NCBI GenBank assembly: GCA_902601785.1
Contig: CACKOH010000002.1
Span: 1 to 64,000 of the forward strand
Direction: 5' to 3'
Length of the DNA stretch: 64,000 nucleotides
DNA from: an uncultured Pelagibacteraceae bacterium
GTDB taxonomy: Bacteria > Pseudomonadota > Alphaproteobacteria > Pelagibacterales > Pelagibacteraceae
Shown: piece after piece, positions 1 to 64,000 of the stretch
Layout: each line of letters opens with the position of its first letter
How positions within the stretch are numbered: position 1 is the first letter of the stretch
The notes under the pieces: generated by a model
The model's input: the letters and a program-made list of their open reading frames with translations, nothing else
Databases searched by the model: none
Told to the model about the DNA's origin: nothing
Made by a program: the position numbers and the translations under genes

Positions 1-288
1 ACAATTCTAGAAAAAAAACTTTCTGCTAAATCAACAAATGAATGGGTTAGTCAAATGGAGAAAGATAAAATTCCTTGTGGCCCTATATTCAATATTAAAG
101 AAGCGGTTGAAAATCCACAGGTTGAAGCAAGAAATATGATTGTAAAAGCTTATCACAAAGTAATAGGAGATTTTAGATTAGCAGGAAACCCTATTAAAAT
201 GTCTACATATGATGATCCTAATAAAAGAGGTGACATCCCTGATCTAGATGAGCACCGAGAAAAAATAATAAAAGAATTTGTAAATTAA
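1..288 (+). CDS. CaiB/BaiF family (class III) CoA-transferase, C-terminal part, truncated by window start
   Basis: Frame 1 is open from base 1 (TILEKKLSAKSTNEWVSQMEKDKIPCGPIFNIKEAVENPQV...); the IPCGPI...EAVxxPQVxAR motif is typical of the CaiB/BaiF C-terminus. Confidence 0.8.
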   Translation, partial: TILEKKLSAKSTNEWVSQMEKDKIPCGPIFNIKEAVENPQVEARNMIVKAYHKVIGDFRLAGNPIKMSTYDDPNKRGDIPDLDEHREKIIKEFVN

Positions 289-291
289 AAT

Positions 292-813
292 TTATTGATC
301 TTCTTGAGTATTTTCATTAGCTGTCTCTTCACTATCTGAAATTTCGTCTAAAGATACTTCACCATCTTCACTCATAGTTTCTTCACCAACTGAACTATCG
401 ACATCAGCTTTTGCAGTTTCAGATAATTCTGCTAAATCTTCTTTTGTAACTTGAATTTTTTCTGGAGTTTTTCTTGCTCTTTTTGATGGAAGAATTGGTG
501 TTCCACTTTTAGAAATTTCTCCTTTATATAAATTTTCAAAATCATCGCCAATATCTTCATCGTCCTCTGCAGTGTCATCAACTTGTTCAACATGTTTTCT
601 AAGTTTATAAACTGCGCTATCTGTCAAATCAGAAACTTGAATTTTTTCTTCTGCAATTTCTCTTAATGAAATAACAGTATTTTTATCATTATCTCTTTCA
701 ATTGTTGGTTCTATTCCAGCATTTAATTGGGTAGCTCTCTCTTTAGCTACTAATACTAATTCATAAGGACTATCTACTTTATCGATGCAGTCTTCTACGG
801 TAACTCTTGCCAT
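292..813 (-). CDS. rpoZ: DNA-directed RNA polymerase omega subunit with long acidic C-terminal extension
   Basis: N-terminus [33 protein letters not shown] matches the alphaproteobacterial RpoZ signature; the tail is Asp/Glu-rich. Confidence 0.88.
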
Positions 814-856
814 GCGCAGTATCTATACAGTGAGACCTATAAAATCAAGGAGTTTT

Positions 857-2062
857 TTATATATATTGTGGATTTAGCTTACTTCTAACTGAATAAAGCA
901 GAATTATTGAGGTCAAAATATATGCTCCTGAAACAACAGCTATTTGCTCAATCGAGAAATTAATGTCTATAAGAATACCAAATAAAGCTGTTCCAAAAGC
1001 GGTTGCAAATACCATTAATGCTGTTGTGAGAGCCTTGATAGATCCAATATGTTTCACGCCATAAATTTCTGCCCATGTTGATGATCCTAAAACATTAGCT
1101 AGGCCGTTAGTAATACCTAATAAGCCAAAGAAAAAAAATGATGAAATCTCAACATCAAAATAGAACAGGACTACAGTTGAAAAAAAAAGAGGAACATTCA
1201 TATAAATTAATAATTTTCTGCTAGTAAATTTATCAATCAAGAAACCTGAAATAAATAATGTTACTACAGATAATATTGAGTAGACCATGAAGGATTGTGC
1301 AATTACGTATGGTCCCCAATCTTTAGAGCTCGTTATAAAAGATTGGTAAACAAATGTACCTGTTGCAATCCATGGCATAGCAAGCATAGTCATACAAATA
1401 ATATAAAATCTATAATCTTTTAAAACTTCTATTCTTTTCCATTGTTTTATTGGTTTGGTGATAACTTCATTATTGCTATCTTCTCTGGTATCTAGTTTAA
1501 CTTCTTTGACTAAAAAATATGTAGCAATAGGTAAAACTATAATTACTAAAATAGAAATAGAAACCCAAATATCTCTCCAGTGAATAAATGTAAGTAAAAA
1601 AACAATTAAAACAGGCAAGATAAATTCTGCTAAAGATAAACCTAACCAACCTGTACTCAAAGCTCTACCTCTATTTTTTTCAAAAAACCTAGAAATTGTT
1701 GTAGTTGCAGTATGACTTGATAAACCTTGGCCTGACAATCGCATTAAAAAAATTCCAATAAATAAAAAAATTACAGAAGAAATCTTAGAAAATATGAAAC
1801 AAGAAATTGATAAAAATATAATTACATAAGTTGCAAATTTTAAAATATTAACGTCATCTATTTTTTTTCCTATCCAAACTAAAACGATACTGCTTAATAA
1901 AGTTGCAGATGCATAGATTGAGCCAAATTGTCCATGTGTAATAGATAAAGCATCCCTAATACTTGAATTAAATAAACCAAGAAAAAAACTCTGTCCAAAA
2001 CTTGAAAAAAATGTAAAAATAAAACCAAATAGGATTACTTTTAAACTTAAACTTTTAAACAT
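857..2062 (-). CDS. MFS transporter
   Basis: 401 aa, about 12 hydrophobic segments, MFS-like loop residues (GKKIDD, RFFEKNRGRALSTG). Confidence 0.8.
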   Translation of the reverse strand: MFKSLSLKVILFGFIFTFFSSFGQSFFLGLFNSSIRDALSITHGQFGSIYASATLLSSIVLVWIGKKIDDVNILKFATYVIIFLSISCFIFSKISSVIFLFIGIFLMRLSGQGLSSHTATTTISRFFEKNRGRALSTGWLGLSLAEFILPVLIVFLLTFIHWRDIWVSISILVIIVLPIATYFLVKEVKLDTREDSNNEVITKPIKQWKRIEVLKDYRFYIICMTMLAMPWIATGTFVYQSFITSSKDWGPYVIAQSFMVYSILSVVTLFISGFLIDKFTSRKLLIYMNVPLFFSTVVLFYFDVEISSFFFFGLLGITNGLANVLGSSTWAEIYGVKHIGSIKALTTALMVFATAFGTALFGILIDINFSIEQIAVVSGAYILTSIILLYSVRSKLNPQYI

Positions 2063-2073
2063 AGATAAAAATT

Positions 2074-2949
2074 ATGACTTTTAATGTTGCTTTCATAGGT
2101 CTTGGGGTTATGGGCTACCCAATGGCAGGATATATATCAAAAGCCGGACACAATGTAACTGTTTTTAACAGAACTAAATCAAAAGCTGAAAAATGGATTG
2201 GTGAATACAAAGGCAAAATAGCCAACACACCAGCCGAAGCTGCAGATAGTGCTGACTTTATTTTTACTTGCGTTGGAAATGATAATGATCTTAGGGAAGT
2301 ATCCTTAGGAGATAATGGATTATTTAACACTGCTAAAAAAGGTTCTGTTTATATTGATAATTCAACTGTATCTGCAGAAATTTCTAGAGAACTTTACAAA
2401 GCCGCAAAAGATAAAGGTTTTGATTTTTTAGATGCTCCAATTTCTGGTGGTCAAGCGGGAGCCGAGGGTGGAATATTAACAGTTATGGTTGGTGGTGATG
2501 AAGGCACATTTAAAAAAGCACAACCGGTTATAGATTGTTACAGTCAAAAAGTTAAATTAATTGGACCTTCAGGTAGTGGACAGCTAACTAAAATGATGAA
2601 CCAAATGTGTATAGCTGGAACTGTTCAAGGATTGTCTGAAGCTATTAACTTTGGAATTAATGCTGGATTAGATATGGATAAAGTTATGGAAACTATTTCA
2701 AAGGGTGCTGCTCAATCTTGGCAAATGGAAAATAGATATCGAACAATGACAGATGATAAGTTTGATTATGGTTTTGCCGTAGATTGGATGAGAAAAGATT
2801 TAGCAATAGTTATTGAGGAAGCTAAGAGAAATGGTTCACCTGTACCCATCACAGAAATTGTGGATGGTTATTATGCTAAAGTTCAAGAAATGGGTGGCAA
2901 TCGTTGGGATAGCTCAAGTTTGATAGCTCTATTAAAAAAGAAAAAATAA
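2074..2949 (+). CDS. NAD(P)-dependent beta-hydroxyacid dehydrogenase (3-hydroxyisobutyrate dehydrogenase family)
   Basis: GLGVMGYPMAGYISKAGHNVTVFNRT Rossmann motif; FLDAPISGGQAGAEGGILTVMVGGD; KMMNQ catalytic Lys motif. Confidence 0.9.
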   Translation: MTFNVAFIGLGVMGYPMAGYISKAGHNVTVFNRTKSKAEKWIGEYKGKIANTPAEAADSADFIFTCVGNDNDLREVSLGDNGLFNTAKKGSVYIDNSTVSAEISRELYKAAKDKGFDFLDAPISGGQAGAEGGILTVMVGGDEGTFKKAQPVIDCYSQKVKLIGPSGSGQLTKMMNQMCIAGTVQGLSEAINFGINAGLDMDKVMETISKGAAQSWQMENRYRTMTDDKFDYGFAVDWMRKDLAIVIEEAKRNGSPVPITEIVDGYYAKVQEMGGNRWDSSSLIALLKKKK

Positions 2950-2952
2950 TTT

Positions 2953-3558
2953 GTGACTGATACTGTCCCTTATTACGAGGACTTTTCTGAGATCAAAAAG
3001 AAAATTTGGTCAATGTTAAATGTTGCTGTCAAAGACAGAAGTTCTCCGTTTAGAATTCCAGTTTTTTCATGTGGGGATAACGATAATATTGAGAGTAGAA
3101 TTGTAGTTTTAAGAAAATCAGACGAAAATAATAATATAGTCCAATTTCATAGTGATATTAGATCTGATAAAATAGAAATTTTAAAAAAAAATCCTAAAGC
3201 ATCTTTTCTGTTTTACGATAAAGAATTAAAAATCCAAGTAAGATTGAAGGTGGAAGCAATTATTAATCACAATAATGATGTTACAAAAGAATCTTGGGAA
3301 AAAACTCAACATATAAGTAGAAAATGTTATTTAGTTAATAATGGTCCTGGCACTATTTCAGATGAACCAACTTCTGGTCTAAAACCTGAGCTTGATAATT
3401 TTGATTACACAAAAGAGAAAAGTGAAGAAGGTTACAAGAATTTCACTGTTATACAGTGTAAAATTAAGTCAATTGAATGGTTATATTTAGCAGCGAAAGG
3501 TCATCGAAGAGCTAGGTTTGATTTAGAAAACAATAAAGATAATTGGCTAGTTCCTTAA
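2953..3558 (+). CDS. Pyridoxamine 5'-phosphate oxidase-like flavin-binding protein
   Basis: GTG start; IESRIVVLRKSD, VQFHSDIRSDKIEILKKNPKASFLFYD and C-terminal EWLYLAAKGHRRARFD fit the PNPOx-like split-barrel fold. Confidence 0.7.
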   Translation: MTDTVPYYEDFSEIKKKIWSMLNVAVKDRSSPFRIPVFSCGDNDNIESRIVVLRKSDENNNIVQFHSDIRSDKIEILKKNPKASFLFYDKELKIQVRLKVEAIINHNNDVTKESWEKTQHISRKCYLVNNGPGTISDEPTSGLKPELDNFDYTKEKSEEGYKNFTVIQCKIKSIEWLYLAAKGHRRARFDLENNKDNWLVP

Positions 3559-3640
3559 TTATTTGTTTTTTATTGAGACAATTTGTAAAAGAAAATTTTA
3601 TTATCTCATGCTAGATTATTAATTTTAAAAGGAGGAAATA

Positions 3641-3967
3641 ATGAAAGCATACATAATGGGAAACTACACTGAAAAAGCTTTTCAAGGTTTTTTGAAAGAT
3701 CCTAAAAGTGATAGAAAAGCAGTCGTAGAACAATTAACAAAAGCAATGGGTGGAACAATGCATAGTATGGACATCGTTCGTGGTTCATATGACTTTGTAG
3801 TTGTAAATGAATTAACAAGTTTTGAGGATTTTGCAGCGGTTAAGCTTGTAGTAGAAGCTTCAGGTGCAGTTAAAAATTTAACAATGTTAGAAGCAATAGA
3901 CTTTAATAAAGCTACAACTAAAGCAAGTGAAGTTGCTTCAGGTGCTTACAAGGCTCCAGGACAATAG
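3641..3967 (+). CDS. GYD domain-containing protein
   Basis: 108 aa with ferredoxin-like GYD pattern (AYIMGNYTEKAFQGF...GSYDFVVVNELTSFEDFAAVKLVVEASGAV); strong upstream SD (ggaggaaataatg). Confidence 0.75.
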   Translation: MKAYIMGNYTEKAFQGFLKDPKSDRKAVVEQLTKAMGGTMHSMDIVRGSYDFVVVNELTSFEDFAAVKLVVEASGAVKNLTMLEAIDFNKATTKASEVASGAYKAPGQ

Positions 3968-3977
3968 TTAAGATTAA

Positions 3978-4325
3978 TTATTTTTTGTCGTTATCGACAA
4001 CTAAGCAGATTTCTGATTTAGTCAGAAATCTGCGACCTGTTCCATTGTCTAATGAGAACATGCCACCTATTCCTTTAACAGCATCAATAGTTAAATCTGT
4101 ATGTTTCCACTTTTCATATTGATCACCATTCATATAAAAAGGAACACCACCTATTTCACCTAATTTAACGTCATTATCTCCTAGAGGAAACTCACCTTCC
4201 TGAAAACACATTGGTGCACTACCATCACAGCAGCCTCCAGATTGATGAAACATTAATTTTTCACCATATTTACCCTGAAGTTCAGATAACAAATTTAACG
4301 CTGAATTAGTTGCAGATACTTTCAT
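3978..4325 (-). CDS. DUF779 family protein (ORF track start is 4343; internal Met at 4325 is a likelier start)
   Basis: MKVSATNSALNLLSELQGKYGEKLMFHQSGGCCDGSAPMCF is DUF779-like; sits directly downstream of an aldehyde dehydrogenase, a known pairing. Confidence 0.8.
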   Translation of the reverse strand: MKVSATNSALNLLSELQGKYGEKLMFHQSGGCCDGSAPMCFQEGEFPLGDNDVKLGEIGGVPFYMNGDQYEKWKHTDLTIDAVKGIGGMFSLDNGTGRRFLTKSEICLVVDNDKK

Positions 4326-4376
4326 TTTTAAAGTCCGGCTCATGATTTAGAATCATGAGCCAGTATATATTATTTA

Positions 4377-5921
4377 TTAAAAGAAGCCTAATTTTTGCTC
4401 AGCATAAGAAACGTGTAAGTTCTTATTCTGTCTATAATGATTAAGCATCATTTTATGAGTTTCTCTTCCAACTCCTGATTGTTTGTAACCACCAAACGGA
4501 GAGTGAGCTGGATAAGCATGATAACAATTTGTCCATACTATTCCTGCTTGTATTGCTCTACCCATTCTGTATGCAATATTTCCATTTCTAGTCCAAACAC
4601 CTGCACCTAAACCATAAAGTGTATCATTAGCAATTTCTAATGCCTCTGCTTCATCTTTAAATTTAATTACAGATACAACAGGTCCAAAAATTTCCTCTTG
4701 AGAAATTCTCATTGAATTGTCAGCTTCAAAAATAGTTGGTTGGATATAGTTTCCTTTTTCCAAACCGCTATTTAATTTACCAACATCTCCTCCTGCAAGA
4801 ACTTTTGCACCCTCTTTTTTACCAAGATCAAGATATGATTTGATTTTTTCCATTTGCTCAACTGAAGCTTGTGCACCAATCATTGTCTCCATTTTTAAAG
4901 GATTATCTTGGATAACAGCTTTTGTTCTAGCAATACATTTTTCCATGAATTTATCATATATAGATTCTTGGACTAATGCTCTACTTGGACAAGTACAAAC
5001 CTCACCTTGGTTTAAATTGAACATTACAAAACCTTCAACACACTTATCTAAGAAATCATCATCTTTATCCATGATATCTTCAAAGAAAATGTTAGGAGAT
5101 TTTCCACCTAACTCAAGTGTGATTGGAATAATGTTTTGTGCAGCATACTGCATAATCAATCTTCCGGTTGTAGTTTCACCAGTAAATGCAACTTTAGCAA
5201 CTCTTTTAGATGAAGCTAAAGGTTTTCCTGCTTCTAAACCAAAACCACTAACAATGTTTACAACTCCTGGAGGTAATAAATCCCCAATTAATTCCATCAT
5301 AACCATAATTGATGCTGGGGTTTGTTCTGCTGGTTTAAGAACTGAACAATTTCCGGCAGCTAAAGCTGGAGCTAATTTCCACGTAGCCATTAATAATGGG
5401 AAGTTCCACGGTACTATTTGAGCTACAACTCCTAAAGGCTCAGGGATATTGTAAGAGTATTGAGAATTACTTATTTCAGCAACAGAACCTTCTTCTGCTC
5501 TAATTACTCCAGCAAAATATCTCCAGTGATCAATCACTAAAGCTATGTCTGCAGCCATACATTCTCTAATTGGTTTACCGTTATCTAAACATTCAGCAAC
5601 TGCAAGCATGTCTTTATTTTGCTCAAGAACATCTGCAATTTTGTTAAGAATAACTGATCTGGTTGTAATATCTGTTTTTCCCCACTCTGGAAATGCTGCG
5701 TGAGCTGCATCTAATGCTGCCTCAACATCTTTTTCGTTTGATCTAGCAACAGAACAGATAATTTCATTTGATATCGGACTTGGATTATCAAAATATTTGC
5801 CCGATAGAGGCTCTACAAATTTCCCATTAATGTAGTTTCCATATTTTGCTTTATACGGAAAATCTACTTTTAAATGAGATGTGTCTAGAGCTGATGACAC
5901 TTTTAATGCTTCTGCACTCAT
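4377..5921 (-). CDS. NAD-dependent aldehyde dehydrogenase (ORF stays open upstream to 6110)
   Basis: [62 protein letters not shown]. An AGAGGAG SD lies just upstream of the internal ATG (MSAEALKV) at 5921. Confidence 0.92.
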
Positions 5922-6223
5922 TTTTTTTACTCCTCTTGTTTTATTAGATTTTATGTTATTAGATCTTCTAGATTTTTTTAAAGGTTTCTTAGTCGCAGAC
6001 TTTTTTATCCTAACTTTTTTAGTCTTAACATTTTTTTTTCTTTTTATTTTTCTAGAAGTTTTGACTAATTTCCTTCTTTTCTTTTTGGTTTTTTTAATTT
6101 TCTTAACCATTTATATAAGTCAAATTAAAAACCTATTAAAAGGACTTGTAAACAAAACAATTGTGTCTTCAATCCTTGGTTGTATTGATTAGCTTATTAA
6201 ATAATGAAAAAATTATTAAATTT

Positions 6224-6664
6224 CTAATTACCTATTTTGGACAATTTTTTTTTTAATTTTTTAGAAAGTTTAGAGAACCATTCTTTTTCTTTTCCTGACT
6301 CAGGTAGTACTTCTCCGTACTCGATCATTTGAGATGGAGGTAAATCAATAATATAGACCCAAACTTGAGTTTCATCTAATTTAGAATTTTTAATTACAGT
6401 ATCTCTTAGATCAGAAATTAATTTATCTTTAATTTTTTTTGGTCTACCAGCTCTAATTTGACCAAGTAAAAATAATGAAGGCTCTTTGATTTTTTTGCCT
6501 CCCATGAAATGATTATTTTTTTTTGTTTTATTAAATATTACTTGAGCAAAATAAGTATTTGCTCCAGTTACAACATTATGAACCTTAGTAATTCCATCTG
6601 CTAAATTTTTTTGCTGTTTAGAACTTAAATTAAAATTTGAATTAGTGACGGTATAAGTTGGCAT
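6224..6664 (-). CDS. Tautomerase superfamily protein (Pro-1)
   Basis: Met-Pro N-terminus (MPTYTVTNSNFNLSSKQQKNLADGITKVHNVVTG), Arg-rich middle and IIDLPPSQMIEYGEVLPESGKE-type end. Confidence 0.65.
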   Translation of the reverse strand: MPTYTVTNSNFNLSSKQQKNLADGITKVHNVVTGANTYFAQVIFNKTKKNNHFMGGKKIKEPSLFLLGQIRAGRPKKIKDKLISDLRDTVIKNSKLDETQVWVYIIDLPPSQMIEYGEVLPESGKEKEWFSKLSKKLKKKLSKIGN

Positions 6665-6669
6665 AAAAA

Positions 6670-7182
6670 TTAAAATATAGATTTTGAATATTTCTTCCAG
6701 TTATTCTGGTAATGCTTTGTATTTTCAAATATAGCTTTTTTTTCATCCTCAGTTACTTCCCTTATAACTTTACCGGGTGAACCAACTACTAATGAGTTGT
6801 CAGGTATTTCCTTATTTTCTGTTATTAAAGCTTTAGCGCCAATGATGCAGTTTTTTCCAATTTTAGCTTTGTTAAGAATAACAGCACCAATACCAATCAA
6901 ACTATTATCACCAATAGTACATCCATGAAGCATAACCATATGGCCTATGGTTACATCTTTACCAACTTTTAACGGACAACCTGGATCGGTATGTAAAACA
7001 CTTCCATCTTGAACATTTGACCCCTCTCCAATAAATATGTTTTCAACATCCCCTCTTAAAACCGCGTTAAACCAAATGCTTGTGTTTTTCTCTAATGTAA
7101 CATCACCTATTATAGTTGCATTAGGTGCTACCCAATTTTCGCCAGAGTTTTTTGGTTTTTTATCTTTTAAATCGTAGAACAT
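6670..7182 (-). CDS. Gamma-class carbonic anhydrase-like hexapeptide-repeat protein
   Basis: WVAPNATIIGDVTLEKNTSIWFNAVLRGDVENIFIGEGSNVQDGSVLHTDPG...IGHMVMLHGCTIGDNSLIGIGA, with metal-ligand His residues. Confidence 0.88.
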   Translation of the reverse strand: MFYDLKDKKPKNSGENWVAPNATIIGDVTLEKNTSIWFNAVLRGDVENIFIGEGSNVQDGSVLHTDPGCPLKVGKDVTIGHMVMLHGCTIGDNSLIGIGAVILNKAKIGKNCIIGAKALITENKEIPDNSLVVGSPGKVIREVTEDEKKAIFENTKHYQNNWKKYSKSIF

Positions 7183-7202
7183 AATTTATATATTATTACA
7201 TT

Positions 7203-7757
7203 ATGCCAATACAAACTCCAATATGTGATTTTGGTAAAAAAGCAGTCTCATTTGAACTTAAATCAACTGATGAAAAAATTTTAAAACTTGATGACATAAA
7301 AGGTGAGAATGGAACTTTAATAATGTTTATTTGTAATCATTGTCCCTATGTAAAAGCAGTTACAAAAGATATTGTTGAAGACTGTAATAACTTAAAAAAA
7401 TTGGGAATAAACTCTGTTGCAATATGTTCCAACGATGCAGTTAATTATCCGGAGGACTCTTTTGAAAATATGATTAAATTCGCGAATAACAATAATTTTA
7501 ATTTTCCATATTTAGCTGATGAAACACAAGAAGTTGCTAAAGCTTATGATGCAGTGTGCACGCCTGATTTTTTTGGGTACAATAAAAATTTAGAACTCCA
7601 ATATAGGGGGCGAATGCGAGAATTAAAAAAACTTATTCCTGTAAGAAGTGGTGAGAGTGATCTATTTCAAGCAATGAAACTGATTGCTGAAACAGGCAAA
7701 GGTCCAGAAGAACAAATTCCAAGTGCTGGTTGTGGCATCAAGTGGAAATTTAATTAA
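7203..7757 (+). CDS. Thioredoxin-like fold protein (AhpC/TSA-type redoxin)
   Basis: LIMFICNHCPYVKAVTKDIVED; YDAVCTPDFFGYNKNLELQYRGR. Confidence 0.85.
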   Translation: MPIQTPICDFGKKAVSFELKSTDEKILKLDDIKGENGTLIMFICNHCPYVKAVTKDIVEDCNNLKKLGINSVAICSNDAVNYPEDSFENMIKFANNNNFNFPYLADETQEVAKAYDAVCTPDFFGYNKNLELQYRGRMRELKKLIPVRSGESDLFQAMKLIAETGKGPEEQIPSAGCGIKWKFN

Positions 7758-8839
7758 TGTATTTAATCATTACTAGATCTTTTCCACCTGAACTTGGTGG
7801 AATGCAAAGTTTGATGTGGGGTCTATCAAAAGAATTATCAAAAAACTTTATGATTAAAGTTTTTGCAGACTATACTGTAAATCATAAAAAATTCGATGAA
7901 CAGGCCTCTTTTTCAATTGAGAGAGTTGGAGGAATTAAACTCCTTAGAAAATATAGAAAAGCACAATTAGTAAATGAATTTATTAAATACAACAAGATAG
8001 AAGGAATAGTAGCTGATCACTGGAAAAGTTTAGAGCTTATTAAATCATCAAAAAAAAAGTTTTGCCTAATTCATAGTAAAGAAATTAATCATCCAAAAGG
8101 TTCAAGTTTAAACAAAAGAGTTTTAAATGTTTTAAATAATATTGAAAAAGTAATTGCTAATTCAGAATTTACAAAAAATTTAGCAATTAAGTGTGGTGTT
8201 AAAGAAAACAATATTGTTGTAATCAACCCTGGAATAGATCTAGCTAAAGAATTAGATAAAAAAACTATGAATAAAGTTGAAAGTTTACTTAAAGTAAAAA
8301 CACCTCGTTTAATTACGGTTTCAAGATTTGATAAAAGAAAAAATCATGAAAAAGTAATCATGGCTCTGAGAAACTTAAAACAAATTTATCCTGATATTGT
8401 TTATATTTGTGTGGGTTATGGAGAAGAAGAAGAAAATATTAAAAATCTTGTCAAAGAATTAGATTTAGAGGGTCAGGTTATGTTTTTTAAGGATATAACA
8501 AATGATTTAAAAAATGCTTTGATTGCAAAATCTAATGTATTTGTGATGCCTTCTATAATTTACAAAACATCAGTTGAAGGATTTGGAATTGCCTATGTGG
8601 AGGCTGCTCAATATGGAATTCCGTCAATTGGAGGAAAAGATGGTGGTGCAGCAGATGCAATTGAGCATGAAAAAACTGGTCTAATATGTGATGGAAATAA
8701 TTTAGATGATATTTACTCATCTATAAATACAGCTTTAGAAAATAAAAAATATTTAGAATTTGGAAAAAATGCAAAAGAATTTGTTACTAAATTCCAATGG
8801 TCTAAAATTATTGAAAATTATAAAAAAATTTTAAACTAA
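7757..8839 (+). CDS. Glycosyltransferase family 4 protein
   Basis: LGGMQSLMWGLSKEL N-terminus; TVSRFDKRKNHEKVI; PSIIYKTSVEGFGIAYVEAAQYGIPSIGGKDGG. Confidence 0.85.
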   Translation: MYLIITRSFPPELGGMQSLMWGLSKELSKNFMIKVFADYTVNHKKFDEQASFSIERVGGIKLLRKYRKAQLVNEFIKYNKIEGIVADHWKSLELIKSSKKKFCLIHSKEINHPKGSSLNKRVLNVLNNIEKVIANSEFTKNLAIKCGVKENNIVVINPGIDLAKELDKKTMNKVESLLKVKTPRLITVSRFDKRKNHEKVIMALRNLKQIYPDIVYICVGYGEEEENIKNLVKELDLEGQVMFFKDITNDLKNALIAKSNVFVMPSIIYKTSVEGFGIAYVEAAQYGIPSIGGKDGGAADAIEHEKTGLICDGNNLDDIYSSINTALENKKYLEFGKNAKEFVTKFQWSKIIENYKKILN

Positions 8840-10335
8840 TTCTTCTTCACAAAAGTTTTATATATATGCCAAATTACAATAAATGCTGTTGTGAGCAAAA
8901 TACATAGAGTTAACGTTCTGTCCCATAAAAATTCCCATGAACCATTACTTAATAACAAAGATCTTCTTAAATTTTCTTCCATTAATCCTCCAAGCACAAA
9001 AGCTAAAATAAGAGGTGGCATAGGAAAGTCATATAAGCGCAAAAAAGTTGCAACAACTGCAATTCCAATCATTAAATAAATATCAAAATTATTAAACGAC
9101 ATTACGTAAATACCAGTAATTGAGAAAAATAAAATTAATGGTATTAAATAATTTTTTGGTACAGCAAGAATTCTAGCAATATAAGGAATTAACGGTAAAT
9201 TTAAGATTAATAAAATAACCATACCAATATACATTGACATAATAATTGACCAAAAAATTTCAGGGTTCGTCATATAAAGTCTTGGTCCTGGTTGAACACC
9301 AAATCCTAAGAGAGCGCCTAACATCACTGCTGTTGTTCCGCTTCCTGGAATTCCTAATGTTAGCATGGGCACAAATGAACCAGAGCACGCAGCATTATTT
9401 GCTGTTTCAGGTGCAGATAATCCATTTACACTCCCTTTTCCAAATTTTTGTTTTTCATCATCATTAACTAAATTTCTTTCCATGCCGTAAGCTAAAAATG
9501 AAGCAATTGTTGCCCCAGCCCCTGGCAAAACACCAATTAAAAATCCAATTACTGAAGATCGAGGAATTGTTTTATACATTTTTTTTCTATCTTCTTTATC
9601 AATTTTTATTGAACCTAATTCAGTTAAAGAAACTTGCTTTGCAGCAGCTGTTGGATCATTTCTTTTTAAAATAATTGTTAAGGCCTCACTCATTGCAAAT
9701 GTCGCCATTACAACTAAAACAAAACTTATGCCATCTGTTAAATTCATATTGTCAAATGTAAACCTTGTAATATCGGATAAACTATCTTGGCCAACTGACG
9801 CTAACATCAAACCAAGTACTACCATCATCATTGCCTTCAAAAACTGTCCTTTGGATGAAAATGCAGCTATTGCAGTTAGACCTAGTATCATTAAAGCAAA
9901 ATAATCTGGGGATCTAAATGATAAACTAACTTTAGATAAGCTTGGAGCCAAAAATAATAAATAAATTGCTGAAAACGTTCCTCCAGCAAATGAACTCCAT
10001 GCAGCAATAGCTAAAGCTTTTCCAGCTTTACCTTGTTGGGCCATTGGATAACCGTCAAAAGATGTTGCAACAGTACCTGGGACGCCTGGAGCATTTAATA
10101 ATATTGATGATGTCGACCCACCAAATACTGCTCCATAATAAACACCTGCCATTAAAATCAATCCTGTTGCAGGATCAAAACCATAAGTAATAGGTATCAT
10201 GAGAGCAATTGCAGTCATTGGACCAAGACCAGGTAGCATTCCTATAATTGTTCCAAAAAAACAACCAATCATTACCATGAATATATTTTGCAGTGTTAGT
10301 GCTGTTGATAGACCGATTAATATTCCCTCAATCAT
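8836..10335 (-). CDS. tctA: Tripartite tricarboxylate transporter large membrane subunit (TctA family)
   Basis: GTIIGMLPGLGPMTAIALMIPITYGFDPATGLILMAGVYYGAVFGGSTSSILLNAPG is a TctA signature. Confidence 0.93.
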   Translation of the reverse strand: MIEGILIGLSTALTLQNIFMVMIGCFFGTIIGMLPGLGPMTAIALMIPITYGFDPATGLILMAGVYYGAVFGGSTSSILLNAPGVPGTVATSFDGYPMAQQGKAGKALAIAAWSSFAGGTFSAIYLLFLAPSLSKVSLSFRSPDYFALMILGLTAIAAFSSKGQFLKAMMMVVLGLMLASVGQDSLSDITRFTFDNMNLTDGISFVLVVMATFAMSEALTIILKRNDPTAAAKQVSLTELGSIKIDKEDRKKMYKTIPRSSVIGFLIGVLPGAGATIASFLAYGMERNLVNDDEKQKFGKGSVNGLSAPETANNAACSGSFVPMLTLGIPGSGTTAVMLGALLGFGVQPGPRLYMTNPEIFWSIIMSMYIGMVILLILNLPLIPYIARILAVPKNYLIPLILFFSITGIYVMSFNNFDIYLMIGIAVVATFLRLYDFPMPPLILAFVLGGLMEENLRRSLLLSNGSWEFLWDRTLTLCILLTTAFIVIWHIYKTFVKKN

Positions 10336-10802
10336 CCCATCACTCCGATAAATTGTAAAAATGGATCTCTTAAATAAATCTCAAGCACGCCATGTAACAA
10401 ATACATAAACGCTGCTACAAAAGGGAAGGATAATAAAAACATTAATATCCAACGTCTTTCACCTAAAAAGTAATAAGAACCAAATAAAAAAAATGAAGTA
10501 GTTAAAAAATATCCAATTTTTAAAATTGTTGCTCCATAAATAATTGCAATAATAATTAATATTGCCGTTTTTTTATATTCTAAACTTTTATGTTCAACTT
10601 TAATGGTTTCTGGATCTGGTAAAATTAATTTTAAACCAGAAAAAAATAATCCTGCATAACCTAAGTAGATTGGAAATGTTTTTGCATTAAATGGTGCATT
10701 TTCATCAAATGCAAATACTTGAATTTGGTAAGCTGTATATAAATAGAATACTGAAAAAATAAAAAAGAGCAGTGATATAACTTTAGTAGTATTTATATTC
10801 AC
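10332..10802 (-). CDS. tctB: Tripartite tricarboxylate transporter small membrane subunit (TctB family)
   Basis: 156 aa, four hydrophobic segments, located between tctC and tctA. Confidence 0.8.
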   Translation of the reverse strand: MNINTTKVISLLFFIFSVFYLYTAYQIQVFAFDENAPFNAKTFPIYLGYAGLFFSGLKLILPDPETIKVEHKSLEYKKTAILIIIAIIYGATILKIGYFLTTSFFLFGSYYFLGERRWILMFLLSFPFVAAFMYLLHGVLEIYLRDPFLQFIGVMG

Positions 10803-10833
10803 TGCTCTAATTTTAACTTACTAATCTTAAAGA

Positions 10834-11814
10834 CTAGATAACTCCTAATTTTTTCATAAGAGCTGTCATTTCCTCAGTTTGTTTTTCTAAGAAAGAAACA
10901 AATTTACCCTCAGGATTATAAATATTTACCCAAGCGTTTCTTGCTCTAACAGCTTCCCATTCTGAAGTTTTTTGAACATCACCAAGCATTTTAGCAATTT
11001 TAGATTTATCAGAATTACTCATACCTGGAGGACCAAAAAATCCTCTCCAGTTTACAAATTGTACGTCATAACCTTGTTCTTTAAGAGTTGGCGCATCTGG
11101 AGCATCTGAAACTCTTGATGGAGCAGTTATACCAATAATTCTTACTTGGTCTCTTGCACCCATAAGTTCACCTAAACCTGTTGAGATAATTTGTGTCTCT
11201 CCAGATAAAAGTCCAGCTAATGCTTTTCCACCAGCATCATAAGGAATGTATGCTACAGCATTCGGATCTGCACCTGCGGCTTGAAAAGCTAATGCACCAA
11301 TTAAATGGTCCATACTTCCTCTTACCGATCCACCTGCCATTTTAATAGAGTTTGGATCTTTTTTATATGCATCGACAACATCTTTAAAGTTTTTGTATGG
11401 TGAGTTCTTAGCAACAGCTATTGCACCATAATCACCAATTACACCAGCAATTGGTACAACATCTTTGTAAGATAAAGTTCCGTTACCTTTAACGTAACCT
11501 TTGTGTCTTGTAATTGATCTTAATACTAATGGTGTAGATTGTACTAATACTGTATTCGCAGGTTTAGTATTAATCATATAAGCTAACGCTTTACCACCAC
11601 CACCACCTGACATATTTTCAAACGATGCGCTTTTTAACATTCCAGCTTTTGTTAAAGCTTCTCCAGTACCTCTAGCAGTTCCATCCCAACCACCACCAGC
11701 ACCACCACCTATCACAAAGTGAATTTTATCAATCGCAATTGAACTAGTTGTAGATGCTGAGAATAATAGGATCGCCGAAAATAATACTGAAACAATTTTT
11801 TTTATATTTCTCAT
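10834..11814 (-). CDS. tctC: Tripartite tricarboxylate transporter substrate-binding protein (TctC/Bug family)
   Basis: Signal peptide; IHFVIGGGAGGGWDGTARG; AYIPYDAGGKALAGLLSGETQI; NWRGFFGPPG. Confidence 0.92.
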   Translation of the reverse strand: MRNIKKIVSVLFSAILLFSASTTSSIAIDKIHFVIGGGAGGGWDGTARGTGEALTKAGMLKSASFENMSGGGGGKALAYMINTKPANTVLVQSTPLVLRSITRHKGYVKGNGTLSYKDVVPIAGVIGDYGAIAVAKNSPYKNFKDVVDAYKKDPNSIKMAGGSVRGSMDHLIGALAFQAAGADPNAVAYIPYDAGGKALAGLLSGETQIISTGLGELMGARDQVRIIGITAPSRVSDAPDAPTLKEQGYDVQFVNWRGFFGPPGMSNSDKSKIAKMLGDVQKTSEWEAVRARNAWVNIYNPEGKFVSFLEKQTEEMTALMKKLGVI

Positions 11815-11997
11815 TATATTCCTTTATATGTTATTTAAAGGTTAAATTAAATTACATTACCTTAGGTTATGCAACCTGTAATTTGTTAATACAACTTTCA
11901 GTAGAAATGATATTTTAAAAAAATATTGTTAGTAAACAATAGAAAAATTTTTTTTTAAATAACAAGTTTTGAATTTTTAATCTAATTAAAATTATTT

Positions 11998-13077
11998 ATG
12001 TTTGATTTTATTAACTTTAAAATTATTAAAAATTATTTTAGCTCGATCATTAAAAGCTATAAAGCAATAATTATAGGTCTGTTGGGAGGTTATTTAGGAA
12101 CAATAATTGGTCTGCCTTTACCTTGGTTGTTAGGTTCACTAGGTCTAAATCTATGTTTTGCTTTTACAACTTTTAAAATAGAGTTTCCCACAAAATTATT
12201 AAATCCTGTTTTTTTGATAGTAGGTATTATTCTGGGTGGAACCTTAAATGTATCACTACTTTATAAAATTCATTTGTGGGTTTTTTCATCTATTGCTATG
12301 ATTTTTTGTACAGTCCTAAGTACTATCTTGGCTGGATATTATTTTTTTAAGATTTGTAAATTTAGCAAATTTATTTCAGTGTTGGCTGCACTTCCTGGGG
12401 CATTTGTTCCGATTTCAGCAGCATTATTAGAATTTGGTAAAAGTGAAGATGACAAAAAAGTTCTAATCCCCCAAGCAACAAGAGTAATTTTTATTGTTAG
12501 TTTTGTTCCAATATTTTTCATTAACAATTTAGGTTTTTCAGAAATAACAGGTTACAATTTTTCTAATGTTTATGATTACAAGTACTTCTTAGAAATTATA
12601 TTTCTTTTATCTATTTGTTTTTTATTCGCAAATTTACTTAAAAAATTTAACATCCCCTCTCCTGCATTAATTGGTGCTATGGCTTTATCAGGATTATTTT
12701 ATACTTTTGAGATAATTGATGCTAGATTTCCAGATACATTTATAAATATTGCATTTGTCTTTTTGGGAACCGCACTAGGTACTAGATTAAATGGTTTAAA
12801 GTTAAATGAGTTATTCTACTTTATATTCCATGGATTAGTTGTTAGTACAATTTTAGTAATTGTTGCAATGACAACTGCTTATGTTTTAACTTATGCAGGT
12901 TTTGATTTTATTCCAACATTCTTAAGTTTTGCACCTGGGGGAATTCATGAAATGGTAGTTATAAGTGTAGCTTACAAAATTGATCCTATCTTTGTAAGTT
13001 ATCATCATTTTTTAAGAATATTTTTAATTGTAATATTTCTACCTCTTCTTTTATCAAAATTTCATCAAAATAATTAG
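11998..13077 (+). CDS. AbrB-type (ammonia monooxygenase-like) membrane protein
   Basis: Duplicated membrane domain; GTIIGLPLPWLLGSLG, LSFAPGGIHEMVVISVAYKIDPIFVSYHHFLRIFLIV. Confidence 0.8.
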   Translation: MFDFINFKIIKNYFSSIIKSYKAIIIGLLGGYLGTIIGLPLPWLLGSLGLNLCFAFTTFKIEFPTKLLNPVFLIVGIILGGTLNVSLLYKIHLWVFSSIAMIFCTVLSTILAGYYFFKICKFSKFISVLAALPGAFVPISAALLEFGKSEDDKKVLIPQATRVIFIVSFVPIFFINNLGFSEITGYNFSNVYDYKYFLEIIFLLSICFLFANLLKKFNIPSPALIGAMALSGLFYTFEIIDARFPDTFINIAFVFLGTALGTRLNGLKLNELFYFIFHGLVVSTILVIVAMTTAYVLTYAGFDFIPTFLSFAPGGIHEMVVISVAYKIDPIFVSYHHFLRIFLIVIFLPLLLSKFHQNN

Positions 13078-13093
13078 TAACTATTTATTAAAT

Positions 13094-14518
13094 TTATTTA
13101 CTCAATAATTTACTAAGTAATTTAATATTTTTAACTTTATCTAAATTTTTAACTATGCTTATTATTTTTTTAGATTTATTTAATGGCCATTTAGCAAATT
13201 CTACACATCCCATAAATTTATCTGCCACTTCATCATACGTCATTGGAATTGCTGGGCTTCCTTTGCCAAAATCACCTCTTCCAGATATCTTTTTTCCATT
13301 TTTTAAATAGATATCAATAATTGTTGTCATTTTATCGTAACCAGCTGCCTCTGCTTTCTGATTTTTGTAAAAATTTATTTTTCTTAACATTCCTTGAACA
13401 TCAGGTTTATTTATTCTTTTGTCCTGATACTCAGGAATGTATGCTCTTCTCTCTGTCAACAAGATAGCCATAGAATATTCCATACTAAATTTAGCTTGAA
13501 ATTCATTTTTTGGTCTATGATGAATTAATGCATTCTGCATATTATGATTTGTTCCAACATCAACTTTAACAACTTGCTCTGGTTTAATGTCATATTTGTT
13601 AATTAATTCTAACATTTTTGTCATACCTGGATGAGTTAAAGATCCACATGGGTGAGGTTTAATTGATATCCCTGGTTTGCTAAAAGTCCATGGTCGACCT
13701 AATTTTCCTTTTATTGAATTTAAATCATACCCACCACCATGAGCTTGAAAAAAACCTCTGGGAGACTCTAAAATTTTATCAGTTGCTGACCATCCGTAAC
13801 CAACCAAATCACAAGCAACCACTCCACTTTCTGCTGCTCTCCCTGCATGCAAAGGTTTTGTCATTGTGCCAAAATTCTCTCTTAAGCCGGCACTCAATGA
13901 AGCTGCTACACCTAAAGACTTTTGAATTTTTTCAACATTAAATTTTCTTATTTTTGCTGCTGCAGCTGCGGAAGCTAGAGTTCCACAAGTTGCTGTTGAA
14001 TGAAACCCATGTTGATAGTGTCTAGGAGACATTGATTCTGAAACCTTACACTCTACATCAACACCTATAAGGTATGCATTTAGAAAATCTTTTCCACTAA
14101 TATTATTTATTTCACCCTCTGCAAAAGCACTTGGCAAACAAGGTGCTGTAGGGTGAGTTAGCAAACCATATACTCTATCTGAACCTACTGCCAATTGTGT
14201 ATCATCGTAATCATCAGAATGAATACCTACACCATTTGCTAGCGCCGCAAACTGACTGGGTACTTTCATTTTTGAACCAATTACAGTTGCTTTACCATTT
14301 GCTGAATTTTTTTTGATCTGTTTAAACAGATATTCACCAGTTCTTGCAACTGAGCCAGATAAAGCCAAACCAAATCCATCTAAAATATGCTTTTTAGCTA
14401 ACTCAACAACACTTGGAGGAATATTTTTAAATTTTGTTTTATAAACAAACTTTGAAACGTAACTAGTTAGTTCTTTACCTTTGGAACTATTTATATTTGG
14501 TGTATAAGCTTTTTTCAT
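13094..14518 (-). CDS. MmgE/PrpD family protein
   Basis: AKKHILDGFGLALSGS, ALANGVGIHSDDYDDT, HPTAPCLPSAFAEGE, GFHSTATCGTLASAAAAAK, KPHPCGSLTHPG. Confidence 0.88.
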   Translation of the reverse strand: MKKAYTPNINSSKGKELTSYVSKFVYKTKFKNIPPSVVELAKKHILDGFGLALSGSVARTGEYLFKQIKKNSANGKATVIGSKMKVPSQFAALANGVGIHSDDYDDTQLAVGSDRVYGLLTHPTAPCLPSAFAEGEINNISGKDFLNAYLIGVDVECKVSESMSPRHYQHGFHSTATCGTLASAAAAAKIRKFNVEKIQKSLGVAASLSAGLRENFGTMTKPLHAGRAAESGVVACDLVGYGWSATDKILESPRGFFQAHGGGYDLNSIKGKLGRPWTFSKPGISIKPHPCGSLTHPGMTKMLELINKYDIKPEQVVKVDVGTNHNMQNALIHHRPKNEFQAKFSMEYSMAILLTERRAYIPEYQDKRINKPDVQGMLRKINFYKNQKAEAAGYDKMTTIIDIYLKNGKKISGRGDFGKGSPAIPMTYDEVADKFMGCVEFAKWPLNKSKKIISIVKNLDKVKNIKLLSKLLSK

Positions 14519-15993
14519 ATTCTTTTCCTTTCAGTAAAAAGATTTTTAATTGGTTTATAAAATAGACTTAAAAATGTAAGAATAAAAAATGTCATTGCAA
14601 TTGGTCTTGTAAAAAACATAAATAAATTTTGATCAAATATAATTATTGATTGTGCTAATGAATTTTCAACTAATTGACCAAGTACTATCCCCATTATTAT
14701 AGGTGCTGGTGAGAATCCAGCTCTTCTTAAAAAGAAACCAACTACACCTGATATTAACATAATATAAACATCTACCATCGATTGAGATAATCCATAAGAT
14801 CCAACCAAACAGAAAACAAACACTGAAGGCCATAAAAATCCTCTTGGTATTAACGAAATTCTCGAGAAAATTTTTGCACCAAGCAAACCAAAAATTAAAA
14901 ATATAAAGTTAGCTAATAGCATCCCATAAAAAATTGTATAAAGAAGATCAGGTTGTTGCTCAAACAAATAAGGACCAGCTCTTAATCCATGTATTTGAAA
15001 ACCTCCTAATATGACTGCAGTTGTTGCAGATCCTGGAATTCCTAATGCAAGGGTCGGTATCATTGCTCCACCAGTTGCTGAATTATTAGCTGCTTCAGGT
15101 GCTGCTACCCCCTCTATCTCACCTTTACCAAAATTGTCTTTATTTTTAGACCATCTTCTTGCTTCATTGTAGCCTATCATTGCACTAACGGTGCCTCCTT
15201 CGGCTGGAAGTATACCTATAAAAGTGCCTATACCTGTTGATCTTAATATTGTCTTTCCACAATTTTTAAATTCAGTTATTGATGGTAATTTTATCGCAGA
15301 AAATTTTATTCTTTCTAATAAAAGTTCACTCTTAGAAGCTTGAACAAAAATTTCAGACATCGCAAATAAACCTATTAAAACTGGTACAAAACTTACACCT
15401 TCGAATAATTCATCTATGCTAAATGTAAATCTTGAAATTCCAGTAGTTAAATGAACACCAATTGTTGCAACAAACAATCCAATCAAACCTCCAATTAGAT
15501 TTTTAACTGGAGATTTTGAGCTTATAGATGCTAGCATTGATAAGCCAAATATAGCTAACGCAAAATACTCAGGAGGACCAAATTTATATGCAATCTTAGC
15601 TAAAGTTGGTGCAAAAATAATTAAAACTATTAATGAAATGATCCCTCCAATTACACTGGAAACTGCAGCCATTCCTAATGCTTTACCTGCTTGACCATTT
15701 TGAGCCATTGGAAATCCATCAAAAGCTGTTGCTGCAGCTGGTGGAGCACCTGGAGCATTAATCAATATTGCTGTTATCGATCCACCAAATGTGCCTCCAC
15801 AATATAAAGCAGCCATTGCTGCAATTGCCTGATTAGGTTCCAAATATATGGTAAATGGTAATAATAAGGCTATTGCCATACCTGAACTTAATCCAGGTAA
15901 TGCTCCAATTAAAACTCCTACTATTGTAGATCCTAAAATTAGAAGAAATGTAGTTAAATCTAATATTAAAGTTATCTTGCTAATTAATTCCAT
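14515..15993 (-). CDS. tctA: Tripartite tricarboxylate transporter large membrane subunit (second system)
   Basis: GVLIGALPGLSSGMAIALLLPFTIYLEPNQAIAAMAALYCGGTFGGSITAILINAPGAP. Confidence 0.93.
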   Translation of the reverse strand: MELISKITLILDLTTFLLILGSTIVGVLIGALPGLSSGMAIALLLPFTIYLEPNQAIAAMAALYCGGTFGGSITAILINAPGAPPAAATAFDGFPMAQNGQAGKALGMAAVSSVIGGIISLIVLIIFAPTLAKIAYKFGPPEYFALAIFGLSMLASISSKSPVKNLIGGLIGLFVATIGVHLTTGISRFTFSIDELFEGVSFVPVLIGLFAMSEIFVQASKSELLLERIKFSAIKLPSITEFKNCGKTILRSTGIGTFIGILPAEGGTVSAMIGYNEARRWSKNKDNFGKGEIEGVAAPEAANNSATGGAMIPTLALGIPGSATTAVILGGFQIHGLRAGPYLFEQQPDLLYTIFYGMLLANFIFLIFGLLGAKIFSRISLIPRGFLWPSVFVFCLVGSYGLSQSMVDVYIMLISGVVGFFLRRAGFSPAPIIMGIVLGQLVENSLAQSIIIFDQNLFMFFTRPIAMTFFILTFLSLFYKPIKNLFTERKRI

Positions 15994-16457
15994 TAATAAA
16001 AATTCCTCACTATAAAATCTTCCAATATTCCTTGTGGAAATTTAAGTTGCAATACAAGAGTAAAAAAAACAAATACAAAGACTGTCATTCCAATTGAATA
16101 TAAAAGAACAAAAAATTTATCTTTCCTTTGCCAAAGCAATGGAGTTACGAATGTAAATATTAAAATTGTTAAAAAAAAACCTAATTTATCAGCTATTAAA
16201 ATAATAAATAATATAAATCCAAATGTAATAAAAGCATTGGTTTTGATGATTTCTTTTTTTTCCTCTACTAATTTTTTATTTTGATAAATTTGAAATAAAC
16301 TTAGAAATATTATAAGAGTAAATATCAATCTAGGCATCATAGTGGGTTGCATACCTTGAGCTAAAATTTCTGGTACTTCATCAAATGAAAAAGTATAGAT
16401 ATACAATAATATAGTGATGGTAATTATTACCGACAAAATTTTTATATCTTTTATCAT
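15993..16457 (-). CDS. tctB: Tripartite tricarboxylate transporter small membrane subunit (second system)
   Basis: 154 aa, four hydrophobic segments, between tctC and tctA. Confidence 0.78.
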   Translation of the reverse strand: MIKDIKILSVIITITILLYIYTFSFDEVPEILAQGMQPTMMPRLIFTLIIFLSLFQIYQNKKLVEEKKEIIKTNAFITFGFILFIILIADKLGFFLTILIFTFVTPLLWQRKDKFFVLLYSIGMTVFVFVFFTLVLQLKFPQGILEDFIVRNFY

Positions 16458-16470
16458 CTAATGAAATCTT

Positions 16471-16502
16471 AAAAAAAGGGGGAACAATCATGTTCCCCCT
16501 TT
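16471..16502 (-). terminator. Strong hairpin with U-tract between tctC and tctB
   Basis: Perfect 12-bp stem aaagggggaaca/tgttccccctttt with 4-nt loop (16475-16502); A-run at 16471-16477 is a U-run on the minus-strand transcript. Confidence 0.85.
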
Positions 16503-16518
16503 ATATAACTTTAATTAA

Positions 16519-17496
16519 TTATTTTGCTAAACCTAAACTTACAAGAGCAGCTCTTGCTTCTTTGTAAATTTTCTTGATTTCAGCGTCCCATGCAGCTGAA
16601 CCAGCAACACTAGATGCATCTAAACCAGCTCCAGTTAAATAGTTTTGATAAACTGGATGAGCCATTGCTTTTAAAAAACCTTTTTCGAGTTTAGCAATTC
16701 TATCTGCTGGTGTTCCTTTAAGAACAACAACTCCTCTTACTGTTGCAAAAGATGCATTAATACCTTTTTCCTTTAAAGTTGGAGTATCTGGTAAAGCAGA
16801 GAGTCTTTCATCAGCCATTACAGCTAAAACTCTTAATTCCCCACTTTCTAACTGATCTTTACCTTCATCCAAATTTAAACCTGCAGCATCAATTTGAGCG
16901 CCCACTAAGTTGGTCATAATTGCTCCGCCGCCTTCAAAAGGAACGAAAGCTATTTTTGTCTTGGCTTCTCTTGCAAATATGAGGCCTGAAATATGGTCTA
17001 CGCTTCCAACGTTAGTTCCACCATATTTGATAGGTTTTTTATTTCCTGCTTTAATAAGATCCTCAATCGTTTTGTATGGACTTTTGGCATTCACAAAAAT
17101 TACAATTGGGTCAACAGTAGTTCTTGCAACACCAACAAAATCATCAATATTAAGTGCTGCTCCACCTCTCGCCATTCTGAATAAGTGTGTAGGTGTAATT
17201 GCTAATACCGTATGACCATCTCTTGGTTTAGATTTAACATAAGACATAGCTTTGTTTCCGCCGTCACCTTTTTTTGGAGTGATGTAAGCATTATTTTTCA
17301 GATTTTTTCTTGTTCTAATTAATAGCATCCTAGCTGTGGTATCAGTTCCACCACCTAAACCAGCATGTGTTACCACTTCAATTGGCTTAGCTGGAAATTC
17401 ATCAGCAACAGCAATTGTTGCAACTTGTCCTAGACCTATAAAAGAAGTGATTATTAATGCAAAACTTAGAAATAAACTTTGTATTTTTTTAATCAT
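16519..17496 (-). CDS. tctC: Tripartite tricarboxylate transporter substrate-binding protein (second system)
   Basis: Signal peptide; FPAKPIEVVTHAGLGGGTDTTARML; AFVPFEGGGAIMTNLVGAQIDA. Confidence 0.9.
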   Translation of the reverse strand: MIKKIQSLFLSFALIITSFIGLGQVATIAVADEFPAKPIEVVTHAGLGGGTDTTARMLLIRTRKNLKNNAYITPKKGDGGNKAMSYVKSKPRDGHTVLAITPTHLFRMARGGAALNIDDFVGVARTTVDPIVIFVNAKSPYKTIEDLIKAGNKKPIKYGGTNVGSVDHISGLIFAREAKTKIAFVPFEGGGAIMTNLVGAQIDAAGLNLDEGKDQLESGELRVLAVMADERLSALPDTPTLKEKGINASFATVRGVVVLKGTPADRIAKLEKGFLKAMAHPVYQNYLTGAGLDASSVAGSAAWDAEIKKIYKEARAALVSLGLAK

Positions 17497-17668
17497 TATT
17501 ATTCCTCTCGTTAATTAATATTACAAGTAAATCTTAAACAAACTTTAGTGTCAAATTTAATAAAATCTGAGCTTATTGTGTCACACTTAGTAATCAAAAA
17601 TAATAAATCTGGTGGTTTCAATTCAAAGATAATGCCATTTTTTAATACTTTAGTTGTAGAAAGTATTT

Positions 17669-18400
17669 CTATAGTTTCTTAAATTTTAAATAAATCTTAG
17701 CTTTTTCTAAATCTTCATTATTATCTACAGCTAGAGACTTATTGGACATTTTAATCATTTTTACTTTAAAGCCGAGTTCTAAAAATCTTAAAATTTCAAT
17801 ATCTTCAAAAGACTCCATTGGAGTTTTATTTTTAATTTTAGAAAAATCCATTAATGTTTTTTTTGGGAATGAATAAGCACAAATTTGTCTCCAAGCTTTT
17901 TTAAATTCAAACTTCTTATTAGATGGAATAGGTCCCCTTGACATATATAATAAATATCCATTCTTATCAAAAACAACCTTTGGAATTGATGAGCTAAAAA
18001 ATAATTTTTTATCTTTGATTTCAGCATAGCCATTAATTATTTCATTGGGTTTTTTTTTAGCAATATTTATCAATTTCTTTAGATCATAGGGATTAAAAAA
18101 AGGTTCATCACCTTGAACATTTATATAAAAGCTACAATTAATTTTTTTTGCTACCTCTGCAACTCTATCAGTTCCAGTCAAACATTTGCTTGATGTGATT
18201 AATGAATTTATTTTATATTCATCACAAACTTTTTTTATTTTTACACTATCTGTTGCCACTATTATCTGATCTTTTTTTACTACTTTTTTGCATTGGTTAT
18301 AAGTTCTTACAATCATTGGAAGTCCTCCAATTTTAGCCAATGGTTTGCCTGGTAATCTTTTAGATTTATAACGTGCAGGTATTACAACAATGAATTTCAT
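17669..18400 (-). CDS. kdsB: 3-deoxy-manno-octulosonate cytidylyltransferase
   Basis: VVIPARYKSKRLPGKPLAKIGGLPMIVRTY; CLTGTDRVAEVAKK; NVQGDEPF. Confidence 0.95.
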   Translation of the reverse strand: MKFIVVIPARYKSKRLPGKPLAKIGGLPMIVRTYNQCKKVVKKDQIIVATDSVKIKKVCDEYKINSLITSSKCLTGTDRVAEVAKKINCSFYINVQGDEPFFNPYDLKKLINIAKKKPNEIINGYAEIKDKKLFFSSSIPKVVFDKNGYLLYMSRGPIPSNKKFEFKKAWRQICAYSFPKKTLMDFSKIKNKTPMESFEDIEILRFLELGFKVKMIKMSNKSLAVDNNEDLEKAKIYLKFKKL

Positions 18401-18424
18401 TAAATAAGGATAATAATTATTTTA

Positions 18425-19363
18425 TTATAAGAGTGAATTCAACCTTTCTAAAACCTTGTCTGCAGAAAGTTTATTCAATTCTGGTGCTTGAATAGCTTTA
18501 AAATTTTGTGTCTCGATATTTACCTTATAGGCTGTAGTATGTGACCCAAATAAAGCAAGTCCTTTAGAACCAAGATGGGCTGCAATATGTGCTGGACCTG
18601 TATCATTTGCAATTACGAAAGAGCTATCTTTAATTAATGAAGCTAGTTGTGAAATATCTAAAGCCTTACCATTATCTAAAATACATAAAGAATTAATATT
18701 TGAAGCATCTTTAATTTCATCTGGACCAGGTGCAACAATAATTTTAAATTGATTTTCAAATTTTTTCTCTATCAACTCAATTAAATCATTGTAATATGGC
18801 CATTTCTTTAAAACTAAATGCGGCGAACAAAAAGGAAAAAGAACTATGTACTTATCAAGTTGATAAAAATTCTTTATATGCGCTATATCACTTACGCTCC
18901 ATGAAAAATCAGGTTTAGTTGTATAGAAAGTCTTTATACCTGAACTTTTAAGTTGATGGTCAAATCTTTCTAATACAGAGTCTTTATCAAAGTCTTGCTT
19001 GGTGGTTCCTTCTGGTAGAGTTGTTTCGCTTGAAGACCAAATTTCTTTAGTGGCTTTTGGAAATAAAATTTTTTTATAAAAGGATGTTCTGCTTGAATTT
19101 TGAAGATCAAAAACTTTAGAAAAACTATATTTTTTAATTTCTTTCATTAAAGAATATAAATAAATGAGATTTAATTTTGATAGTCGCTTATCTAAAATTA
19201 CATTTGAAATATTAGGATTTTTTTTAAAAAGGTCATAATAAGGTTTTGTTGTTAATAAATGAATTTGATCGTCTGGGTGATTTTCAGAAATATCTTGAAT
19301 TGCTCCACAAGCTTGGGCTATATCTCCCAAAGAGCCATGTTTAATAATTAAAATATTAGACAT
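18425..19363 (-). CDS. Glycosyltransferase family 9 (heptosyltransferase-like)
   Basis: ILIIKHGSLGDIAQACGAIQDI; DLQNSSRTSFYK; FVIANDTGPAHIAAHLGSKGLALFG. Confidence 0.9.
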   Translation of the reverse strand: MSNILIIKHGSLGDIAQACGAIQDISENHPDDQIHLLTTKPYYDLFKKNPNISNVILDKRLSKLNLIYLYSLMKEIKKYSFSKVFDLQNSSRTSFYKKILFPKATKEIWSSSETTLPEGTTKQDFDKDSVLERFDHQLKSSGIKTFYTTKPDFSWSVSDIAHIKNFYQLDKYIVLFPFCSPHLVLKKWPYYNDLIELIEKKFENQFKIIVAPGPDEIKDASNINSLCILDNGKALDISQLASLIKDSSFVIANDTGPAHIAAHLGSKGLALFGSHTTAYKVNIETQNFKAIQAPELNKLSADKVLERLNSLL

Positions 19364-19395
19364 ATTTAAAACAACTTAACATAGTATAAATATTT

Positions 19396-19785
19396 ATGAA
19401 TAAAATTCTAGTTGAGGTATCCGTTGGTGAGTTATTAGACAAAATTTCTATACTCGAGATTAAACAAGAAAAAATCAAAGATACTGAAAAATTAAAATTT
19501 ATTAATGAAGAACACTCAATTCTTAAAGATCAATTAAATAAAAATATTAAATCTGATCAAAAGCTAAATGAACTTTTTGAAACATTAAAAAAAATTAATG
19601 CAAAATTATGGATAATAGAGGATGATAAAAGACAATGTGAAAAAGACAAAGATTTTACCGAAAAATTTATCGAACTTTCAAGAGATGTTCATTTTCTTAA
19701 TGATAAACGAGCTAAAATTAAATTAGAAATTAATAATCTTACTGGTTCAAAAATTAGAGAAATTAAAGAATATACTAATTATTAA
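19396..19785 (+). CDS. Small coiled-coil-like protein (DUF6165-like)
   Basis: MNKILVEVSVGELLDKISILEIKQEKI pattern; placed next to the LPS glycosyltransferase. Confidence 0.55.
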   Translation: MNKILVEVSVGELLDKISILEIKQEKIKDTEKLKFINEEHSILKDQLNKNIKSDQKLNELFETLKKINAKLWIIEDDKRQCEKDKDFTEKFIELSRDVHFLNDKRAKIKLEINNLTGSKIREIKEYTNY

Positions 19786-19794
19786 TCTTTTTAG

Positions 19795-20622
19795 TTAAAA
19801 TTTACCTTTTTTGTTTGAACCATTATAAAAAATTTTTGATAACTCTTTATTTGCTTTGTTCTGGGAAATAATTTCTTTTTTACCCATAAGTGTCAAAGGT
19901 ATTTCAGAATATTCGTGATAGTTATGCTTGTCTTCACCTCTTGCTTTTTGAACATACATTTTTCCTATAACCTGATTAACATTAGTGCCAATATAACTTT
20001 GAATAACAAAGCCAATTCTTCTGTCATCACTGTTGTTTAACCCTGAACCATGAACAATTAAAGGGTGGTGTAATGATATTTCTCCTGCTTTAAGAATTAT
20101 AGGATCTGTTTTATCCAAAGAAACATCTTTAATTGTTTGACCACGTGTTAACAAATTGTTTTTATCAAATTTTTCCTCATGAAACTTTAAATTTTCTTTA
20201 TGAGAGCCTGGCAACATTCTCATGCAACCATTTTTTTCGTTTGTGTCAGTAACTGCGAGCCAAACTGTAACCCAATTATGAGGCTCCAAACCTATATATT
20301 TTGCGTCTTGATGAAAACTAACAAATCCCTTTTCTTTTTTTTCTTTTATAAAAAGCGTAGTACCACAAATGAGTATATTCTTACCAATAATACTCTCAAC
20401 TGCGTCTAGGATATTTTTATTTAAACAAATTTTATTTAATAAAGGTGAAATTAAATGAACATAATTACGATTAATTCCTTCTAAAGCACCTGGCCAATTT
20501 TTTTCAATTTTTTCAATTTCATTTCTTATCTCCTTTGCTTCATTAGAGGTTAAAGCACTTACTGAAGAGATATATCCTTTATTTCTATAATGATCTATTT
20601 GGTCTGCTGTAAGCATCGTCAT
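19795..20622 (-). CDS. Phytanoyl-CoA dioxygenase (PhyH) family Fe(II)/2OG oxygenase
   Basis: VSFHQDAKYIG (HxD), WLAVTDTNEKNGCMRMLPGSHKE, LHHPLIVHGSGLNNSDDRRIG (distal His and Arg). Confidence 0.9.
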   Translation of the reverse strand: MTMLTADQIDHYRNKGYISSVSALTSNEAKEIRNEIEKIEKNWPGALEGINRNYVHLISPLLNKICLNKNILDAVESIIGKNILICGTTLFIKEKKEKGFVSFHQDAKYIGLEPHNWVTVWLAVTDTNEKNGCMRMLPGSHKENLKFHEEKFDKNNLLTRGQTIKDVSLDKTDPIILKAGEISLHHPLIVHGSGLNNSDDRRIGFVIQSYIGTNVNQVIGKMYVQKARGEDKHNYHEYSEIPLTLMGKKEIISQNKANKELSKIFYNGSNKKGKF

Positions 20623-21296
20623 TGAGAAAAACTATATTTTTTTTCCAAAAACTTAATCACATTATGAATAATAAAAGTCATAAATAAATATATTCCTCCT
20701 GCAACAATAAATACTTCGATTGGTTTAAATGTTGTTGATATTATATATTTTGCAACACCAGTTAAATCCATTAAAGTTACTGTGCTTGCTAGTGATGTCC
20801 CCTTCATCATTAATATTATTTCATTTCCGTAGGCAGGAAGTGATTGTCTGATAGCAATTGGAATTTGAATTTTATAGAATATTATTTTGCTAGATATTCC
20901 TAAACTTTTTCCAGCTTCAATTATTCCTGGTTTTATTGTTTGAAATGCTGATCTTAATATTTCTGATGTATAGGCGCCTGTATTTAAAGTAAAAGCTATA
21001 ATTGCACACCAATAAGGTTCTTTTAAAATAACCCACAAAAATGTTGACCTTAGATATTCAATTTGTCCTAATCCAAAATAAATTATGAAAATTTGAACCA
21101 GTAAAGGAGTTCCTCTAAACAAATAAGAATATCCATAAGCAAATTTATTTATAAAAATATTTTTATTTAATCTCAAGATTGCAAATAAAAGTCCAATAAT
21201 TAATCCAAAGAATAATGATGCTGATAACAATTTTAGAGTTACAACTGTTGCTCCTAAAAGTTTGGGGAAACTAGTGAACATTAAATCAAAATCCAT
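20619..21296 (-). CDS. Polar amino-acid ABC transporter permease
   Basis: HisM/OccM-like EAA loop (EAGKSLGISSKIIFYKIQIPIAIRQSLPAYGNEIILMMKGTSLAS). Confidence 0.9.
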   Translation of the reverse strand: MDFDLMFTSFPKLLGATVVTLKLLSASLFFGLIIGLLFAILRLNKNIFINKFAYGYSYLFRGTPLLVQIFIIYFGLGQIEYLRSTFLWVILKEPYWCAIIAFTLNTGAYTSEILRSAFQTIKPGIIEAGKSLGISSKIIFYKIQIPIAIRQSLPAYGNEIILMMKGTSLASTVTLMDLTGVAKYIISTTFKPIEVFIVAGGIYLFMTFIIHNVIKFLEKKYSFSQ

Positions 21297-21988
21297 TAAT
21301 ACCCCCTGCTATATTTTATTTCTAGTTTGTTAATAATTTTCATACTGATATAAGTAAGCATCAGATACAAAATTGCTGCGAAACTATAAAAGAACAAAGG
21401 ATCTCTTGTGGATCCAGCTGCAATATAAGATTGTCTCATAATTTCTACAAGTCCGGTCACAGAAATTAAAGATGTATCTTTTAAAGTAATTTGCCAAACG
21501 TTACTTAAGTTTGGAATAGCTAATCTTAACATTTGAGGTAAAATTATCTTATAAAACTGAGTAAATTTATTAATTCCCAGAACCTTAGCAGCTTCAAATT
21601 GACCTTTATCGATTGATTGAATTGCACCTCTAAATACTTCTGTAGAATAGGCACCTGAAATTATTCCAATTGCCACAGATCCAGTAATAAAAGCGTTAAT
21701 TTCAATATATTCAAAATATCCAAAGATAGATGCAACGTACATAATCGCTCCACTACCACCAAAAAAGAAAAGGTAAATTACTAAAAGTTCAGGAACGCCC
21801 CGAATAACAGTTGTGTAAAAATTTCCAATTAAATTTAACGATTTGTATTTAGATAATTTTAAAGGTGTAAATATTAATGCAAAAAAAAATCCAATAAGCA
21901 TTGCTGTAATAGAGACAGCTATTGTCATAAGGGTGGCATAAAATAGTTCATCACCCCAACCAGTTTTGCCAAATGCGAGAAGTTCCAT
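21296..21988 (-). CDS. Polar amino-acid ABC transporter permease
   Basis: HisQ-like EAA loop (EAAKVLGINKFTQFYKIILPQMLRLAIPNLSNVWQITLKDTSLISVTGL). Confidence 0.9.
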   Translation of the reverse strand: MELLAFGKTGWGDELFYATLMTIAVSITAMLIGFFFALIFTPLKLSKYKSLNLIGNFYTTVIRGVPELLVIYLFFFGGSGAIMYVASIFGYFEYIEINAFITGSVAIGIISGAYSTEVFRGAIQSIDKGQFEAAKVLGINKFTQFYKIILPQMLRLAIPNLSNVWQITLKDTSLISVTGLVEIMRQSYIAAGSTRDPLFFYSFAAILYLMLTYISMKIINKLEIKYSRGY

Positions 21989-21993
21989 ATAGA

Positions 21994-22020
21994 TTGGCGA
22001 CTATATATTATAGTCGCCAA
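21994..22020 (-). other. Intercistronic hairpin between binding protein and first permease
   Basis: Perfect 12-bp inverted repeat ttggcgactata/tatagtcgccaa with 3-nt loop. Confidence 0.85.
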
Positions 22021-22032
22021 ATCTGAAATTAA

Positions 22033-22878
22033 TTACATAGATACGTCGTCTTTGAAGTATTTAATAGCAAGTTTGCTAATAATTCCTTTTTTTCTAGCTG
22101 TATTAATTGCTTTATTGAAATCTTTTAGAAGTTTTGCATCTCGTTTTCCAATTGCATCATCTCCTCCTTGTCTAATTCCAACACCTACACCATCCCCAAA
22201 AGCACCACCAGAAAAATTTGGCCCAACAGTTATAACAGCGTTTCCTGATGCCTCAGCATATTCAACAAAAGAAGCTTTTGCTGCTAATGCAACATCACAT
22301 CTTCCAGAAGTTAAATCTAAGTTTACTTCATCTTGAGTTTTATAAGCTCTTACATTCACACTACCCACATCTCCAGAGTCTAAAAATTTTTGATGAATAG
22401 TTGCTGTTTGAACACATACAGTTTTACCTGCTAAAGCGGATGTAATTGTTTTTAGAATTTTTTCATTCCCTTTTCTATTTAAATTAATAGAGCCTGGAGT
22501 ATCCATGCTTTCAAGGCTAGATCCTTTCATCACAGCTAATGTAGCTGGTTCAGTAGCATACCCTTGTGAAAACGTAATTGTTTTTTGTCTTTCAGGCGTA
22601 ATCGACATACCAGCCATAATTACATCAAATTTTCTCATCAACAGTGCTGGTATCATTCCGTCCCAATCTTGAGGAACAAAAGTGCACTGGTGTTCCATTA
22701 TTTTACATAACTCATAACCAAGTTCAATTTCAAATCCAACAAGTTTACCTGAAGCATCTGTATCATTCCATGGAGGATAAGCACCTTCGGTTCCAATTCT
22801 TACTTTATCAGCATAAACGTTACAAATTAAAAGTAAGGAAACCAGAACTGTTAAAATAGTTTTTTTAAATATATTCAT
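22033..22878 (-). CDS. Polar (basic) amino-acid ABC transporter substrate-binding protein
   Basis: Signal peptide; VRIGTEGAYPPWNDTDASGKLVGFEIELGYELCK; FDVIMAGMSITPERQKTITFSQGY. Confidence 0.92.
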   Translation of the reverse strand: MNIFKKTILTVLVSLLLICNVYADKVRIGTEGAYPPWNDTDASGKLVGFEIELGYELCKIMEHQCTFVPQDWDGMIPALLMRKFDVIMAGMSITPERQKTITFSQGYATEPATLAVMKGSSLESMDTPGSINLNRKGNEKILKTITSALAGKTVCVQTATIHQKFLDSGDVGSVNVRAYKTQDEVNLDLTSGRCDVALAAKASFVEYAEASGNAVITVGPNFSGGAFGDGVGVGIRQGGDDAIGKRDAKLLKDFNKAINTARKKGIISKLAIKYFKDDVSM

Positions 22879-22937
22879 TATTTTCTCCTTAAATTAAAAA
22901 CAATTATTTCACAATTTTAAATAATAAAAAAGAAAAA

Positions 22938-23978
22938 TTAATGATTAATTGATGAAGAGAAATTCCAAGAACAATCGAAACTTGGTATGTAAACTCTTGA
23001 TAATTTTGTGTTCCCAAAATTTTGATTAAAAGCATTCAGCCAATTTTCAACCTGTTGTGGTTTTTTATCTTGGCTACCGACTTGTGCAGTAATTACTCCT
23101 TTTGGTTTTAAAATTCTGACCATAGAGTCCATATTCTTAGATGCTAAATCAATACAGAATTGATCATCATTTAGATCAACATAAATATGATCGTAAGTAT
23201 CATCACTTACTGACTTAATACTTTCAAAAGCGTCTCCCCAAACACATTTAACAGAATTTTTTTCAGTAGCTTTTTTTCCTATATCTCCAAGATGTTTATT
23301 GCAAACATCTACAACTTCTGGATCCAATTCATACCAATCAATAAAGTTAAATTTTTTTGAAATACACTCTCTTGCAACTCCGCCATCACCACCACCTATA
23401 ATAGCAGCTCTTTCATTATTTTTGTTTAAATTTAAACCAGAGCCAACGAAAGTAGAGCTGTATAAATGTTCATCAGTAGCTGCAACTTGTATCTCACCAT
23501 CTATAAATAAAGATTTACCAAATTGTTCTAAGTCTAAAATTTCAATATGTTGACCTACTTTAGATTTAAAATCTTCCAAAACATCATTGACTACGTAAGA
23601 TTTTTGTAAACCTGGTGAGCTATAAATATCATGATAAAGGGATTTGGTATCTCTATTAAATTCTTTTTTAACTATTCTTTTGTGTTCAAATTCCTTTTTT
23701 ATAATATCTATGGCCACTGAGGGGTTTACTTTTCCACATGTAAAGAAATCAAAACTTATAATTCCTTTTTCTGGAAATGTATGAAAACTAATGTGACTTT
23801 CAGCTAATAAAGCAAGAATTGTAAAACCCTGAGGTTCGAATTTATATTTAGATATATTTAGAATTGTTACTTTTGCAGCTTTTGCAATATCATTAATTAC
23901 TTTTTCAAATACTGTTGGATCGTATTCTTTTGTTGTGCCAATAATGTCTAGAGTTATGTGTTCTCCAACTTTAGTCAT
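22938..23978 (-). CDS. Fused S-adenosylmethionine decarboxylase (SpeD) and spermidine synthase/aminopropyltransferase (SpeE)
   Basis: N-terminal AdoMetDC core LLAESHISFHTFPEKGIISFDFFTCG; C-terminal SpeE motifs DEHLYSS, AAIIGGGDGGVARE, YELDPEVVDVCNKHL, YVDLNDD. Single uninterrupted ORF. Confidence 0.92.
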   Translation of the reverse strand: MTKVGEHITLDIIGTTKEYDPTVFEKVINDIAKAAKVTILNISKYKFEPQGFTILALLAESHISFHTFPEKGIISFDFFTCGKVNPSVAIDIIKKEFEHKRIVKKEFNRDTKSLYHDIYSSPGLQKSYVVNDVLEDFKSKVGQHIEILDLEQFGKSLFIDGEIQVAATDEHLYSSTFVGSGLNLNKNNERAAIIGGGDGGVARECISKKFNFIDWYELDPEVVDVCNKHLGDIGKKATEKNSVKCVWGDAFESIKSVSDDTYDHIYVDLNDDQFCIDLASKNMDSMVRILKPKGVITAQVGSQDKKPQQVENWLNAFNQNFGNTKLSRVYIPSFDCSWNFSSSINH

Positions 23979-23981
23979 TAG

Positions 23982-24614
23982 CTATCCTCTTTTATAATTC
24001 TTTGCTTTGGATAATACTTTTTTCATTTCATTAATTGAAAGAATCTTAGGCTTCCCCAATTTAAGGCTCGTTATATACTGAAGTGATATATTTTCAACCT
24101 CTTCAGCAAGTTCAAATGCTTTTGATAAACTTTCTTCAAATGCAATCTGTCCGTGATTTGAAATTAAACACGCTTTTCGACCCTTTAAAGCTTTCAAAAT
24201 ATTTTTTGACAATTCTCTTGTTCCAAATGTTGCGTATTTTGCACATTTGATATCATGTCCTCCAGCCATCGCTACCATATAATGAAAAGAAGGTATTGCT
24301 ATCTTGTGAGTAGAAACCGCTGTAGCACATGTTGAATGTGCATGAACAATTGCTTTTGCTTCTTTTTTGTTTCTATAGATATCTTGATGAAATTTCCACT
24401 CAGATGAAGGAATTCCTTTATTTTTATCAAAGTATCCATTTAGAGAAACAAAAACAATATCATTATTCTTTAATGCTGAGTATTTTTTTCCTGAAGGAGT
24501 GATTAAAAAACCATCTCTGTACCTTGATGAAATATTGCCAGATCTTAATGCTGATAACTTTTTTAAATTCAGCATTTTTGAATACTTTATAATTTCAGAT
24601 CTTAAATTTTTCAT
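23982..24614 (-). CDS. Class II aldolase/adducin family protein (5-methylthioribulose-1-P aldolase Ald2 or dehydratase MtnB candidate)
   Basis: SGNISSRYRDGFLITPSGKKYSAL; SSEWKFHQDIY; AIVHAHSTCATAVS; LISNHGQIAFEESLSKAFELAEEVE. Confidence 0.85.
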   Translation of the reverse strand: MKNLRSEIIKYSKMLNLKKLSALRSGNISSRYRDGFLITPSGKKYSALKNNDIVFVSLNGYFDKNKGIPSSEWKFHQDIYRNKKEAKAIVHAHSTCATAVSTHKIAIPSFHYMVAMAGGHDIKCAKYATFGTRELSKNILKALKGRKACLISNHGQIAFEESLSKAFELAEEVENISLQYITSLKLGKPKILSINEMKKVLSKAKNYKRG

Positions 24615-25687
24615 TTAAATAATTTTTTTAAACCATCAAAAGAAGCTTCGGTAACACCTCTTTCAGTAATTAACCCTGTCACATATTTTGCAGGTGTAAC
24701 ATCAAATGCTAAGTTCATTGCTTTACTTTTATTAGGATATATCAAAACTTTCTTAATTTGATTATTTTCATCAATGCCTTCGATATGAGATAATTCCTCT
24801 GAATTTCTTTCCTCAATAGGGATATCCTTTGCGTCTTTAATGTCCCAATCAATTGTTGAGCTTGGGAGGGCTACATAAAAAGGAATATTGTTATCATGAG
24901 CAGCTAGCGCTTTAAGATAAGTTCCAATTTTATTGCAAACGTCTCCGTTGGATAAAGTCCTATCAGTACCTACAATACACATATCAACTTCACCCCTCTG
25001 CATTAAAATACCCCCTGTATTATCTGCGATAATAGTATTGGGGATTTCTTCCTCATTTAATTCATATGAAGTTAGATTTGCACCTTGATTTCTTGGTCTT
25101 GTTTCATCTACCCATACATGAACTGGTATTCCTTTTTTATGAGCATGGTAAATTGGTGATGTTGCTGTACCCCAATTAATAGTTGCTAACCAACCTGCAT
25201 TACAATGGGTTAAAATATTTACAGTACTTTTTTTCTTATCATAAATTTCTTCAATTATTTTTAATCCATTAAGACCAATATTTTCACAAAACTTTTCATC
25301 TTCATCACATATTTCTTTAGCTTCTTTTAAAGCTACATCTAAAATTTGATCACTATTGATAACTGATAATTTTTTAATCATACGATCTACTGCCCATTTT
25401 AAATTAATTGCTGTAGGTCTTGATTGAATTAATTCTTCAGCACTTTTTTTAATAAATTCTGGATCTTTATTTTCTTTAATTGCTAAAGCAATACCATAAG
25501 CAGCTGTTCCTCCTATTAATGGAGCACCCCTAACTTCCATTGTTTTGATAGCATTTACTGCATCTTTAACAGAACTTAACTCTTTTATTATAAATTTATG
25601 TGGCAGTTTTATTTGATCTATAATTTTTACAACTTGTTTTTCTTCATTAAACCAAATTGTTTTATATTCAACACCATTAATTTTCAT
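24611..25687 (-). CDS. mtnA: S-methyl-5-thioribose-1-phosphate isomerase
   Basis: MEVRGAPLIGGTAAYGIALAI; ILTHCNAGWLATINWGTA; VDETRPRNQGANLTSYEL; CIVGTDRTLSNGDVCNKIGTY. Confidence 0.95.
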   Translation of the reverse strand: MKINGVEYKTIWFNEEKQVVKIIDQIKLPHKFIIKELSSVKDAVNAIKTMEVRGAPLIGGTAAYGIALAIKENKDPEFIKKSAEELIQSRPTAINLKWAVDRMIKKLSVINSDQILDVALKEAKEICDEDEKFCENIGLNGLKIIEEIYDKKKSTVNILTHCNAGWLATINWGTATSPIYHAHKKGIPVHVWVDETRPRNQGANLTSYELNEEEIPNTIIADNTGGILMQRGEVDMCIVGTDRTLSNGDVCNKIGTYLKALAAHDNNIPFYVALPSSTIDWDIKDAKDIPIEERNSEELSHIEGIDENNQIKKVLIYPNKSKAMNLAFDVTPAKYVTGLITERGVTEASFDGLKKLFK

Positions 25688-26613
25688 TTATACGTGAGGC
25701 TATGTAGTCTTTAATTGTTGGATTATAATATTGAAAACAATCAGCCTGACTCATTGTGTGGCCTGGACTTTTTTGTTTTGAAACATTTTCTTCCCAGTCT
25801 TTTCCTTTCATTACACAAGTTTTTTTATTTATTTTAAAATCTTCTGAAATGATAATTCTTTTAACACCTGGAACTTCTTCTAACCAATCAGATAACAGAC
25901 CTTCATAATTATCTTTTGGATGTGTAAAAGCAAGAACGGGTACGCTGTTTAATTTTTTTATATTATCAATTTGTCTTTGTCTTAGCTCAGCACCCCCTGG
26001 GTATTTTTTTGCAAATTTTGCAAGTGCCTCCTCAGAACCAACTTTTTTTACTTTATACTTTTTAGAAAGTTTACCATAACAAGCTTGCATATATGATATA
26101 CCTCCACCTACTTTATCAGGATGAGCGGCTAATAACATTAAAGTTAATAGACCACCACAAGAGTGGCCTGATATAAAAATCTGTTTTCTAGGGACACCTA
26201 TTTTTACAAATTCATCTACTAATTCTAAATTTTTTTCAATTCTTTTATCTAATTTATGTATACCTTCATAAGGTTCTTTAAACTTCCAGTAATTTTTTGG
26301 TGACATGTCTCCAGCTAAATAGTTAGTACAAAAGTTATAAACCATAATTTTTTTTACCATTTATTTCCAGATCTACCAGTGAAGCTTGATTTCTTATTTG
26401 ACTAACCCAAATGCATTCATTTTTTATTGCTTTATCATTTTTATTTTGTCCATGATTGTAAATAATTATAATCTTATTCTTTGGGTCTTTAACGTCCATA
26501 CCCTCTTCGACTGAAGCTGATTTAGTAATAAATCCACTTTTTAAAATTTTACCGTTAGCGTAAGCGTAATTGGAAATAATCAAAAATAGTACAATTAAAA
26601 ATATTTTCTTCAT
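25677..26613 (-). pseudogene. Exported alpha/beta-hydrolase split into two ORFs (26335..26613 and 25677..26360) by a +1 shift at an A8 tract
   Basis: First ORF has a signal peptide and ends ...LEINGKKNYGL*; the next frame gives ...GKKIMVYNFCTNYLAGD and carries GHSCGG. One fewer A in AAAAAAAA restores one frame. Could be a pseudogene, slippage or sequencing error. Confidence 0.6.
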
Positions 26614-27482
26614 TTATTTAATACCCTTCCTGCTATAGTTTTTAATTTATCTTTAGTTTTTTGGGTTCTTTTTTCAGGAGAGGTTATTATTGCAACATCC
26701 AAACAATTGTTTGCTGGATCATTTGGATCGATATGATTTTCAAAATTATCAATCAGATTTTTAATCATAACTTTAGCCTTTTCAGCATTACCTAATAATA
26801 CTTTAATTACTTGTTGAACGTCAACGTTTTCGTGATCTGGATGCCAACAATCAAAATCAGTTACCATTGAAACTGATGCATATCTAATTTCAGCTTCTCT
26901 TGCTAATTTTGCTTCTGGCATATTAGTCATGCCAATCACATCTGCTTTCCATGATCTATATAAATTTGACTCTGCTAACGTTGAAAATTGTGGTCCTTCC
27001 ATTACAACATAAGTACCATTTCTTTGATAATCTATATTAGATTTCTTAATTGCTTCTTCACATGCATTCATTAATCCATTAGAAGTTGGATGAGCCATTG
27101 AAACATGAGCTACAATTTCATCTTCAAAAAAAGTTTTTGTTCTTGCAAAAGTTCTATCAATAAATTGATCAACTATTACAAATTTTCCTGGAGGCAGATT
27201 TTCTTTTAAAGAACCAACAGCAGAAACTGATACAATATCTGTAACACCTAGTTGCTTAAGTGCATCTATATTGGCTCTAAAGTTTATATTAGAAGGAGAA
27301 ATAGAATGTCCTCTTCCATGTCTTGGTAAAAAATATACTTCTTTATTTTTATAATTTGTTTTTAAAATTTGATCTGACGGTCTCCCCCATGGTGTATTTA
27401 TTTCAATTAAATCTCTTTCTTTGAATTCCTCTACGTCGTAGAGACCACTTCCACCAATAATAGCCAATTTATTTGTTGTCAT
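26610..27482 (-). CDS. mtnP: S-methyl-5'-thioadenosine phosphorylase
   Basis: LAIIGGSGLYDVEEF; FLPRHGRGHSISPSNINFRANI; VVMEGPQFSTLAESNLYRSWKADVIGMTNMPEAKLAREAEI. Confidence 0.95.
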   Translation of the reverse strand: MTTNKLAIIGGSGLYDVEEFKERDLIEINTPWGRPSDQILKTNYKNKEVYFLPRHGRGHSISPSNINFRANIDALKQLGVTDIVSVSAVGSLKENLPPGKFVIVDQFIDRTFARTKTFFEDEIVAHVSMAHPTSNGLMNACEEAIKKSNIDYQRNGTYVVMEGPQFSTLAESNLYRSWKADVIGMTNMPEAKLAREAEIRYASVSMVTDFDCWHPDHENVDVQQVIKVLLGNAEKAKVMIKNLIDNFENHIDPNDPANNCLDVAIITSPEKRTQKTKDKLKTIAGRVLNK

Positions 27483-27523
27483 AATTTAAAATATATTTAT
27501 TTATACTTTTATAATTTACTATT

Positions 27524-28051
27524 ATGAATTTAAAACATTTTATTAGATCCATTCCAGATTACCCTAAAAAGGGTATTTTATTTAGAGACATTACTACTCT
27601 AATTAAAGATGAAAATGCATTTGCTGAAACTATCAATCAAATAGTTGAAAGATCAAAGAAATATAATTTTACAAAAATTGCTGCAATAGAGTCGAGAGGA
27701 TTTGTTTTTGCATCTGCAGTATCTTATATCTTAAAAAAACCTTTTATTATGCTTAGGAAAAAAAATAAATTACCAGCTGATGTTCATTCTGTAGATTTTG
27801 AACTCGAATATGGAACAGCTACTATTGAAGTTCACAAAGATTCGATAAATGAAAATGATAGTGTATTAATAATTGATGATTTGATTGCAACTGGAGGGAC
27901 TGCAGAAGCAGCAGCAAAACTTGTAGAAATTTCAAATGGTAAGGTATCGGCTTTTATATTTGTTATTAATTTATTTGATCTTGGTGGGTCAGATAACTTA
28001 ACTAAAAATAACTATAAAGTTGAAATTTTAATTGATTTCCCTGGGCATTAA
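27524..28051 (+). CDS. apt: Adenine phosphoribosyltransferase
   Basis: IRSIPDYPKKGILFRDITTLIKD; AAIESRGFVFASAVSYIL; VLIIDDLIATGGTAEAA. Confidence 0.95.
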   Translation: MNLKHFIRSIPDYPKKGILFRDITTLIKDENAFAETINQIVERSKKYNFTKIAAIESRGFVFASAVSYILKKPFIMLRKKNKLPADVHSVDFELEYGTATIEVHKDSINENDSVLIIDDLIATGGTAEAAAKLVEISNGKVSAFIFVINLFDLGGSDNLTKNNYKVEILIDFPGH

Positions 28052-28052
28052 T

Positions 28053-28129
28053 TGGTAGCGGGAAGTGGGATCGAACCACTGACCTCAGGCTTATGAGTCC
28101 TGCGCTCTAACCAACTGAGCTACCCCGCC
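28053..28129 (-). tRNA. tRNA-Met (CAT anticodon; elongator Met favoured, Ile2 not excluded)
   Basis: Reverse complement GGCGGGGTAGCTCAGTTGGTTAGAGCGCAGGACTCATAAGCCTGAGGTCAGTGGTTCGATCCCACTTCCCGCTACCA folds as a cloverleaf with encoded CCA. Confidence 0.93.
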
Positions 28130-28287
28130 ATTTAATAAAACCGATTTATAATAGTTTTAATTTGTAGTTCAATAGAGTTTTATCTATTTATGATATTTAA
28201 CCATCAATTATAAGATAAGTAATTTGAGGATAAATGTTTAAAATCTAACTTAAATATATAAAAGTATATTAAAAAATATTAGTAAAA

Positions 28288-29010
28288 TTGATAAAATATT
28301 TAAATATACATTATTGGTTAAGAAAATTACTTGTAAATAAGTTCGTATCTAAAATTTTAAGTAAAAAATTTAAAAATAGAATAATTTTTAATTCTATTTA
28401 TAAATCAAATTATTGGAATAAGAGTAAAAAGTTTAATCCTAAGTTTCAGTCTTATTCAGGTCCAGGCTCAATTCCAAACTCTAAACAAACAAATAATTTA
28501 ATAACAAATTTGGAAAAATTTTTTATAAATAATAATATTAAAAAAATTTTAGATGCTCCTTGTGGTGATTGTGCTTGGATTGAACGTCTTTTTAAAATGA
28601 ATATTGAATATACAGGAATTGATATTGTAAATGAATTAATTGTAAATAATAATAAAAAATTTCAAAAAAACCAAAACATAAATTTTTTTTGTGAAGATTT
28701 AACTGAATATAACAAATTTGATGGCTTTGATTTTGTGTTATTAAGAGACTTCTTTATTCACTTACCTATAGAAAATATTCAAAATATTCTAAATAATTTA
28801 AGAAAATCTAATTGTAAATTTTATGCGTTCAATAGCTATGAAAATGTAAAAATCAATAAAGAAATTTCTACGGGTCAACACAGGAAAATTAATCTGATGG
28901 GAAAACCCTTTAGTTGTGAACAGCCTTTTTCAAAGATTCAGGAAGTAAAGAACGATAACTTTCCAGATAAAAATATTATGGATAATTTTCTTTATATTTA
29001 TAAAAATTAA
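28288..29010 (+). CDS. SAM-dependent methyltransferase-like protein
   Basis: TTG start; IKKILDAPCGDCAWIERLF (motif I), YTGIDIVNELI, FDGFDFVLLRDFFIHLP. Confidence 0.65.
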   Translation: MIKYLNIHYWLRKLLVNKFVSKILSKKFKNRIIFNSIYKSNYWNKSKKFNPKFQSYSGPGSIPNSKQTNNLITNLEKFFINNNIKKILDAPCGDCAWIERLFKMNIEYTGIDIVNELIVNNNKKFQKNQNINFFCEDLTEYNKFDGFDFVLLRDFFIHLPIENIQNILNNLRKSNCKFYAFNSYENVKINKEISTGQHRKINLMGKPFSCEQPFSKIQEVKNDNFPDKNIMDNFLYIYKN

Positions 29011-29018
29011 TAATTAAT

Positions 29019-29228
29019 TTAAATAGTGATATATGCAATTAAAGAACATATTAAAGAAACAAAAATTACTGATATAAAAATTTTCTTTTTAAGATTTTTT
29101 TTTCTATCAAGTCTTACTCTATTTAGTAAAATATTAACGTCAGTCGTTTTTACTTGATTATTTGAGTACGCTGAACCTAGGTTTGTTTCGCTAGTTTCAT
29201 TTATATTTTTTAGAAAACTTTTTTTCAC
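29019..29228 (-). CDS. Small single-TM protein of unknown function
   Basis: 69 aa: polar N-terminus, basic stretch, C-terminal hydrophobic helix; resembles the 39173..39370 product. Confidence 0.55.
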   Translation of the reverse strand: MKKSFLKNINETSETNLGSAYSNNQVKTTDVNILLNRVRLDRKKNLKKKIFISVIFVSLICSLIAYITI

Positions 29229-29283
29229 AATATATATTTAAGCAGTTTAAAATAAAAATTACAATCGAATAAATGATAAATTA

Positions 29284-31731
29284 TTAAATATTTTTAAAAT
29301 TATTTTTTTTTAGGGGTTTTAAAAGAATTTCTGCTAGATGCTTTTCTTTTTCAATTTCAATATATATTTCACTCTTTAAAAGCTCATCAGTAGATACATA
29401 ACTTTTGATATATCCAAATGCTAAGTTTTTTTTAAAATTAAATGAATAATTTCCAGAAGTAGTTTTTCCTATGATTTCATTTCTTAAATAAATGGGTTCA
29501 TCATGGAGTAACAATGGCTTTCCAGGTTTGCTATTTTTAAGTGTTAACATGACAAATTTTCGATCAATTTTTTTTTCTTTAATTCTATTTAATGCATCTT
29601 TACCAATAAAATTATCTTCCTTTTTGTTACTAATTGTAAATTTAAGACCTGATTGGTATTGATTTTCTTCAGGAGAAATATCATGACCCCAATGTAGAAA
29701 ACCACTTTCCATTCTCATAGTATCTAGTGCATGCATACCACAATTAGAAAGATTAAATTTTTTACCTTTTTCAATAATAAGTTGATAGATTTTTTTAGCG
29801 TCTGAGATTTTTACATATAATTCATAACCCAACTCTCCTACATAAGACAAGCGCTGAGTCCAAATTTTTAAATTATCTATTTTTATATTTTTTGAATAAC
29901 TGAATTTAAAATTTTCATTTGTAAAATCTTCACTGCTTATTTCTTGCATTAAAGATCTACTTTTAGGGCCAAAAATTCCAAACACACAATATTCATCTGT
30001 TACATCTAATAACTCAACTCCATCTGATAAATATTTTTTTATATGAAATTTATCTCTTTCTCTTGTTGCAGCAGAACTAATAATTCTAAAATGGTTGTTA
30101 TTAATACATACAACTGTCAAATCAGTTTCGATACCGCCATCTTCATTTAGCATCTGAGTATATGTACATTTTCCAAGTTCATTTTTAATATTTGCTGTAC
30201 AAATTCTTTGCAAATTTTCATAAGCTTTATCTGATTTGATTTCAAATTTTGAAAATGGTGTTAAATCAAATAAACCAACATTATTCACAGTATTACTTGT
30301 TTCGTATTCAACAGAAGGATACCAATTCTGATAATTATAACTGTATTCATATTCATTTTTTTCACCATCAAGAGCAAACCACATAGGTCTTTCATATCCA
30401 GCTGATACGCCAAAGCATGCTCCAAAACTTTTTAACAAATCATGATGTGGTAAAATTTTTATATTTCTGGATGTTTTATGCTGTTTGTATGGCCAATGCA
30501 TTCCATACAAATCTCCCAAAGACTCCGTAATTCTATCTTTAATAAAACTTATATCTGAGTGAAATTTCTGAAATCTTTTTATATCATAGTTAAAAATATC
30601 TTCGTTAATATGACCGTTTATTAGCCATTCTGCAGTAACTTTTCCAACACCCCCTCCACTTCCAATTCCAATACTGTTTAAACCACAGCTGACAAATAAA
30701 TTTTTTACCTCAGGAACTTCACCTAACAAAGAATTGGTATCAGGAGTAAACGACTCTGGACCTGAAAAAAATTTTCTAATACCTGTCTTTCCTAGTACAG
30801 GAAATCTTTTCATTGATTTTTCTAAATAAGGCTCAAAGTGTTCAAAATTTTCAGGAAATTCTCCAAAAGAAAAATCTGAGGGCACCTCATTAGTTTTATT
30901 AAATGCTGGTATGGATTTACCTTCAAATATTCCAATAAGTAGTTTTCCAGCATCCTCCTTAAAATAAACACTGCTATCAAAGTCTCTTATTACTGGTAGA
31001 GTTGGAGAAAGACTTTCTATTGGTTCTGTAATTACATAAAAATGTTCTGCTGGATAAAGAGGAATACTAATACCAATTTTTTCACCAATTTGTCTTGACC
31101 ACATACCAGTTGCTAAAACTACATACTCACACTCAATATTTTGACCGTTAACTCTAACTCCATGAACTCCACCATTTTTAGTCAATACAGTTTCTACTGG
31201 GGATTTTTCATATATTTTTGCGCCTCCTTTTCTTGCACCTTTTGCAAGCATATGTGTGACACCACTAGGGTCAGCTGAACCATCTCCTGGCATTAAAACT
31301 CCACCTTTTAAGTCTTCCGTGTTCATCATTGGATATTTTTTTTTAATCTCTTCTTTGTTGAGTATTCTTAAATCAACATCATAGAGTTGTGCAGTTGTTG
31401 CTTGCCTTTTAAGCTCTTGCCAACGACTGTCAGTTTGTGCAATCGAAAGTGCCCCGTTTAGTCTTAGTCCTGCTGAATGATCAACCTCTTTTTCTAAATT
31501 TTTATATAAATCTAAAGTATATTTTCTAATTTTAGTTACTGATGCTGATGGTCCTAGTTGACTTACCAATCCTGCTGCATGCCAGGTGGTTCCTGAAGTC
31601 AATTGATCTCTCTCTAACAAAACAATATCTTTCCAACCAAACTTTGTTAAGTGATAGGCTACAGAACATCCAATAACTCCACCTCCAATTACAACAACTT
31701 TGGCGCTTGAAGGATACTTTTTATCCATCAC
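29284..31731 (-). CDS. FAD-dependent oxidoreductase/GcvT fusion (dimethylglycine/sarcosine dehydrogenase family)
   Basis: VVVIGGGVIGCSVAYHLTKFGWKDIVLLERDQLTSGTTWHAAGLV; C-terminal aminomethyltransferase fold (GELGYELYVKISDAKKIYQLI; MRMESGFLHWGHDISPEENQYQSGL). Confidence 0.92.
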   Translation of the reverse strand: MMDKKYPSSAKVVVIGGGVIGCSVAYHLTKFGWKDIVLLERDQLTSGTTWHAAGLVSQLGPSASVTKIRKYTLDLYKNLEKEVDHSAGLRLNGALSIAQTDSRWQELKRQATTAQLYDVDLRILNKEEIKKKYPMMNTEDLKGGVLMPGDGSADPSGVTHMLAKGARKGGAKIYEKSPVETVLTKNGGVHGVRVNGQNIECEYVVLATGMWSRQIGEKIGISIPLYPAEHFYVITEPIESLSPTLPVIRDFDSSVYFKEDAGKLLIGIFEGKSIPAFNKTNEVPSDFSFGEFPENFEHFEPYLEKSMKRFPVLGKTGIRKFFSGPESFTPDTNSLLGEVPEVKNLFVSCGLNSIGIGSGGGVGKVTAEWLINGHINEDIFNYDIKRFQKFHSDISFIKDRITESLGDLYGMHWPYKQHKTSRNIKILPHHDLLKSFGACFGVSAGYERPMWFALDGEKNEYEYSYNYQNWYPSVEYETSNTVNNVGLFDLTPFSKFEIKSDKAYENLQRICTANIKNELGKCTYTQMLNEDGGIETDLTVVCINNNHFRIISSAATRERDKFHIKKYLSDGVELLDVTDEYCVFGIFGPKSRSLMQEISSEDFTNENFKFSYSKNIKIDNLKIWTQRLSYVGELGYELYVKISDAKKIYQLIIEKGKKFNLSNCGMHALDTMRMESGFLHWGHDISPEENQYQSGLKFTISNKKEDNFIGKDALNRIKEKKIDRKFVMLTLKNSKPGKPLLLHDEPIYLRNEIIGKTTSGNYSFNFKKNLAFGYIKSYVSTDELLKSEIYIEIEKEKHLAEILLKPLKKNNFKNI

Positions 31732-32849
31732 TAATGTTTGATAGCTTCTCCAGGCTCTACAAAATCATGACCAAAAACATCGGCAACAGCTTTATAGGTT
31801 ACTTGACCTTTATGAACATTTAGTCCTGCTAAAAAATTTTTGTCTTCACTTAAAGCTTTTTGATAACCTTTATTTGCAAGTTTTACTAAAAATGGAAGTG
31901 TTGCATTATTTAAAGCTAACGTTGATGTTCTTGGTACACCCCCTGGCATATTTGCTACACAATAATGTACAACATCATCAACTACATAAGTTGGGTCTCC
32001 ATGGGTAGTAGGTTTACTTGTTTCAACACATCCACCTTGATCTATAGCAACATCAACAATTACTGATCCACGTTTCATAAATTTCAACATTTCTTTAGTA
32101 ACCAATTTTGGTGCTTCAGCACCAGGAATTAAAACACCTCCAACTAAAAGATCAGCTTTTGATACCAATCTGGTTAAATCAATTTTATCACTTTGTTCTG
32201 GAATAATTTTATCACCAAACATTTCATAAAGTTGTTTTAATCTTTCTTCAGATTTGTCAACAATATGAACTATTGCTTGCATACCAGTTGCAATAATCGC
32301 TGCATTTTCTCCTACAACACCTCCACCTAAAATAACAACAGTTGCTCCAGTAACTCCAGGAGCTCCTCCTAACAAAAGACCTCTTCCATTTTGATTTTTT
32401 TCTAAACAATGCGCACCAGCTTGCACAGACATGCGTCCAGCAACTGCACTCATAGGAGCAAGTAAAGGTAATCTTCCATTGTCATCTGTAACTGTTTCAT
32501 AAGCAATATTAATACTTTTTGATTTGATTAAACCTTCAGTTAATTCTTTGGCTGCTGCTAAATGTAAATAAGTATAAACAATTTGATTTTCTTTAATCAT
32601 TTTTACTTCTGATTTTTGAGGTTCTTTAACTTTAACTATTATTTCGGCATCATCAAAAATATCTGCTGCGTAGTTGGTAATTTTAGCTCCAGCTTTAATA
32701 TATTGCTCATTTTCAAAACCAGCTTCAAAACCTCCGTTATTTTCAACAATAACTTCATGTCCCTCTGAAATTAAAGTTTTTACACTTTCAGGAGTTAGAC
32801 CAATCCTATTCTCTTGAGGTTTTATCTCTTTAGGTACACCAATCTTCAT
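31731..32849 (-). CDS. ald: Alanine dehydrogenase
   Basis: MKIGVPKEIKPQENRIGLTPESV; TYLHLAAAKELTEGL; LLGGAPGVTGATVVILGGGVVGENAA. Confidence 0.95.
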   Translation of the reverse strand: MKIGVPKEIKPQENRIGLTPESVKTLISEGHEVIVENNGGFEAGFENEQYIKAGAKITNYAADIFDDAEIIVKVKEPQKSEVKMIKENQIVYTYLHLAAAKELTEGLIKSKSINIAYETVTDDNGRLPLLAPMSAVAGRMSVQAGAHCLEKNQNGRGLLLGGAPGVTGATVVILGGGVVGENAAIIATGMQAIVHIVDKSEERLKQLYEMFGDKIIPEQSDKIDLTRLVSKADLLVGGVLIPGAEAPKLVTKEMLKFMKRGSVIVDVAIDQGGCVETSKPTTHGDPTYVVDDVVHYCVANMPGGVPRTSTLALNNATLPFLVKLANKGYQKALSEDKNFLAGLNVHKGQVTYKAVADVFGHDFVEPGEAIKH

Positions 32850-32872
32850 GGGCTTTCTTAAATTAAAATTAA

Positions 32873-34219
32873 CTAATTTTTTTGGTTTTTTTGATAATTA
32901 GTTATACCAGTTCTAAGTTTATCAATAATTTCATCTATATGTTTCTTTTCACATATAAATTGTGGAGCTATAATTAAACAATCACCTGTAGCTTTGAAAT
33001 TTACTCCTGCCTCATAGCAAGCTTTAAAAGTTTCATAGCCTGCTTTACCTGGCTTAGTGTTTAATTTCATGTCAATTCCACCCATCATTCCATATCCTCT
33101 AATATTGTCTACAGCTTCTAAATCTTGAAGTGAAAATAAACCTTTTTGGAAATAAGGAGCTAAATTTTTTGCTCTTTCAAATATATCTTCTTTTTCAAAA
33201 ATATCTTGAACTGCTAAAGCTGCAGCTACTGCAACAGGTATTCCTGAATAAGTGTAGCCATGAAATAATTCTACTGAACCCATTGGAGAAGCATCCATAA
33301 CTGCATCATAAATTTCATCTTTGCATGCAACAACACCCATGGGTACTACACCATTAGTAGTTGCTTTAGCCATTGTCATTATATCTGGTGTTACACCAAA
33401 CTCTTGGCTAGCAAATACAGATCCTGTTCTACCCCATCCTGTAATAACTTCATCAAAAATTAAAAGTATTCCATGTTTATCGCATGTGTCTCTTAACTTT
33501 TGTAAATAACCTTTTGGTGGGACTAAAGTTCCAGTTGATCCAGCAATTGGTTCAACAATACATGCTGCAATATTTTCTGGACCAAAGTTAGTAGCTATTC
33601 TTTCCAAGTCGTCTGCTAAATCTGCACCAGTTTCTGGTTGACCACTTACAAATTTATGTTCAGGTAAATGTGTATGTCTCATATGTTGAACACCTGGCAT
33701 TAAAATACTTGCAAAAGTTTTAACATTGTTAATCATTCCTCCAACAGATACACAGCCAATATTCATACCATGGTATCCACGCTCACGACCTACAAATCTA
33801 AATCTATGAGCATTCCCTTTTGCTCTGTGATAAGCCACTGCAATTTTAATTGCTGTCTCTACAGCTGTTGATCCACAAATTGTGTAAAACATTTTATTTA
33901 AATCACCTGGAGTGTGCTTTGAAATTTTTGTGGCTAACTCAAAAGATCCACCAAAACCTTGTTGAAAAGGTTGAGCATAATCTAAAGTTTCTAATTGTTT
34001 AGTTACAGCTTCAGTAATTTCTTTTCTTCCATGACCTAAAGGATTACAAAATAATCCTGAACTTGCATCAATTTGGGTTTTTCCATGATGGGTCTTTAAA
34101 TAAACTCCTTTAGCTTCAGTAATTAATCTCGGATTAGCTTTAAAATCTTTATTGGACGTAAATGGCATCCAATGTTCATTCAAAGAATTTGGTACCGAAG
34201 TTCTATTTTCTGAGCTCAT
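32873..34219 (-). CDS. Class III PLP-dependent aminotransferase (omega-amino acid/taurine:pyruvate type)
   Basis: HWMPFTSNKDFKANPRL; GSTAVETAIKIAVAYHRAKG; LLIFDEVITGWGRTGSVFASQEFGVTPDIMTMAKATTNGVVPMG. Confidence 0.9.
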   Translation of the reverse strand: MSSENRTSVPNSLNEHWMPFTSNKDFKANPRLITEAKGVYLKTHHGKTQIDASSGLFCNPLGHGRKEITEAVTKQLETLDYAQPFQQGFGGSFELATKISKHTPGDLNKMFYTICGSTAVETAIKIAVAYHRAKGNAHRFRFVGRERGYHGMNIGCVSVGGMINNVKTFASILMPGVQHMRHTHLPEHKFVSGQPETGADLADDLERIATNFGPENIAACIVEPIAGSTGTLVPPKGYLQKLRDTCDKHGILLIFDEVITGWGRTGSVFASQEFGVTPDIMTMAKATTNGVVPMGVVACKDEIYDAVMDASPMGSVELFHGYTYSGIPVAVAAALAVQDIFEKEDIFERAKNLAPYFQKGLFSLQDLEAVDNIRGYGMMGGIDMKLNTKPGKAGYETFKACYEAGVNFKATGDCLIIAPQFICEKKHIDEIIDKLRTGITNYQKNQKN

Positions 34220-34318
34220 AATTTATAATTTTTAATTATTACAAAATATGTAGACTAAAATGTTTTGTTTACTACATATATTTTGACCTACATTGGACAA
34301 CATTAATATACAACTTTT

Positions 34319-34330
34319 AATTGTACAATT
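34319..34330. promoter_or_regulatory. 12-bp perfect palindrome in the divergent aminotransferase/tauA-like intergenic region; candidate operator
   Basis: AATTGTACAATT equals its own reverse complement, in a 211-bp divergent intergenic region. Function is inference. Confidence 0.35.
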
Positions 34331-34430
34331 GATTTATTTGCACACCAGCTTTTCGTCATAAAGTGTTTTACTTCTATCTAAAATTGAATTTAAATATGCT
34401 CAATTTAATTAATTAAACATAGGGGAATAA

Positions 34431-35372
34431 ATGAAAAAATTATTAACTTTTATTCTAGGATCTATACTTGCGCTTAATCTATCTATTTCAGTTGCAAATT
34501 CAGCTGCAAAAGAAGTAAGAGTTGCATATTTTCTAGAATGGCCAAGTCCTAACCTAGAGGACATGCAAAAGAAAAATTTTGCTAAAGCTCTTGGAGTTCC
34601 AGTTAAATGGACAAACTTTACAAATGGTGGGGCAATGACTGATGCTATGTTAGCAGGAGATATTGATATTTCTTACTCACAAGGTTTAGTGCCTTTCATC
34701 AACGCTGTAAAATCAAATGCACCAATCAAACTGGTCGATATTGCTATGGAATACGGAATGGGTGGAACAACTTGTGTTACATCTAATGCTTCTGGAATTA
34801 CTAAAGCAAACGGTTCAGAGTTAGAAGGTAAAAAAGTTGCTGTGCCACTTGGAACAATGGCTGAATACGTTTTCGATGAAAGTATGAAGGTTGTTGGAGC
34901 TGACAGAAGTAAAATGGATATAATTCAAATGGATCCTGAAGAGGGTGCTGCTGCATTAGTTAGTGGTGATGTTGTAATGGCATGTTTATTTGGTGGTAAC
35001 TCTATCAAAGCTGCAGTTGCTGTTGGTTCTAGATTATTGACAGTTCAAGAAGCTAGAGATGCGGGTATCTTAGGAATAGATATTACTTCTGTAACAGATA
35101 AGTTTATGAAGGAAAATCCAGGAATGTTGAGAACTTTTATTGAAGTAACTCATGAAGCAAACGATAGATATAGAGCTGGTAAAAGTGATATGAACTCTAT
35201 GTCAAAAGCTTCTGAAATGAAAGTTGCTGATATGAAAGAAACTCTAGATGGATTTAAATTCTTAACTCCATCTGAAACTAAACAGTCTATGGAAAGTGGT
35301 AACCTTGATGGTTTCCTAAAAGGAATGGGAACACCAGGTGGAGCTGTAGATACAAGTTTCCTACCTTTATAA
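34431..35372 (+). CDS. Taurine/sulfonate-type ABC transporter substrate-binding protein
   Basis: Signal peptide; VRVAYFLEWPSPNLEDMQKK; NGGAMTDAMLAGDIDISYSQGLVPFINAV. Confidence 0.82.
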   Translation: MKKLLTFILGSILALNLSISVANSAAKEVRVAYFLEWPSPNLEDMQKKNFAKALGVPVKWTNFTNGGAMTDAMLAGDIDISYSQGLVPFINAVKSNAPIKLVDIAMEYGMGGTTCVTSNASGITKANGSELEGKKVAVPLGTMAEYVFDESMKVVGADRSKMDIIQMDPEEGAAALVSGDVVMACLFGGNSIKAAVAVGSRLLTVQEARDAGILGIDITSVTDKFMKENPGMLRTFIEVTHEANDRYRAGKSDMNSMSKASEMKVADMKETLDGFKFLTPSETKQSMESGNLDGFLKGMGTPGGAVDTSFLPL

Positions 35373-35392
35373 TTTTAAAGGTTTAAAATTTA

Positions 35393-35431
35393 AATAGGCG
35401 CCAATTATAATGATTGGTGCCTATTTTTTTT
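35393..35431 (+). terminator. Hairpin with U-tract between binding protein and ATPase genes
   Basis: aataggcgccaat/attggtgcctatt 13-bp stem (one G-U pair), 7-nt loop, followed by an 8-nt T-run. Confidence 0.85.
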
Positions 35432-35456
35432 ATAAAATTCTAATATAAGGTAGTTA

Positions 35457-36254
35457 ATGAGTGATCTTATTTCCGAAAATCTAAACATGATTTTTAAAAC
35501 TCCAAAAGGAGAAACGGTTCACGCATTAAAAGATGTAAGTTTTACTCTAAAAAAAGGTGAGCTACTTACTGTCCTTGGACCTTCGGGTTGTGGAAAGACA
35601 ACTTTGTTAAATATTACTGCTGGTTTTTTAAGACCTACTTCTGGAATAATTACTCTTAATAATAAAGAGATAGATGGCCCTGGAGTTGAAAGAGGAATGG
35701 TATTTCAACAAGGTGCTTTGTTTGAATGGCTAACAGTTGCTGAGAACGTAAATTTTGGACTTAGGATGAAAAAAGAAGATCCTGGAGTTACAGCAAAAAG
35801 AGTTGAAGAATGGCTAGACATTGTTGGTTTAAAAGGTTTTGGAAATACACCTACTTATCAGCTATCGGGTGGTATGCAACAAAGAGTTGCTCTTGCAAGA
35901 TGTCTAATTAATGATCCCGATTTAATTTTAATGGATGAACCATTAGGTGCATTGGATGCATTAACAAGAGAAAAGATGCAGTCATTAGTTTTAAAAATTT
36001 GGAAAGAAACTGGAAAAACAATTATTTTAATTACTCACTCTGTTGAAGAAGCTCTTTTGCTTGGTGAAAGATTATATGTAATGGCACCAAGACCTGGAAG
36101 AATACATAAAGAGTACAATCTCCCATTTGCTGAAATGGGGCTTACTCAAGATTTAAGAGAAATTAAAAAAAATAAAGAATTTTCATCTACTAGAGAAGAA
36201 ATTTTATCCATGATCTGGAATATGGAAGAAGAAATAATGGGGAAAGAAAATTAA
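35457..36254 (+). CDS. ABC transporter ATP-binding protein, taurine/nitrate type
   Basis: GPSGCGKTTLLN Walker A; LSGGMQQRVALARCLINDPDLILMDEPLGALDALTREKMQ. Confidence 0.93.
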   Translation: MSDLISENLNMIFKTPKGETVHALKDVSFTLKKGELLTVLGPSGCGKTTLLNITAGFLRPTSGIITLNNKEIDGPGVERGMVFQQGALFEWLTVAENVNFGLRMKKEDPGVTAKRVEEWLDIVGLKGFGNTPTYQLSGGMQQRVALARCLINDPDLILMDEPLGALDALTREKMQSLVLKIWKETGKTIILITHSVEEALLLGERLYVMAPRPGRIHKEYNLPFAEMGLTQDLREIKKNKEFSSTREEILSMIWNMEEEIMGKEN

Positions 36255-38179
36255 TGTTAACCCAATTTATAACAATACTAATTATCGTATCCGTTATTGG
36301 CTGTATTCTTTATGGGAGAAGATTAATTAGAACTGAAAAAGTAGATGCTGTTTTTGGAAATCCAGAAAGAGCCAAAGGTGGAACGCACTGGGTAATTGTA
36401 GGTAGTAGTGCTATCCTGATGCTGTGGCTTTATTATTCATGGGATATTGCAAAAGGTTTTTATCCAAAATCAGCAAATGAATTATGTCAGGTTGCTAAAA
36501 TTAATGAGTCTTTATTAGGTCTAAAATATCAGTTTCCTATTGAGGAAAGAGAATTCAAAAGCACGTCCATTATTAAAATTGAAAATAAAAATCTTATAAA
36601 AATTGCTAACGAAATAAAAGGATCTCCAGATCTAAATGATCAGCAAAAGACAATCCTAGTAAGTTACATTGATAGAACTTCTAAATTAATTCCATTTTTA
36701 ACAAGTGAAGAGCTAATGGAAATGGATACCAAAATCAAAATTAAGGAGATGACAGAAGAAATAAAAATTCTAAGTTCTAATTTCCAGAAGAAAGGTTATC
36801 CATTTGAGACAGACTCTCAAAAAACTGAGAGACAGAAACTTGTTGATGAACAAGGTGGCTGGGGAATTACAACAATAGACTCTGGAACAGGTACAATTGA
36901 AAATACTATTGAGATACCAACCGCACCTCAAACTAATAAAGGTTTAAAATTTCATGCAGCAGCAACTGAACTAAAAAAAATTGACGACAAATTTTTTAAA
37001 TTAAAAAACCATAACCCACAGTTCAAAAGCTCAATAAAACAACTTAAAGATGATATTAAAGCTTACAGAAAAGGTTTAGATGATAGTGAAGAAATAGCAT
37101 CTGACTATGCAAAAAATATTGTTAAAATTGCAAGAAGAATAGAGTTTGCAAGCATCTTTCCTCCCAATGCATTAAATGAAATGCAAGCAGCAATAATAGA
37201 GTTTGATGAATTACAAAATAAAGAGCAAGCTGGATTAAGATTAATTGATATTCTTCTATTTCCAGCTGGAACAATTGTAGCAAGTGGACCAACATGTTCT
37301 GAGCAAGGTTCAGGTAGATGGTTACCTAAACCATCAGATACATTTAATAAGTTTGTATTGATGTCTAAACCAAGTATTGGATACAAAAATATTCCTCTTT
37401 TATGGATTGAGATGGTTGATGTAAGTAAAATGATTGGATTTATTTTACCTGATTGGATAGCAGACATGTTGCCTGGTGAATATCCAGTGCATACAAAAGA
37501 TGGCATTGTAAAAGAAAACTTTAAAAGTAACGTTTTAAAAGTTGTTACTGGTGACTTTAAATTATTTAAAGTGCCTGTTCCATACGGACACATATGGGAC
37601 TCATTCTTAAGGGTATTTTTAGGTTTAGTTTTTGGAATTGTTATTGGAGTACCATTAGGATTATTTATGGGTCTAAATCGATTTGCTAAAGGCTTCTTTG
37701 ATCCTTTAATCGAATTATACAGACCTGTTCCTCCATTAGCTTGGGCGCCATTAATTATTTCAGTTCTTGGAATAGATAATACGGGTAAAATATTTTTATT
37801 ATTCATGGTCTCTCTTTCAATTATGATTATTTCTGCAAGAGCTGGTGCATCAGGAACACAGCTTTCAAAAATTCATGCTGCACACTCATTGGGGGCTACA
37901 AAAAAACAGATATTAAGATATGTGATTTTTCCAAATTCACTTCCTGAAATTCTTACTGGCATTAGAGTGGCTGTTGGTATGTGTTGGGGAACACTTGTTG
38001 CTGCAGAATTTTTAGCAGGTACAACTGGTATTGGTTTCGTCGAAAACGTTGCTAAAAAATACTTTCAATATGAAGTTATTTGGATAACTATATTTATTAT
38101 GGGTTTACTAGGCCTTTTATTTGATATTACTTTAAGAAAAATTATTGAAAAAACTATTCCTTGGCGTGGTAAAGGGTAA
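36254..38179 (+). CDS. ABC transporter permease, taurine type, with about 400-residue N-terminal extension
   Basis: Permease core with EAA loop (AHSLGATKKQILRYVIFPNSLPEILTGIRVAVGMCWGTLVAAEF) preceded by two hydrophobic segments and a long soluble region. Confidence 0.88.
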   Translation: MLTQFITILIIVSVIGCILYGRRLIRTEKVDAVFGNPERAKGGTHWVIVGSSAILMLWLYYSWDIAKGFYPKSANELCQVAKINESLLGLKYQFPIEEREFKSTSIIKIENKNLIKIANEIKGSPDLNDQQKTILVSYIDRTSKLIPFLTSEELMEMDTKIKIKEMTEEIKILSSNFQKKGYPFETDSQKTERQKLVDEQGGWGITTIDSGTGTIENTIEIPTAPQTNKGLKFHAAATELKKIDDKFFKLKNHNPQFKSSIKQLKDDIKAYRKGLDDSEEIASDYAKNIVKIARRIEFASIFPPNALNEMQAAIIEFDELQNKEQAGLRLIDILLFPAGTIVASGPTCSEQGSGRWLPKPSDTFNKFVLMSKPSIGYKNIPLLWIEMVDVSKMIGFILPDWIADMLPGEYPVHTKDGIVKENFKSNVLKVVTGDFKLFKVPVPYGHIWDSFLRVFLGLVFGIVIGVPLGLFMGLNRFAKGFFDPLIELYRPVPPLAWAPLIISVLGIDNTGKIFLLFMVSLSIMIISARAGASGTQLSKIHAAHSLGATKKQILRYVIFPNSLPEILTGIRVAVGMCWGTLVAAEFLAGTTGIGFVENVAKKYFQYEVIWITIFIMGLLGLLFDITLRKIIEKTIPWRGKG

Positions 38180-39184
38180 GTGAAGACACAAACTCTAAAA
38201 AAACAAGTCATTAAAATATTCCAAAAATTTGGTCTTAGTAAAGATAATGCTTTAATTTCTTCTAATGCATTAATTAATGCAGAATTGGTTGGTGCATATG
38301 GACATGGTTTATCAAGACTTAAGATGTACTGTGACCGAATTTCAAAAAAAGTAATTAATCCAAAACCAAAAATTAAAATTAAAAAAATTTCATCTTCTAT
38401 TTCCCATATTGATGCAAATAATTGTATTGGATTTGTTGCTGCTGATCTTGGAATTAAAACTGCAATTAAACATGCAGAAAAAACTGGTATAGGAATGGTA
38501 GCAGTCAAAGGTAGTGGCCACTATGGTTTATCTGGTTATTACGCAGAACAAGCAGTAAAGAAAAATTTAATAGCCATGATTTATACAAATGCTCCTCCAG
38601 CAGTTGCTCCTCATGGTGCATTAAAAAGTTTGTTTGGAACAAACCCTATATGTTTTGGAGCTCCAACTGGAACAAAAATTCCTTTTATATTGGATACCTC
38701 AATCTCTATGATTAATAGAGGTAAAATAAGAGTTGCTGCAAGAAATAACCAAAAAATTCCTGAAGGTGTTGCTTTAGATAAGTTTGGTAAACCAACTAAT
38801 GATGCAAAGAAAGCATTAGAAGGTGTTCAGCTACCTATTGCAGGATTTAGAGGATCAGGTCTTGCTTGGATGGTGGATATTTTAAGTGGAGTTATAACAG
38901 GTGGAAATCATGCAGGACGAGTAAAAGATCCATTCGATGATTTTTCTGGACCACAAAACATTGGACATTTATTCATCACCTTTAAAGCAAATTTATTTCA
39001 AAAAAATTATAATCAGAGAATAAAAGATAATATTAAAACAATTAAAAAACTTCCAAAAATTAAAGGTGTAAAAGAAATAATGTATCCAGGACAAAATAAG
39101 TTTTACAGATATAAAAAGAATTTTAAAAAAGAAATTGCTATTTCAGATATAATTAGAAAGGATTTGGAAACCTTAATAAGTTAA
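38180..39184 (+). CDS. Ldh family (malate/L-lactate/sulfolactate dehydrogenase-like) oxidoreductase
   Basis: GAYGHGLSRLKMYCDRI; GIGMVAVKGSGHYGLSGYYAEQA; APHGALKSLFGTNPICFGAPT. Confidence 0.88.
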   Translation: MKTQTLKKQVIKIFQKFGLSKDNALISSNALINAELVGAYGHGLSRLKMYCDRISKKVINPKPKIKIKKISSSISHIDANNCIGFVAADLGIKTAIKHAEKTGIGMVAVKGSGHYGLSGYYAEQAVKKNLIAMIYTNAPPAVAPHGALKSLFGTNPICFGAPTGTKIPFILDTSISMINRGKIRVAARNNQKIPEGVALDKFGKPTNDAKKALEGVQLPIAGFRGSGLAWMVDILSGVITGGNHAGRVKDPFDDFSGPQNIGHLFITFKANLFQKNYNQRIKDNIKTIKKLPKIKGVKEIMYPGQNKFYRYKKNFKKEIAISDIIRKDLETLIS

Positions 39185-39370
39185 CATAGTCAAAGCACCC
39201 AAAGATACTACTACTGTAGACAAAATAATTGTTCTTTTTACTTTCTCTTTTCTCTTTTGTTCAATTAGTCTTTGCTTAAGAACATCTACGTTCACTCTAA
39301 GAGGAGCCTCAGTTTCCTGAGTGGGGTCTTCAACAACGTTAGATGTTCTATTTAAGCCTTCATTATTCAT
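39173..39370 (-). CDS. Small single-TM protein of unknown function
   Basis: 65 aa: LRVNVDVLKQRLIEQKRKEKVKRTIILSTVVVSLGALTMLTY; resembles the 29019..29228 product. Confidence 0.55.
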   Translation of the reverse strand: MNNEGLNRTSNVVEDPTQETEAPLRVNVDVLKQRLIEQKRKEKVKRTIILSTVVVSLGALTMLTY

Positions 39371-39472
39371 TAATTTATTAAATCATGTGATGATAACATT
39401 TGATATATTAGGAGAGTCCAATTTGGGTTGATATTCATTCTTTAATAGTTCAAAATAGTTGTAGAGATAACA

Positions 39473-40465
39473 ATGACATCAATACCTAGCGTTTCAGCTC
39501 AAATTGACCAGAAAGAAATTTTCAATGTTATTAGTAATAATTTTAGCAAATTAGCTCCAGCCTATTATTTTTTAATCAGCAATTGGTTAATACGAGCATA
39601 TAATGTTCATAAAGATATAGATAAATATATAATTGTTATTTATCTAATTAATAAAGATTTGATCGTTTTTAGAAGAAACGGGTTAATTGTTGATTACGAT
39701 ACATTTTACAAAGATAGATCAATAGAAATTGAGAAAATAAATTTAAGCGACATTTCAAAAGACTTAGAAATACCTAAAGAAAGCGTAAGAAGGAAAATAT
39801 TAGAATTAGAAAAAGCATCTGTAATTAAAAAATCTGGAAAAAAAGTGTTTGTTAATAGGAGCACACTAGTTGCTACCCAAGCAATAGATACCCTAAAAGA
39901 TATGAGCTCTCTGTTATTCCATTTTAATAAATTATTAAAAAATGAAAAAACTTTTACTGTTGATGAAATTTCATCCTCTATGAAGGAAAATTTTTCTTTT
40001 TGCTGGTATCAATTTTATAAATTTATATTTACTTATACCAACAGGTGGAGAAAAGAAGTAAAGGATCTGGAAACTATGTGTATTGGAATATTGGTAATGC
40101 TAAATGCATCTCACAATAAGAGTTTCAAAGTAAAGGACTTAAACTTAAAAACATATCAAAAAAAAGTTATGGGCTCAGATGATAGAGGTATTAATGCCAT
40201 GTCTTTATCTGATATTACTGGAATTCCAAGGCCAACTGTTGTTAGAAAATTAAAATTCTTAGTAAAAAACAATTATATAACTATTAACGACAAAAAACTG
40301 CTTTTTATAAATATTCAAGGTACAAATTTAAAACGAAGTAGTGAATTACAAGATGCTAATATTAAAAGCTTAAGTAATTTTATTTATAAAGTATTTAATC
40401 AAATTAAAATTATAGACTCTGGTAAAGATAAAGATGACGACTTTATTCCTAGTTATTTGAGATAA
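39473..40465 (+). CDS. Putative transcriptional regulator with two winged-helix-like segments
   Basis: Two HTH-like stretches: INLSDISKDLEIPKESVRRKILELEKASVIKKSGKKVFVN and MSLSDITGIPRPTVVRKLKFLVKNNYITINDKKLLFIN. Confidence 0.6.
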   Translation: MTSIPSVSAQIDQKEIFNVISNNFSKLAPAYYFLISNWLIRAYNVHKDIDKYIIVIYLINKDLIVFRRNGLIVDYDTFYKDRSIEIEKINLSDISKDLEIPKESVRRKILELEKASVIKKSGKKVFVNRSTLVATQAIDTLKDMSSLLFHFNKLLKNEKTFTVDEISSSMKENFSFCWYQFYKFIFTYTNRWRKEVKDLETMCIGILVMLNASHNKSFKVKDLNLKTYQKKVMGSDDRGINAMSLSDITGIPRPTVVRKLKFLVKNNYITINDKKLLFINIQGTNLKRSSELQDANIKSLSNFIYKVFNQIKIIDSGKDKDDDFIPSYLR

Positions 40466-41311
40466 TTAATTATTTTTTCTTAAGATATAAATAAAAATAA
40501 ATCCAGTTACATACATCAGCAGTGCATAGGCACCTGTTGGTATTATATAAGCTACCTCATCAAATATTAATGTTGCAACAAACACTGCTAAAGTTCCATT
40601 CTGTAGACCACACTCTAATGCAATACATTTTTGTTGTGCTGTCCCTGATACAAACTTTTTAGCAATAAAATATGCTAATACCATCATAACAACGTTTAAA
40701 ATTAATACAGCTAAACCTGACTGAGCAAGGTAAGTAATAATATTATCTTTTTCTTCAATCCATATTGCAATAAATACTATTACAAATAACCAACCTGTTA
40801 ATTTATTAATTAAATTAATTTTAGATAAAATAAAATTTTCAGCAAAACCTCTTATAATCATTCCAATAATTACAGGGACTGTAACCACTAATGCCATTTT
40901 CAAAGCAATTCCGATTACTGAAATTTCTTTTGCAATGGTAACTCCTAAAATCTCTGCTGAGTTAATTACAATTATTGGAATACTAATAATACAAATTAAA
41001 CTAGTTACCGCAGTTAAAGAAATGGATAAAGCTACATCTCCATTAGCAAATTTAGTTAAAACATTTGAAGTAACACCACCAGGTGCAGCTGCAATTATCA
41101 TTAAGCCTACCGCTATAGCTGAAGGAAGATCAAGACTTAGTGCAATGATTAAAGCAACAATTGGTAACAAAATTAATTGAGATAAAAAACCTACAATAAA
41201 ATCTCTTGGTGTTTTTAATATTCTAGTGAAATCTTTAATTGAAAGACCAAGACCCAATCCTAACATTATTAGAGCTAAAACTATCGGAGCAATTTTAGTA
41301 ACTATTTCCAT
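40466..41311 (-). CDS. Bile acid:sodium symporter (BASS) family transporter
   Basis: LGLGLSIKDFTRILKTPRDFIVGFLSQLILLPIVAL; AAAPGGVTSNVLTKFANGDVALSISLTAV; ECGLQNGTLAVFVA. Confidence 0.88.
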   Translation of the reverse strand: MEIVTKIAPIVLALIMLGLGLGLSIKDFTRILKTPRDFIVGFLSQLILLPIVALIIALSLDLPSAIAVGLMIIAAAPGGVTSNVLTKFANGDVALSISLTAVTSLICIISIPIIVINSAEILGVTIAKEISVIGIALKMALVVTVPVIIGMIIRGFAENFILSKINLINKLTGWLFVIVFIAIWIEEKDNIITYLAQSGLAVLILNVVMMVLAYFIAKKFVSGTAQQKCIALECGLQNGTLAVFVATLIFDEVAYIIPTGAYALLMYVTGFIFIYILRKNN

Positions 41312-41397
41312 TATAAGTCAACATACAAGATTATACCTTAAAGATATTAAAATATTTTTCTATGTACATGGGCATTATTTTCCCATATTTGTAGCAA

Positions 41398-42309
41398 ATG
41401 CTCTCAAATAAAGAAATCATTTGTCCCAATAATCTGCTTGACGTTGCACATAAGAAAAAAGGTGTTAAAGCAGCAGTTGTAAATGCAGGAATGCCCTTGC
41501 CAATGCTATCTGTTCAAGATGCTGTTAAAGAAAATTTAATTGAGCCAATTTTTATTGGAGACAAAAAAGAAATTGAAAAATGTGCTGAAGATTTAAAATG
41601 GGATATTTCTCAATATGAAATTATTGATGAGCCTGTAGAAAATAATACAGCTCCTATAGCAGCTAAACTAGCAAGTAAAGATAAAGTAAAGATTATTGTT
41701 AAAGGTCATATTCACACTGACATTTTAATGAAAGAAGTACTAAAGCGTGAATATAATTTAATGGGTAAAACTAGATTAAGTCATATATGGCACATGACTA
41801 TTGAAAAAGAAGATGCGCCATTAATTATTACTGATGGTGCCTTAAATGTATTGCCTAATATTAAAACAAAAATGCACATTCTTAAGAACGTCGTAGACTT
41901 CTCACACAGAATTGGTATTCCTCGACCTAAAGTATCTATATTATCAGCAACAGAAGAAGTAATTGAGAGTGTTCCTACTTCATTAGAGGCAGCAGAACTC
42001 ACGAAATTAGCAGAAAAAGAAAATTTAAATGCTGATGTATTTGGCCCTCTAGCTTTTGATAATAGTATTTCAAAAAAATCAGCAACTATCAAAGGTATAA
42101 AAAATTCAGTAGCAGGAGAGGCAGATGTGCTATTAGTTCCTAGTGTTGAAGCAGGAAACGCTTTAGTAAAAATGATGATATATTTTATGGGTGCTTGTGC
42201 TGCGGGTGTTGTGATTGGTGGCAAAGTTCCAGTGGTAATTACAAGTAGATCTGATGAAGCTCCAGCAAGATTGGCTTCTATTGCTGCAGCAGTAGTTGCT
42301 CTTGACTAA
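41398..42309 (+). CDS. Phosphate acetyl/butyryltransferase family protein
   Basis: GHIHTDILMKEVL; GKTRLSHIWHM; ITDGALNVLPNIKTK; LLVPSVEAGNALVKMMIYFMGACAAGVVIGGKVPVVITSRSDEA. Confidence 0.88.
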   Translation: MLSNKEIICPNNLLDVAHKKKGVKAAVVNAGMPLPMLSVQDAVKENLIEPIFIGDKKEIEKCAEDLKWDISQYEIIDEPVENNTAPIAAKLASKDKVKIIVKGHIHTDILMKEVLKREYNLMGKTRLSHIWHMTIEKEDAPLIITDGALNVLPNIKTKMHILKNVVDFSHRIGIPRPKVSILSATEEVIESVPTSLEAAELTKLAEKENLNADVFGPLAFDNSISKKSATIKGIKNSVAGEADVLLVPSVEAGNALVKMMIYFMGACAAGVVIGGKVPVVITSRSDEAPARLASIAAAVVALD

Positions 42310-42369
42310 TTGATTCATTGATATTTTTATTAAATTCATTTAAGTAAATAATTTATTTAGAAAAATATA

Positions 42370-43656
42370 ATGGCAATAACATATTTAAAAAAATCTCCAA
42401 AAACATCTTCAACAGATGATACTAAGACTAGGGAAATTGTTGAAAATATTCTCAAAGATATAGAAAAAACTAAAGAAGAAGGTTGCAAAGCACTCTCAAA
42501 AAAGTTTGATAAATATGAAGGAGATGTAATTGTTTCAAAAGAAAAAATTGAGGAAATTAAAAAAAATTTAGATCAAAAAACAAAAGATGACATTCAGTTT
42601 TCTCATGAAAGAGTTAGAAAATTTGCTGAGGCACAATTAAAGAATTATGGTCAAGACTTTGAGGTAGAATTATCAGATGGTTTATATGCTGGCCAAAAAT
42701 TAATACCAGTTAACACCGCAGGTTGCTATGTGCCGGCTGGTAGATATGCTCATATCGCATCAGCCGTAATGAGTGTTACAACTGCTAAAGTAGCTGGAGT
42801 AAAAAACATAATTGTAGCTAGCTCACCAAAACCAGGTGTAGGAGTTCACCCTTCTATTGTTTATACTGCTGATCTTTGTGGTGCAGACTCAATATTAAAC
42901 CTTGGAGGTGTACAAGCTATTGCAGCAATGACTAACGGCTTATTTGGTAACGAACCTGCAGACATGTTAGTTGGACCAGGAAATCAATTTGTAGCAGAAG
43001 CAAAAAGAATTTTATTTGGAAAGGTTGGAATTGATTTATTTGCAGGACCAACTGAGATCGCAGTAATAGCTGATGATAAAGCTGACGAAGAACTTGTTGC
43101 AGTTGACTTAGTTGGTCAAGCTGAACACGGATATAACTCACCAGCGTGGTTATACACAAAAAGTAAAAGAATTGCAGATTATGTGATTAAACGGGTTCCA
43201 GAATTAATCGCTGAACTTCCAGATTTACCAAGAGAGAACGCTGGTGCAGCATGGAGAGATTATGGTGAAGTTATTTTATGTGACACTGATGAGGAAATTG
43301 CCACTATCAGTGACGAATATGCACCTGAACACTTAGAAGTACAAACTCAAAACCTTGATTGGTACCATAAAAGATTGAAGAATTATGGATCTCTATTTAT
43401 TGGTGAAGAAACAACTGTTGCTTATGGTGACAAATGTTCAGGGACCAACCATATTTTACCTACAAAGGGTGCAGGTAAATATACAGGAGGATTATTTGTT
43501 GGTAAATTTATAAAAACTTTAAGTTTCCAAAGAATGTCAAAAGAATCTACAAAAACTGTAGGAGCAGCTTGTGCTAGAATATCTAGATACGAAGGTATGG
43601 AAGCTCATGCAAGAACTGGTGATGCTAGATTAAGAAAATATGGCTTTCAAAATTAA
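42370..43656 (+). CDS. Histidinol dehydrogenase-family protein, likely sulfopropanediol 3-dehydrogenase (HpsN)-like
   Basis: GCYVPAGRYAHIASAVMSVTTAKVAGVKNI; NLGGVQAIAAMTNGLFG; DLVGQAEHGYNSPAWL; GTNHILPTKGAGKYTGGLFVGKF. HpsN vs HisD is from memory of the families plus gene context. Confidence 0.75.
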   Translation: MAITYLKKSPKTSSTDDTKTREIVENILKDIEKTKEEGCKALSKKFDKYEGDVIVSKEKIEEIKKNLDQKTKDDIQFSHERVRKFAEAQLKNYGQDFEVELSDGLYAGQKLIPVNTAGCYVPAGRYAHIASAVMSVTTAKVAGVKNIIVASSPKPGVGVHPSIVYTADLCGADSILNLGGVQAIAAMTNGLFGNEPADMLVGPGNQFVAEAKRILFGKVGIDLFAGPTEIAVIADDKADEELVAVDLVGQAEHGYNSPAWLYTKSKRIADYVIKRVPELIAELPDLPRENAGAAWRDYGEVILCDTDEEIATISDEYAPEHLEVQTQNLDWYHKRLKNYGSLFIGEETTVAYGDKCSGTNHILPTKGAGKYTGGLFVGKFIKTLSFQRMSKESTKTVGAACARISRYEGMEAHARTGDARLRKYGFQN

Positions 43657-44708
43657 GATTTAATTCTTTTTCCAGTTTCATCAAAAACAAAAATATCTTT
43701 AGAATTAAAGCCGATTGTATTGTCTATATTGTGTTTGCTAGATATTTTAGCACTTATTTCATATTGATCTATTTTAATATAAGCAATTTTTTCATTACCT
43801 AAATTTTCAATTAAATCTACTTTTGGATTGAAACTATATTCATTATTTTCTGATACATTAAAATGTTCGGGTCTTATACCCAGGTAATAATCTTTTTTAG
43901 AAAAATTTAATTTGTCTAGTTTAACTTTATTACCTAAGAAATAAATTTCATTATTTGAGATTATATGATCACTACTTATTTTAAGGATATTCATTTTTGG
44001 AGTTCCAATAAATTGAGCTACAAAAATATTAGCAGGATCGCTATAGATTTCATCAGGTGTGCCTACCTGTTCAATATTTCCATGATTTAATATAACTATT
44101 CTATCAGCTAGTGTCATTGCCTCAACTTGGTCATGTGTTACATAAATCATATTTGTTTTAATTTGGTTATGTAGTTTAGAGATTTCAACTCTCATTTCAG
44201 CTCTAAGAGCAGCGTCAAGGTTAGATAATGGCTCATCAAATAAAAAAATCTTAGGATTTCTTGTTATAGCTCTTCCAATTGCAACCCTTTGTCTTTGACC
44301 CCCCGAAAGTTGTTTTGGTCTTCTCTCAAGCAGTTCTTCAATTTTTAAAATTTTTGCAGCCTGCATTACTTTTTTTTCAATTTCTTCCTTTGGTCGCTTT
44401 TCTATTTTAAGACCAAAAGACATGTTTTCAAAGACATTCATATGTGGGTACAACGCATATGATTGAAAAACCATTGCAGTTTCTCTTTTTGAGGGATGTA
44501 ATTCATTAACTAATTGATCATTAATATATATTTCACCTTCATCTATCTGTTCCAATCCAGCAATCATTCTTAACAAGGTAGACTTTCCACAACCCGATGG
44601 ACCAACCAAAACTAAAAATTCATCTTCTTTTCCCTGAAGATTAAAATTATTTATTATTTTATTTGTTCCAAAGGATTTATGAATGTTGGTAAATTTTATG
44701 TTTGACAT
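43653..44708 (-). CDS. Carbohydrate-type ABC transporter ATP-binding protein (MalK/UgpC family)
   Basis: GPSGCGKSTLLRMIAGLEQIDEGEIYIN; LSGGQRQRVAIGRAITRNPKIFLFDEPLSNLDAALR; C-terminal regulatory domain (LGIRPEHF). Confidence 0.93.
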   Translation of the reverse strand: MSNIKFTNIHKSFGTNKIINNFNLQGKEDEFLVLVGPSGCGKSTLLRMIAGLEQIDEGEIYINDQLVNELHPSKRETAMVFQSYALYPHMNVFENMSFGLKIEKRPKEEIEKKVMQAAKILKIEELLERRPKQLSGGQRQRVAIGRAITRNPKIFLFDEPLSNLDAALRAEMRVEISKLHNQIKTNMIYVTHDQVEAMTLADRIVILNHGNIEQVGTPDEIYSDPANIFVAQFIGTPKMNILKISSDHIISNNEIYFLGNKVKLDKLNFSKKDYYLGIRPEHFNVSENNEYSFNPKVDLIENLGNEKIAYIKIDQYEISAKISSKHNIDNTIGFNSKDIFVFDETGKRIKS

Positions 44709-45796
44709 TATAATTTTTTAATTAATTCAAAAATATCAACCCCAATTTGTTTTAATATATGGGCGATGTCTATAGGGACCCAATTCTCTCTTATTTTTCC
44801 CTCATCATGATGGTAGAAATCCATGACTCTCATTGTAACATTTTGGTTTTCAGCGGTATAACCAAGCCAATCATTTTTTCCATAATTTGCATCTAAGCTG
44901 TGCCACCCAGCGCAAAGTGAAAATTTTCCATCTCCTATTTCACAGTAATGGCCTAATTTAAAGTAATCCCTCTGACTAAAAGACTTTCTAAAAGGTAATT
45001 GATGCATATCTATAAATCCTTCTAAACTTCTTGATGTTCCAATCCCACATGGCCCATACCAAATCATATCTTTGTGCCAAAATTCTTTTTGTGGATGACT
45101 TAAAAGTCTATCTTTTAATTCTTGATCAGTTAAATTTTCTAATTCTGGCTTATAATTTAAACTTCTATTCATTTCCATGGCTTGTCTTAAATTATTTTTT
45201 GAAACATTAAAATCTTCCTCATAAAAATCTAAACCATCTGCATTATATGGACTAAGCCATGAACCTTCAGATCCTCTAGATTTATTAATGGGCCAAATCC
45301 CCAATTGTCGAATAAAATCTAGGGTATCAATAAGAATATGGCTTTCAATTATTTTTCCATTTTTTATTTCATGAATTTCACAGCATCTTAAGTTTATCAT
45401 TTTAAAATTTGGATTAACTCCGAGCCAAGGATTTTTGAATATTCCAGATAGTGTTGAAATTGATCCTACTTGAATCTTATCCCTAAAAGCACCACCAACA
45501 ACCATTAATTCTCTTCTTTCTAAATCTGGAAATGCTTTAAACAATGGTTCATAAAATTTACTTTTTAAATTATCTAAACTATCAAATTCATTAATTGGAT
45601 GAAAACAATTTACTTTTAAATCTTTGTCAAAGAGTTTTTGTAAATTTTTTTCTAGATTTTTATTTTTATTATAAAAAATTTTTTTAAGTTCATTTCTTAC
45701 AAAGAGTTTGTTTGTGTGATTTTCTTTTGGAGAAAGATTAATATCCTTTATATCTTTCTTTGATTTTAATCCTGTATCAAATTGTTCTATAAGCAT
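44708..45796 (-). CDS. Tandem SnoaL/NTF2-like domain protein
   Basis: Two NTF2-like halves: ...MINLRCCEIHEIKNGKIIESHILIDTLDFIRQLGIWP and ...MRVMDFYHHDEGKIRENWVPIDIAHILKQIGVDIF. Confidence 0.75.
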   Translation of the reverse strand: MLIEQFDTGLKSKKDIKDINLSPKENHTNKLFVRNELKKIFYNKNKNLEKNLQKLFDKDLKVNCFHPINEFDSLDNLKSKFYEPLFKAFPDLERRELMVVGGAFRDKIQVGSISTLSGIFKNPWLGVNPNFKMINLRCCEIHEIKNGKIIESHILIDTLDFIRQLGIWPINKSRGSEGSWLSPYNADGLDFYEEDFNVSKNNLRQAMEMNRSLNYKPELENLTDQELKDRLLSHPQKEFWHKDMIWYGPCGIGTSRSLEGFIDMHQLPFRKSFSQRDYFKLGHYCEIGDGKFSLCAGWHSLDANYGKNDWLGYTAENQNVTMRVMDFYHHDEGKIRENWVPIDIAHILKQIGVDIFELIKKL

Positions 45797-45845
45797 ATAT
45801 TTTTATTGGAATATTTCTTTATCACATTTATAAATAAATAAATAT

Positions 45846-46790
45846 ATGAATTTAAAATTAGCAAAATTTTCAGATCTTGTCCCAAGTAAACTTCCATTTG
45901 TAGAAGGGAAGCTCGAGGGACATAAAAATAGAAAAAACTATTCAATTGTAGGTCCAGGAGTGGCAGAAGATATAAGCCAATCAGTTAAAATTTCTAGACC
46001 ACATAGTTTTAATTTGGGTGCTGTTTCTGCAATGCCAAGAAATGGCTCTGGCTTACACAGTCATACAACTGCTGAAGTTTTTATTATTTTTTCTGGAAAA
46101 TGGAGATTTTACTGGGGCAATGAGGGTAAGGATGAAACCATTTTAGGTGCTGGAGATATTATTTCAATGCCTACAAATATGTTTAGAGGATTTGAAAATG
46201 CAGGTGATCAGGAAGGAACCATGTTTGTAGTGCTTGGTGGAGATGATCCTGGAATAATTACTTGGCTACCAAGCGTATTAGAAAAAGCAAAAACAACTGG
46301 TATGGCACTTTTAAATGATAACACTTTAATTGATTTGTCCAAAAATAATATTCCTAAAGATAAAACACTTCTTAGTCCAATATCTTCAGAAGAAATTAAA
46401 AAATTTGATAATTATAACTTAAGTGAGATTGAAAAATTTATTTGCAAGTTTTCTAAAAGAAATAATCATGAAGTTAAATTAAATGAAAATTTTAAAATAA
46501 GCCAAATAATTGGTAGCCATTTCCAGAATAAAACTTTCTCTCCTATTATAAATCAAAATACTGGATTTAATTTATCAATTTTAAAGTCAAAAAAGGGTAA
46601 AATAAATAATTTAAAATTCTCAAAGCCAACAGTGATGTTTTCACAAATAGGCTCATGGCATATACAAATTGAAGATTTTGAAGTAAATCTCAATTCTAAA
46701 GACACGATTTCAATTCCAATAAATTCAAATGTAAATATTAGTATAGACAGTAAAGAAGAAAGTTTATTAAACTGCGTAACTCAAATCTAA
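45846..46790 (+). CDS. Cupin domain protein, apparently bicupin
   Basis: N-terminal cupin motif (GSGLHSHTTAEVFIIFSGKWRFYWG...AGDIISMPTNMFRGFEN); C-terminal half looks like a degenerate second cupin. Confidence 0.78.
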   Translation: MNLKLAKFSDLVPSKLPFVEGKLEGHKNRKNYSIVGPGVAEDISQSVKISRPHSFNLGAVSAMPRNGSGLHSHTTAEVFIIFSGKWRFYWGNEGKDETILGAGDIISMPTNMFRGFENAGDQEGTMFVVLGGDDPGIITWLPSVLEKAKTTGMALLNDNTLIDLSKNNIPKDKTLLSPISSEEIKKFDNYNLSEIEKFICKFSKRNNHEVKLNENFKISQIIGSHFQNKTFSPIINQNTGFNLSILKSKKGKINNLKFSKPTVMFSQIGSWHIQIEDFEVNLNSKDTISIPINSNVNISIDSKEESLLNCVTQI

Positions 46791-47752
46791 TGAAAGGTTT
46801 TGATAAAAAATATAAAAGTTTTCCTGATTATATTCTTAAAATTACAAAACAAATTTGGGAAGGTAAAGACGTTAATTCTATTGCTAATTATTATACTGAA
46901 GATATTCCAGTGAGGTCTCCATTTGGAGTAACCTATGGTAATAAGCCAGTTATAGATGCAACATTTGCAACTTTAAGAGAATTTCCAAATAGACAATTAC
47001 TAGGTGAAGATGTTATTTGGAACAAAGACGCAGAGGATGGTTATCATTCATCTCATAGAATTTTAAGTAAAGGTACTCACCTTGGAGATGGTTTATATGG
47101 AAAACCATCTGGTAAAAATATTTATTATAGAGTTATTGCTGATTGTGCGTGTAAAAATAATCAAGTTTATGACGAATGGATTGTAAGAGATCAAGGAGCT
47201 ATGGTAAGACAAATAGGTTTTACTCCTAAAGAATTTGCTCAAAAAATTATTGAAAACGAAGGTGGTTTAGAAAATTCTAAAAAAATATTTACTTTAAAAT
47301 CTGACATGAAATCAGAATACAAACCAAATCCTGCACCCAAAGACTCAGTTGGAGTAAAATATTCAAATATACTCAATACAATTTTTACCAATGATTATAA
47401 TTTTTCTGATTACGCAAGGGCAGCAAGTATTTACTGGCCAGGAAATAAAATTGGCCATGGAAGAGAAGATATAGAGAAATTTTGGCAATCACTAAAGGGA
47501 GCTTTTAGTAATTTTAAATTTTCAATTGAACATATTGGATATTTAGAGGAACAAGGTAAAAATCCTAAGGCATCCATAAGATGGTTTTTGGATGCAAATC
47601 ACTCAAATAAAACGTCAGACTTTGGAGAAGCAACAAATAAAAATATTTTTATAATGGGGATTAATCATGCTGAGATAAGTGATGGGAAAGTTATAAGAGA
47701 ATGGGTTTTGTTTGATGAAGTGGCTATATGGAAACAAATTTTAATGAATTGA
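46790..47752 (+). CDS. Tandem SnoaL/NTF2-like domain protein
   Basis: YYTEDIPVRSPFGVTYGNKPVIDATF...YDEWIVRDQGAMVRQIGF; second half HGREDIEKFWQSL...GINHAEISDGKVIREWVLFDEVAIWKQIL. Confidence 0.75.
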   Translation: MKGFDKKYKSFPDYILKITKQIWEGKDVNSIANYYTEDIPVRSPFGVTYGNKPVIDATFATLREFPNRQLLGEDVIWNKDAEDGYHSSHRILSKGTHLGDGLYGKPSGKNIYYRVIADCACKNNQVYDEWIVRDQGAMVRQIGFTPKEFAQKIIENEGGLENSKKIFTLKSDMKSEYKPNPAPKDSVGVKYSNILNTIFTNDYNFSDYARAASIYWPGNKIGHGREDIEKFWQSLKGAFSNFKFSIEHIGYLEEQGKNPKASIRWFLDANHSNKTSDFGEATNKNIFIMGINHAEISDGKVIREWVLFDEVAIWKQILMN

Positions 47753-47755
47753 TTT

Positions 47756-48883
47756 ATGGGTAAAATTAAAACAACTCATGTAGGAAGTTTGCCTAGATCA
47801 TATGAATTATCAGACCTTTTATTTAAGAAAGACCAAAATCAAAAAATTGACTTAAATAAATTTGATCAAATAGTTAGTAGAGATGTAAATGAGGTAGTTA
47901 AAAAACAAATTAATGTAGGTATAGATATTGTAAGTGACGGTGAAATGTCAAAGATCAGCTATGCAACTTATGTTAAAGATAGATTGGACGGTTTTTCTGG
48001 TGAAAGTGAAAGAAAAGCACCTAAAGATTTAGATGACTTTCCATCTTACAAGGAAAGAATTGCAAGAACAGGTGGTACACCTAAATATACAAGACCATGT
48101 TGTACTGGTGAGCTCAAAATAAAAGATAAATTATCTTTAACTAAAGATATTAGTAATTTTAAAGAAGCATTAAATAAAAATAATCATAAAACTGGTTTTA
48201 TGAATGCTGCATCTCCTGGTGTTATATCTGCTTTTTTACCAAATAAATTTTATAAAAACGATGATGACTATTTAGAAAATTTATCAAATTTAATGAAAGA
48301 GGAATACGAAGAAATTACGTCAAATGGAATAAAATTACAGTTGGATTGTCCTGATTTAGCTCTGGCAAGACACATGACTTTCAAAGATTTAGATGAAAAA
48401 GAATTTTTGATTAGAGCAGAAAAACAAATAGAGTGTCTTAACAATGCTATAAAAAATATTGATAGTTCTAACATAAGGCTTCATATCTGTTGGGGAAATT
48501 ATGAAGGTCCTCATTTACATGATATTCCTTTAGAAAAGATAATGCCAATTGCATTAAAAGCTAATGTTCAAACCTACTTAATTGAGTCATCTAATCCAAG
48601 ACATTCTCATGAGTGGCAAATTTTTGAAAATTTAAAAGTTCCAGATGATAAAATAATTGCCCCAGGTGTAATAGACTCAACGACTAATTTTGTAGAACAT
48701 CCCGAGGTTGTAAAGAATAGAATTTTAACTTTTTCTAAAGTCATTAATGCAGAACAATTATTAGCAGGAACAGATTGCGGATTTAGTACTTTTGCTGGCT
48801 TTGGAAATGTTGATGAAAATATAGTTTACAAAAAACTTGAGTCTTTGGTAAGGGGTTCAGAACTTGCGTCAAAAGTGATTTAA
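47756..48883 (+). CDS. Cobalamin-independent methionine synthase (MetE)-like / epoxyalkane:CoM transferase-like protein
   Basis: KTTHVGSLPRSYEL; VSDGEMSKISYATYV; putative Zn ligands in HICWGN and GTDCGF. Confidence 0.85.
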   Translation: MGKIKTTHVGSLPRSYELSDLLFKKDQNQKIDLNKFDQIVSRDVNEVVKKQINVGIDIVSDGEMSKISYATYVKDRLDGFSGESERKAPKDLDDFPSYKERIARTGGTPKYTRPCCTGELKIKDKLSLTKDISNFKEALNKNNHKTGFMNAASPGVISAFLPNKFYKNDDDYLENLSNLMKEEYEEITSNGIKLQLDCPDLALARHMTFKDLDEKEFLIRAEKQIECLNNAIKNIDSSNIRLHICWGNYEGPHLHDIPLEKIMPIALKANVQTYLIESSNPRHSHEWQIFENLKVPDDKIIAPGVIDSTTNFVEHPEVVKNRILTFSKVINAEQLLAGTDCGFSTFAGFGNVDENIVYKKLESLVRGSELASKVI

Positions 48884-48897
48884 TTATGACTTTTATT

Positions 48898-48924
48898 AAC
48901 TATAAGGAGTGGGTATAGTTTTAT
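48898..48924 (+). terminator. Weak terminator-like hairpin after the MetE-like gene
   Basis: aactata/tatagtt 7-bp stem with 9-nt loop, followed by a T-rich tract. Confidence 0.35.
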
Positions 48925-48966
48925 TACTTAAATTATAATTTAACAAACAATATAGAGAGAAAATAT

Positions 48967-50187
48967 ATGAGAAAAATACTTGTTACTTTATTGTTTCTAA
49001 TTTTTGGAACATCTGCATTTGCAGATTGTAACATTAAAAGTGGATCAATAAATATTTTGGCTAATGATTTTCCTGCATTGAGAACTTTCGTTGAAACTTC
49101 TAAACAATGTAAAGGAAATGCTGATTTTAAAGTGACTCACTCATCTGAGCATAATAAAATCGCAGTGCCAGCATTAACTGCAAACCCTTCTGAATTTTCA
49201 GCAAGAATTGCTGCAAACAGTTCGATTGTTCCTTTAATGAACCAAGATTTGATAAGACCACTAGATGATCTTGTTAAAAAATATGGAAAAGGAATTCAAG
49301 ACTCTCAGTTAATTACAATTGATGGAAAAGTAATGGCTGTTGCATTTATGGCTAATACCCAGCACTTGTATTATAGAGAAGATATTTTAAAAGATATGGG
49401 TATAGCTGTACCAAAAACATATGAGGAAGTTGTTGCCGCTTCTGAAAAAATTAGAGCTTCAGGAAAAATGCAACATCCATATGCAGCTGCTTATAAAGCT
49501 GGCTGGAACTTAGCAGAAGAATTTGTAAACATGTTTATTGGTCATGGTGGTGAATTCTTTAAATCTGGAAGTGCAGAACCAAACATTAATAACGCTAAAG
49601 GTATTGCAACTTTAAATATGTTAAAAAAATTATCTGAATTAAGTAATCCTGATTACTTAACTCATGATAGTGAAGCAATTAAAGTAGAATGGGAATCTGG
49701 AAATGTTGCATTAATGACTTTGTGGGCATCTAGATCAGGAACTCTTTTAGATGATGAAGGTGATCCAAATATTACTAAAGCAACAAAACTAGCTGGACCT
49801 GCCACTGTTGGTGGAGGAAATATTCCAGCAGCTACACTATGGTGGGATGGTTTTACTCTCGCGAAAAATAGATCAGATGCTGATGCAGATGCTACATTTA
49901 GAGCTTTAGCACATGCAGCATCAAATAAGAAAATGGTTGCAGACGCTGCTGATCAAGCTGTTTGGTTAGTAGAGGGATTTGTTCCAGGACCAAAATCTAT
50001 TGGTGTAATCGAGGCTGTAAAAATGAAAGCAAAACCATATCCAATGTTGCCACAAATGGGATTAATGCATGGTGCATTAGGAAGTGAGATTGTTGAGTTT
50101 TTACAGGGTAAAGAGTCTGCTGAACAAGCATTGAAAGACGTTGAGGCTGCTTATATCAGTAAAGCTAAAGAACAAGGCTTTCTATAA
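48967..50187 (+). CDS. Carbohydrate-type ABC transporter extracellular solute-binding protein
   Basis: Signal peptide; MANTQHLYYREDILKDMGIAVPKTYEEVVAASEKI; VEWESGNVALMTLWASRSG. Confidence 0.9.
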   Translation: MRKILVTLLFLIFGTSAFADCNIKSGSINILANDFPALRTFVETSKQCKGNADFKVTHSSEHNKIAVPALTANPSEFSARIAANSSIVPLMNQDLIRPLDDLVKKYGKGIQDSQLITIDGKVMAVAFMANTQHLYYREDILKDMGIAVPKTYEEVVAASEKIRASGKMQHPYAAAYKAGWNLAEEFVNMFIGHGGEFFKSGSAEPNINNAKGIATLNMLKKLSELSNPDYLTHDSEAIKVEWESGNVALMTLWASRSGTLLDDEGDPNITKATKLAGPATVGGGNIPAATLWWDGFTLAKNRSDADADATFRALAHAASNKKMVADAADQAVWLVEGFVPGPKSIGVIEAVKMKAKPYPMLPQMGLMHGALGSEIVEFLQGKESAEQALKDVEAAYISKAKEQGFL

Positions 50188-50200
50188 AATCTAAAAATCT

Positions 50201-50223
50201 AAGTGGGGAATTTTTCCCCACTT
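50201..50223 (+). other. Intercistronic hairpin between solute-binding protein and permease genes
   Basis: Perfect 10-bp stem aagtggggaa/ttccccactt with 3-nt loop; no U-tract follows. Confidence 0.85.
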
Positions 50224-50236
50224 AATTAATATTTAG

Positions 50237-51265
50237 ATGCCCAATAAAACATTTTTTTGGTTTTTTTTACCAACAGGTTTAGCAATGATCCTGTTTATAG
50301 GGCTACCAATAATATCAACTGGTATACAATCATTTTATGCGCAGCATGATCAAATAGTAAAAGAAGTTAAAAAATGTGATCCATTTGGGTGTACCGTTTC
50401 AATTGTTGTTGATAATGAGGAAACCTCTAAAATTAGAGAAGCAAAGCCTCTTGGAAAATTTAATGGTTTTGGAACTTATACTGACAGAAATCATTTGGCA
50501 GTTGATGAAATAAAAAAATTTTGGAATGAGACTGAGAGTGTTAGTGCTTTTATAGATCAGGTTACCAATCTTCCTTTTTATAAAGCTTTAATATTCACTT
50601 TAACATACTGTTTATTTGTAACCCCGAATGTGCTTTTGTTAGGTTTTATAATAGCACTAAGCTTAAATGCAGTTGCCAGAAAAATTAGGGGACCATTAAT
50701 TTTTGGCACAATTTTACCCATGATAGTAACTCCTTTAGTTGGTTCTTTGGTTTTATTTTGGATGATTGATTCTCAAGGAATAATTGGTGCAAATATTCAA
50801 AACTTGATGAATGATCCTTATTTATCCCTTAAGTCCTCAAAAACATTAACTTGGATTACAATAATTATTTATGGTATTTGGCATCACTCCCCTTTTGCAT
50901 TTGTAGTATTTTATGCCGCTCTTCAAACAGTCCCTCAAGAACCAGTAGAGGCAGCTATTATTGATGGTGCATCAAGATTTCAAAGAATTAAACACATTGT
51001 GTTACCTCATATATATCCAGTGGTTACTTTTGTAGCATTGATCTCTTTAATGGATAATTTCCGAGTTTTTGAACCAATAATTGGATTTAGTGCAGAAGGA
51101 AGTGCACAATCTTTATCGTGGTTAATTTACGATAATCTAGTTAATGAAGAAGTAATATTATTCGGCTCTGCTGCAGCAACTTCCATTATGACTATAGTTG
51201 GTATAGCAATTTTGTTAGCTCCTGTTTTGATAAGAACTTGGAAAGAATTTAGGATAGCAAGATAA
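50237..51265 (+). CDS. Carbohydrate-type ABC transporter permease (MalF-like)
   Basis: Multiple TM segments; EAA loop EAAIIDGASRFQRIKHIVLPHIYPVV. Confidence 0.9.
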   Translation: MPNKTFFWFFLPTGLAMILFIGLPIISTGIQSFYAQHDQIVKEVKKCDPFGCTVSIVVDNEETSKIREAKPLGKFNGFGTYTDRNHLAVDEIKKFWNETESVSAFIDQVTNLPFYKALIFTLTYCLFVTPNVLLLGFIIALSLNAVARKIRGPLIFGTILPMIVTPLVGSLVLFWMIDSQGIIGANIQNLMNDPYLSLKSSKTLTWITIIIYGIWHHSPFAFVVFYAALQTVPQEPVEAAIIDGASRFQRIKHIVLPHIYPVVTFVALISLMDNFRVFEPIIGFSAEGSAQSLSWLIYDNLVNEEVILFGSAAATSIMTIVGIAILLAPVLIRTWKEFRIAR

Positions 51266-51267
51266 TT

Positions 51268-52149
51268 ATGGATTATGGATTAGATAAAAAAACGACAAGT
51301 TTAAAAACTTTCAATACAATTTTTATAATTGTCTGGCTTTTGATTGCTTGTTTTCCATTTATTTGGACATTTTGGGGGTCATTTAAAGTAAGAGCTGATT
51401 TTTTTTCCAGATCAGATTGGTGGTATGCTATTTCAGCTTTTAATACTTTAATTGAAACTGGAGGAAAATTTACTACAAACGCCTATAGTCAAGCATGGAC
51501 TGAAGGAGAGTTTTGGAAGGCATCAAAAAATACTATTATTGTTACTATTTTTGTTGTTAGTATTTCTTTATTCCTAGGAACACTAGGTGCGTACGCTCTA
51601 TCAAGATCTACAAGAAATTATGCGTTTTGGTTATTAATTCTAGCTTTAATTTTTAGAGCGATGCCACACATAACTTTAGTATCTGGTTATCTGTTTCCAT
51701 TTTTTGAACTTCAAATTTGGGGAATATTACCTACAACAATTGTTGTGTTGGTTGCTATTAATCAACCATTTACGCTATGGCTTCTATATTCCTTTTTTAA
51801 AACAGTGCCTAGAGAACTTGATGAGAGTGCCTTAATAGATGGATGTTCATATTTTCAAACTTTCAGACACATTATAATGCCAGTAATGTGGCCAGGGGTG
51901 ATAACTGCGGGCTTGTTTAGTTTAATGTTAGCTTATAATGATTTTACAGTAACTGCATTGCTATTGAATCAGGAAAATCACACAATGGTACCAAAGATAC
52001 AAAGTTATTTAGGAACAAACCAACATGAGGGAAATTTAATGTGGGCCGTATCATCTGTTGTATCAGCCACAGCTCCTCTTTTTATTTTAGTAATGTTTTT
52101 TCAACGGCAAATTATTAGTGGTCTGACAGCTGGAGCTATTAAAGGTTGA
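51268..52149 (+). CDS. Carbohydrate-type ABC transporter permease (MalG-like)
   Basis: EAA loop ESALIDGCSYFQTFRHIIMPVMWPGVITAGLFSLMLAYNDF. Confidence 0.9.
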   Translation: MDYGLDKKTTSLKTFNTIFIIVWLLIACFPFIWTFWGSFKVRADFFSRSDWWYAISAFNTLIETGGKFTTNAYSQAWTEGEFWKASKNTIIVTIFVVSISLFLGTLGAYALSRSTRNYAFWLLILALIFRAMPHITLVSGYLFPFFELQIWGILPTTIVVLVAINQPFTLWLLYSFFKTVPRELDESALIDGCSYFQTFRHIIMPVMWPGVITAGLFSLMLAYNDFTVTALLLNQENHTMVPKIQSYLGTNQHEGNLMWAVSSVVSATAPLFILVMFFQRQIISGLTAGAIKG

Positions 52150-52808
52150 CAAAATATAAGGCTTTATTATTTGGATCAATCGGGACCATTGTTGAAACAT
52201 CTGAAATTCAAAGAAAATCATTTAATAGCGCATTTAAAATTGCTGGTCTTAAATGGAATTGGACAAAAGAAATTTACAAAAATTTACTCAATAAATCTGG
52301 GGGCGAGGAAAGAATATTGAGATATGCAAAACAAACTAAAAAAAATATTAATTCCAAAAATATAATCAAATTAAAAACAAAAATATTTAATAGCTACTTA
52401 AAAAAAAATAAACTTAAATTAAGAAGTGGCGTTAAGGAAATAATAAAATATTGTAAAAAACAAGAAATCAAACTAGCTTTAGTTTCTTCAACCTCCAAAA
52501 ATAATATAAATTCAATTTTTTTTTGTTTAAGGGATAGTTTAAATAAAAAAGATTTTGATTTTATTGGTAATTCTAAATTAGTTAAAAAACTTAAACCATC
52601 TGCTGAAATATATAAATTGGCTTTAAAAGAACTTAGGCTAAAACCCAAAGAGTGTATTGCAATAGAGGATACACAGGAAAGTCTCAATTCTGCAATAAAA
52701 GCTAAATTGAAATGTTTTATTTTTCCTGGAAATTTTCACAGGTCAAAAAAATTTAATGGTGCGTTTAAAGAAGTAAGTAAAATAAATAAGAATATATTTA
52801 AATCTTAA
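52146..52808 (+). CDS. HAD-like protein lacking the canonical DxD nucleophile motif
   Basis: TTG start overlapping the permease stop; KYKALLFGSIGTIVETSEIQRKSFNSAF aligns with HAD motif I but DxD is replaced by GSI; later HAD features kept (LALVSSTSKNN, KLKPSAEIYKLALKELRLKPKECIAIEDTQESLNSAIKA). Confidence 0.78.
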   Translation: MTKYKALLFGSIGTIVETSEIQRKSFNSAFKIAGLKWNWTKEIYKNLLNKSGGEERILRYAKQTKKNINSKNIIKLKTKIFNSYLKKNKLKLRSGVKEIIKYCKKQEIKLALVSSTSKNNINSIFFCLRDSLNKKDFDFIGNSKLVKKLKPSAEIYKLALKELRLKPKECIAIEDTQESLNSAIKAKLKCFIFPGNFHRSKKFNGAFKEVSKINKNIFKS

Positions 52809-53266
52809 GTTTCAGGAACAAACAACAAGCACAAACCATTATTACAAAATCTTTTTCCAGTAGCTGTTGGGCCATCAAGAAAAACATGTCCATGATGAGC
52901 ACCACAATTTGCACAATGGTATTCTATTCTTCTCATACCAAATGAATAATCTATTTTAGTTTTAAAAGCACCTGGAAGTGCCTCACTAAAAGATGGCCAA
53001 CCAGTGCCACTATCAAACTTTGCCTCAGATGAAAATAACTTAGCTCCACAATTAGCACAAAGGTAAAATCCTTTTCTTTTCTCATTAAGTAATTTACTTG
53101 TAAAAGCTCTCTCTGTTCCTTCATTAAACATGATTTCTTTTTGCTTTTTAGATAAATTTTTATTGATAATTTTTTTAATTTCCGAAAAAGCAAATTTGTA
53201 AGGGGCTATAAGTAATGAAAAAAATGACAGACTTACAATTTTTATAAAGTTTCTTTTATTATTCAT
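52805..53266 (-). CDS. msrB: Peptide-methionine (R)-S-oxide reductase, exported form
   Basis: FYLCANCGAKLFSSEAKFDSGTGWPSFSEAL; YHCANCGAHHGHVFLDGP; KRFCNNG; N-terminal signal-like sequence. Confidence 0.9.
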   Translation of the reverse strand: MNNKRNFIKIVSLSFFSLLIAPYKFAFSEIKKIINKNLSKKQKEIMFNEGTERAFTSKLLNEKRKGFYLCANCGAKLFSSEAKFDSGTGWPSFSEALPGAFKTKIDYSFGMRRIEYHCANCGAHHGHVFLDGPTATGKRFCNNGLCLLFVPET

Positions 53267-53395
53267 TCTATACTAATACGAAAAAAATTTATTATTTCAA
53301 TAATCACCTGTGTCACAACAAAAATAATAATTAAATAATTCACTTTTATAGAATCTTAGTTACAATCTAAAAAATATTAAATTCAAAGGAGAATA

Positions 53396-53761
53396 ATGAA
53401 AAAATTTGAAGAACTAATGAGCGTAAGTAACGAGATTGAAAATATAACTGCAGAAGATGCAAAGAAAAAAATTAATGACCCAAATGTTCAATTTATTGAT
53501 GTTAGGGACAAAGAAAGCTTTTCAAAGGGTAGTATAGGCAATGCTGTGCACATGGACAGAGGTCTACTTGAATTTTACTTGGCTGAAGGAAGTCCTCTTG
53601 AAAACAAAATGTTTAAAGATAATCCAGATAAAGAATATGTAGTTTTTTGTGGTGTAGGTGGACAAGGTACGTTAGCTACCAAAACTATGAAGGATATGGG
53701 AATAAAAAATGTAAAAAATATTTCTGGTGGTATTGCTGAGTGGAATAAAATTAAAGATTAA
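53396..53761 (+). CDS. Rhodanese-like domain protein
   Basis: VQFIDVRDKESFSKGSIGNAVHMDRG; VVFCGVGGQGTLATKTMKDMGIKNVKNISGGIAEW. Confidence 0.88.
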   Translation: MKKFEELMSVSNEIENITAEDAKKKINDPNVQFIDVRDKESFSKGSIGNAVHMDRGLLEFYLAEGSPLENKMFKDNPDKEYVVFCGVGGQGTLATKTMKDMGIKNVKNISGGIAEWNKIKD

Positions 53762-54371
53762 TTGAATAAATTATTTCTCTTATCACATATAAAGTAATTA
53801 CAGACATAATGAAAATTATTATCCAATTAATTATATTCCAAATTTTTTTATTATTTAGGTATTTTGAAAAATAATTTGATGCATATCCAATAGAAAAGAA
53901 AAAAACTGTAGAGGCAATAGAAGCTCCAATACCAAATATTATTTTATCATAAAGCAAAAAACTTTTTGAAAAATTACCTAAAAAAAATACAGTATCTGAA
54001 TAAACATGAGGATTTAAATAAGTAAAACCTAAAGTTTTAATAATTATACTAACTAAAGAAGTTTTCGTATAATTTTGATTAAAATCAATTTTTTTAATCC
54101 TTAATTTTATTTTTGAGTAAATAAAATAGATTAAAAATAAAACTAAAAGAATATTAAAAATTAATTCTATTTTTAAAGTGAAATATTGATTAAAATAATA
54201 AAAAAGAAAAATACCTAAAAATATAAGGAAACAATCTGAGATTGAGCATATAAAGCAAACTATAAATGTATATTGTTTTTTTAAGCCTTGCTCAATTACA
54301 AATATATTTTGGGCTCCGATAGCTAATATTAAGCTTAGACCTGTAAAAAAACCAAGTAATAAAAATTCCAT
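53751..54371 (-). CDS. LysE/ArgO family amino-acid exporter
   Basis: GFFTGLSLILAIGAQNIFVIEQGLKKQY; FTYLNPHVYSDTVFFLG. Confidence 0.88.
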   Translation of the reverse strand: MEFLLLGFFTGLSLILAIGAQNIFVIEQGLKKQYTFIVCFICSISDCFLIFLGIFLFYYFNQYFTLKIELIFNILLVLFLIYFIYSKIKLRIKKIDFNQNYTKTSLVSIIIKTLGFTYLNPHVYSDTVFFLGNFSKSFLLYDKIIFGIGASIASTVFFFSIGYASNYFSKYLNNKKIWNIINWIIIFIMSVITLYVIREIIYSINL

Positions 54372-54393
54372 TAAAAATAATTATTAAAAATAA

Positions 54394-54804
54394 TTATTCC
54401 GAATTTGCCGTAAGAGTTTTGATTTCTAAAATATTTTCGTTTGGATCTTTAACAAAGAAAGTTTCTTGTTCATACTTTGTACCTTTAAATCTTAAATATG
54501 GTTCATCGTAATATTTTGTTCCACTATCTTTTAATCTTTGTTTTAAACTGTCAAAATCTTTTCTAGACAAATGAACTCCAAAATGTGGAACTGAAACATT
54601 TCCCATATCGACATCATGTCTTTCGCTTTCCAATTTATGCTCACTTTTATGAAGAGTTAATTCGTTTCCCCAAAAATCAACATCTGCCCACTCTTGAGCT
54701 GAATTATCTAATCTGCATCCTAAAGTTTCACTATAAAATTTTTTCGCTATTTCTAAGTCTCCACATGGAATTGCTAGGTGAAAACAGTTAGTGTTTTTGT
54801 ACAT
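54394..54804 (-). CDS. VOC family (glyoxalase-like) protein
   Basis: FHLAIPCGDLEIAKKFYSETLGCRL; TFFVKDPNENILEIK. Confidence 0.88.
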   Translation of the reverse strand: MYKNTNCFHLAIPCGDLEIAKKFYSETLGCRLDNSAQEWADVDFWGNELTLHKSEHKLESERHDVDMGNVSVPHFGVHLSRKDFDSLKQRLKDSGTKYYDEPYLRFKGTKYEQETFFVKDPNENILEIKTLTANSE

Positions 54805-54872
54805 AAATTATCCTTTAATTACTGAATATAATCACTATATAACCTGTAAATTTAAATTCAACAATCATATAT

Positions 54873-55451
54873 ATGAATGACTTTTTACAATCAATAATTG
54901 ACAGAGATCCTGCGGCTAGATCAAAATTAAGTTTAATTTTAACTTACCCTGGTGTTAAGGCAGTTTTTTTTCATAGGGTGGCAAACTTTTTTAGCACAGC
55001 AAAATTTGATTTGATTGCAAGAATCATTTCACAATTTTCAAGATTCATGACTGGTATTGAAATTCATCCTAAAGCAAAAATAGGAAAAAATTTATTTATT
55101 GATCATGGTATGGGTGTTGTGATTGGTGAAACATCTGAGATTGGTGATAATGTAACTATTTACCATATGGTAACTTTGGGCGGAATAGCTCCAAGTATAA
55201 ATTCAAATGATCAAAGAAATGTTAAACGTCATCCAACTATTGAAAATGAAGTTGTAATTGGGTCAGGTGCACAAGTTTTGGGTCCAGTTACTGTTGGGTG
55301 TTGTGCAAAAATTGGAGCAAATGCTGTAATTACAAAAGATGTTCCTGAGAAAGCTGTAATGGTTGGGATACCTGCAAAAAATGTTGGTATGGCAGACAGT
55401 GAATTTAAACCATATGGTATTACTCCTGATAGTGATAAAAAATCAGAATAA
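54873..55451 (+). CDS. cysE: Serine O-acetyltransferase
   Basis: [68 protein letters not shown]. Confidence 0.93.
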
Positions 55452-56452
55452 TGAATGATTTACAAAATGACTTTATTTCAGGGATTGGAAATACTCCTTT
55501 AATAAAATTAAGAGCAGCTTCAGAAATTACTGGTTGTAACATTTTTGGAAAAGCAGAATTTTTAAACCCAGGTGGATCGGTAAAAGACAGAGCAGCTCTT
55601 GCTTTAATTAAAGATGCACAAGAAAAAAAATTAATTACCAAAGGTGGTACAGTTGTCGAAGGTACAGCAGGAAATACTGGGATTGGATTAGGTCTTTTAG
55701 GAAATTCATTAGGTTATAAAACAATTATTGTAATGAATGATAATCAAACTCAAGAAAAAAAAGATATTCTCAAAAACCTTGGAGCAGAACTAAAACTAGT
55801 TCCAGCTAAACCTTATAAAGATGATAATAATTTTGTTAAAGTCGCAGCAAGATTAGCTGATGAACTTAGACCTTCGAATAATAATGGAGTAATTTGGGCT
55901 AACCAATTTGATAATACGGCAAATGCCAAAGGTCATTACGAAGGAACAGGTAAAGAAATTTGGGATCAAACCAATGGTAAAGTTGATGGATTTGTATGTT
56001 CCTCAGGAACCGGAGGAACAATTTCAGGTGTTAGTAATGCTCTTAAAGAAAAAAATAAAGATATAAAAATTTTCCTTTCAGATCCAAAAGGTTCTGCTCT
56101 TTATAATTATATAAAAAATGGAGAATTAAAATCTGAAGGTGGATCAATAACTGAGGGAATTGGATCTAGTAGAGTAACTGCAAACTTTAAAGATGCTAAA
56201 ATTGATGACGCTTATTCAATTGATGATCATGAAGCTTTGCCAATTCTTTATGATTTAATTCAAAATGAAGGATTGAGCTTAGGGACCAGCTGTGGGATTA
56301 ATATTGCAGGGGCTATTAGAATGGGTAAAGAATTAGGTCCTGGAAAAACAATTGTTACAATTCTTTGTGATAGAAGTGATAAATATGCTACTAAAATGTT
56401 CAATAAAGAGTTCTTAAAAGAAAAAGGACTACCAATACCTAATTGGTTTTAA
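55451..56452 (+). CDS. cysK: Cysteine synthase A
   Basis: IGNTPLIKLRAASEITGCNIFGKAEFLNPGGSVKDRAAL; VEGTAGNTGIGLGL; CSSGTGGTISGVSNALKE. Confidence 0.92.
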   Translation: MNDLQNDFISGIGNTPLIKLRAASEITGCNIFGKAEFLNPGGSVKDRAALALIKDAQEKKLITKGGTVVEGTAGNTGIGLGLLGNSLGYKTIIVMNDNQTQEKKDILKNLGAELKLVPAKPYKDDNNFVKVAARLADELRPSNNNGVIWANQFDNTANAKGHYEGTGKEIWDQTNGKVDGFVCSSGTGGTISGVSNALKEKNKDIKIFLSDPKGSALYNYIKNGELKSEGGSITEGIGSSRVTANFKDAKIDDAYSIDDHEALPILYDLIQNEGLSLGTSCGINIAGAIRMGKELGPGKTIVTILCDRSDKYATKMFNKEFLKEKGLPIPNWF

Positions 56453-56865
56453 ACATATATTTTATCGGCTAATCCATAAGTAAGAACCGCACTTAAGATT
56501 GTAAGTACTAAAGGAGCATAAATCGCTTCATCTGAGGTTTTATCTGTATGCCCAAGTTTATTAATTTTAGTGCTGTAGAAACCAACAATAAATGCTGACA
56601 AGTTTTGTAAGAATATTAAATTAAAAAATCCCCAAGTTGCTTCTAAGCCGTTAGGTCTAATGAAACCAACATATATTGCCATTACTGTTGAGCCTAAAAA
56701 AATAGATCCAAAAAATCTAACTATGCTAGCTCCAGTAGCATCCATTCCATATTGGTTTAAAAAGGATTGAGTTTGAAAGACACATCTAAATCCATAATAC
56801 GCAAAACCTATGAAGTGAACTAAAAAGACTATTAAATAAAAAATTCCATTAAATTTTTCGATCAT
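56449..56865 (-). CDS. Small membrane protein of unknown function
   Basis: 138 aa with about four hydrophobic segments. Confidence 0.6.
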   Translation of the reverse strand: MIEKFNGIFYLIVFLVHFIGFAYYGFRCVFQTQSFLNQYGMDATGASIVRFFGSIFLGSTVMAIYVGFIRPNGLEATWGFFNLIFLQNLSAFIVGFYSTKINKLGHTDKTSDEAIYAPLVLTILSAVLTYGLADKIYV

Positions 56866-57111
56866 TGGATAATTCTACCAAAAGTTTGTTAAAATAAAAA
56901 ATTTTTTTAAAGTTTTCCCCATCAAGTTGTAAATTACACAATAGCGTCAAATGAACATTTCCATAACTTTATTTGACTATGTAGTTTAGACTAATTCTAG
57001 TAACAATTCGCAAAGCTAAAATATGACTGCATACCAAAGTTGCGATCATAACATTACTTTGTCAATTATTTGCTAGGTTAAGATTATGCAACATAATTAT
57101 AGGAGTATTAA

Positions 57112-57486
57112 ATGGACGCAAAAGAAGTAGTTAAAAAAGGATATGAACTTTTTGGTAAAGGAGATATGAAGGCATTTATGGAAATGGTACATGATGATAT
57201 CACTTGGATTTATCCTGGAGATAAGCATCCAATGTCTGGAACTCACAAAGGTAAAGAGGCATATATGAAAACCATGATGCAAGTCCCACAACTTTGGAAT
57301 AATTTTTCAGTAACCCCAGATATGATGATTAGTGAGGGAAACAAAGTATTTGTTAAGGCAACTGCTAAGGCAGATGGAATGGATACTATTTTTGGTCATT
57401 ACTTTGAAGTAGGTGATGATGGTAAACTGACGACGTTTATTGCGTTTGACGATACACTAAGCATGTTCAATGCAATGAAGAAATAA
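57112..57486 (+). CDS. SnoaL-like/ketosteroid isomerase-related protein
   Basis: VVKKGYELFGKGDMKAFMEMVHDDITWIYPGDKHPMSGTHKGKEAYM; HYFEVGDDGKLTTFIAFDDT. Confidence 0.85.
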   Translation: MDAKEVVKKGYELFGKGDMKAFMEMVHDDITWIYPGDKHPMSGTHKGKEAYMKTMMQVPQLWNNFSVTPDMMISEGNKVFVKATAKADGMDTIFGHYFEVGDDGKLTTFIAFDDTLSMFNAMKK

Positions 57487-57495
57487 GGAGATAAA

Positions 57496-57969
57496 ATGAA
57501 AAAAACAATATTAGCATTAATATTTTCACTATTAACAACCTACGCTCTAGCTGAAACAGGTAAATTTAATGCCTCTGGAGCAGGGTCTTGGGCAGTAAAT
57601 GTAATGGATGGTGGCAATGGAAATATGAGTATTACATATGATGGTAATGCTGGCCTATCCGATAAAGAAGGAAGTATTTTTGATAAGTCTACAATGCACT
57701 GTATTGGAGGATTAACTTTAGTTGCAGGTAAATTTGATGACGAAACAGGTATGTGTACTTTTTACTTAATGGATGGTGAAAAAGTCTTTATAAATTATAA
57801 AGGTAAAGGAACTGGAGGACAAGGTGGTTCTGGAGATTTTGTGATTGTTGGTGGAACTGGAAAATATGAAAAAATTTCAGGAACTGGTTTTTCAAGCAGA
57901 CAAAATCTTAAAGGTAAAGCTGGAATGGCTCATTCATTAAATCAAATGAGTGGAAATTATACTTATTAA
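57496..57969 (+). CDS. Secreted protein, possibly allene-oxide-cyclase-like barrel
   Basis: Signal peptide (MKKTILALIFSLLTTYALA); GSGDFVIVGGTGKYEKISGTG motif. Confidence 0.55.
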   Translation: MKKTILALIFSLLTTYALAETGKFNASGAGSWAVNVMDGGNGNMSITYDGNAGLSDKEGSIFDKSTMHCIGGLTLVAGKFDDETGMCTFYLMDGEKVFINYKGKGTGGQGGSGDFVIVGGTGKYEKISGTGFSSRQNLKGKAGMAHSLNQMSGNYTY

Positions 57970-57989
57970 TTAAAAAAAGGAGATCAACA

Positions 57990-58367
57990 ATGAAAAAAAC
58001 AACTTTAGCATTACTATTTAGTGCTGTTCTTTCATCAACTGCAATTGCAGGGATGTCTGATAGTGATAAATCTAAAGCTTGGGAATGTAGTGGTATTTAT
58101 ATGGCAAACTATTTTTTACCACCGGGAGAAAGTTTTGAGTACAGTATGAAAGAAAAATCAATGGCATCAGTTAAAGTTCTAAAATCATATGCTCTTGAAA
58201 TAGGTATTTCTGAAAAGGAATGGGATGATGGAGTAAACAAAGCTGTTGATAAATATAATGGTGCAAAATATGACAAAGTAAAAACAGAGGCTTGTCATGC
58301 TTTTATAAATTCAGCTGTTCCAAACGGTGAAGACCGAGTTAAAAAAGTAGTACAGACTTTATATTAA
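57990..58367 (+). CDS. Secreted protein of unknown function
   Basis: Signal peptide (MKKTTLALLFSAVLSSTAIA); two cysteines in the mature part; SD aaaggag upstream. Confidence 0.6.
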   Translation: MKKTTLALLFSAVLSSTAIAGMSDSDKSKAWECSGIYMANYFLPPGESFEYSMKEKSMASVKVLKSYALEIGISEKEWDDGVNKAVDKYNGAKYDKVKTEACHAFINSAVPNGEDRVKKVVQTLY

Positions 58368-58387
58368 ATTAACAAAAGGAAAAAATA

Positions 58388-58678
58388 ATGGAAAAAGAAA
58401 TGTTAGCATTAGTAAATTTTAAAGAAGGTAAAATGGAAACTTTCATGGGCTGGATGCAGTCTGATGAAGGTATGGGTGTAAGAAAAAGCGTTGCCTATCC
58501 AGAAAAAACTATTGGGGCAATGAAACCAGATAAAACAGGTATGTTGTTCAAAGTTTCAGTTCATAATGAACCTGGAATGAAAGAATTTGTATCTGGAAAT
58601 AACCCTACTGCAAAAGCGATTTATGAAGAATGCATAGAAAGTGCTCAGCTTTGGGAAATGTCAGAGATAAGTCTTTAA
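58388..58678 (+). CDS. Small protein of unknown function
   Basis: 96 aa in an evenly spaced gene run with short upstream gaps. Confidence 0.6.
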   Translation: MEKEMLALVNFKEGKMETFMGWMQSDEGMGVRKSVAYPEKTIGAMKPDKTGMLFKVSVHNEPGMKEFVSGNNPTAKAIYEECIESAQLWEMSEISL

Positions 58679-58692
58679 CTTAATAATTAAAA

Positions 58693-58983
58693 ATGCAAGC
58701 TGGTTATGCTATTTTTAATATAGAGGTAACTAATCCAGAAGATTATAAAGAATATGTTGAAAAAGTTAAACCGGTTGCAGAAAAATTTGGTGGTGATTAC
58801 ATAATTAGAGGTGGTACAAACCAAATTATAGAAGGAACTTGGCAATATAGCAGAACTGTTGTAATAAAGTTTCCTTCTTATGAAAAAGCATTGGAATGGT
58901 ATAATTCGGAAGAATATCAACCAATAAAACAAATCCGATTAGTCAATGCAAATACTAATGGAATAATAATACAAGGAGCATAA
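58693..58983 (+). CDS. DUF1330 family protein
   Basis: YAIFNIEVTNPEDYKEYVEKVKPVAEKFGGDYIIRGGTNQIIEGTW...VVIKFPSYEKALEWYNSEEYQPIKQIR. Confidence 0.88.
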   Translation: MQAGYAIFNIEVTNPEDYKEYVEKVKPVAEKFGGDYIIRGGTNQIIEGTWQYSRTVVIKFPSYEKALEWYNSEEYQPIKQIRLVNANTNGIIIQGA

Positions 58984-58985
58984 AA

Positions 58986-59306
58986 ATGTCGATATTAGAA
59001 AAATATAGCGCTGCTTTAAAAAATAAAGATGAAGCAGCAATGAATGAACTTTTGCATGATGATTTTAAATTTACAATGCATAAGTCAGGAAATGTTTTAA
59101 ATAAAAGTGACGTAATGAAATGGGCTATGAGTGGCGACATTAATCAAGATAAAGTAAGAATAGTTTACGAAAATGATGAAGTTGGTGTTCATCATGCTTT
59201 CGTAACATTTAATGACGGTAATGTTGAAGCTGTAATGGCTGTTTACAAATATAAAGATGGAAAAATAGCAAGCTTGGAGACAGGTGCTACTCCAATACCT
59301 AAATAA
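58986..59306 (+). CDS. SnoaL/NTF2-like protein
   Basis: LEKYSAALKNKDEAAMNELLHDDFKFTMHKSGNVLNKSDVMKW...MAVYKYKDGKIASLETG. Confidence 0.78.
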   Translation: MSILEKYSAALKNKDEAAMNELLHDDFKFTMHKSGNVLNKSDVMKWAMSGDINQDKVRIVYENDEVGVHHAFVTFNDGNVEAVMAVYKYKDGKIASLETGATPIPK

Positions 59307-59318
59307 TTATATAAATTT

Positions 59319-59356
59319 AGCGAGATATCATTTAAAATCATAAAATGAGTCTCGCT
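59319..59356 (+). promoter_or_regulatory. Hairpin spanning the start codon of the first SMR gene
   Basis: AGCGAGA (59319-59325) pairs with TCTCGCT (59350-59356); TCATTT (59328-59333) pairs with AAATGA (59343-59348), which contains the ATG at 59345-59347. Confidence 0.5.
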
Positions 59357-59677
59357 ACTTCCTACCTTTTTCTAGGAATTGCTGTTTTCCTAGGTGTTAC
59401 TTCAAATAGTTTTGCAAAAAGTGCTGAGGGATTTACCCTTCTCTTTCCAAGTATCATTACTGCAATTACTATAGTTCTATGTATGTATGCACTTTCTTTA
59501 GTGATGAAAAATATACCGATGGGCATAACCTATGCGTCATTTGCAGGATTAACAATCATAGCAACAGTGATTGTTGGTGTTATTAGATTTAATCAGATAC
59601 CAAATATATATTCATTAATTGGATTAGCTCTTATAATCATTGGAGTGTTAATTGTTAACTTATTAGGAAATAATTAA
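59345..59677 (+). CDS. SMR-family membrane protein lacking the EmrE Glu14 equivalent
   Basis: 110 aa, four TM; FAKSAEGFT and IPMGITYASFAGLTII align with EmrE MKFSEGFT and IPTGIAYAIWSGVGIV; RFNQIPNIYSLIGLALIIIGVLIVNLLG C-terminus. Confidence 0.85.
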   Translation: MSLATSYLFLGIAVFLGVTSNSFAKSAEGFTLLFPSIITAITIVLCMYALSLVMKNIPMGITYASFAGLTIIATVIVGVIRFNQIPNIYSLIGLALIIIGVLIVNLLGNN

Positions 59678-59679
59678 AT

Positions 59680-59904
59680 ATGATTAAAAAAAAATATGCA
59701 CAATTTGTTTTTATTTTCTTAATGTCTTTTGGCATGAGTTTAATTATGAGTGGTGTTGTTGTAGCCGTTAATACAAGTTTAACAGATGGATTTTTCGGAA
59801 GGTGGTTTTATTCTTGGATGTTTGCTTTTCCTGTTGCTCTAATAGCTGCTATTTTAATAGCACCAATGATAAGATCCCTCATAGATAAAATTACAATAGA
59901 TTAA
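59680..59904 (+). CDS. DUF2798 family membrane protein
   Basis: 74 aa, two TM; MSFGMSLIMSGVVVAVNTSLTDGFFGRWFYSWMFAFPVA. Confidence 0.85.
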   Translation: MIKKKYAQFVFIFLMSFGMSLIMSGVVVAVNTSLTDGFFGRWFYSWMFAFPVALIAAILIAPMIRSLIDKITID

Positions 59905-59906
59905 GT

Positions 59907-60242
59907 ATGAAACCTTTTTTAGGATATTTATTTTTAGCAAATGGGATTATATTTGGAATAGCATCAAATAGTTTAGCCAAGATTTCTGATGGTTTTACAA
60001 AATTTACTCCATCTTTCTTATGTATATTATTTATGTGTATTACTATGTTTTCAATAGCAAAAGCAATGTCGGCTCTTCCAGTCGGATTTGCTTACTCGAC
60101 TTATAGTGGATTAACTGTAACAGGGGTTGTTCTATTTGCTGTACTTAAATTTAACCAAATTCCAAATATCTATGGGATAATTGGAATAATATTAATTATA
60201 ATTGGTGTAGTGATGGTCAACTATTTGGGCAGAATAAGTTAA
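59907..60242 (+). CDS. SMR-family membrane protein lacking the EmrE Glu14 equivalent (second copy)
   Basis: LAKISDGFT; LPVGFAYSTYSGLTVTGVVLFAVLKFNQIPNIYGIIGIILIIIGVVMVNYLG. Confidence 0.85.
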   Translation: MKPFLGYLFLANGIIFGIASNSLAKISDGFTKFTPSFLCILFMCITMFSIAKAMSALPVGFAYSTYSGLTVTGVVLFAVLKFNQIPNIYGIIGIILIIIGVVMVNYLGRIS

Positions 60243-60248
60243 AAAACT

Positions 60249-60602
60249 CTAATACTTTTTAAAATTATCTGGTAATTCATGAATTCCACTTTCATTCAAG
60301 TTTAATTCAAATTCATCTTTCACATTTTTTATATCAAGAGGCGAGTATAAATGAGGATACATTTCACCATTAGAGGCTTGCTCCCAAAGCAAATGATCAA
60401 GATGTAAGGTATGTACTTTTAATAAGATTAAATCATTCTGTTTAGAGAAGTATTTTTTTAAAGTTTCTAAAACTTGATCCTTCTCAGAAAAGTGAATATA
60501 TCCATCCTTTAAATCCTTTGATGAACCAGAATAAACACCACTATTTTTTGCTTTAGTCCACTCTTCTTTATCTAATATTTTAAAAATATACTTTAAATTC
60601 AT
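60249..60602 (-). CDS. DUF952 family protein
   Basis: YIFKILDKEEWTKAKNSGVYSGSSKDLKDGYIHFSEKDQVLETLKKYF; PHLYSPLDIKNVKDEFELNLNESG. Confidence 0.88.
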   Translation of the reverse strand: MNLKYIFKILDKEEWTKAKNSGVYSGSSKDLKDGYIHFSEKDQVLETLKKYFSKQNDLILLKVHTLHLDHLLWEQASNGEMYPHLYSPLDIKNVKDEFELNLNESGIHELPDNFKKY

Positions 60603-60617
60603 AATTAATTAAAATTA

Positions 60618-61421
60618 TTAACTAACAGGTTTTAGTAATTTTAAAAATTTTTGATGAATAGTTTTATTTGAAGAAACTAAAATGTTGCCACCTTTAATTG
60701 CGTCTTTATTATTCCAAGTATTTAAGTACCCGCCTGCAGCTTTAATGACTGGTATTAATGGATGAATATCCCAAATTTTATTAGAGCATTGAATAACAAT
60801 ATCTAGTCTGCCCTCAGCTAAATGTGAGTAACTTAAAGCATCACTGCAGGGAAATTGCATCAATTTTAAAATTTGGGGAATTTTTTTTTGTTTATTAAGA
60901 GATAAAGATCCATGAAATGCTGCAGACACTCTAACATTTTTAAAAGTAGCTTTTTTATTTACATGAATTTTTCTTTTTTTTCCATTATCTACAACGTAGG
61001 CTAATTTATCTGAGTAATTTAAATAATATTTTTTTAAAACTGGAAAATTAGCTAATCCTAAAACTGGAGTACCTTTATAATTTAAAGAAATTAGATTACT
61101 CCAAGTAGGATTTCCTATTACAAATGATCTTGTTCCGTCTATAGGATCAATTACCCAAGTAAATTCACTCTTTGATTTTTTATGTCCAAACTCTTCTCCT
61201 ATTACTTGGTGATTTGGAAATTTTTTTTTTATTTTTGATCTTATAAATTTTTCAAAAGCCTTGTCTGACGTTGTTACAGGGTCGTAGCCTTTTCCTTTCA
61301 GTTTATTTGAAACTTTAAAAGTCCTGTTTAATTTAGAATAATAAAAATTAGTAAGATCTTTCGCTAATTGATTTAAAAAATTAGCAAATATTTTGTACTT
61401 TTTTTTATCTAAATTGTTCAC
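60618..61421 (-). CDS. Inositol monophosphatase family protein (possible histidinol-phosphatase)
   Basis: DPVTTSDKAFEKFIRSKIKKKFPNHQVIGEEFGHKKSKSEFTWVIDPIDGTRSFVIGNPTWSNLISL. Confidence 0.9.
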   Translation of the reverse strand: MNNLDKKKYKIFANFLNQLAKDLTNFYYSKLNRTFKVSNKLKGKGYDPVTTSDKAFEKFIRSKIKKKFPNHQVIGEEFGHKKSKSEFTWVIDPIDGTRSFVIGNPTWSNLISLNYKGTPVLGLANFPVLKKYYLNYSDKLAYVVDNGKKRKIHVNKKATFKNVRVSAAFHGSLSLNKQKKIPQILKLMQFPCSDALSYSHLAEGRLDIVIQCSNKIWDIHPLIPVIKAAGGYLNTWNNKDAIKGGNILVSSNKTIHQKFLKLLKPVS

Positions 61422-61479
61422 AAAGAATTCTTACTATCAAATTAATTTTGGTTAAAGTTAATTTTTAAATTTATATCTT

Positions 61480-62067
61480 TCAATTTTTGAATAAACTCTC
61501 AATTTGAGCTTCTGCAGCTTTAATCGATTTATCATAATCAAGAGCCATTTGGTCAGCACTGATTACTTCTACCTTCTCTATTCCAAAAAAATTTAAAATA
61601 AATTTTAGCCATGGAGTTAAAAAATCTTCAGCACTGTTAAGTTTTGTACCACCTGAGGTGATTACTAAATAAGCTTGTTTATTTTTTAGTAGTCCTTCTC
61701 TTCTTCCATTGGGTTTAAACTTAAAAGTTTCTCCAATTCTAGCTGCCAGGTCTGACCAAGCTTTTAATGTAGCTGGTGGACCGTAATTATAAATTGGAGC
61801 TGAAATAATAATTATATCACTTTCCTTAAGTTCTTTTACAAGTTGATCTGATAATTCAAACATTTTTTTATGATGTTCAGTTTGATCTTTTTCATCAATT
61901 TTCATCCCTGACTCTGTAAGCCCACTTACAAAAAGCATTTCTTCATCTAAATCCCTATATAAAACTTCATCTCCTGGCTTCTTTATTTTATCTAATAATT
62001 TTTTGGCTAAAGCTCTTGAAGTTGAGCCTTTTTTTCTAGCACTTGAGTCTATTTGATAGATTTTCAT
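61480..62067 (-). CDS. FMN-dependent NADH azoreductase/flavodoxin-like fold oxidoreductase
   Basis: IYQIDSSARKKGSTSRALAKKLLDKI; ISAPIYNYGPPATLKAWSDLAARIGETFKF; AYLVITSGGT. Confidence 0.88.
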   Translation of the reverse strand: MKIYQIDSSARKKGSTSRALAKKLLDKIKKPGDEVLYRDLDEEMLFVSGLTESGMKIDEKDQTEHHKKMFELSDQLVKELKESDIIIISAPIYNYGPPATLKAWSDLAARIGETFKFKPNGRREGLLKNKQAYLVITSGGTKLNSAEDFLTPWLKFILNFFGIEKVEVISADQMALDYDKSIKAAEAQIESLFKN

Positions 62068-62076
62068 CTCTTCTTT

Positions 62077-62784
62077 TTAGCCGAAATTTTGCATAAAAGG
62101 AAAAACTTTAATTATATAAAAACCAATTGCCTGTAATTGATTAGTTAAAATTAAAATACCTGTAACTAAAAGAGTTATTCCACCTATTTTTGAGATTAAA
62201 TTTATGTTTTTTCTAAAATTTTTAGAAAATAATAAAAATCTTTGGATTAAATATCCTGACAATACAAAAGGTATAGCAAGACCTAAAGAGTAAGATATCA
62301 GTAATATTATTGCTCTTGATAATGTTTCTTCAATAGAGGCTAAAGCTAAGATGGAGCCTAAAATAGGTCCAATACAAGGAGTCCACCCAAAACCAAATGC
62401 AAGACCAATTACATATGGAAACAAAATATTTCTAGACTCTTTTGCATCAAATCTTTTTTCAAAGTTTAGATAAGAAATATTAATGATACCTAGTAACTGA
62501 AATGAAAATATTACAATAATTATTCCTGCAATAATTCTTAGAATCTCAGAGTTTTGTAAAAGTGCTTGCCCTAAAAAAGATGCCGAAGCACCTAATATTA
62601 CAAATACAGTTGAAAAACCTAAACAAAATAAAACGAGAGGAAAAAAATTTGTTTTTTTTGACTCTAATATTTCTTGAAGTGATTGGCCCGAAATATACGA
62701 AACATATCCTGGAATTAAAGGTAACACACAGGGTGATAAAAAACTTATTAATCCTGCACCAAAAGCAATTAAAAACTCAAACAT
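62077..62784 (-). CDS. ccdA: Cytochrome c biogenesis protein CcdA family
   Basis: GAGLISFLSPCVLPLIPGYVSYISG; GFGWTPCIGPILGSILALAS. Confidence 0.93.
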   Translation of the reverse strand: MFEFLIAFGAGLISFLSPCVLPLIPGYVSYISGQSLQEILESKKTNFFPLVLFCLGFSTVFVILGASASFLGQALLQNSEILRIIAGIIIVIFSFQLLGIINISYLNFEKRFDAKESRNILFPYVIGLAFGFGWTPCIGPILGSILALASIEETLSRAIILLISYSLGLAIPFVLSGYLIQRFLLFSKNFRKNINLISKIGGITLLVTGILILTNQLQAIGFYIIKVFPFMQNFG

Positions 62785-64000
62785 TACCCAGTATTTTTCA
62801 TGGCTGCAGATATACCTGCAATTGAAGTTAAAAGTGCATCATTTAAATCTTTTTTATCAGATATTTTTTTATTTTTTTTAAGCTTGTGGATCACAATGGG
62901 CTGTATGATATTTAGTACTTCTGAGTATATATTTCTCACAATTATTAATGTTCTAGATTGTTTTCGTGTTAATAAGATTTCTTTTGTAGTAATTTTTTTA
63001 TTTAATTTTTTTATTACTTCAAATTGAAATCTAAGTTTTTTTCCAACCCTTTTTAGTTTTTCGTCTGCTAAATATTTCTCATAAATTTTTGAAATTTCTG
63101 GATCAGCTTTTGTAATTACCATATCAAGTATATCTAACATTGAATTGAAAAAGGGCCAATTTTTTTCCATATCTATTAGAGTCCTTCTAAACTTTTTTAT
63201 ATAAGCATATCTTAAAGCTTCAGCGCTACCTAACCACGCAGGTAACATTAATCTAATCTGTGTCCATGCGAATACCCAGGGTATAGCTCTTAAACTTTTG
63301 ATATTGTCTAAATTCTTTCTTTTTGATGGTCTGGATCCAATAGATAATTTACCAAGCGCTTGATGGGGTGTGACATTTTTAAAATATTTTATAAATTCTG
63401 AACTCTGATTGATATTTTTTCTATATGAACTTTTTGAAATATCTGACATTTTTTCGATTAGTGACCTCCAATCATGTTTTGGTATTGGTGGTGGATTTAG
63501 TGTTGCCTCAGTTACTGCCCCGATGTAACTACACAAATTATATTCAGCAATTGGTTCATAACCATATTTTTGCTGAATAACTTCACCTTGGTCTGTAATT
63601 CTTATTTTTCCATTTACAGAATTTGGTGGTTGAGATCTTAGGGTTGCTTGAATTGGTCCTCCGCCTCTTCCTGGCGAACCTCCTCTTCCATGAAAAAAAC
63701 TGGCATTAACACTATATTTTTTTGCTAATTTAACAATCTGCTCCTGCGCTTTATATTGATGCCAACTTGCACATATTTTACCTGCATCTTTGCTAGAGTC
63801 AGAGTAACCTATCATTACTTCTTGTTTATTCTTTATTAATTTTCTGTACCATTTTTTTGAAAACAAATTTTTGATTATTTGACTTGCATTGACTAAATCA
63901 TCTAACGTTTCAAATAACGGAACAACTCTTAATTTATGCTTTATTTTTGCTTCTTTTTGAAGAAATGAAACTGCCAAAATATCAGATGCAGAAGTGGTCA
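62784..64000 (-). CDS. ppc: Phosphoenolpyruvate carboxylase, C-terminal part, truncated by window end
   Basis: VPLFETLDDL; EVMIGYSDSSKDAG; FFHGRGGSPGRGGGP; ITDQGEVIQQKYG; RAIPWVFAWTQIRLMLPAWLG. Frame is open to the window edge. Confidence 0.95.
   Translation of the reverse strand, partial: TTSASDILAVSFLQKEAKIKHKLRVVPLFETLDDLVNASQIIKNLFSKKWYRKLIKNKQEVMIGYSDSSKDAGKICASWHQYKAQEQIVKLAKKYSVNASFFHGRGGSPGRGGGPIQATLRSQPPNSVNGKIRITDQGEVIQQKYGYEPIAEYNLCSYIGAVTEATLNPPPIPKHDWRSLIEKMSDISKSSYRKNINQSSEFIKYFKNVTPHQALGKLSIGSRPSKRKNLDNIKSLRAIPWVFAWTQIRLMLPAWLGSAEALRYAYIKKFRRTLIDMEKNWPFFNSMLDILDMVITKADPEISKIYEKYLADEKLKRVGKKLRFQFEVIKKLNKKITTKEILLTRKQSRTLIIVRNIYSEVLNIIQPIVIHKLKKNKKISDKKDLNDALLTSIAGISAAMKNTG

Follow-up and report, generated by a model that had tools for sequence, protein, structure and literature searches.

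A conserved CbbY-related HAD-IA subfamily lacking both motif I aspartates, encoded beside an ABC importer in SAR11 bacteria

A HAD gene at the end of an ABC importer cluster

We analysed a 64,000-nucleotide stretch of DNA from an uncultured Pelagibacteraceae bacterium (contig CACKOH010000002.1, positions 1 to 64,000; the window), in which a gene for a HAD-fold protein directly follows those for a solute-binding protein and two permeases of an ABC importer (Table 1). The HAD gene, from its start codon on, and permease 2, up to its TGA, share the 4 bp at 52146–52149, as the first-pass annotation had described. Between 44708 and 47752, two different two-domain SnoaL-like proteins flank a cupin, with a short MetE-C-like protein next to them, and this SnoaL/cupin/MetE-C-like cluster is conserved in SAR11 and other alphaproteobacteria.

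The HAD protein matches the Pfam family HAD_2 at 1.3e-23, and an AF2 model built from an alignment of 27 sequences (pLDDT 83.5, pTM 0.81) finds its best PDB fold match in CbbY (4uat, TM 0.82), placing the protein in the C1-cap HAD-IA class with a Rossmannoid core and a C1 helical cap. CbbY, a xylulose-1,5-bisphosphate (XuBP) phosphatase (Rhodobacter sphaeroides, PDB 4uar/4uat; plant AtCbbYA, 4uav), is also its closest solved relative by sequence, at 3e-36 with the single sequence and 4e-53 with a profile.

Table 1. Features at and around the HAD gene; coordinates are those of the window and percentages refer to 64 family representatives.
Feature	Coordinates	Strand	Remarks
HpsN-like (R)-DHPS (sulfopropanediol) dehydrogenase	42370..43656	+	cluster neighbour
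UgpC/MalK-like ABC ATPase, probable transporter motor	43653..44708	-	related ATPase adjoins HAD in second lineage
Two-domain SnoaL-like protein	44708..45796	-	same cluster as transporter
Cupin (45846–46790), two-domain SnoaL-like (46790–47752) and MetE-C-like (47756–48883) proteins	45846..48883	+	syntenic in SAR11
ABC solute-binding protein (SBP_bac_1)	48967..50187	+	
ABC permease 1 (UgpA-like)	50237..51265	+	
ABC sugar-type permease 2 (BPD_transp_1)	51268..52149	+	directly upstream of HAD in 70/70 Pelagibacteraceae-type loci
GxIG HAD protein, C1-cap HAD-IA fold, CbbY-related, without motif I aspartates	52146..52808	+	220 aa, TTG start; stop ends at 52808
Gly10-Ser11-Ile12-Gly13, replaced motif I (CbbY Asp-Val-Asp-Gly)	52173..52184	+	alignment, site table
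Ser19-x-x-Gln22-Arg23	52200..52214	+	Ser19 and Gln22 instead of Glu and His fixed in DxD relatives
Ser115-Thr116, motif II phosphate-binding Ser/Thr	52488..52493	+	retained
Lys150, motif III Lys	52593..52595	+	retained (98%)
Glu174-Asp175, motif IV acidic pair	52665..52670	+	retained (100% / 95%)

Motif I and the remodelled pocket

The gene had been described as encoding a HAD fold in which the catalytic DxD is replaced by GSI, and alignment with CbbY bears this out. The motif I stretch of the window protein, YKALLFGSIGTIVETSEIQRK, aligns with AILFDVDGTLAETEELHRR in CbbY, such that Asp-Val-Asp-Gly-Thr pairs with Gly-Ser-Ile-Gly-Thr, and Gly10 and Ile12 stand at the positions of the nucleophile Asp and the acid/base Asp respectively. 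We compared 64 representatives (90% identity) of the family sharing this motif, here GxIG, with 32 DxD representatives. The nucleophile position is Gly and the acid/base position (+2) is Ile in 64/64 GxIG representatives. The change goes further than the two aspartates noted at first; two other pocket residues are replaced too, the Glu by Ser19 in 97% of GxIG representatives and by Thr in the rest (Ser/Thr in 100%), and the His by Gln22 in 100%, leaving neither the pocket Glu nor the pocket His of CbbY.

The downstream HAD features, which had been judged intact, are indeed present in the window protein (S115/T116, K150 and E174-D175), and among GxIG representatives T116 is conserved in 100%, K150 in 98%, E174 in 100% and D175 in 95%. 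Cap and pocket positions are similarly conserved (R56 100%, K77 95%, and W37, W39, G52 and G53 100%). GxIG and DxD proteins have in common E17, R23, N27, W37, W39, Y44, G52, G53, R56, K77, T116, K150, E174 and D175, and the cap signature (WxW, GG..R, K77) and motifs II–IV are shared with CbbY itself. Whereas CbbY has DVDGT together with a pocket Glu and His, GxIG proteins combine GSIG with a Ser and a Gln. Two positions are less constrained in GxIG, the Thr of motif I (58% Thr) and the Glu within the GGKER signature of CbbY. No newly fixed acid, His or Cys was found near the old nucleophile among the 64 GxIG representatives, and the sole acid gained, at position 98, lies within a helix of the AF2 model. 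Two SAR11 copies (L085 1501–2142 and L086 1498–2148) keep GSIG and motif IV without the motif III Lys-Pro, which weakens a universal anion-binding role for K150.

Because two defining features of catalytic HAD proteins and the pocket features of CbbY are missing, we place GxIG in a HAD-IA subfamily of its own, predicted not to be a phosphatase. The beta-phosphoglucomutase subfamily (TIGR02009, TIGR01990), whose members are active DxD enzymes, belongs to the same HAD-IA superfamily and its match to the window protein is significant, but the scores fall far short of the curated cut-offs (75.4 vs 153.35 bits for TIGR02009 and 66.5 vs 189.4 bits for TIGR01990).

Extent, descent and genomic setting of the GxIG family

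Scanning genome contigs, we recovered 70 close loci, of which 68 are from Pelagibacteraceae or Pelagibacter and two from Alphaproteobacteria, and all 70 carry GSIG. More families were added through searches of Alphaproteobacteria and of the orders around distant members, with whole-genome scans confined to Pseudomonadota. The FGSIGT variants that the first-pass annotation mentioned for other alphaproteobacterial HAD proteins do exist: in 156 alphaproteobacterial locus entries, which contain a few duplicate copies of one gene and comprise 64 distinct sequences at 90% identity, the motif is GSIG in 142, GAIG in 13 and GSVG in one, counts that cover the fetched loci; the remaining matches, whose motif was not read, score in the DxD range. 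Against the family profile, all 156 GxIG entries score at least 206 bits and recovered DxD homologues at most 176.5 bits, and no forms intermediate between the two were seen among the recovered homologues. A single branch (support 100/97) of an unrooted 94-row tree parts all GxIG rows from the DxD rows. The form without the motif I aspartates is nearly invariant across many marine alphaproteobacteria.

Pairwise dN/dS over 171 SAR11 pairs has a median of 0.17 and a maximum of 0.28. Within the four-residue motif every synonymous codon for Gly (four) and for Ile (three) occurs, so the constraint acts on the protein. Between the 64 GxIG representatives, pairwise identity extends down to 28%, with the motif still fixed except for Ser/Ala. 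Both catalytic aspartates have been lost while the rest of the site is preserved, under purifying selection; this is the conserved non-canonical family that had been suggested, and the homologues of the GxIG clade lack DxD, the window copy not being a lone degenerate one. The GxIG subfamily most likely has a single origin, in a sugar-bisphosphate phosphatase resembling CbbY. We draw this ancestry, on a tree whose root is not fixed, from the fact that DxD is the state of the active enzymes and is found far more widely. Since GxIG seems to have arisen once, and its close active outgroup has a known structure, the question of how an enzyme pocket may become a receptor is directly testable. The HAD superfamily is among the largest of enzymes, and annotation pipelines label members of the fold hydrolases; an example is the Roseobacter litoralis copy, annotated 'HAD-IA family hydrolase'. 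GxIG is sharply set apart, is under purifying selection and should not be named phosphatase.

The gene had also been assigned to the transport operon. Permease 2 lies directly before the HAD gene in 70/70 Pelagibacteraceae-type loci; the two overlap in 58, and in the other 12 the HAD match starts 9–12 bp later, making the overlap common but not universal. In a second lineage (f176) the HAD gene is immediately upstream of a related ATPase and solute-binding protein in 15/15 loci, and identity to the window transporter, where longer regions were read, is 51–53% for the solute-binding protein and 53–65% for the permeases. The same ATPase-SBP-permease set is found about 1 kb from the HAD gene in one locus (L143) of the f110 family. 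An SDR gene adjoins HAD in two other genomes, one of which (L141) has HpsN-like, SnoaL, cupin and MetE genes close by. Linkage is absent from the Rhodobacteraceae loci read and, with few exceptions, from those of two other families, so that regulation of a transporter cannot be the general function; the operon assignment holds as a lineage-specific one, and we rejected family-wide transporter linkage. Rhodobacteraceae neighbours vary, including TrkA-TrkH on plasmid pROLI81 of Roseobacter litoralis (by which f24 is taken to be the roseobacter family) and, in two genomes, a TauD-like dioxygenase named by eye. On pROLI81 (L247 12989–15753) the GxIG gene stands directly 3' of the TrkA/TrkH-type potassium uptake genes, and genes for mechanosensitive channels are close by.

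Among 201 genomes of the same genus the permease is present in 36 and the HAD gene in 33, and HAD without permease in none (Fisher p ~1e-34, which ignores shared ancestry and has descriptive value only). The three permease-only genomes comprise a contig end (G004), a truncated permease match (G1129) and a clean absence of HAD (G1170); in the last of these, an intact permease is followed after position 2379 of locus L259 by other sequence, constituting a natural knock-out. In genome G1225 (contig C10:1255–2703) there are stop codons in both permease 2 and the GxIG gene, which suggests that the cluster is being lost jointly in this genome.

Proposed function and alternatives

In HAD chemistry an aspartyl-phosphate cannot form without the nucleophile Asp, and with this intermediate impossible we infer that GxIG proteins are phosphatase-dead; XuBP phosphatase activity is predicted to be absent. 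On balance we favour GxIG being a phosphatase-dead, ligand-binding, CbbY-related HAD subfamily, probably regulatory, that in SAR11 would signal to or gate the importer or catabolism. The protein probably binds a metabolite instead of cutting one, and the anion-binding residues kept in the pocket (Thr116, Lys150, Arg56 and Lys77) point to a small ligand that is phosphorylated or anionic in some other way. In SAR11 and the second lineage this ligand would most likely, if speculatively, be an intermediate to which the imported compound is converted, and the ligand-bound protein would signal to or gate the transporter or catabolic enzymes through protein-protein contact. We infer the regulatory step solely from operon position and co-occurrence, and SAR11 genome G1170, which retains the permease, argues against a transporter regulator. 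In SAR11 the protein is a likely accessory part of an uncharacterised importer cluster. A more specific version, which we consider rather unlikely in full, is that removal of three acids and one histidine turned the pocket of a Mg-dependent sugar-bisphosphate phosphatase into that of a cytoplasmic receptor, which recognises an anionic catabolite (of phospho-sugar or C3 sulfonate type) and couples nutrient breakdown to the ABC importer; if true, an anionic-catabolite receptor would be tied to an importer in some of the most abundant bacteria of the ocean.

The PcrP/PA2803 subfamily of Pseudomonas has lost its nucleophile, lacks activity and binds protein partners, and is described as a phosphonatase lineage with a truncated cap, loss of residues from all motifs and a distribution exclusive to pseudomonads (PMC12632274). 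GxIG proteins keep a full cap and motifs II–IV and are nearest to CbbY, and are therefore not PcrP members, although by analogy they may likewise work by binding. Our literature search for the GxIG family in SAR11 or for HAD pseudophosphatases gave no match, PcrP being the sole bacterial non-catalytic HAD analogue found.

A possible alternative, though one we would not bet on, is that GxIG proteins are still enzymes that operate without an aspartyl-phosphate, with Glu17, Lys77, Lys150, Glu174 and Asp175 together with Ser19/Gln22 catalysing isomerisation, elimination or hydrolysis of an anionic sugar- or sulfonate-like substrate. Few positions in the whole family are more conserved than the pocket residues, the replacements by Gly, Ile, Ser and Gln are fixed in a uniform, coordinated way that resembles neofunctionalisation, and the neighbours are catabolic (SnoaL, cupin, MetE-like and HpsN-like by profile; SDR- and aldehyde-dehydrogenase-like); retention of Lys150 and the motif IV acids is also strong enough to leave room for some Mg-dependent chemistry. 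Against this, the invariant Ile at the acid/base position comes with no newly fixed acid, His or Cys near the site, and we know of no HAD enzyme that works without the motif I Asp. It is very improbable that a working phosphatase persists with Ser11, Ser19 or Glu17 as substitute nucleophile, even though position 19 is always Ser or Thr and Ser11 occurs in 81% of representatives: Ser11, which we rejected, is Ala in 12/64, Ser19 takes the place of the CbbY pocket Glu and not of the nucleophile, Glu17 is shared with DxD relatives and hence is no replacement, and the general acid is lost as well. Supply of the nucleophile by a different residue, which the first-pass annotation had named as a way in which its reading could fail, thus finds no plausible candidate.

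The HAD protein could also serve the structure or assembly of the ABC transporter, as a chaperone-like protein or an additional subunit, and keep its pocket only as a relic. Co-occurrence, and the overlap with the permease 2 stop that most SAR11 loci show, agree with this, but the strong constraint on pocket residues, the Rhodobacteraceae that carry the family without the transporter and the SAR11 genome with a permease and no HAD render it improbable. There is next to no chance that the gene is degenerate or reflects a local assembly error. Motif I is lost and the relative in G1225 is broken, but the same motif in 70 Pelagibacteraceae-type loci and further families (156 locus entries, fixed down to the lowest identities) excludes chance or misassembly, and dN/dS and conservation rule out decay.

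For the ligand-binding role that we favour, the pathway served by the importer is of interest. Literature on solute-binding proteins gave no lead to the importer substrate, and the window solute-binding protein has a single weak solved relative, 5iai; literature on homarine and DHPS was followed as leads for the pathway. The HpsN-like gene matches sulfopropanediol dehydrogenase at 1.9e-155, and HpsN activity has been reported in SAR11 (PMC11131964). This supports DHPS for the neighbouring HpsN-like gene only and, even with a taurine-type region further upstream, does not identify the importer substrate. The region 32873–43656, with an aminotransferase, a TauA/TauB/TauC-like transporter, a ComC-like dehydrogenase, a phosphate acyltransferase and the HpsN-like dehydrogenase, is apparently a sulfonate-use region, as judged by look and homology with HpsN and the acyltransferase profiled. 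At 641 aa, the product of its TauC-like permease ORF (36254–38179) is over twice as long as usual and has a long non-permease N-terminal part.
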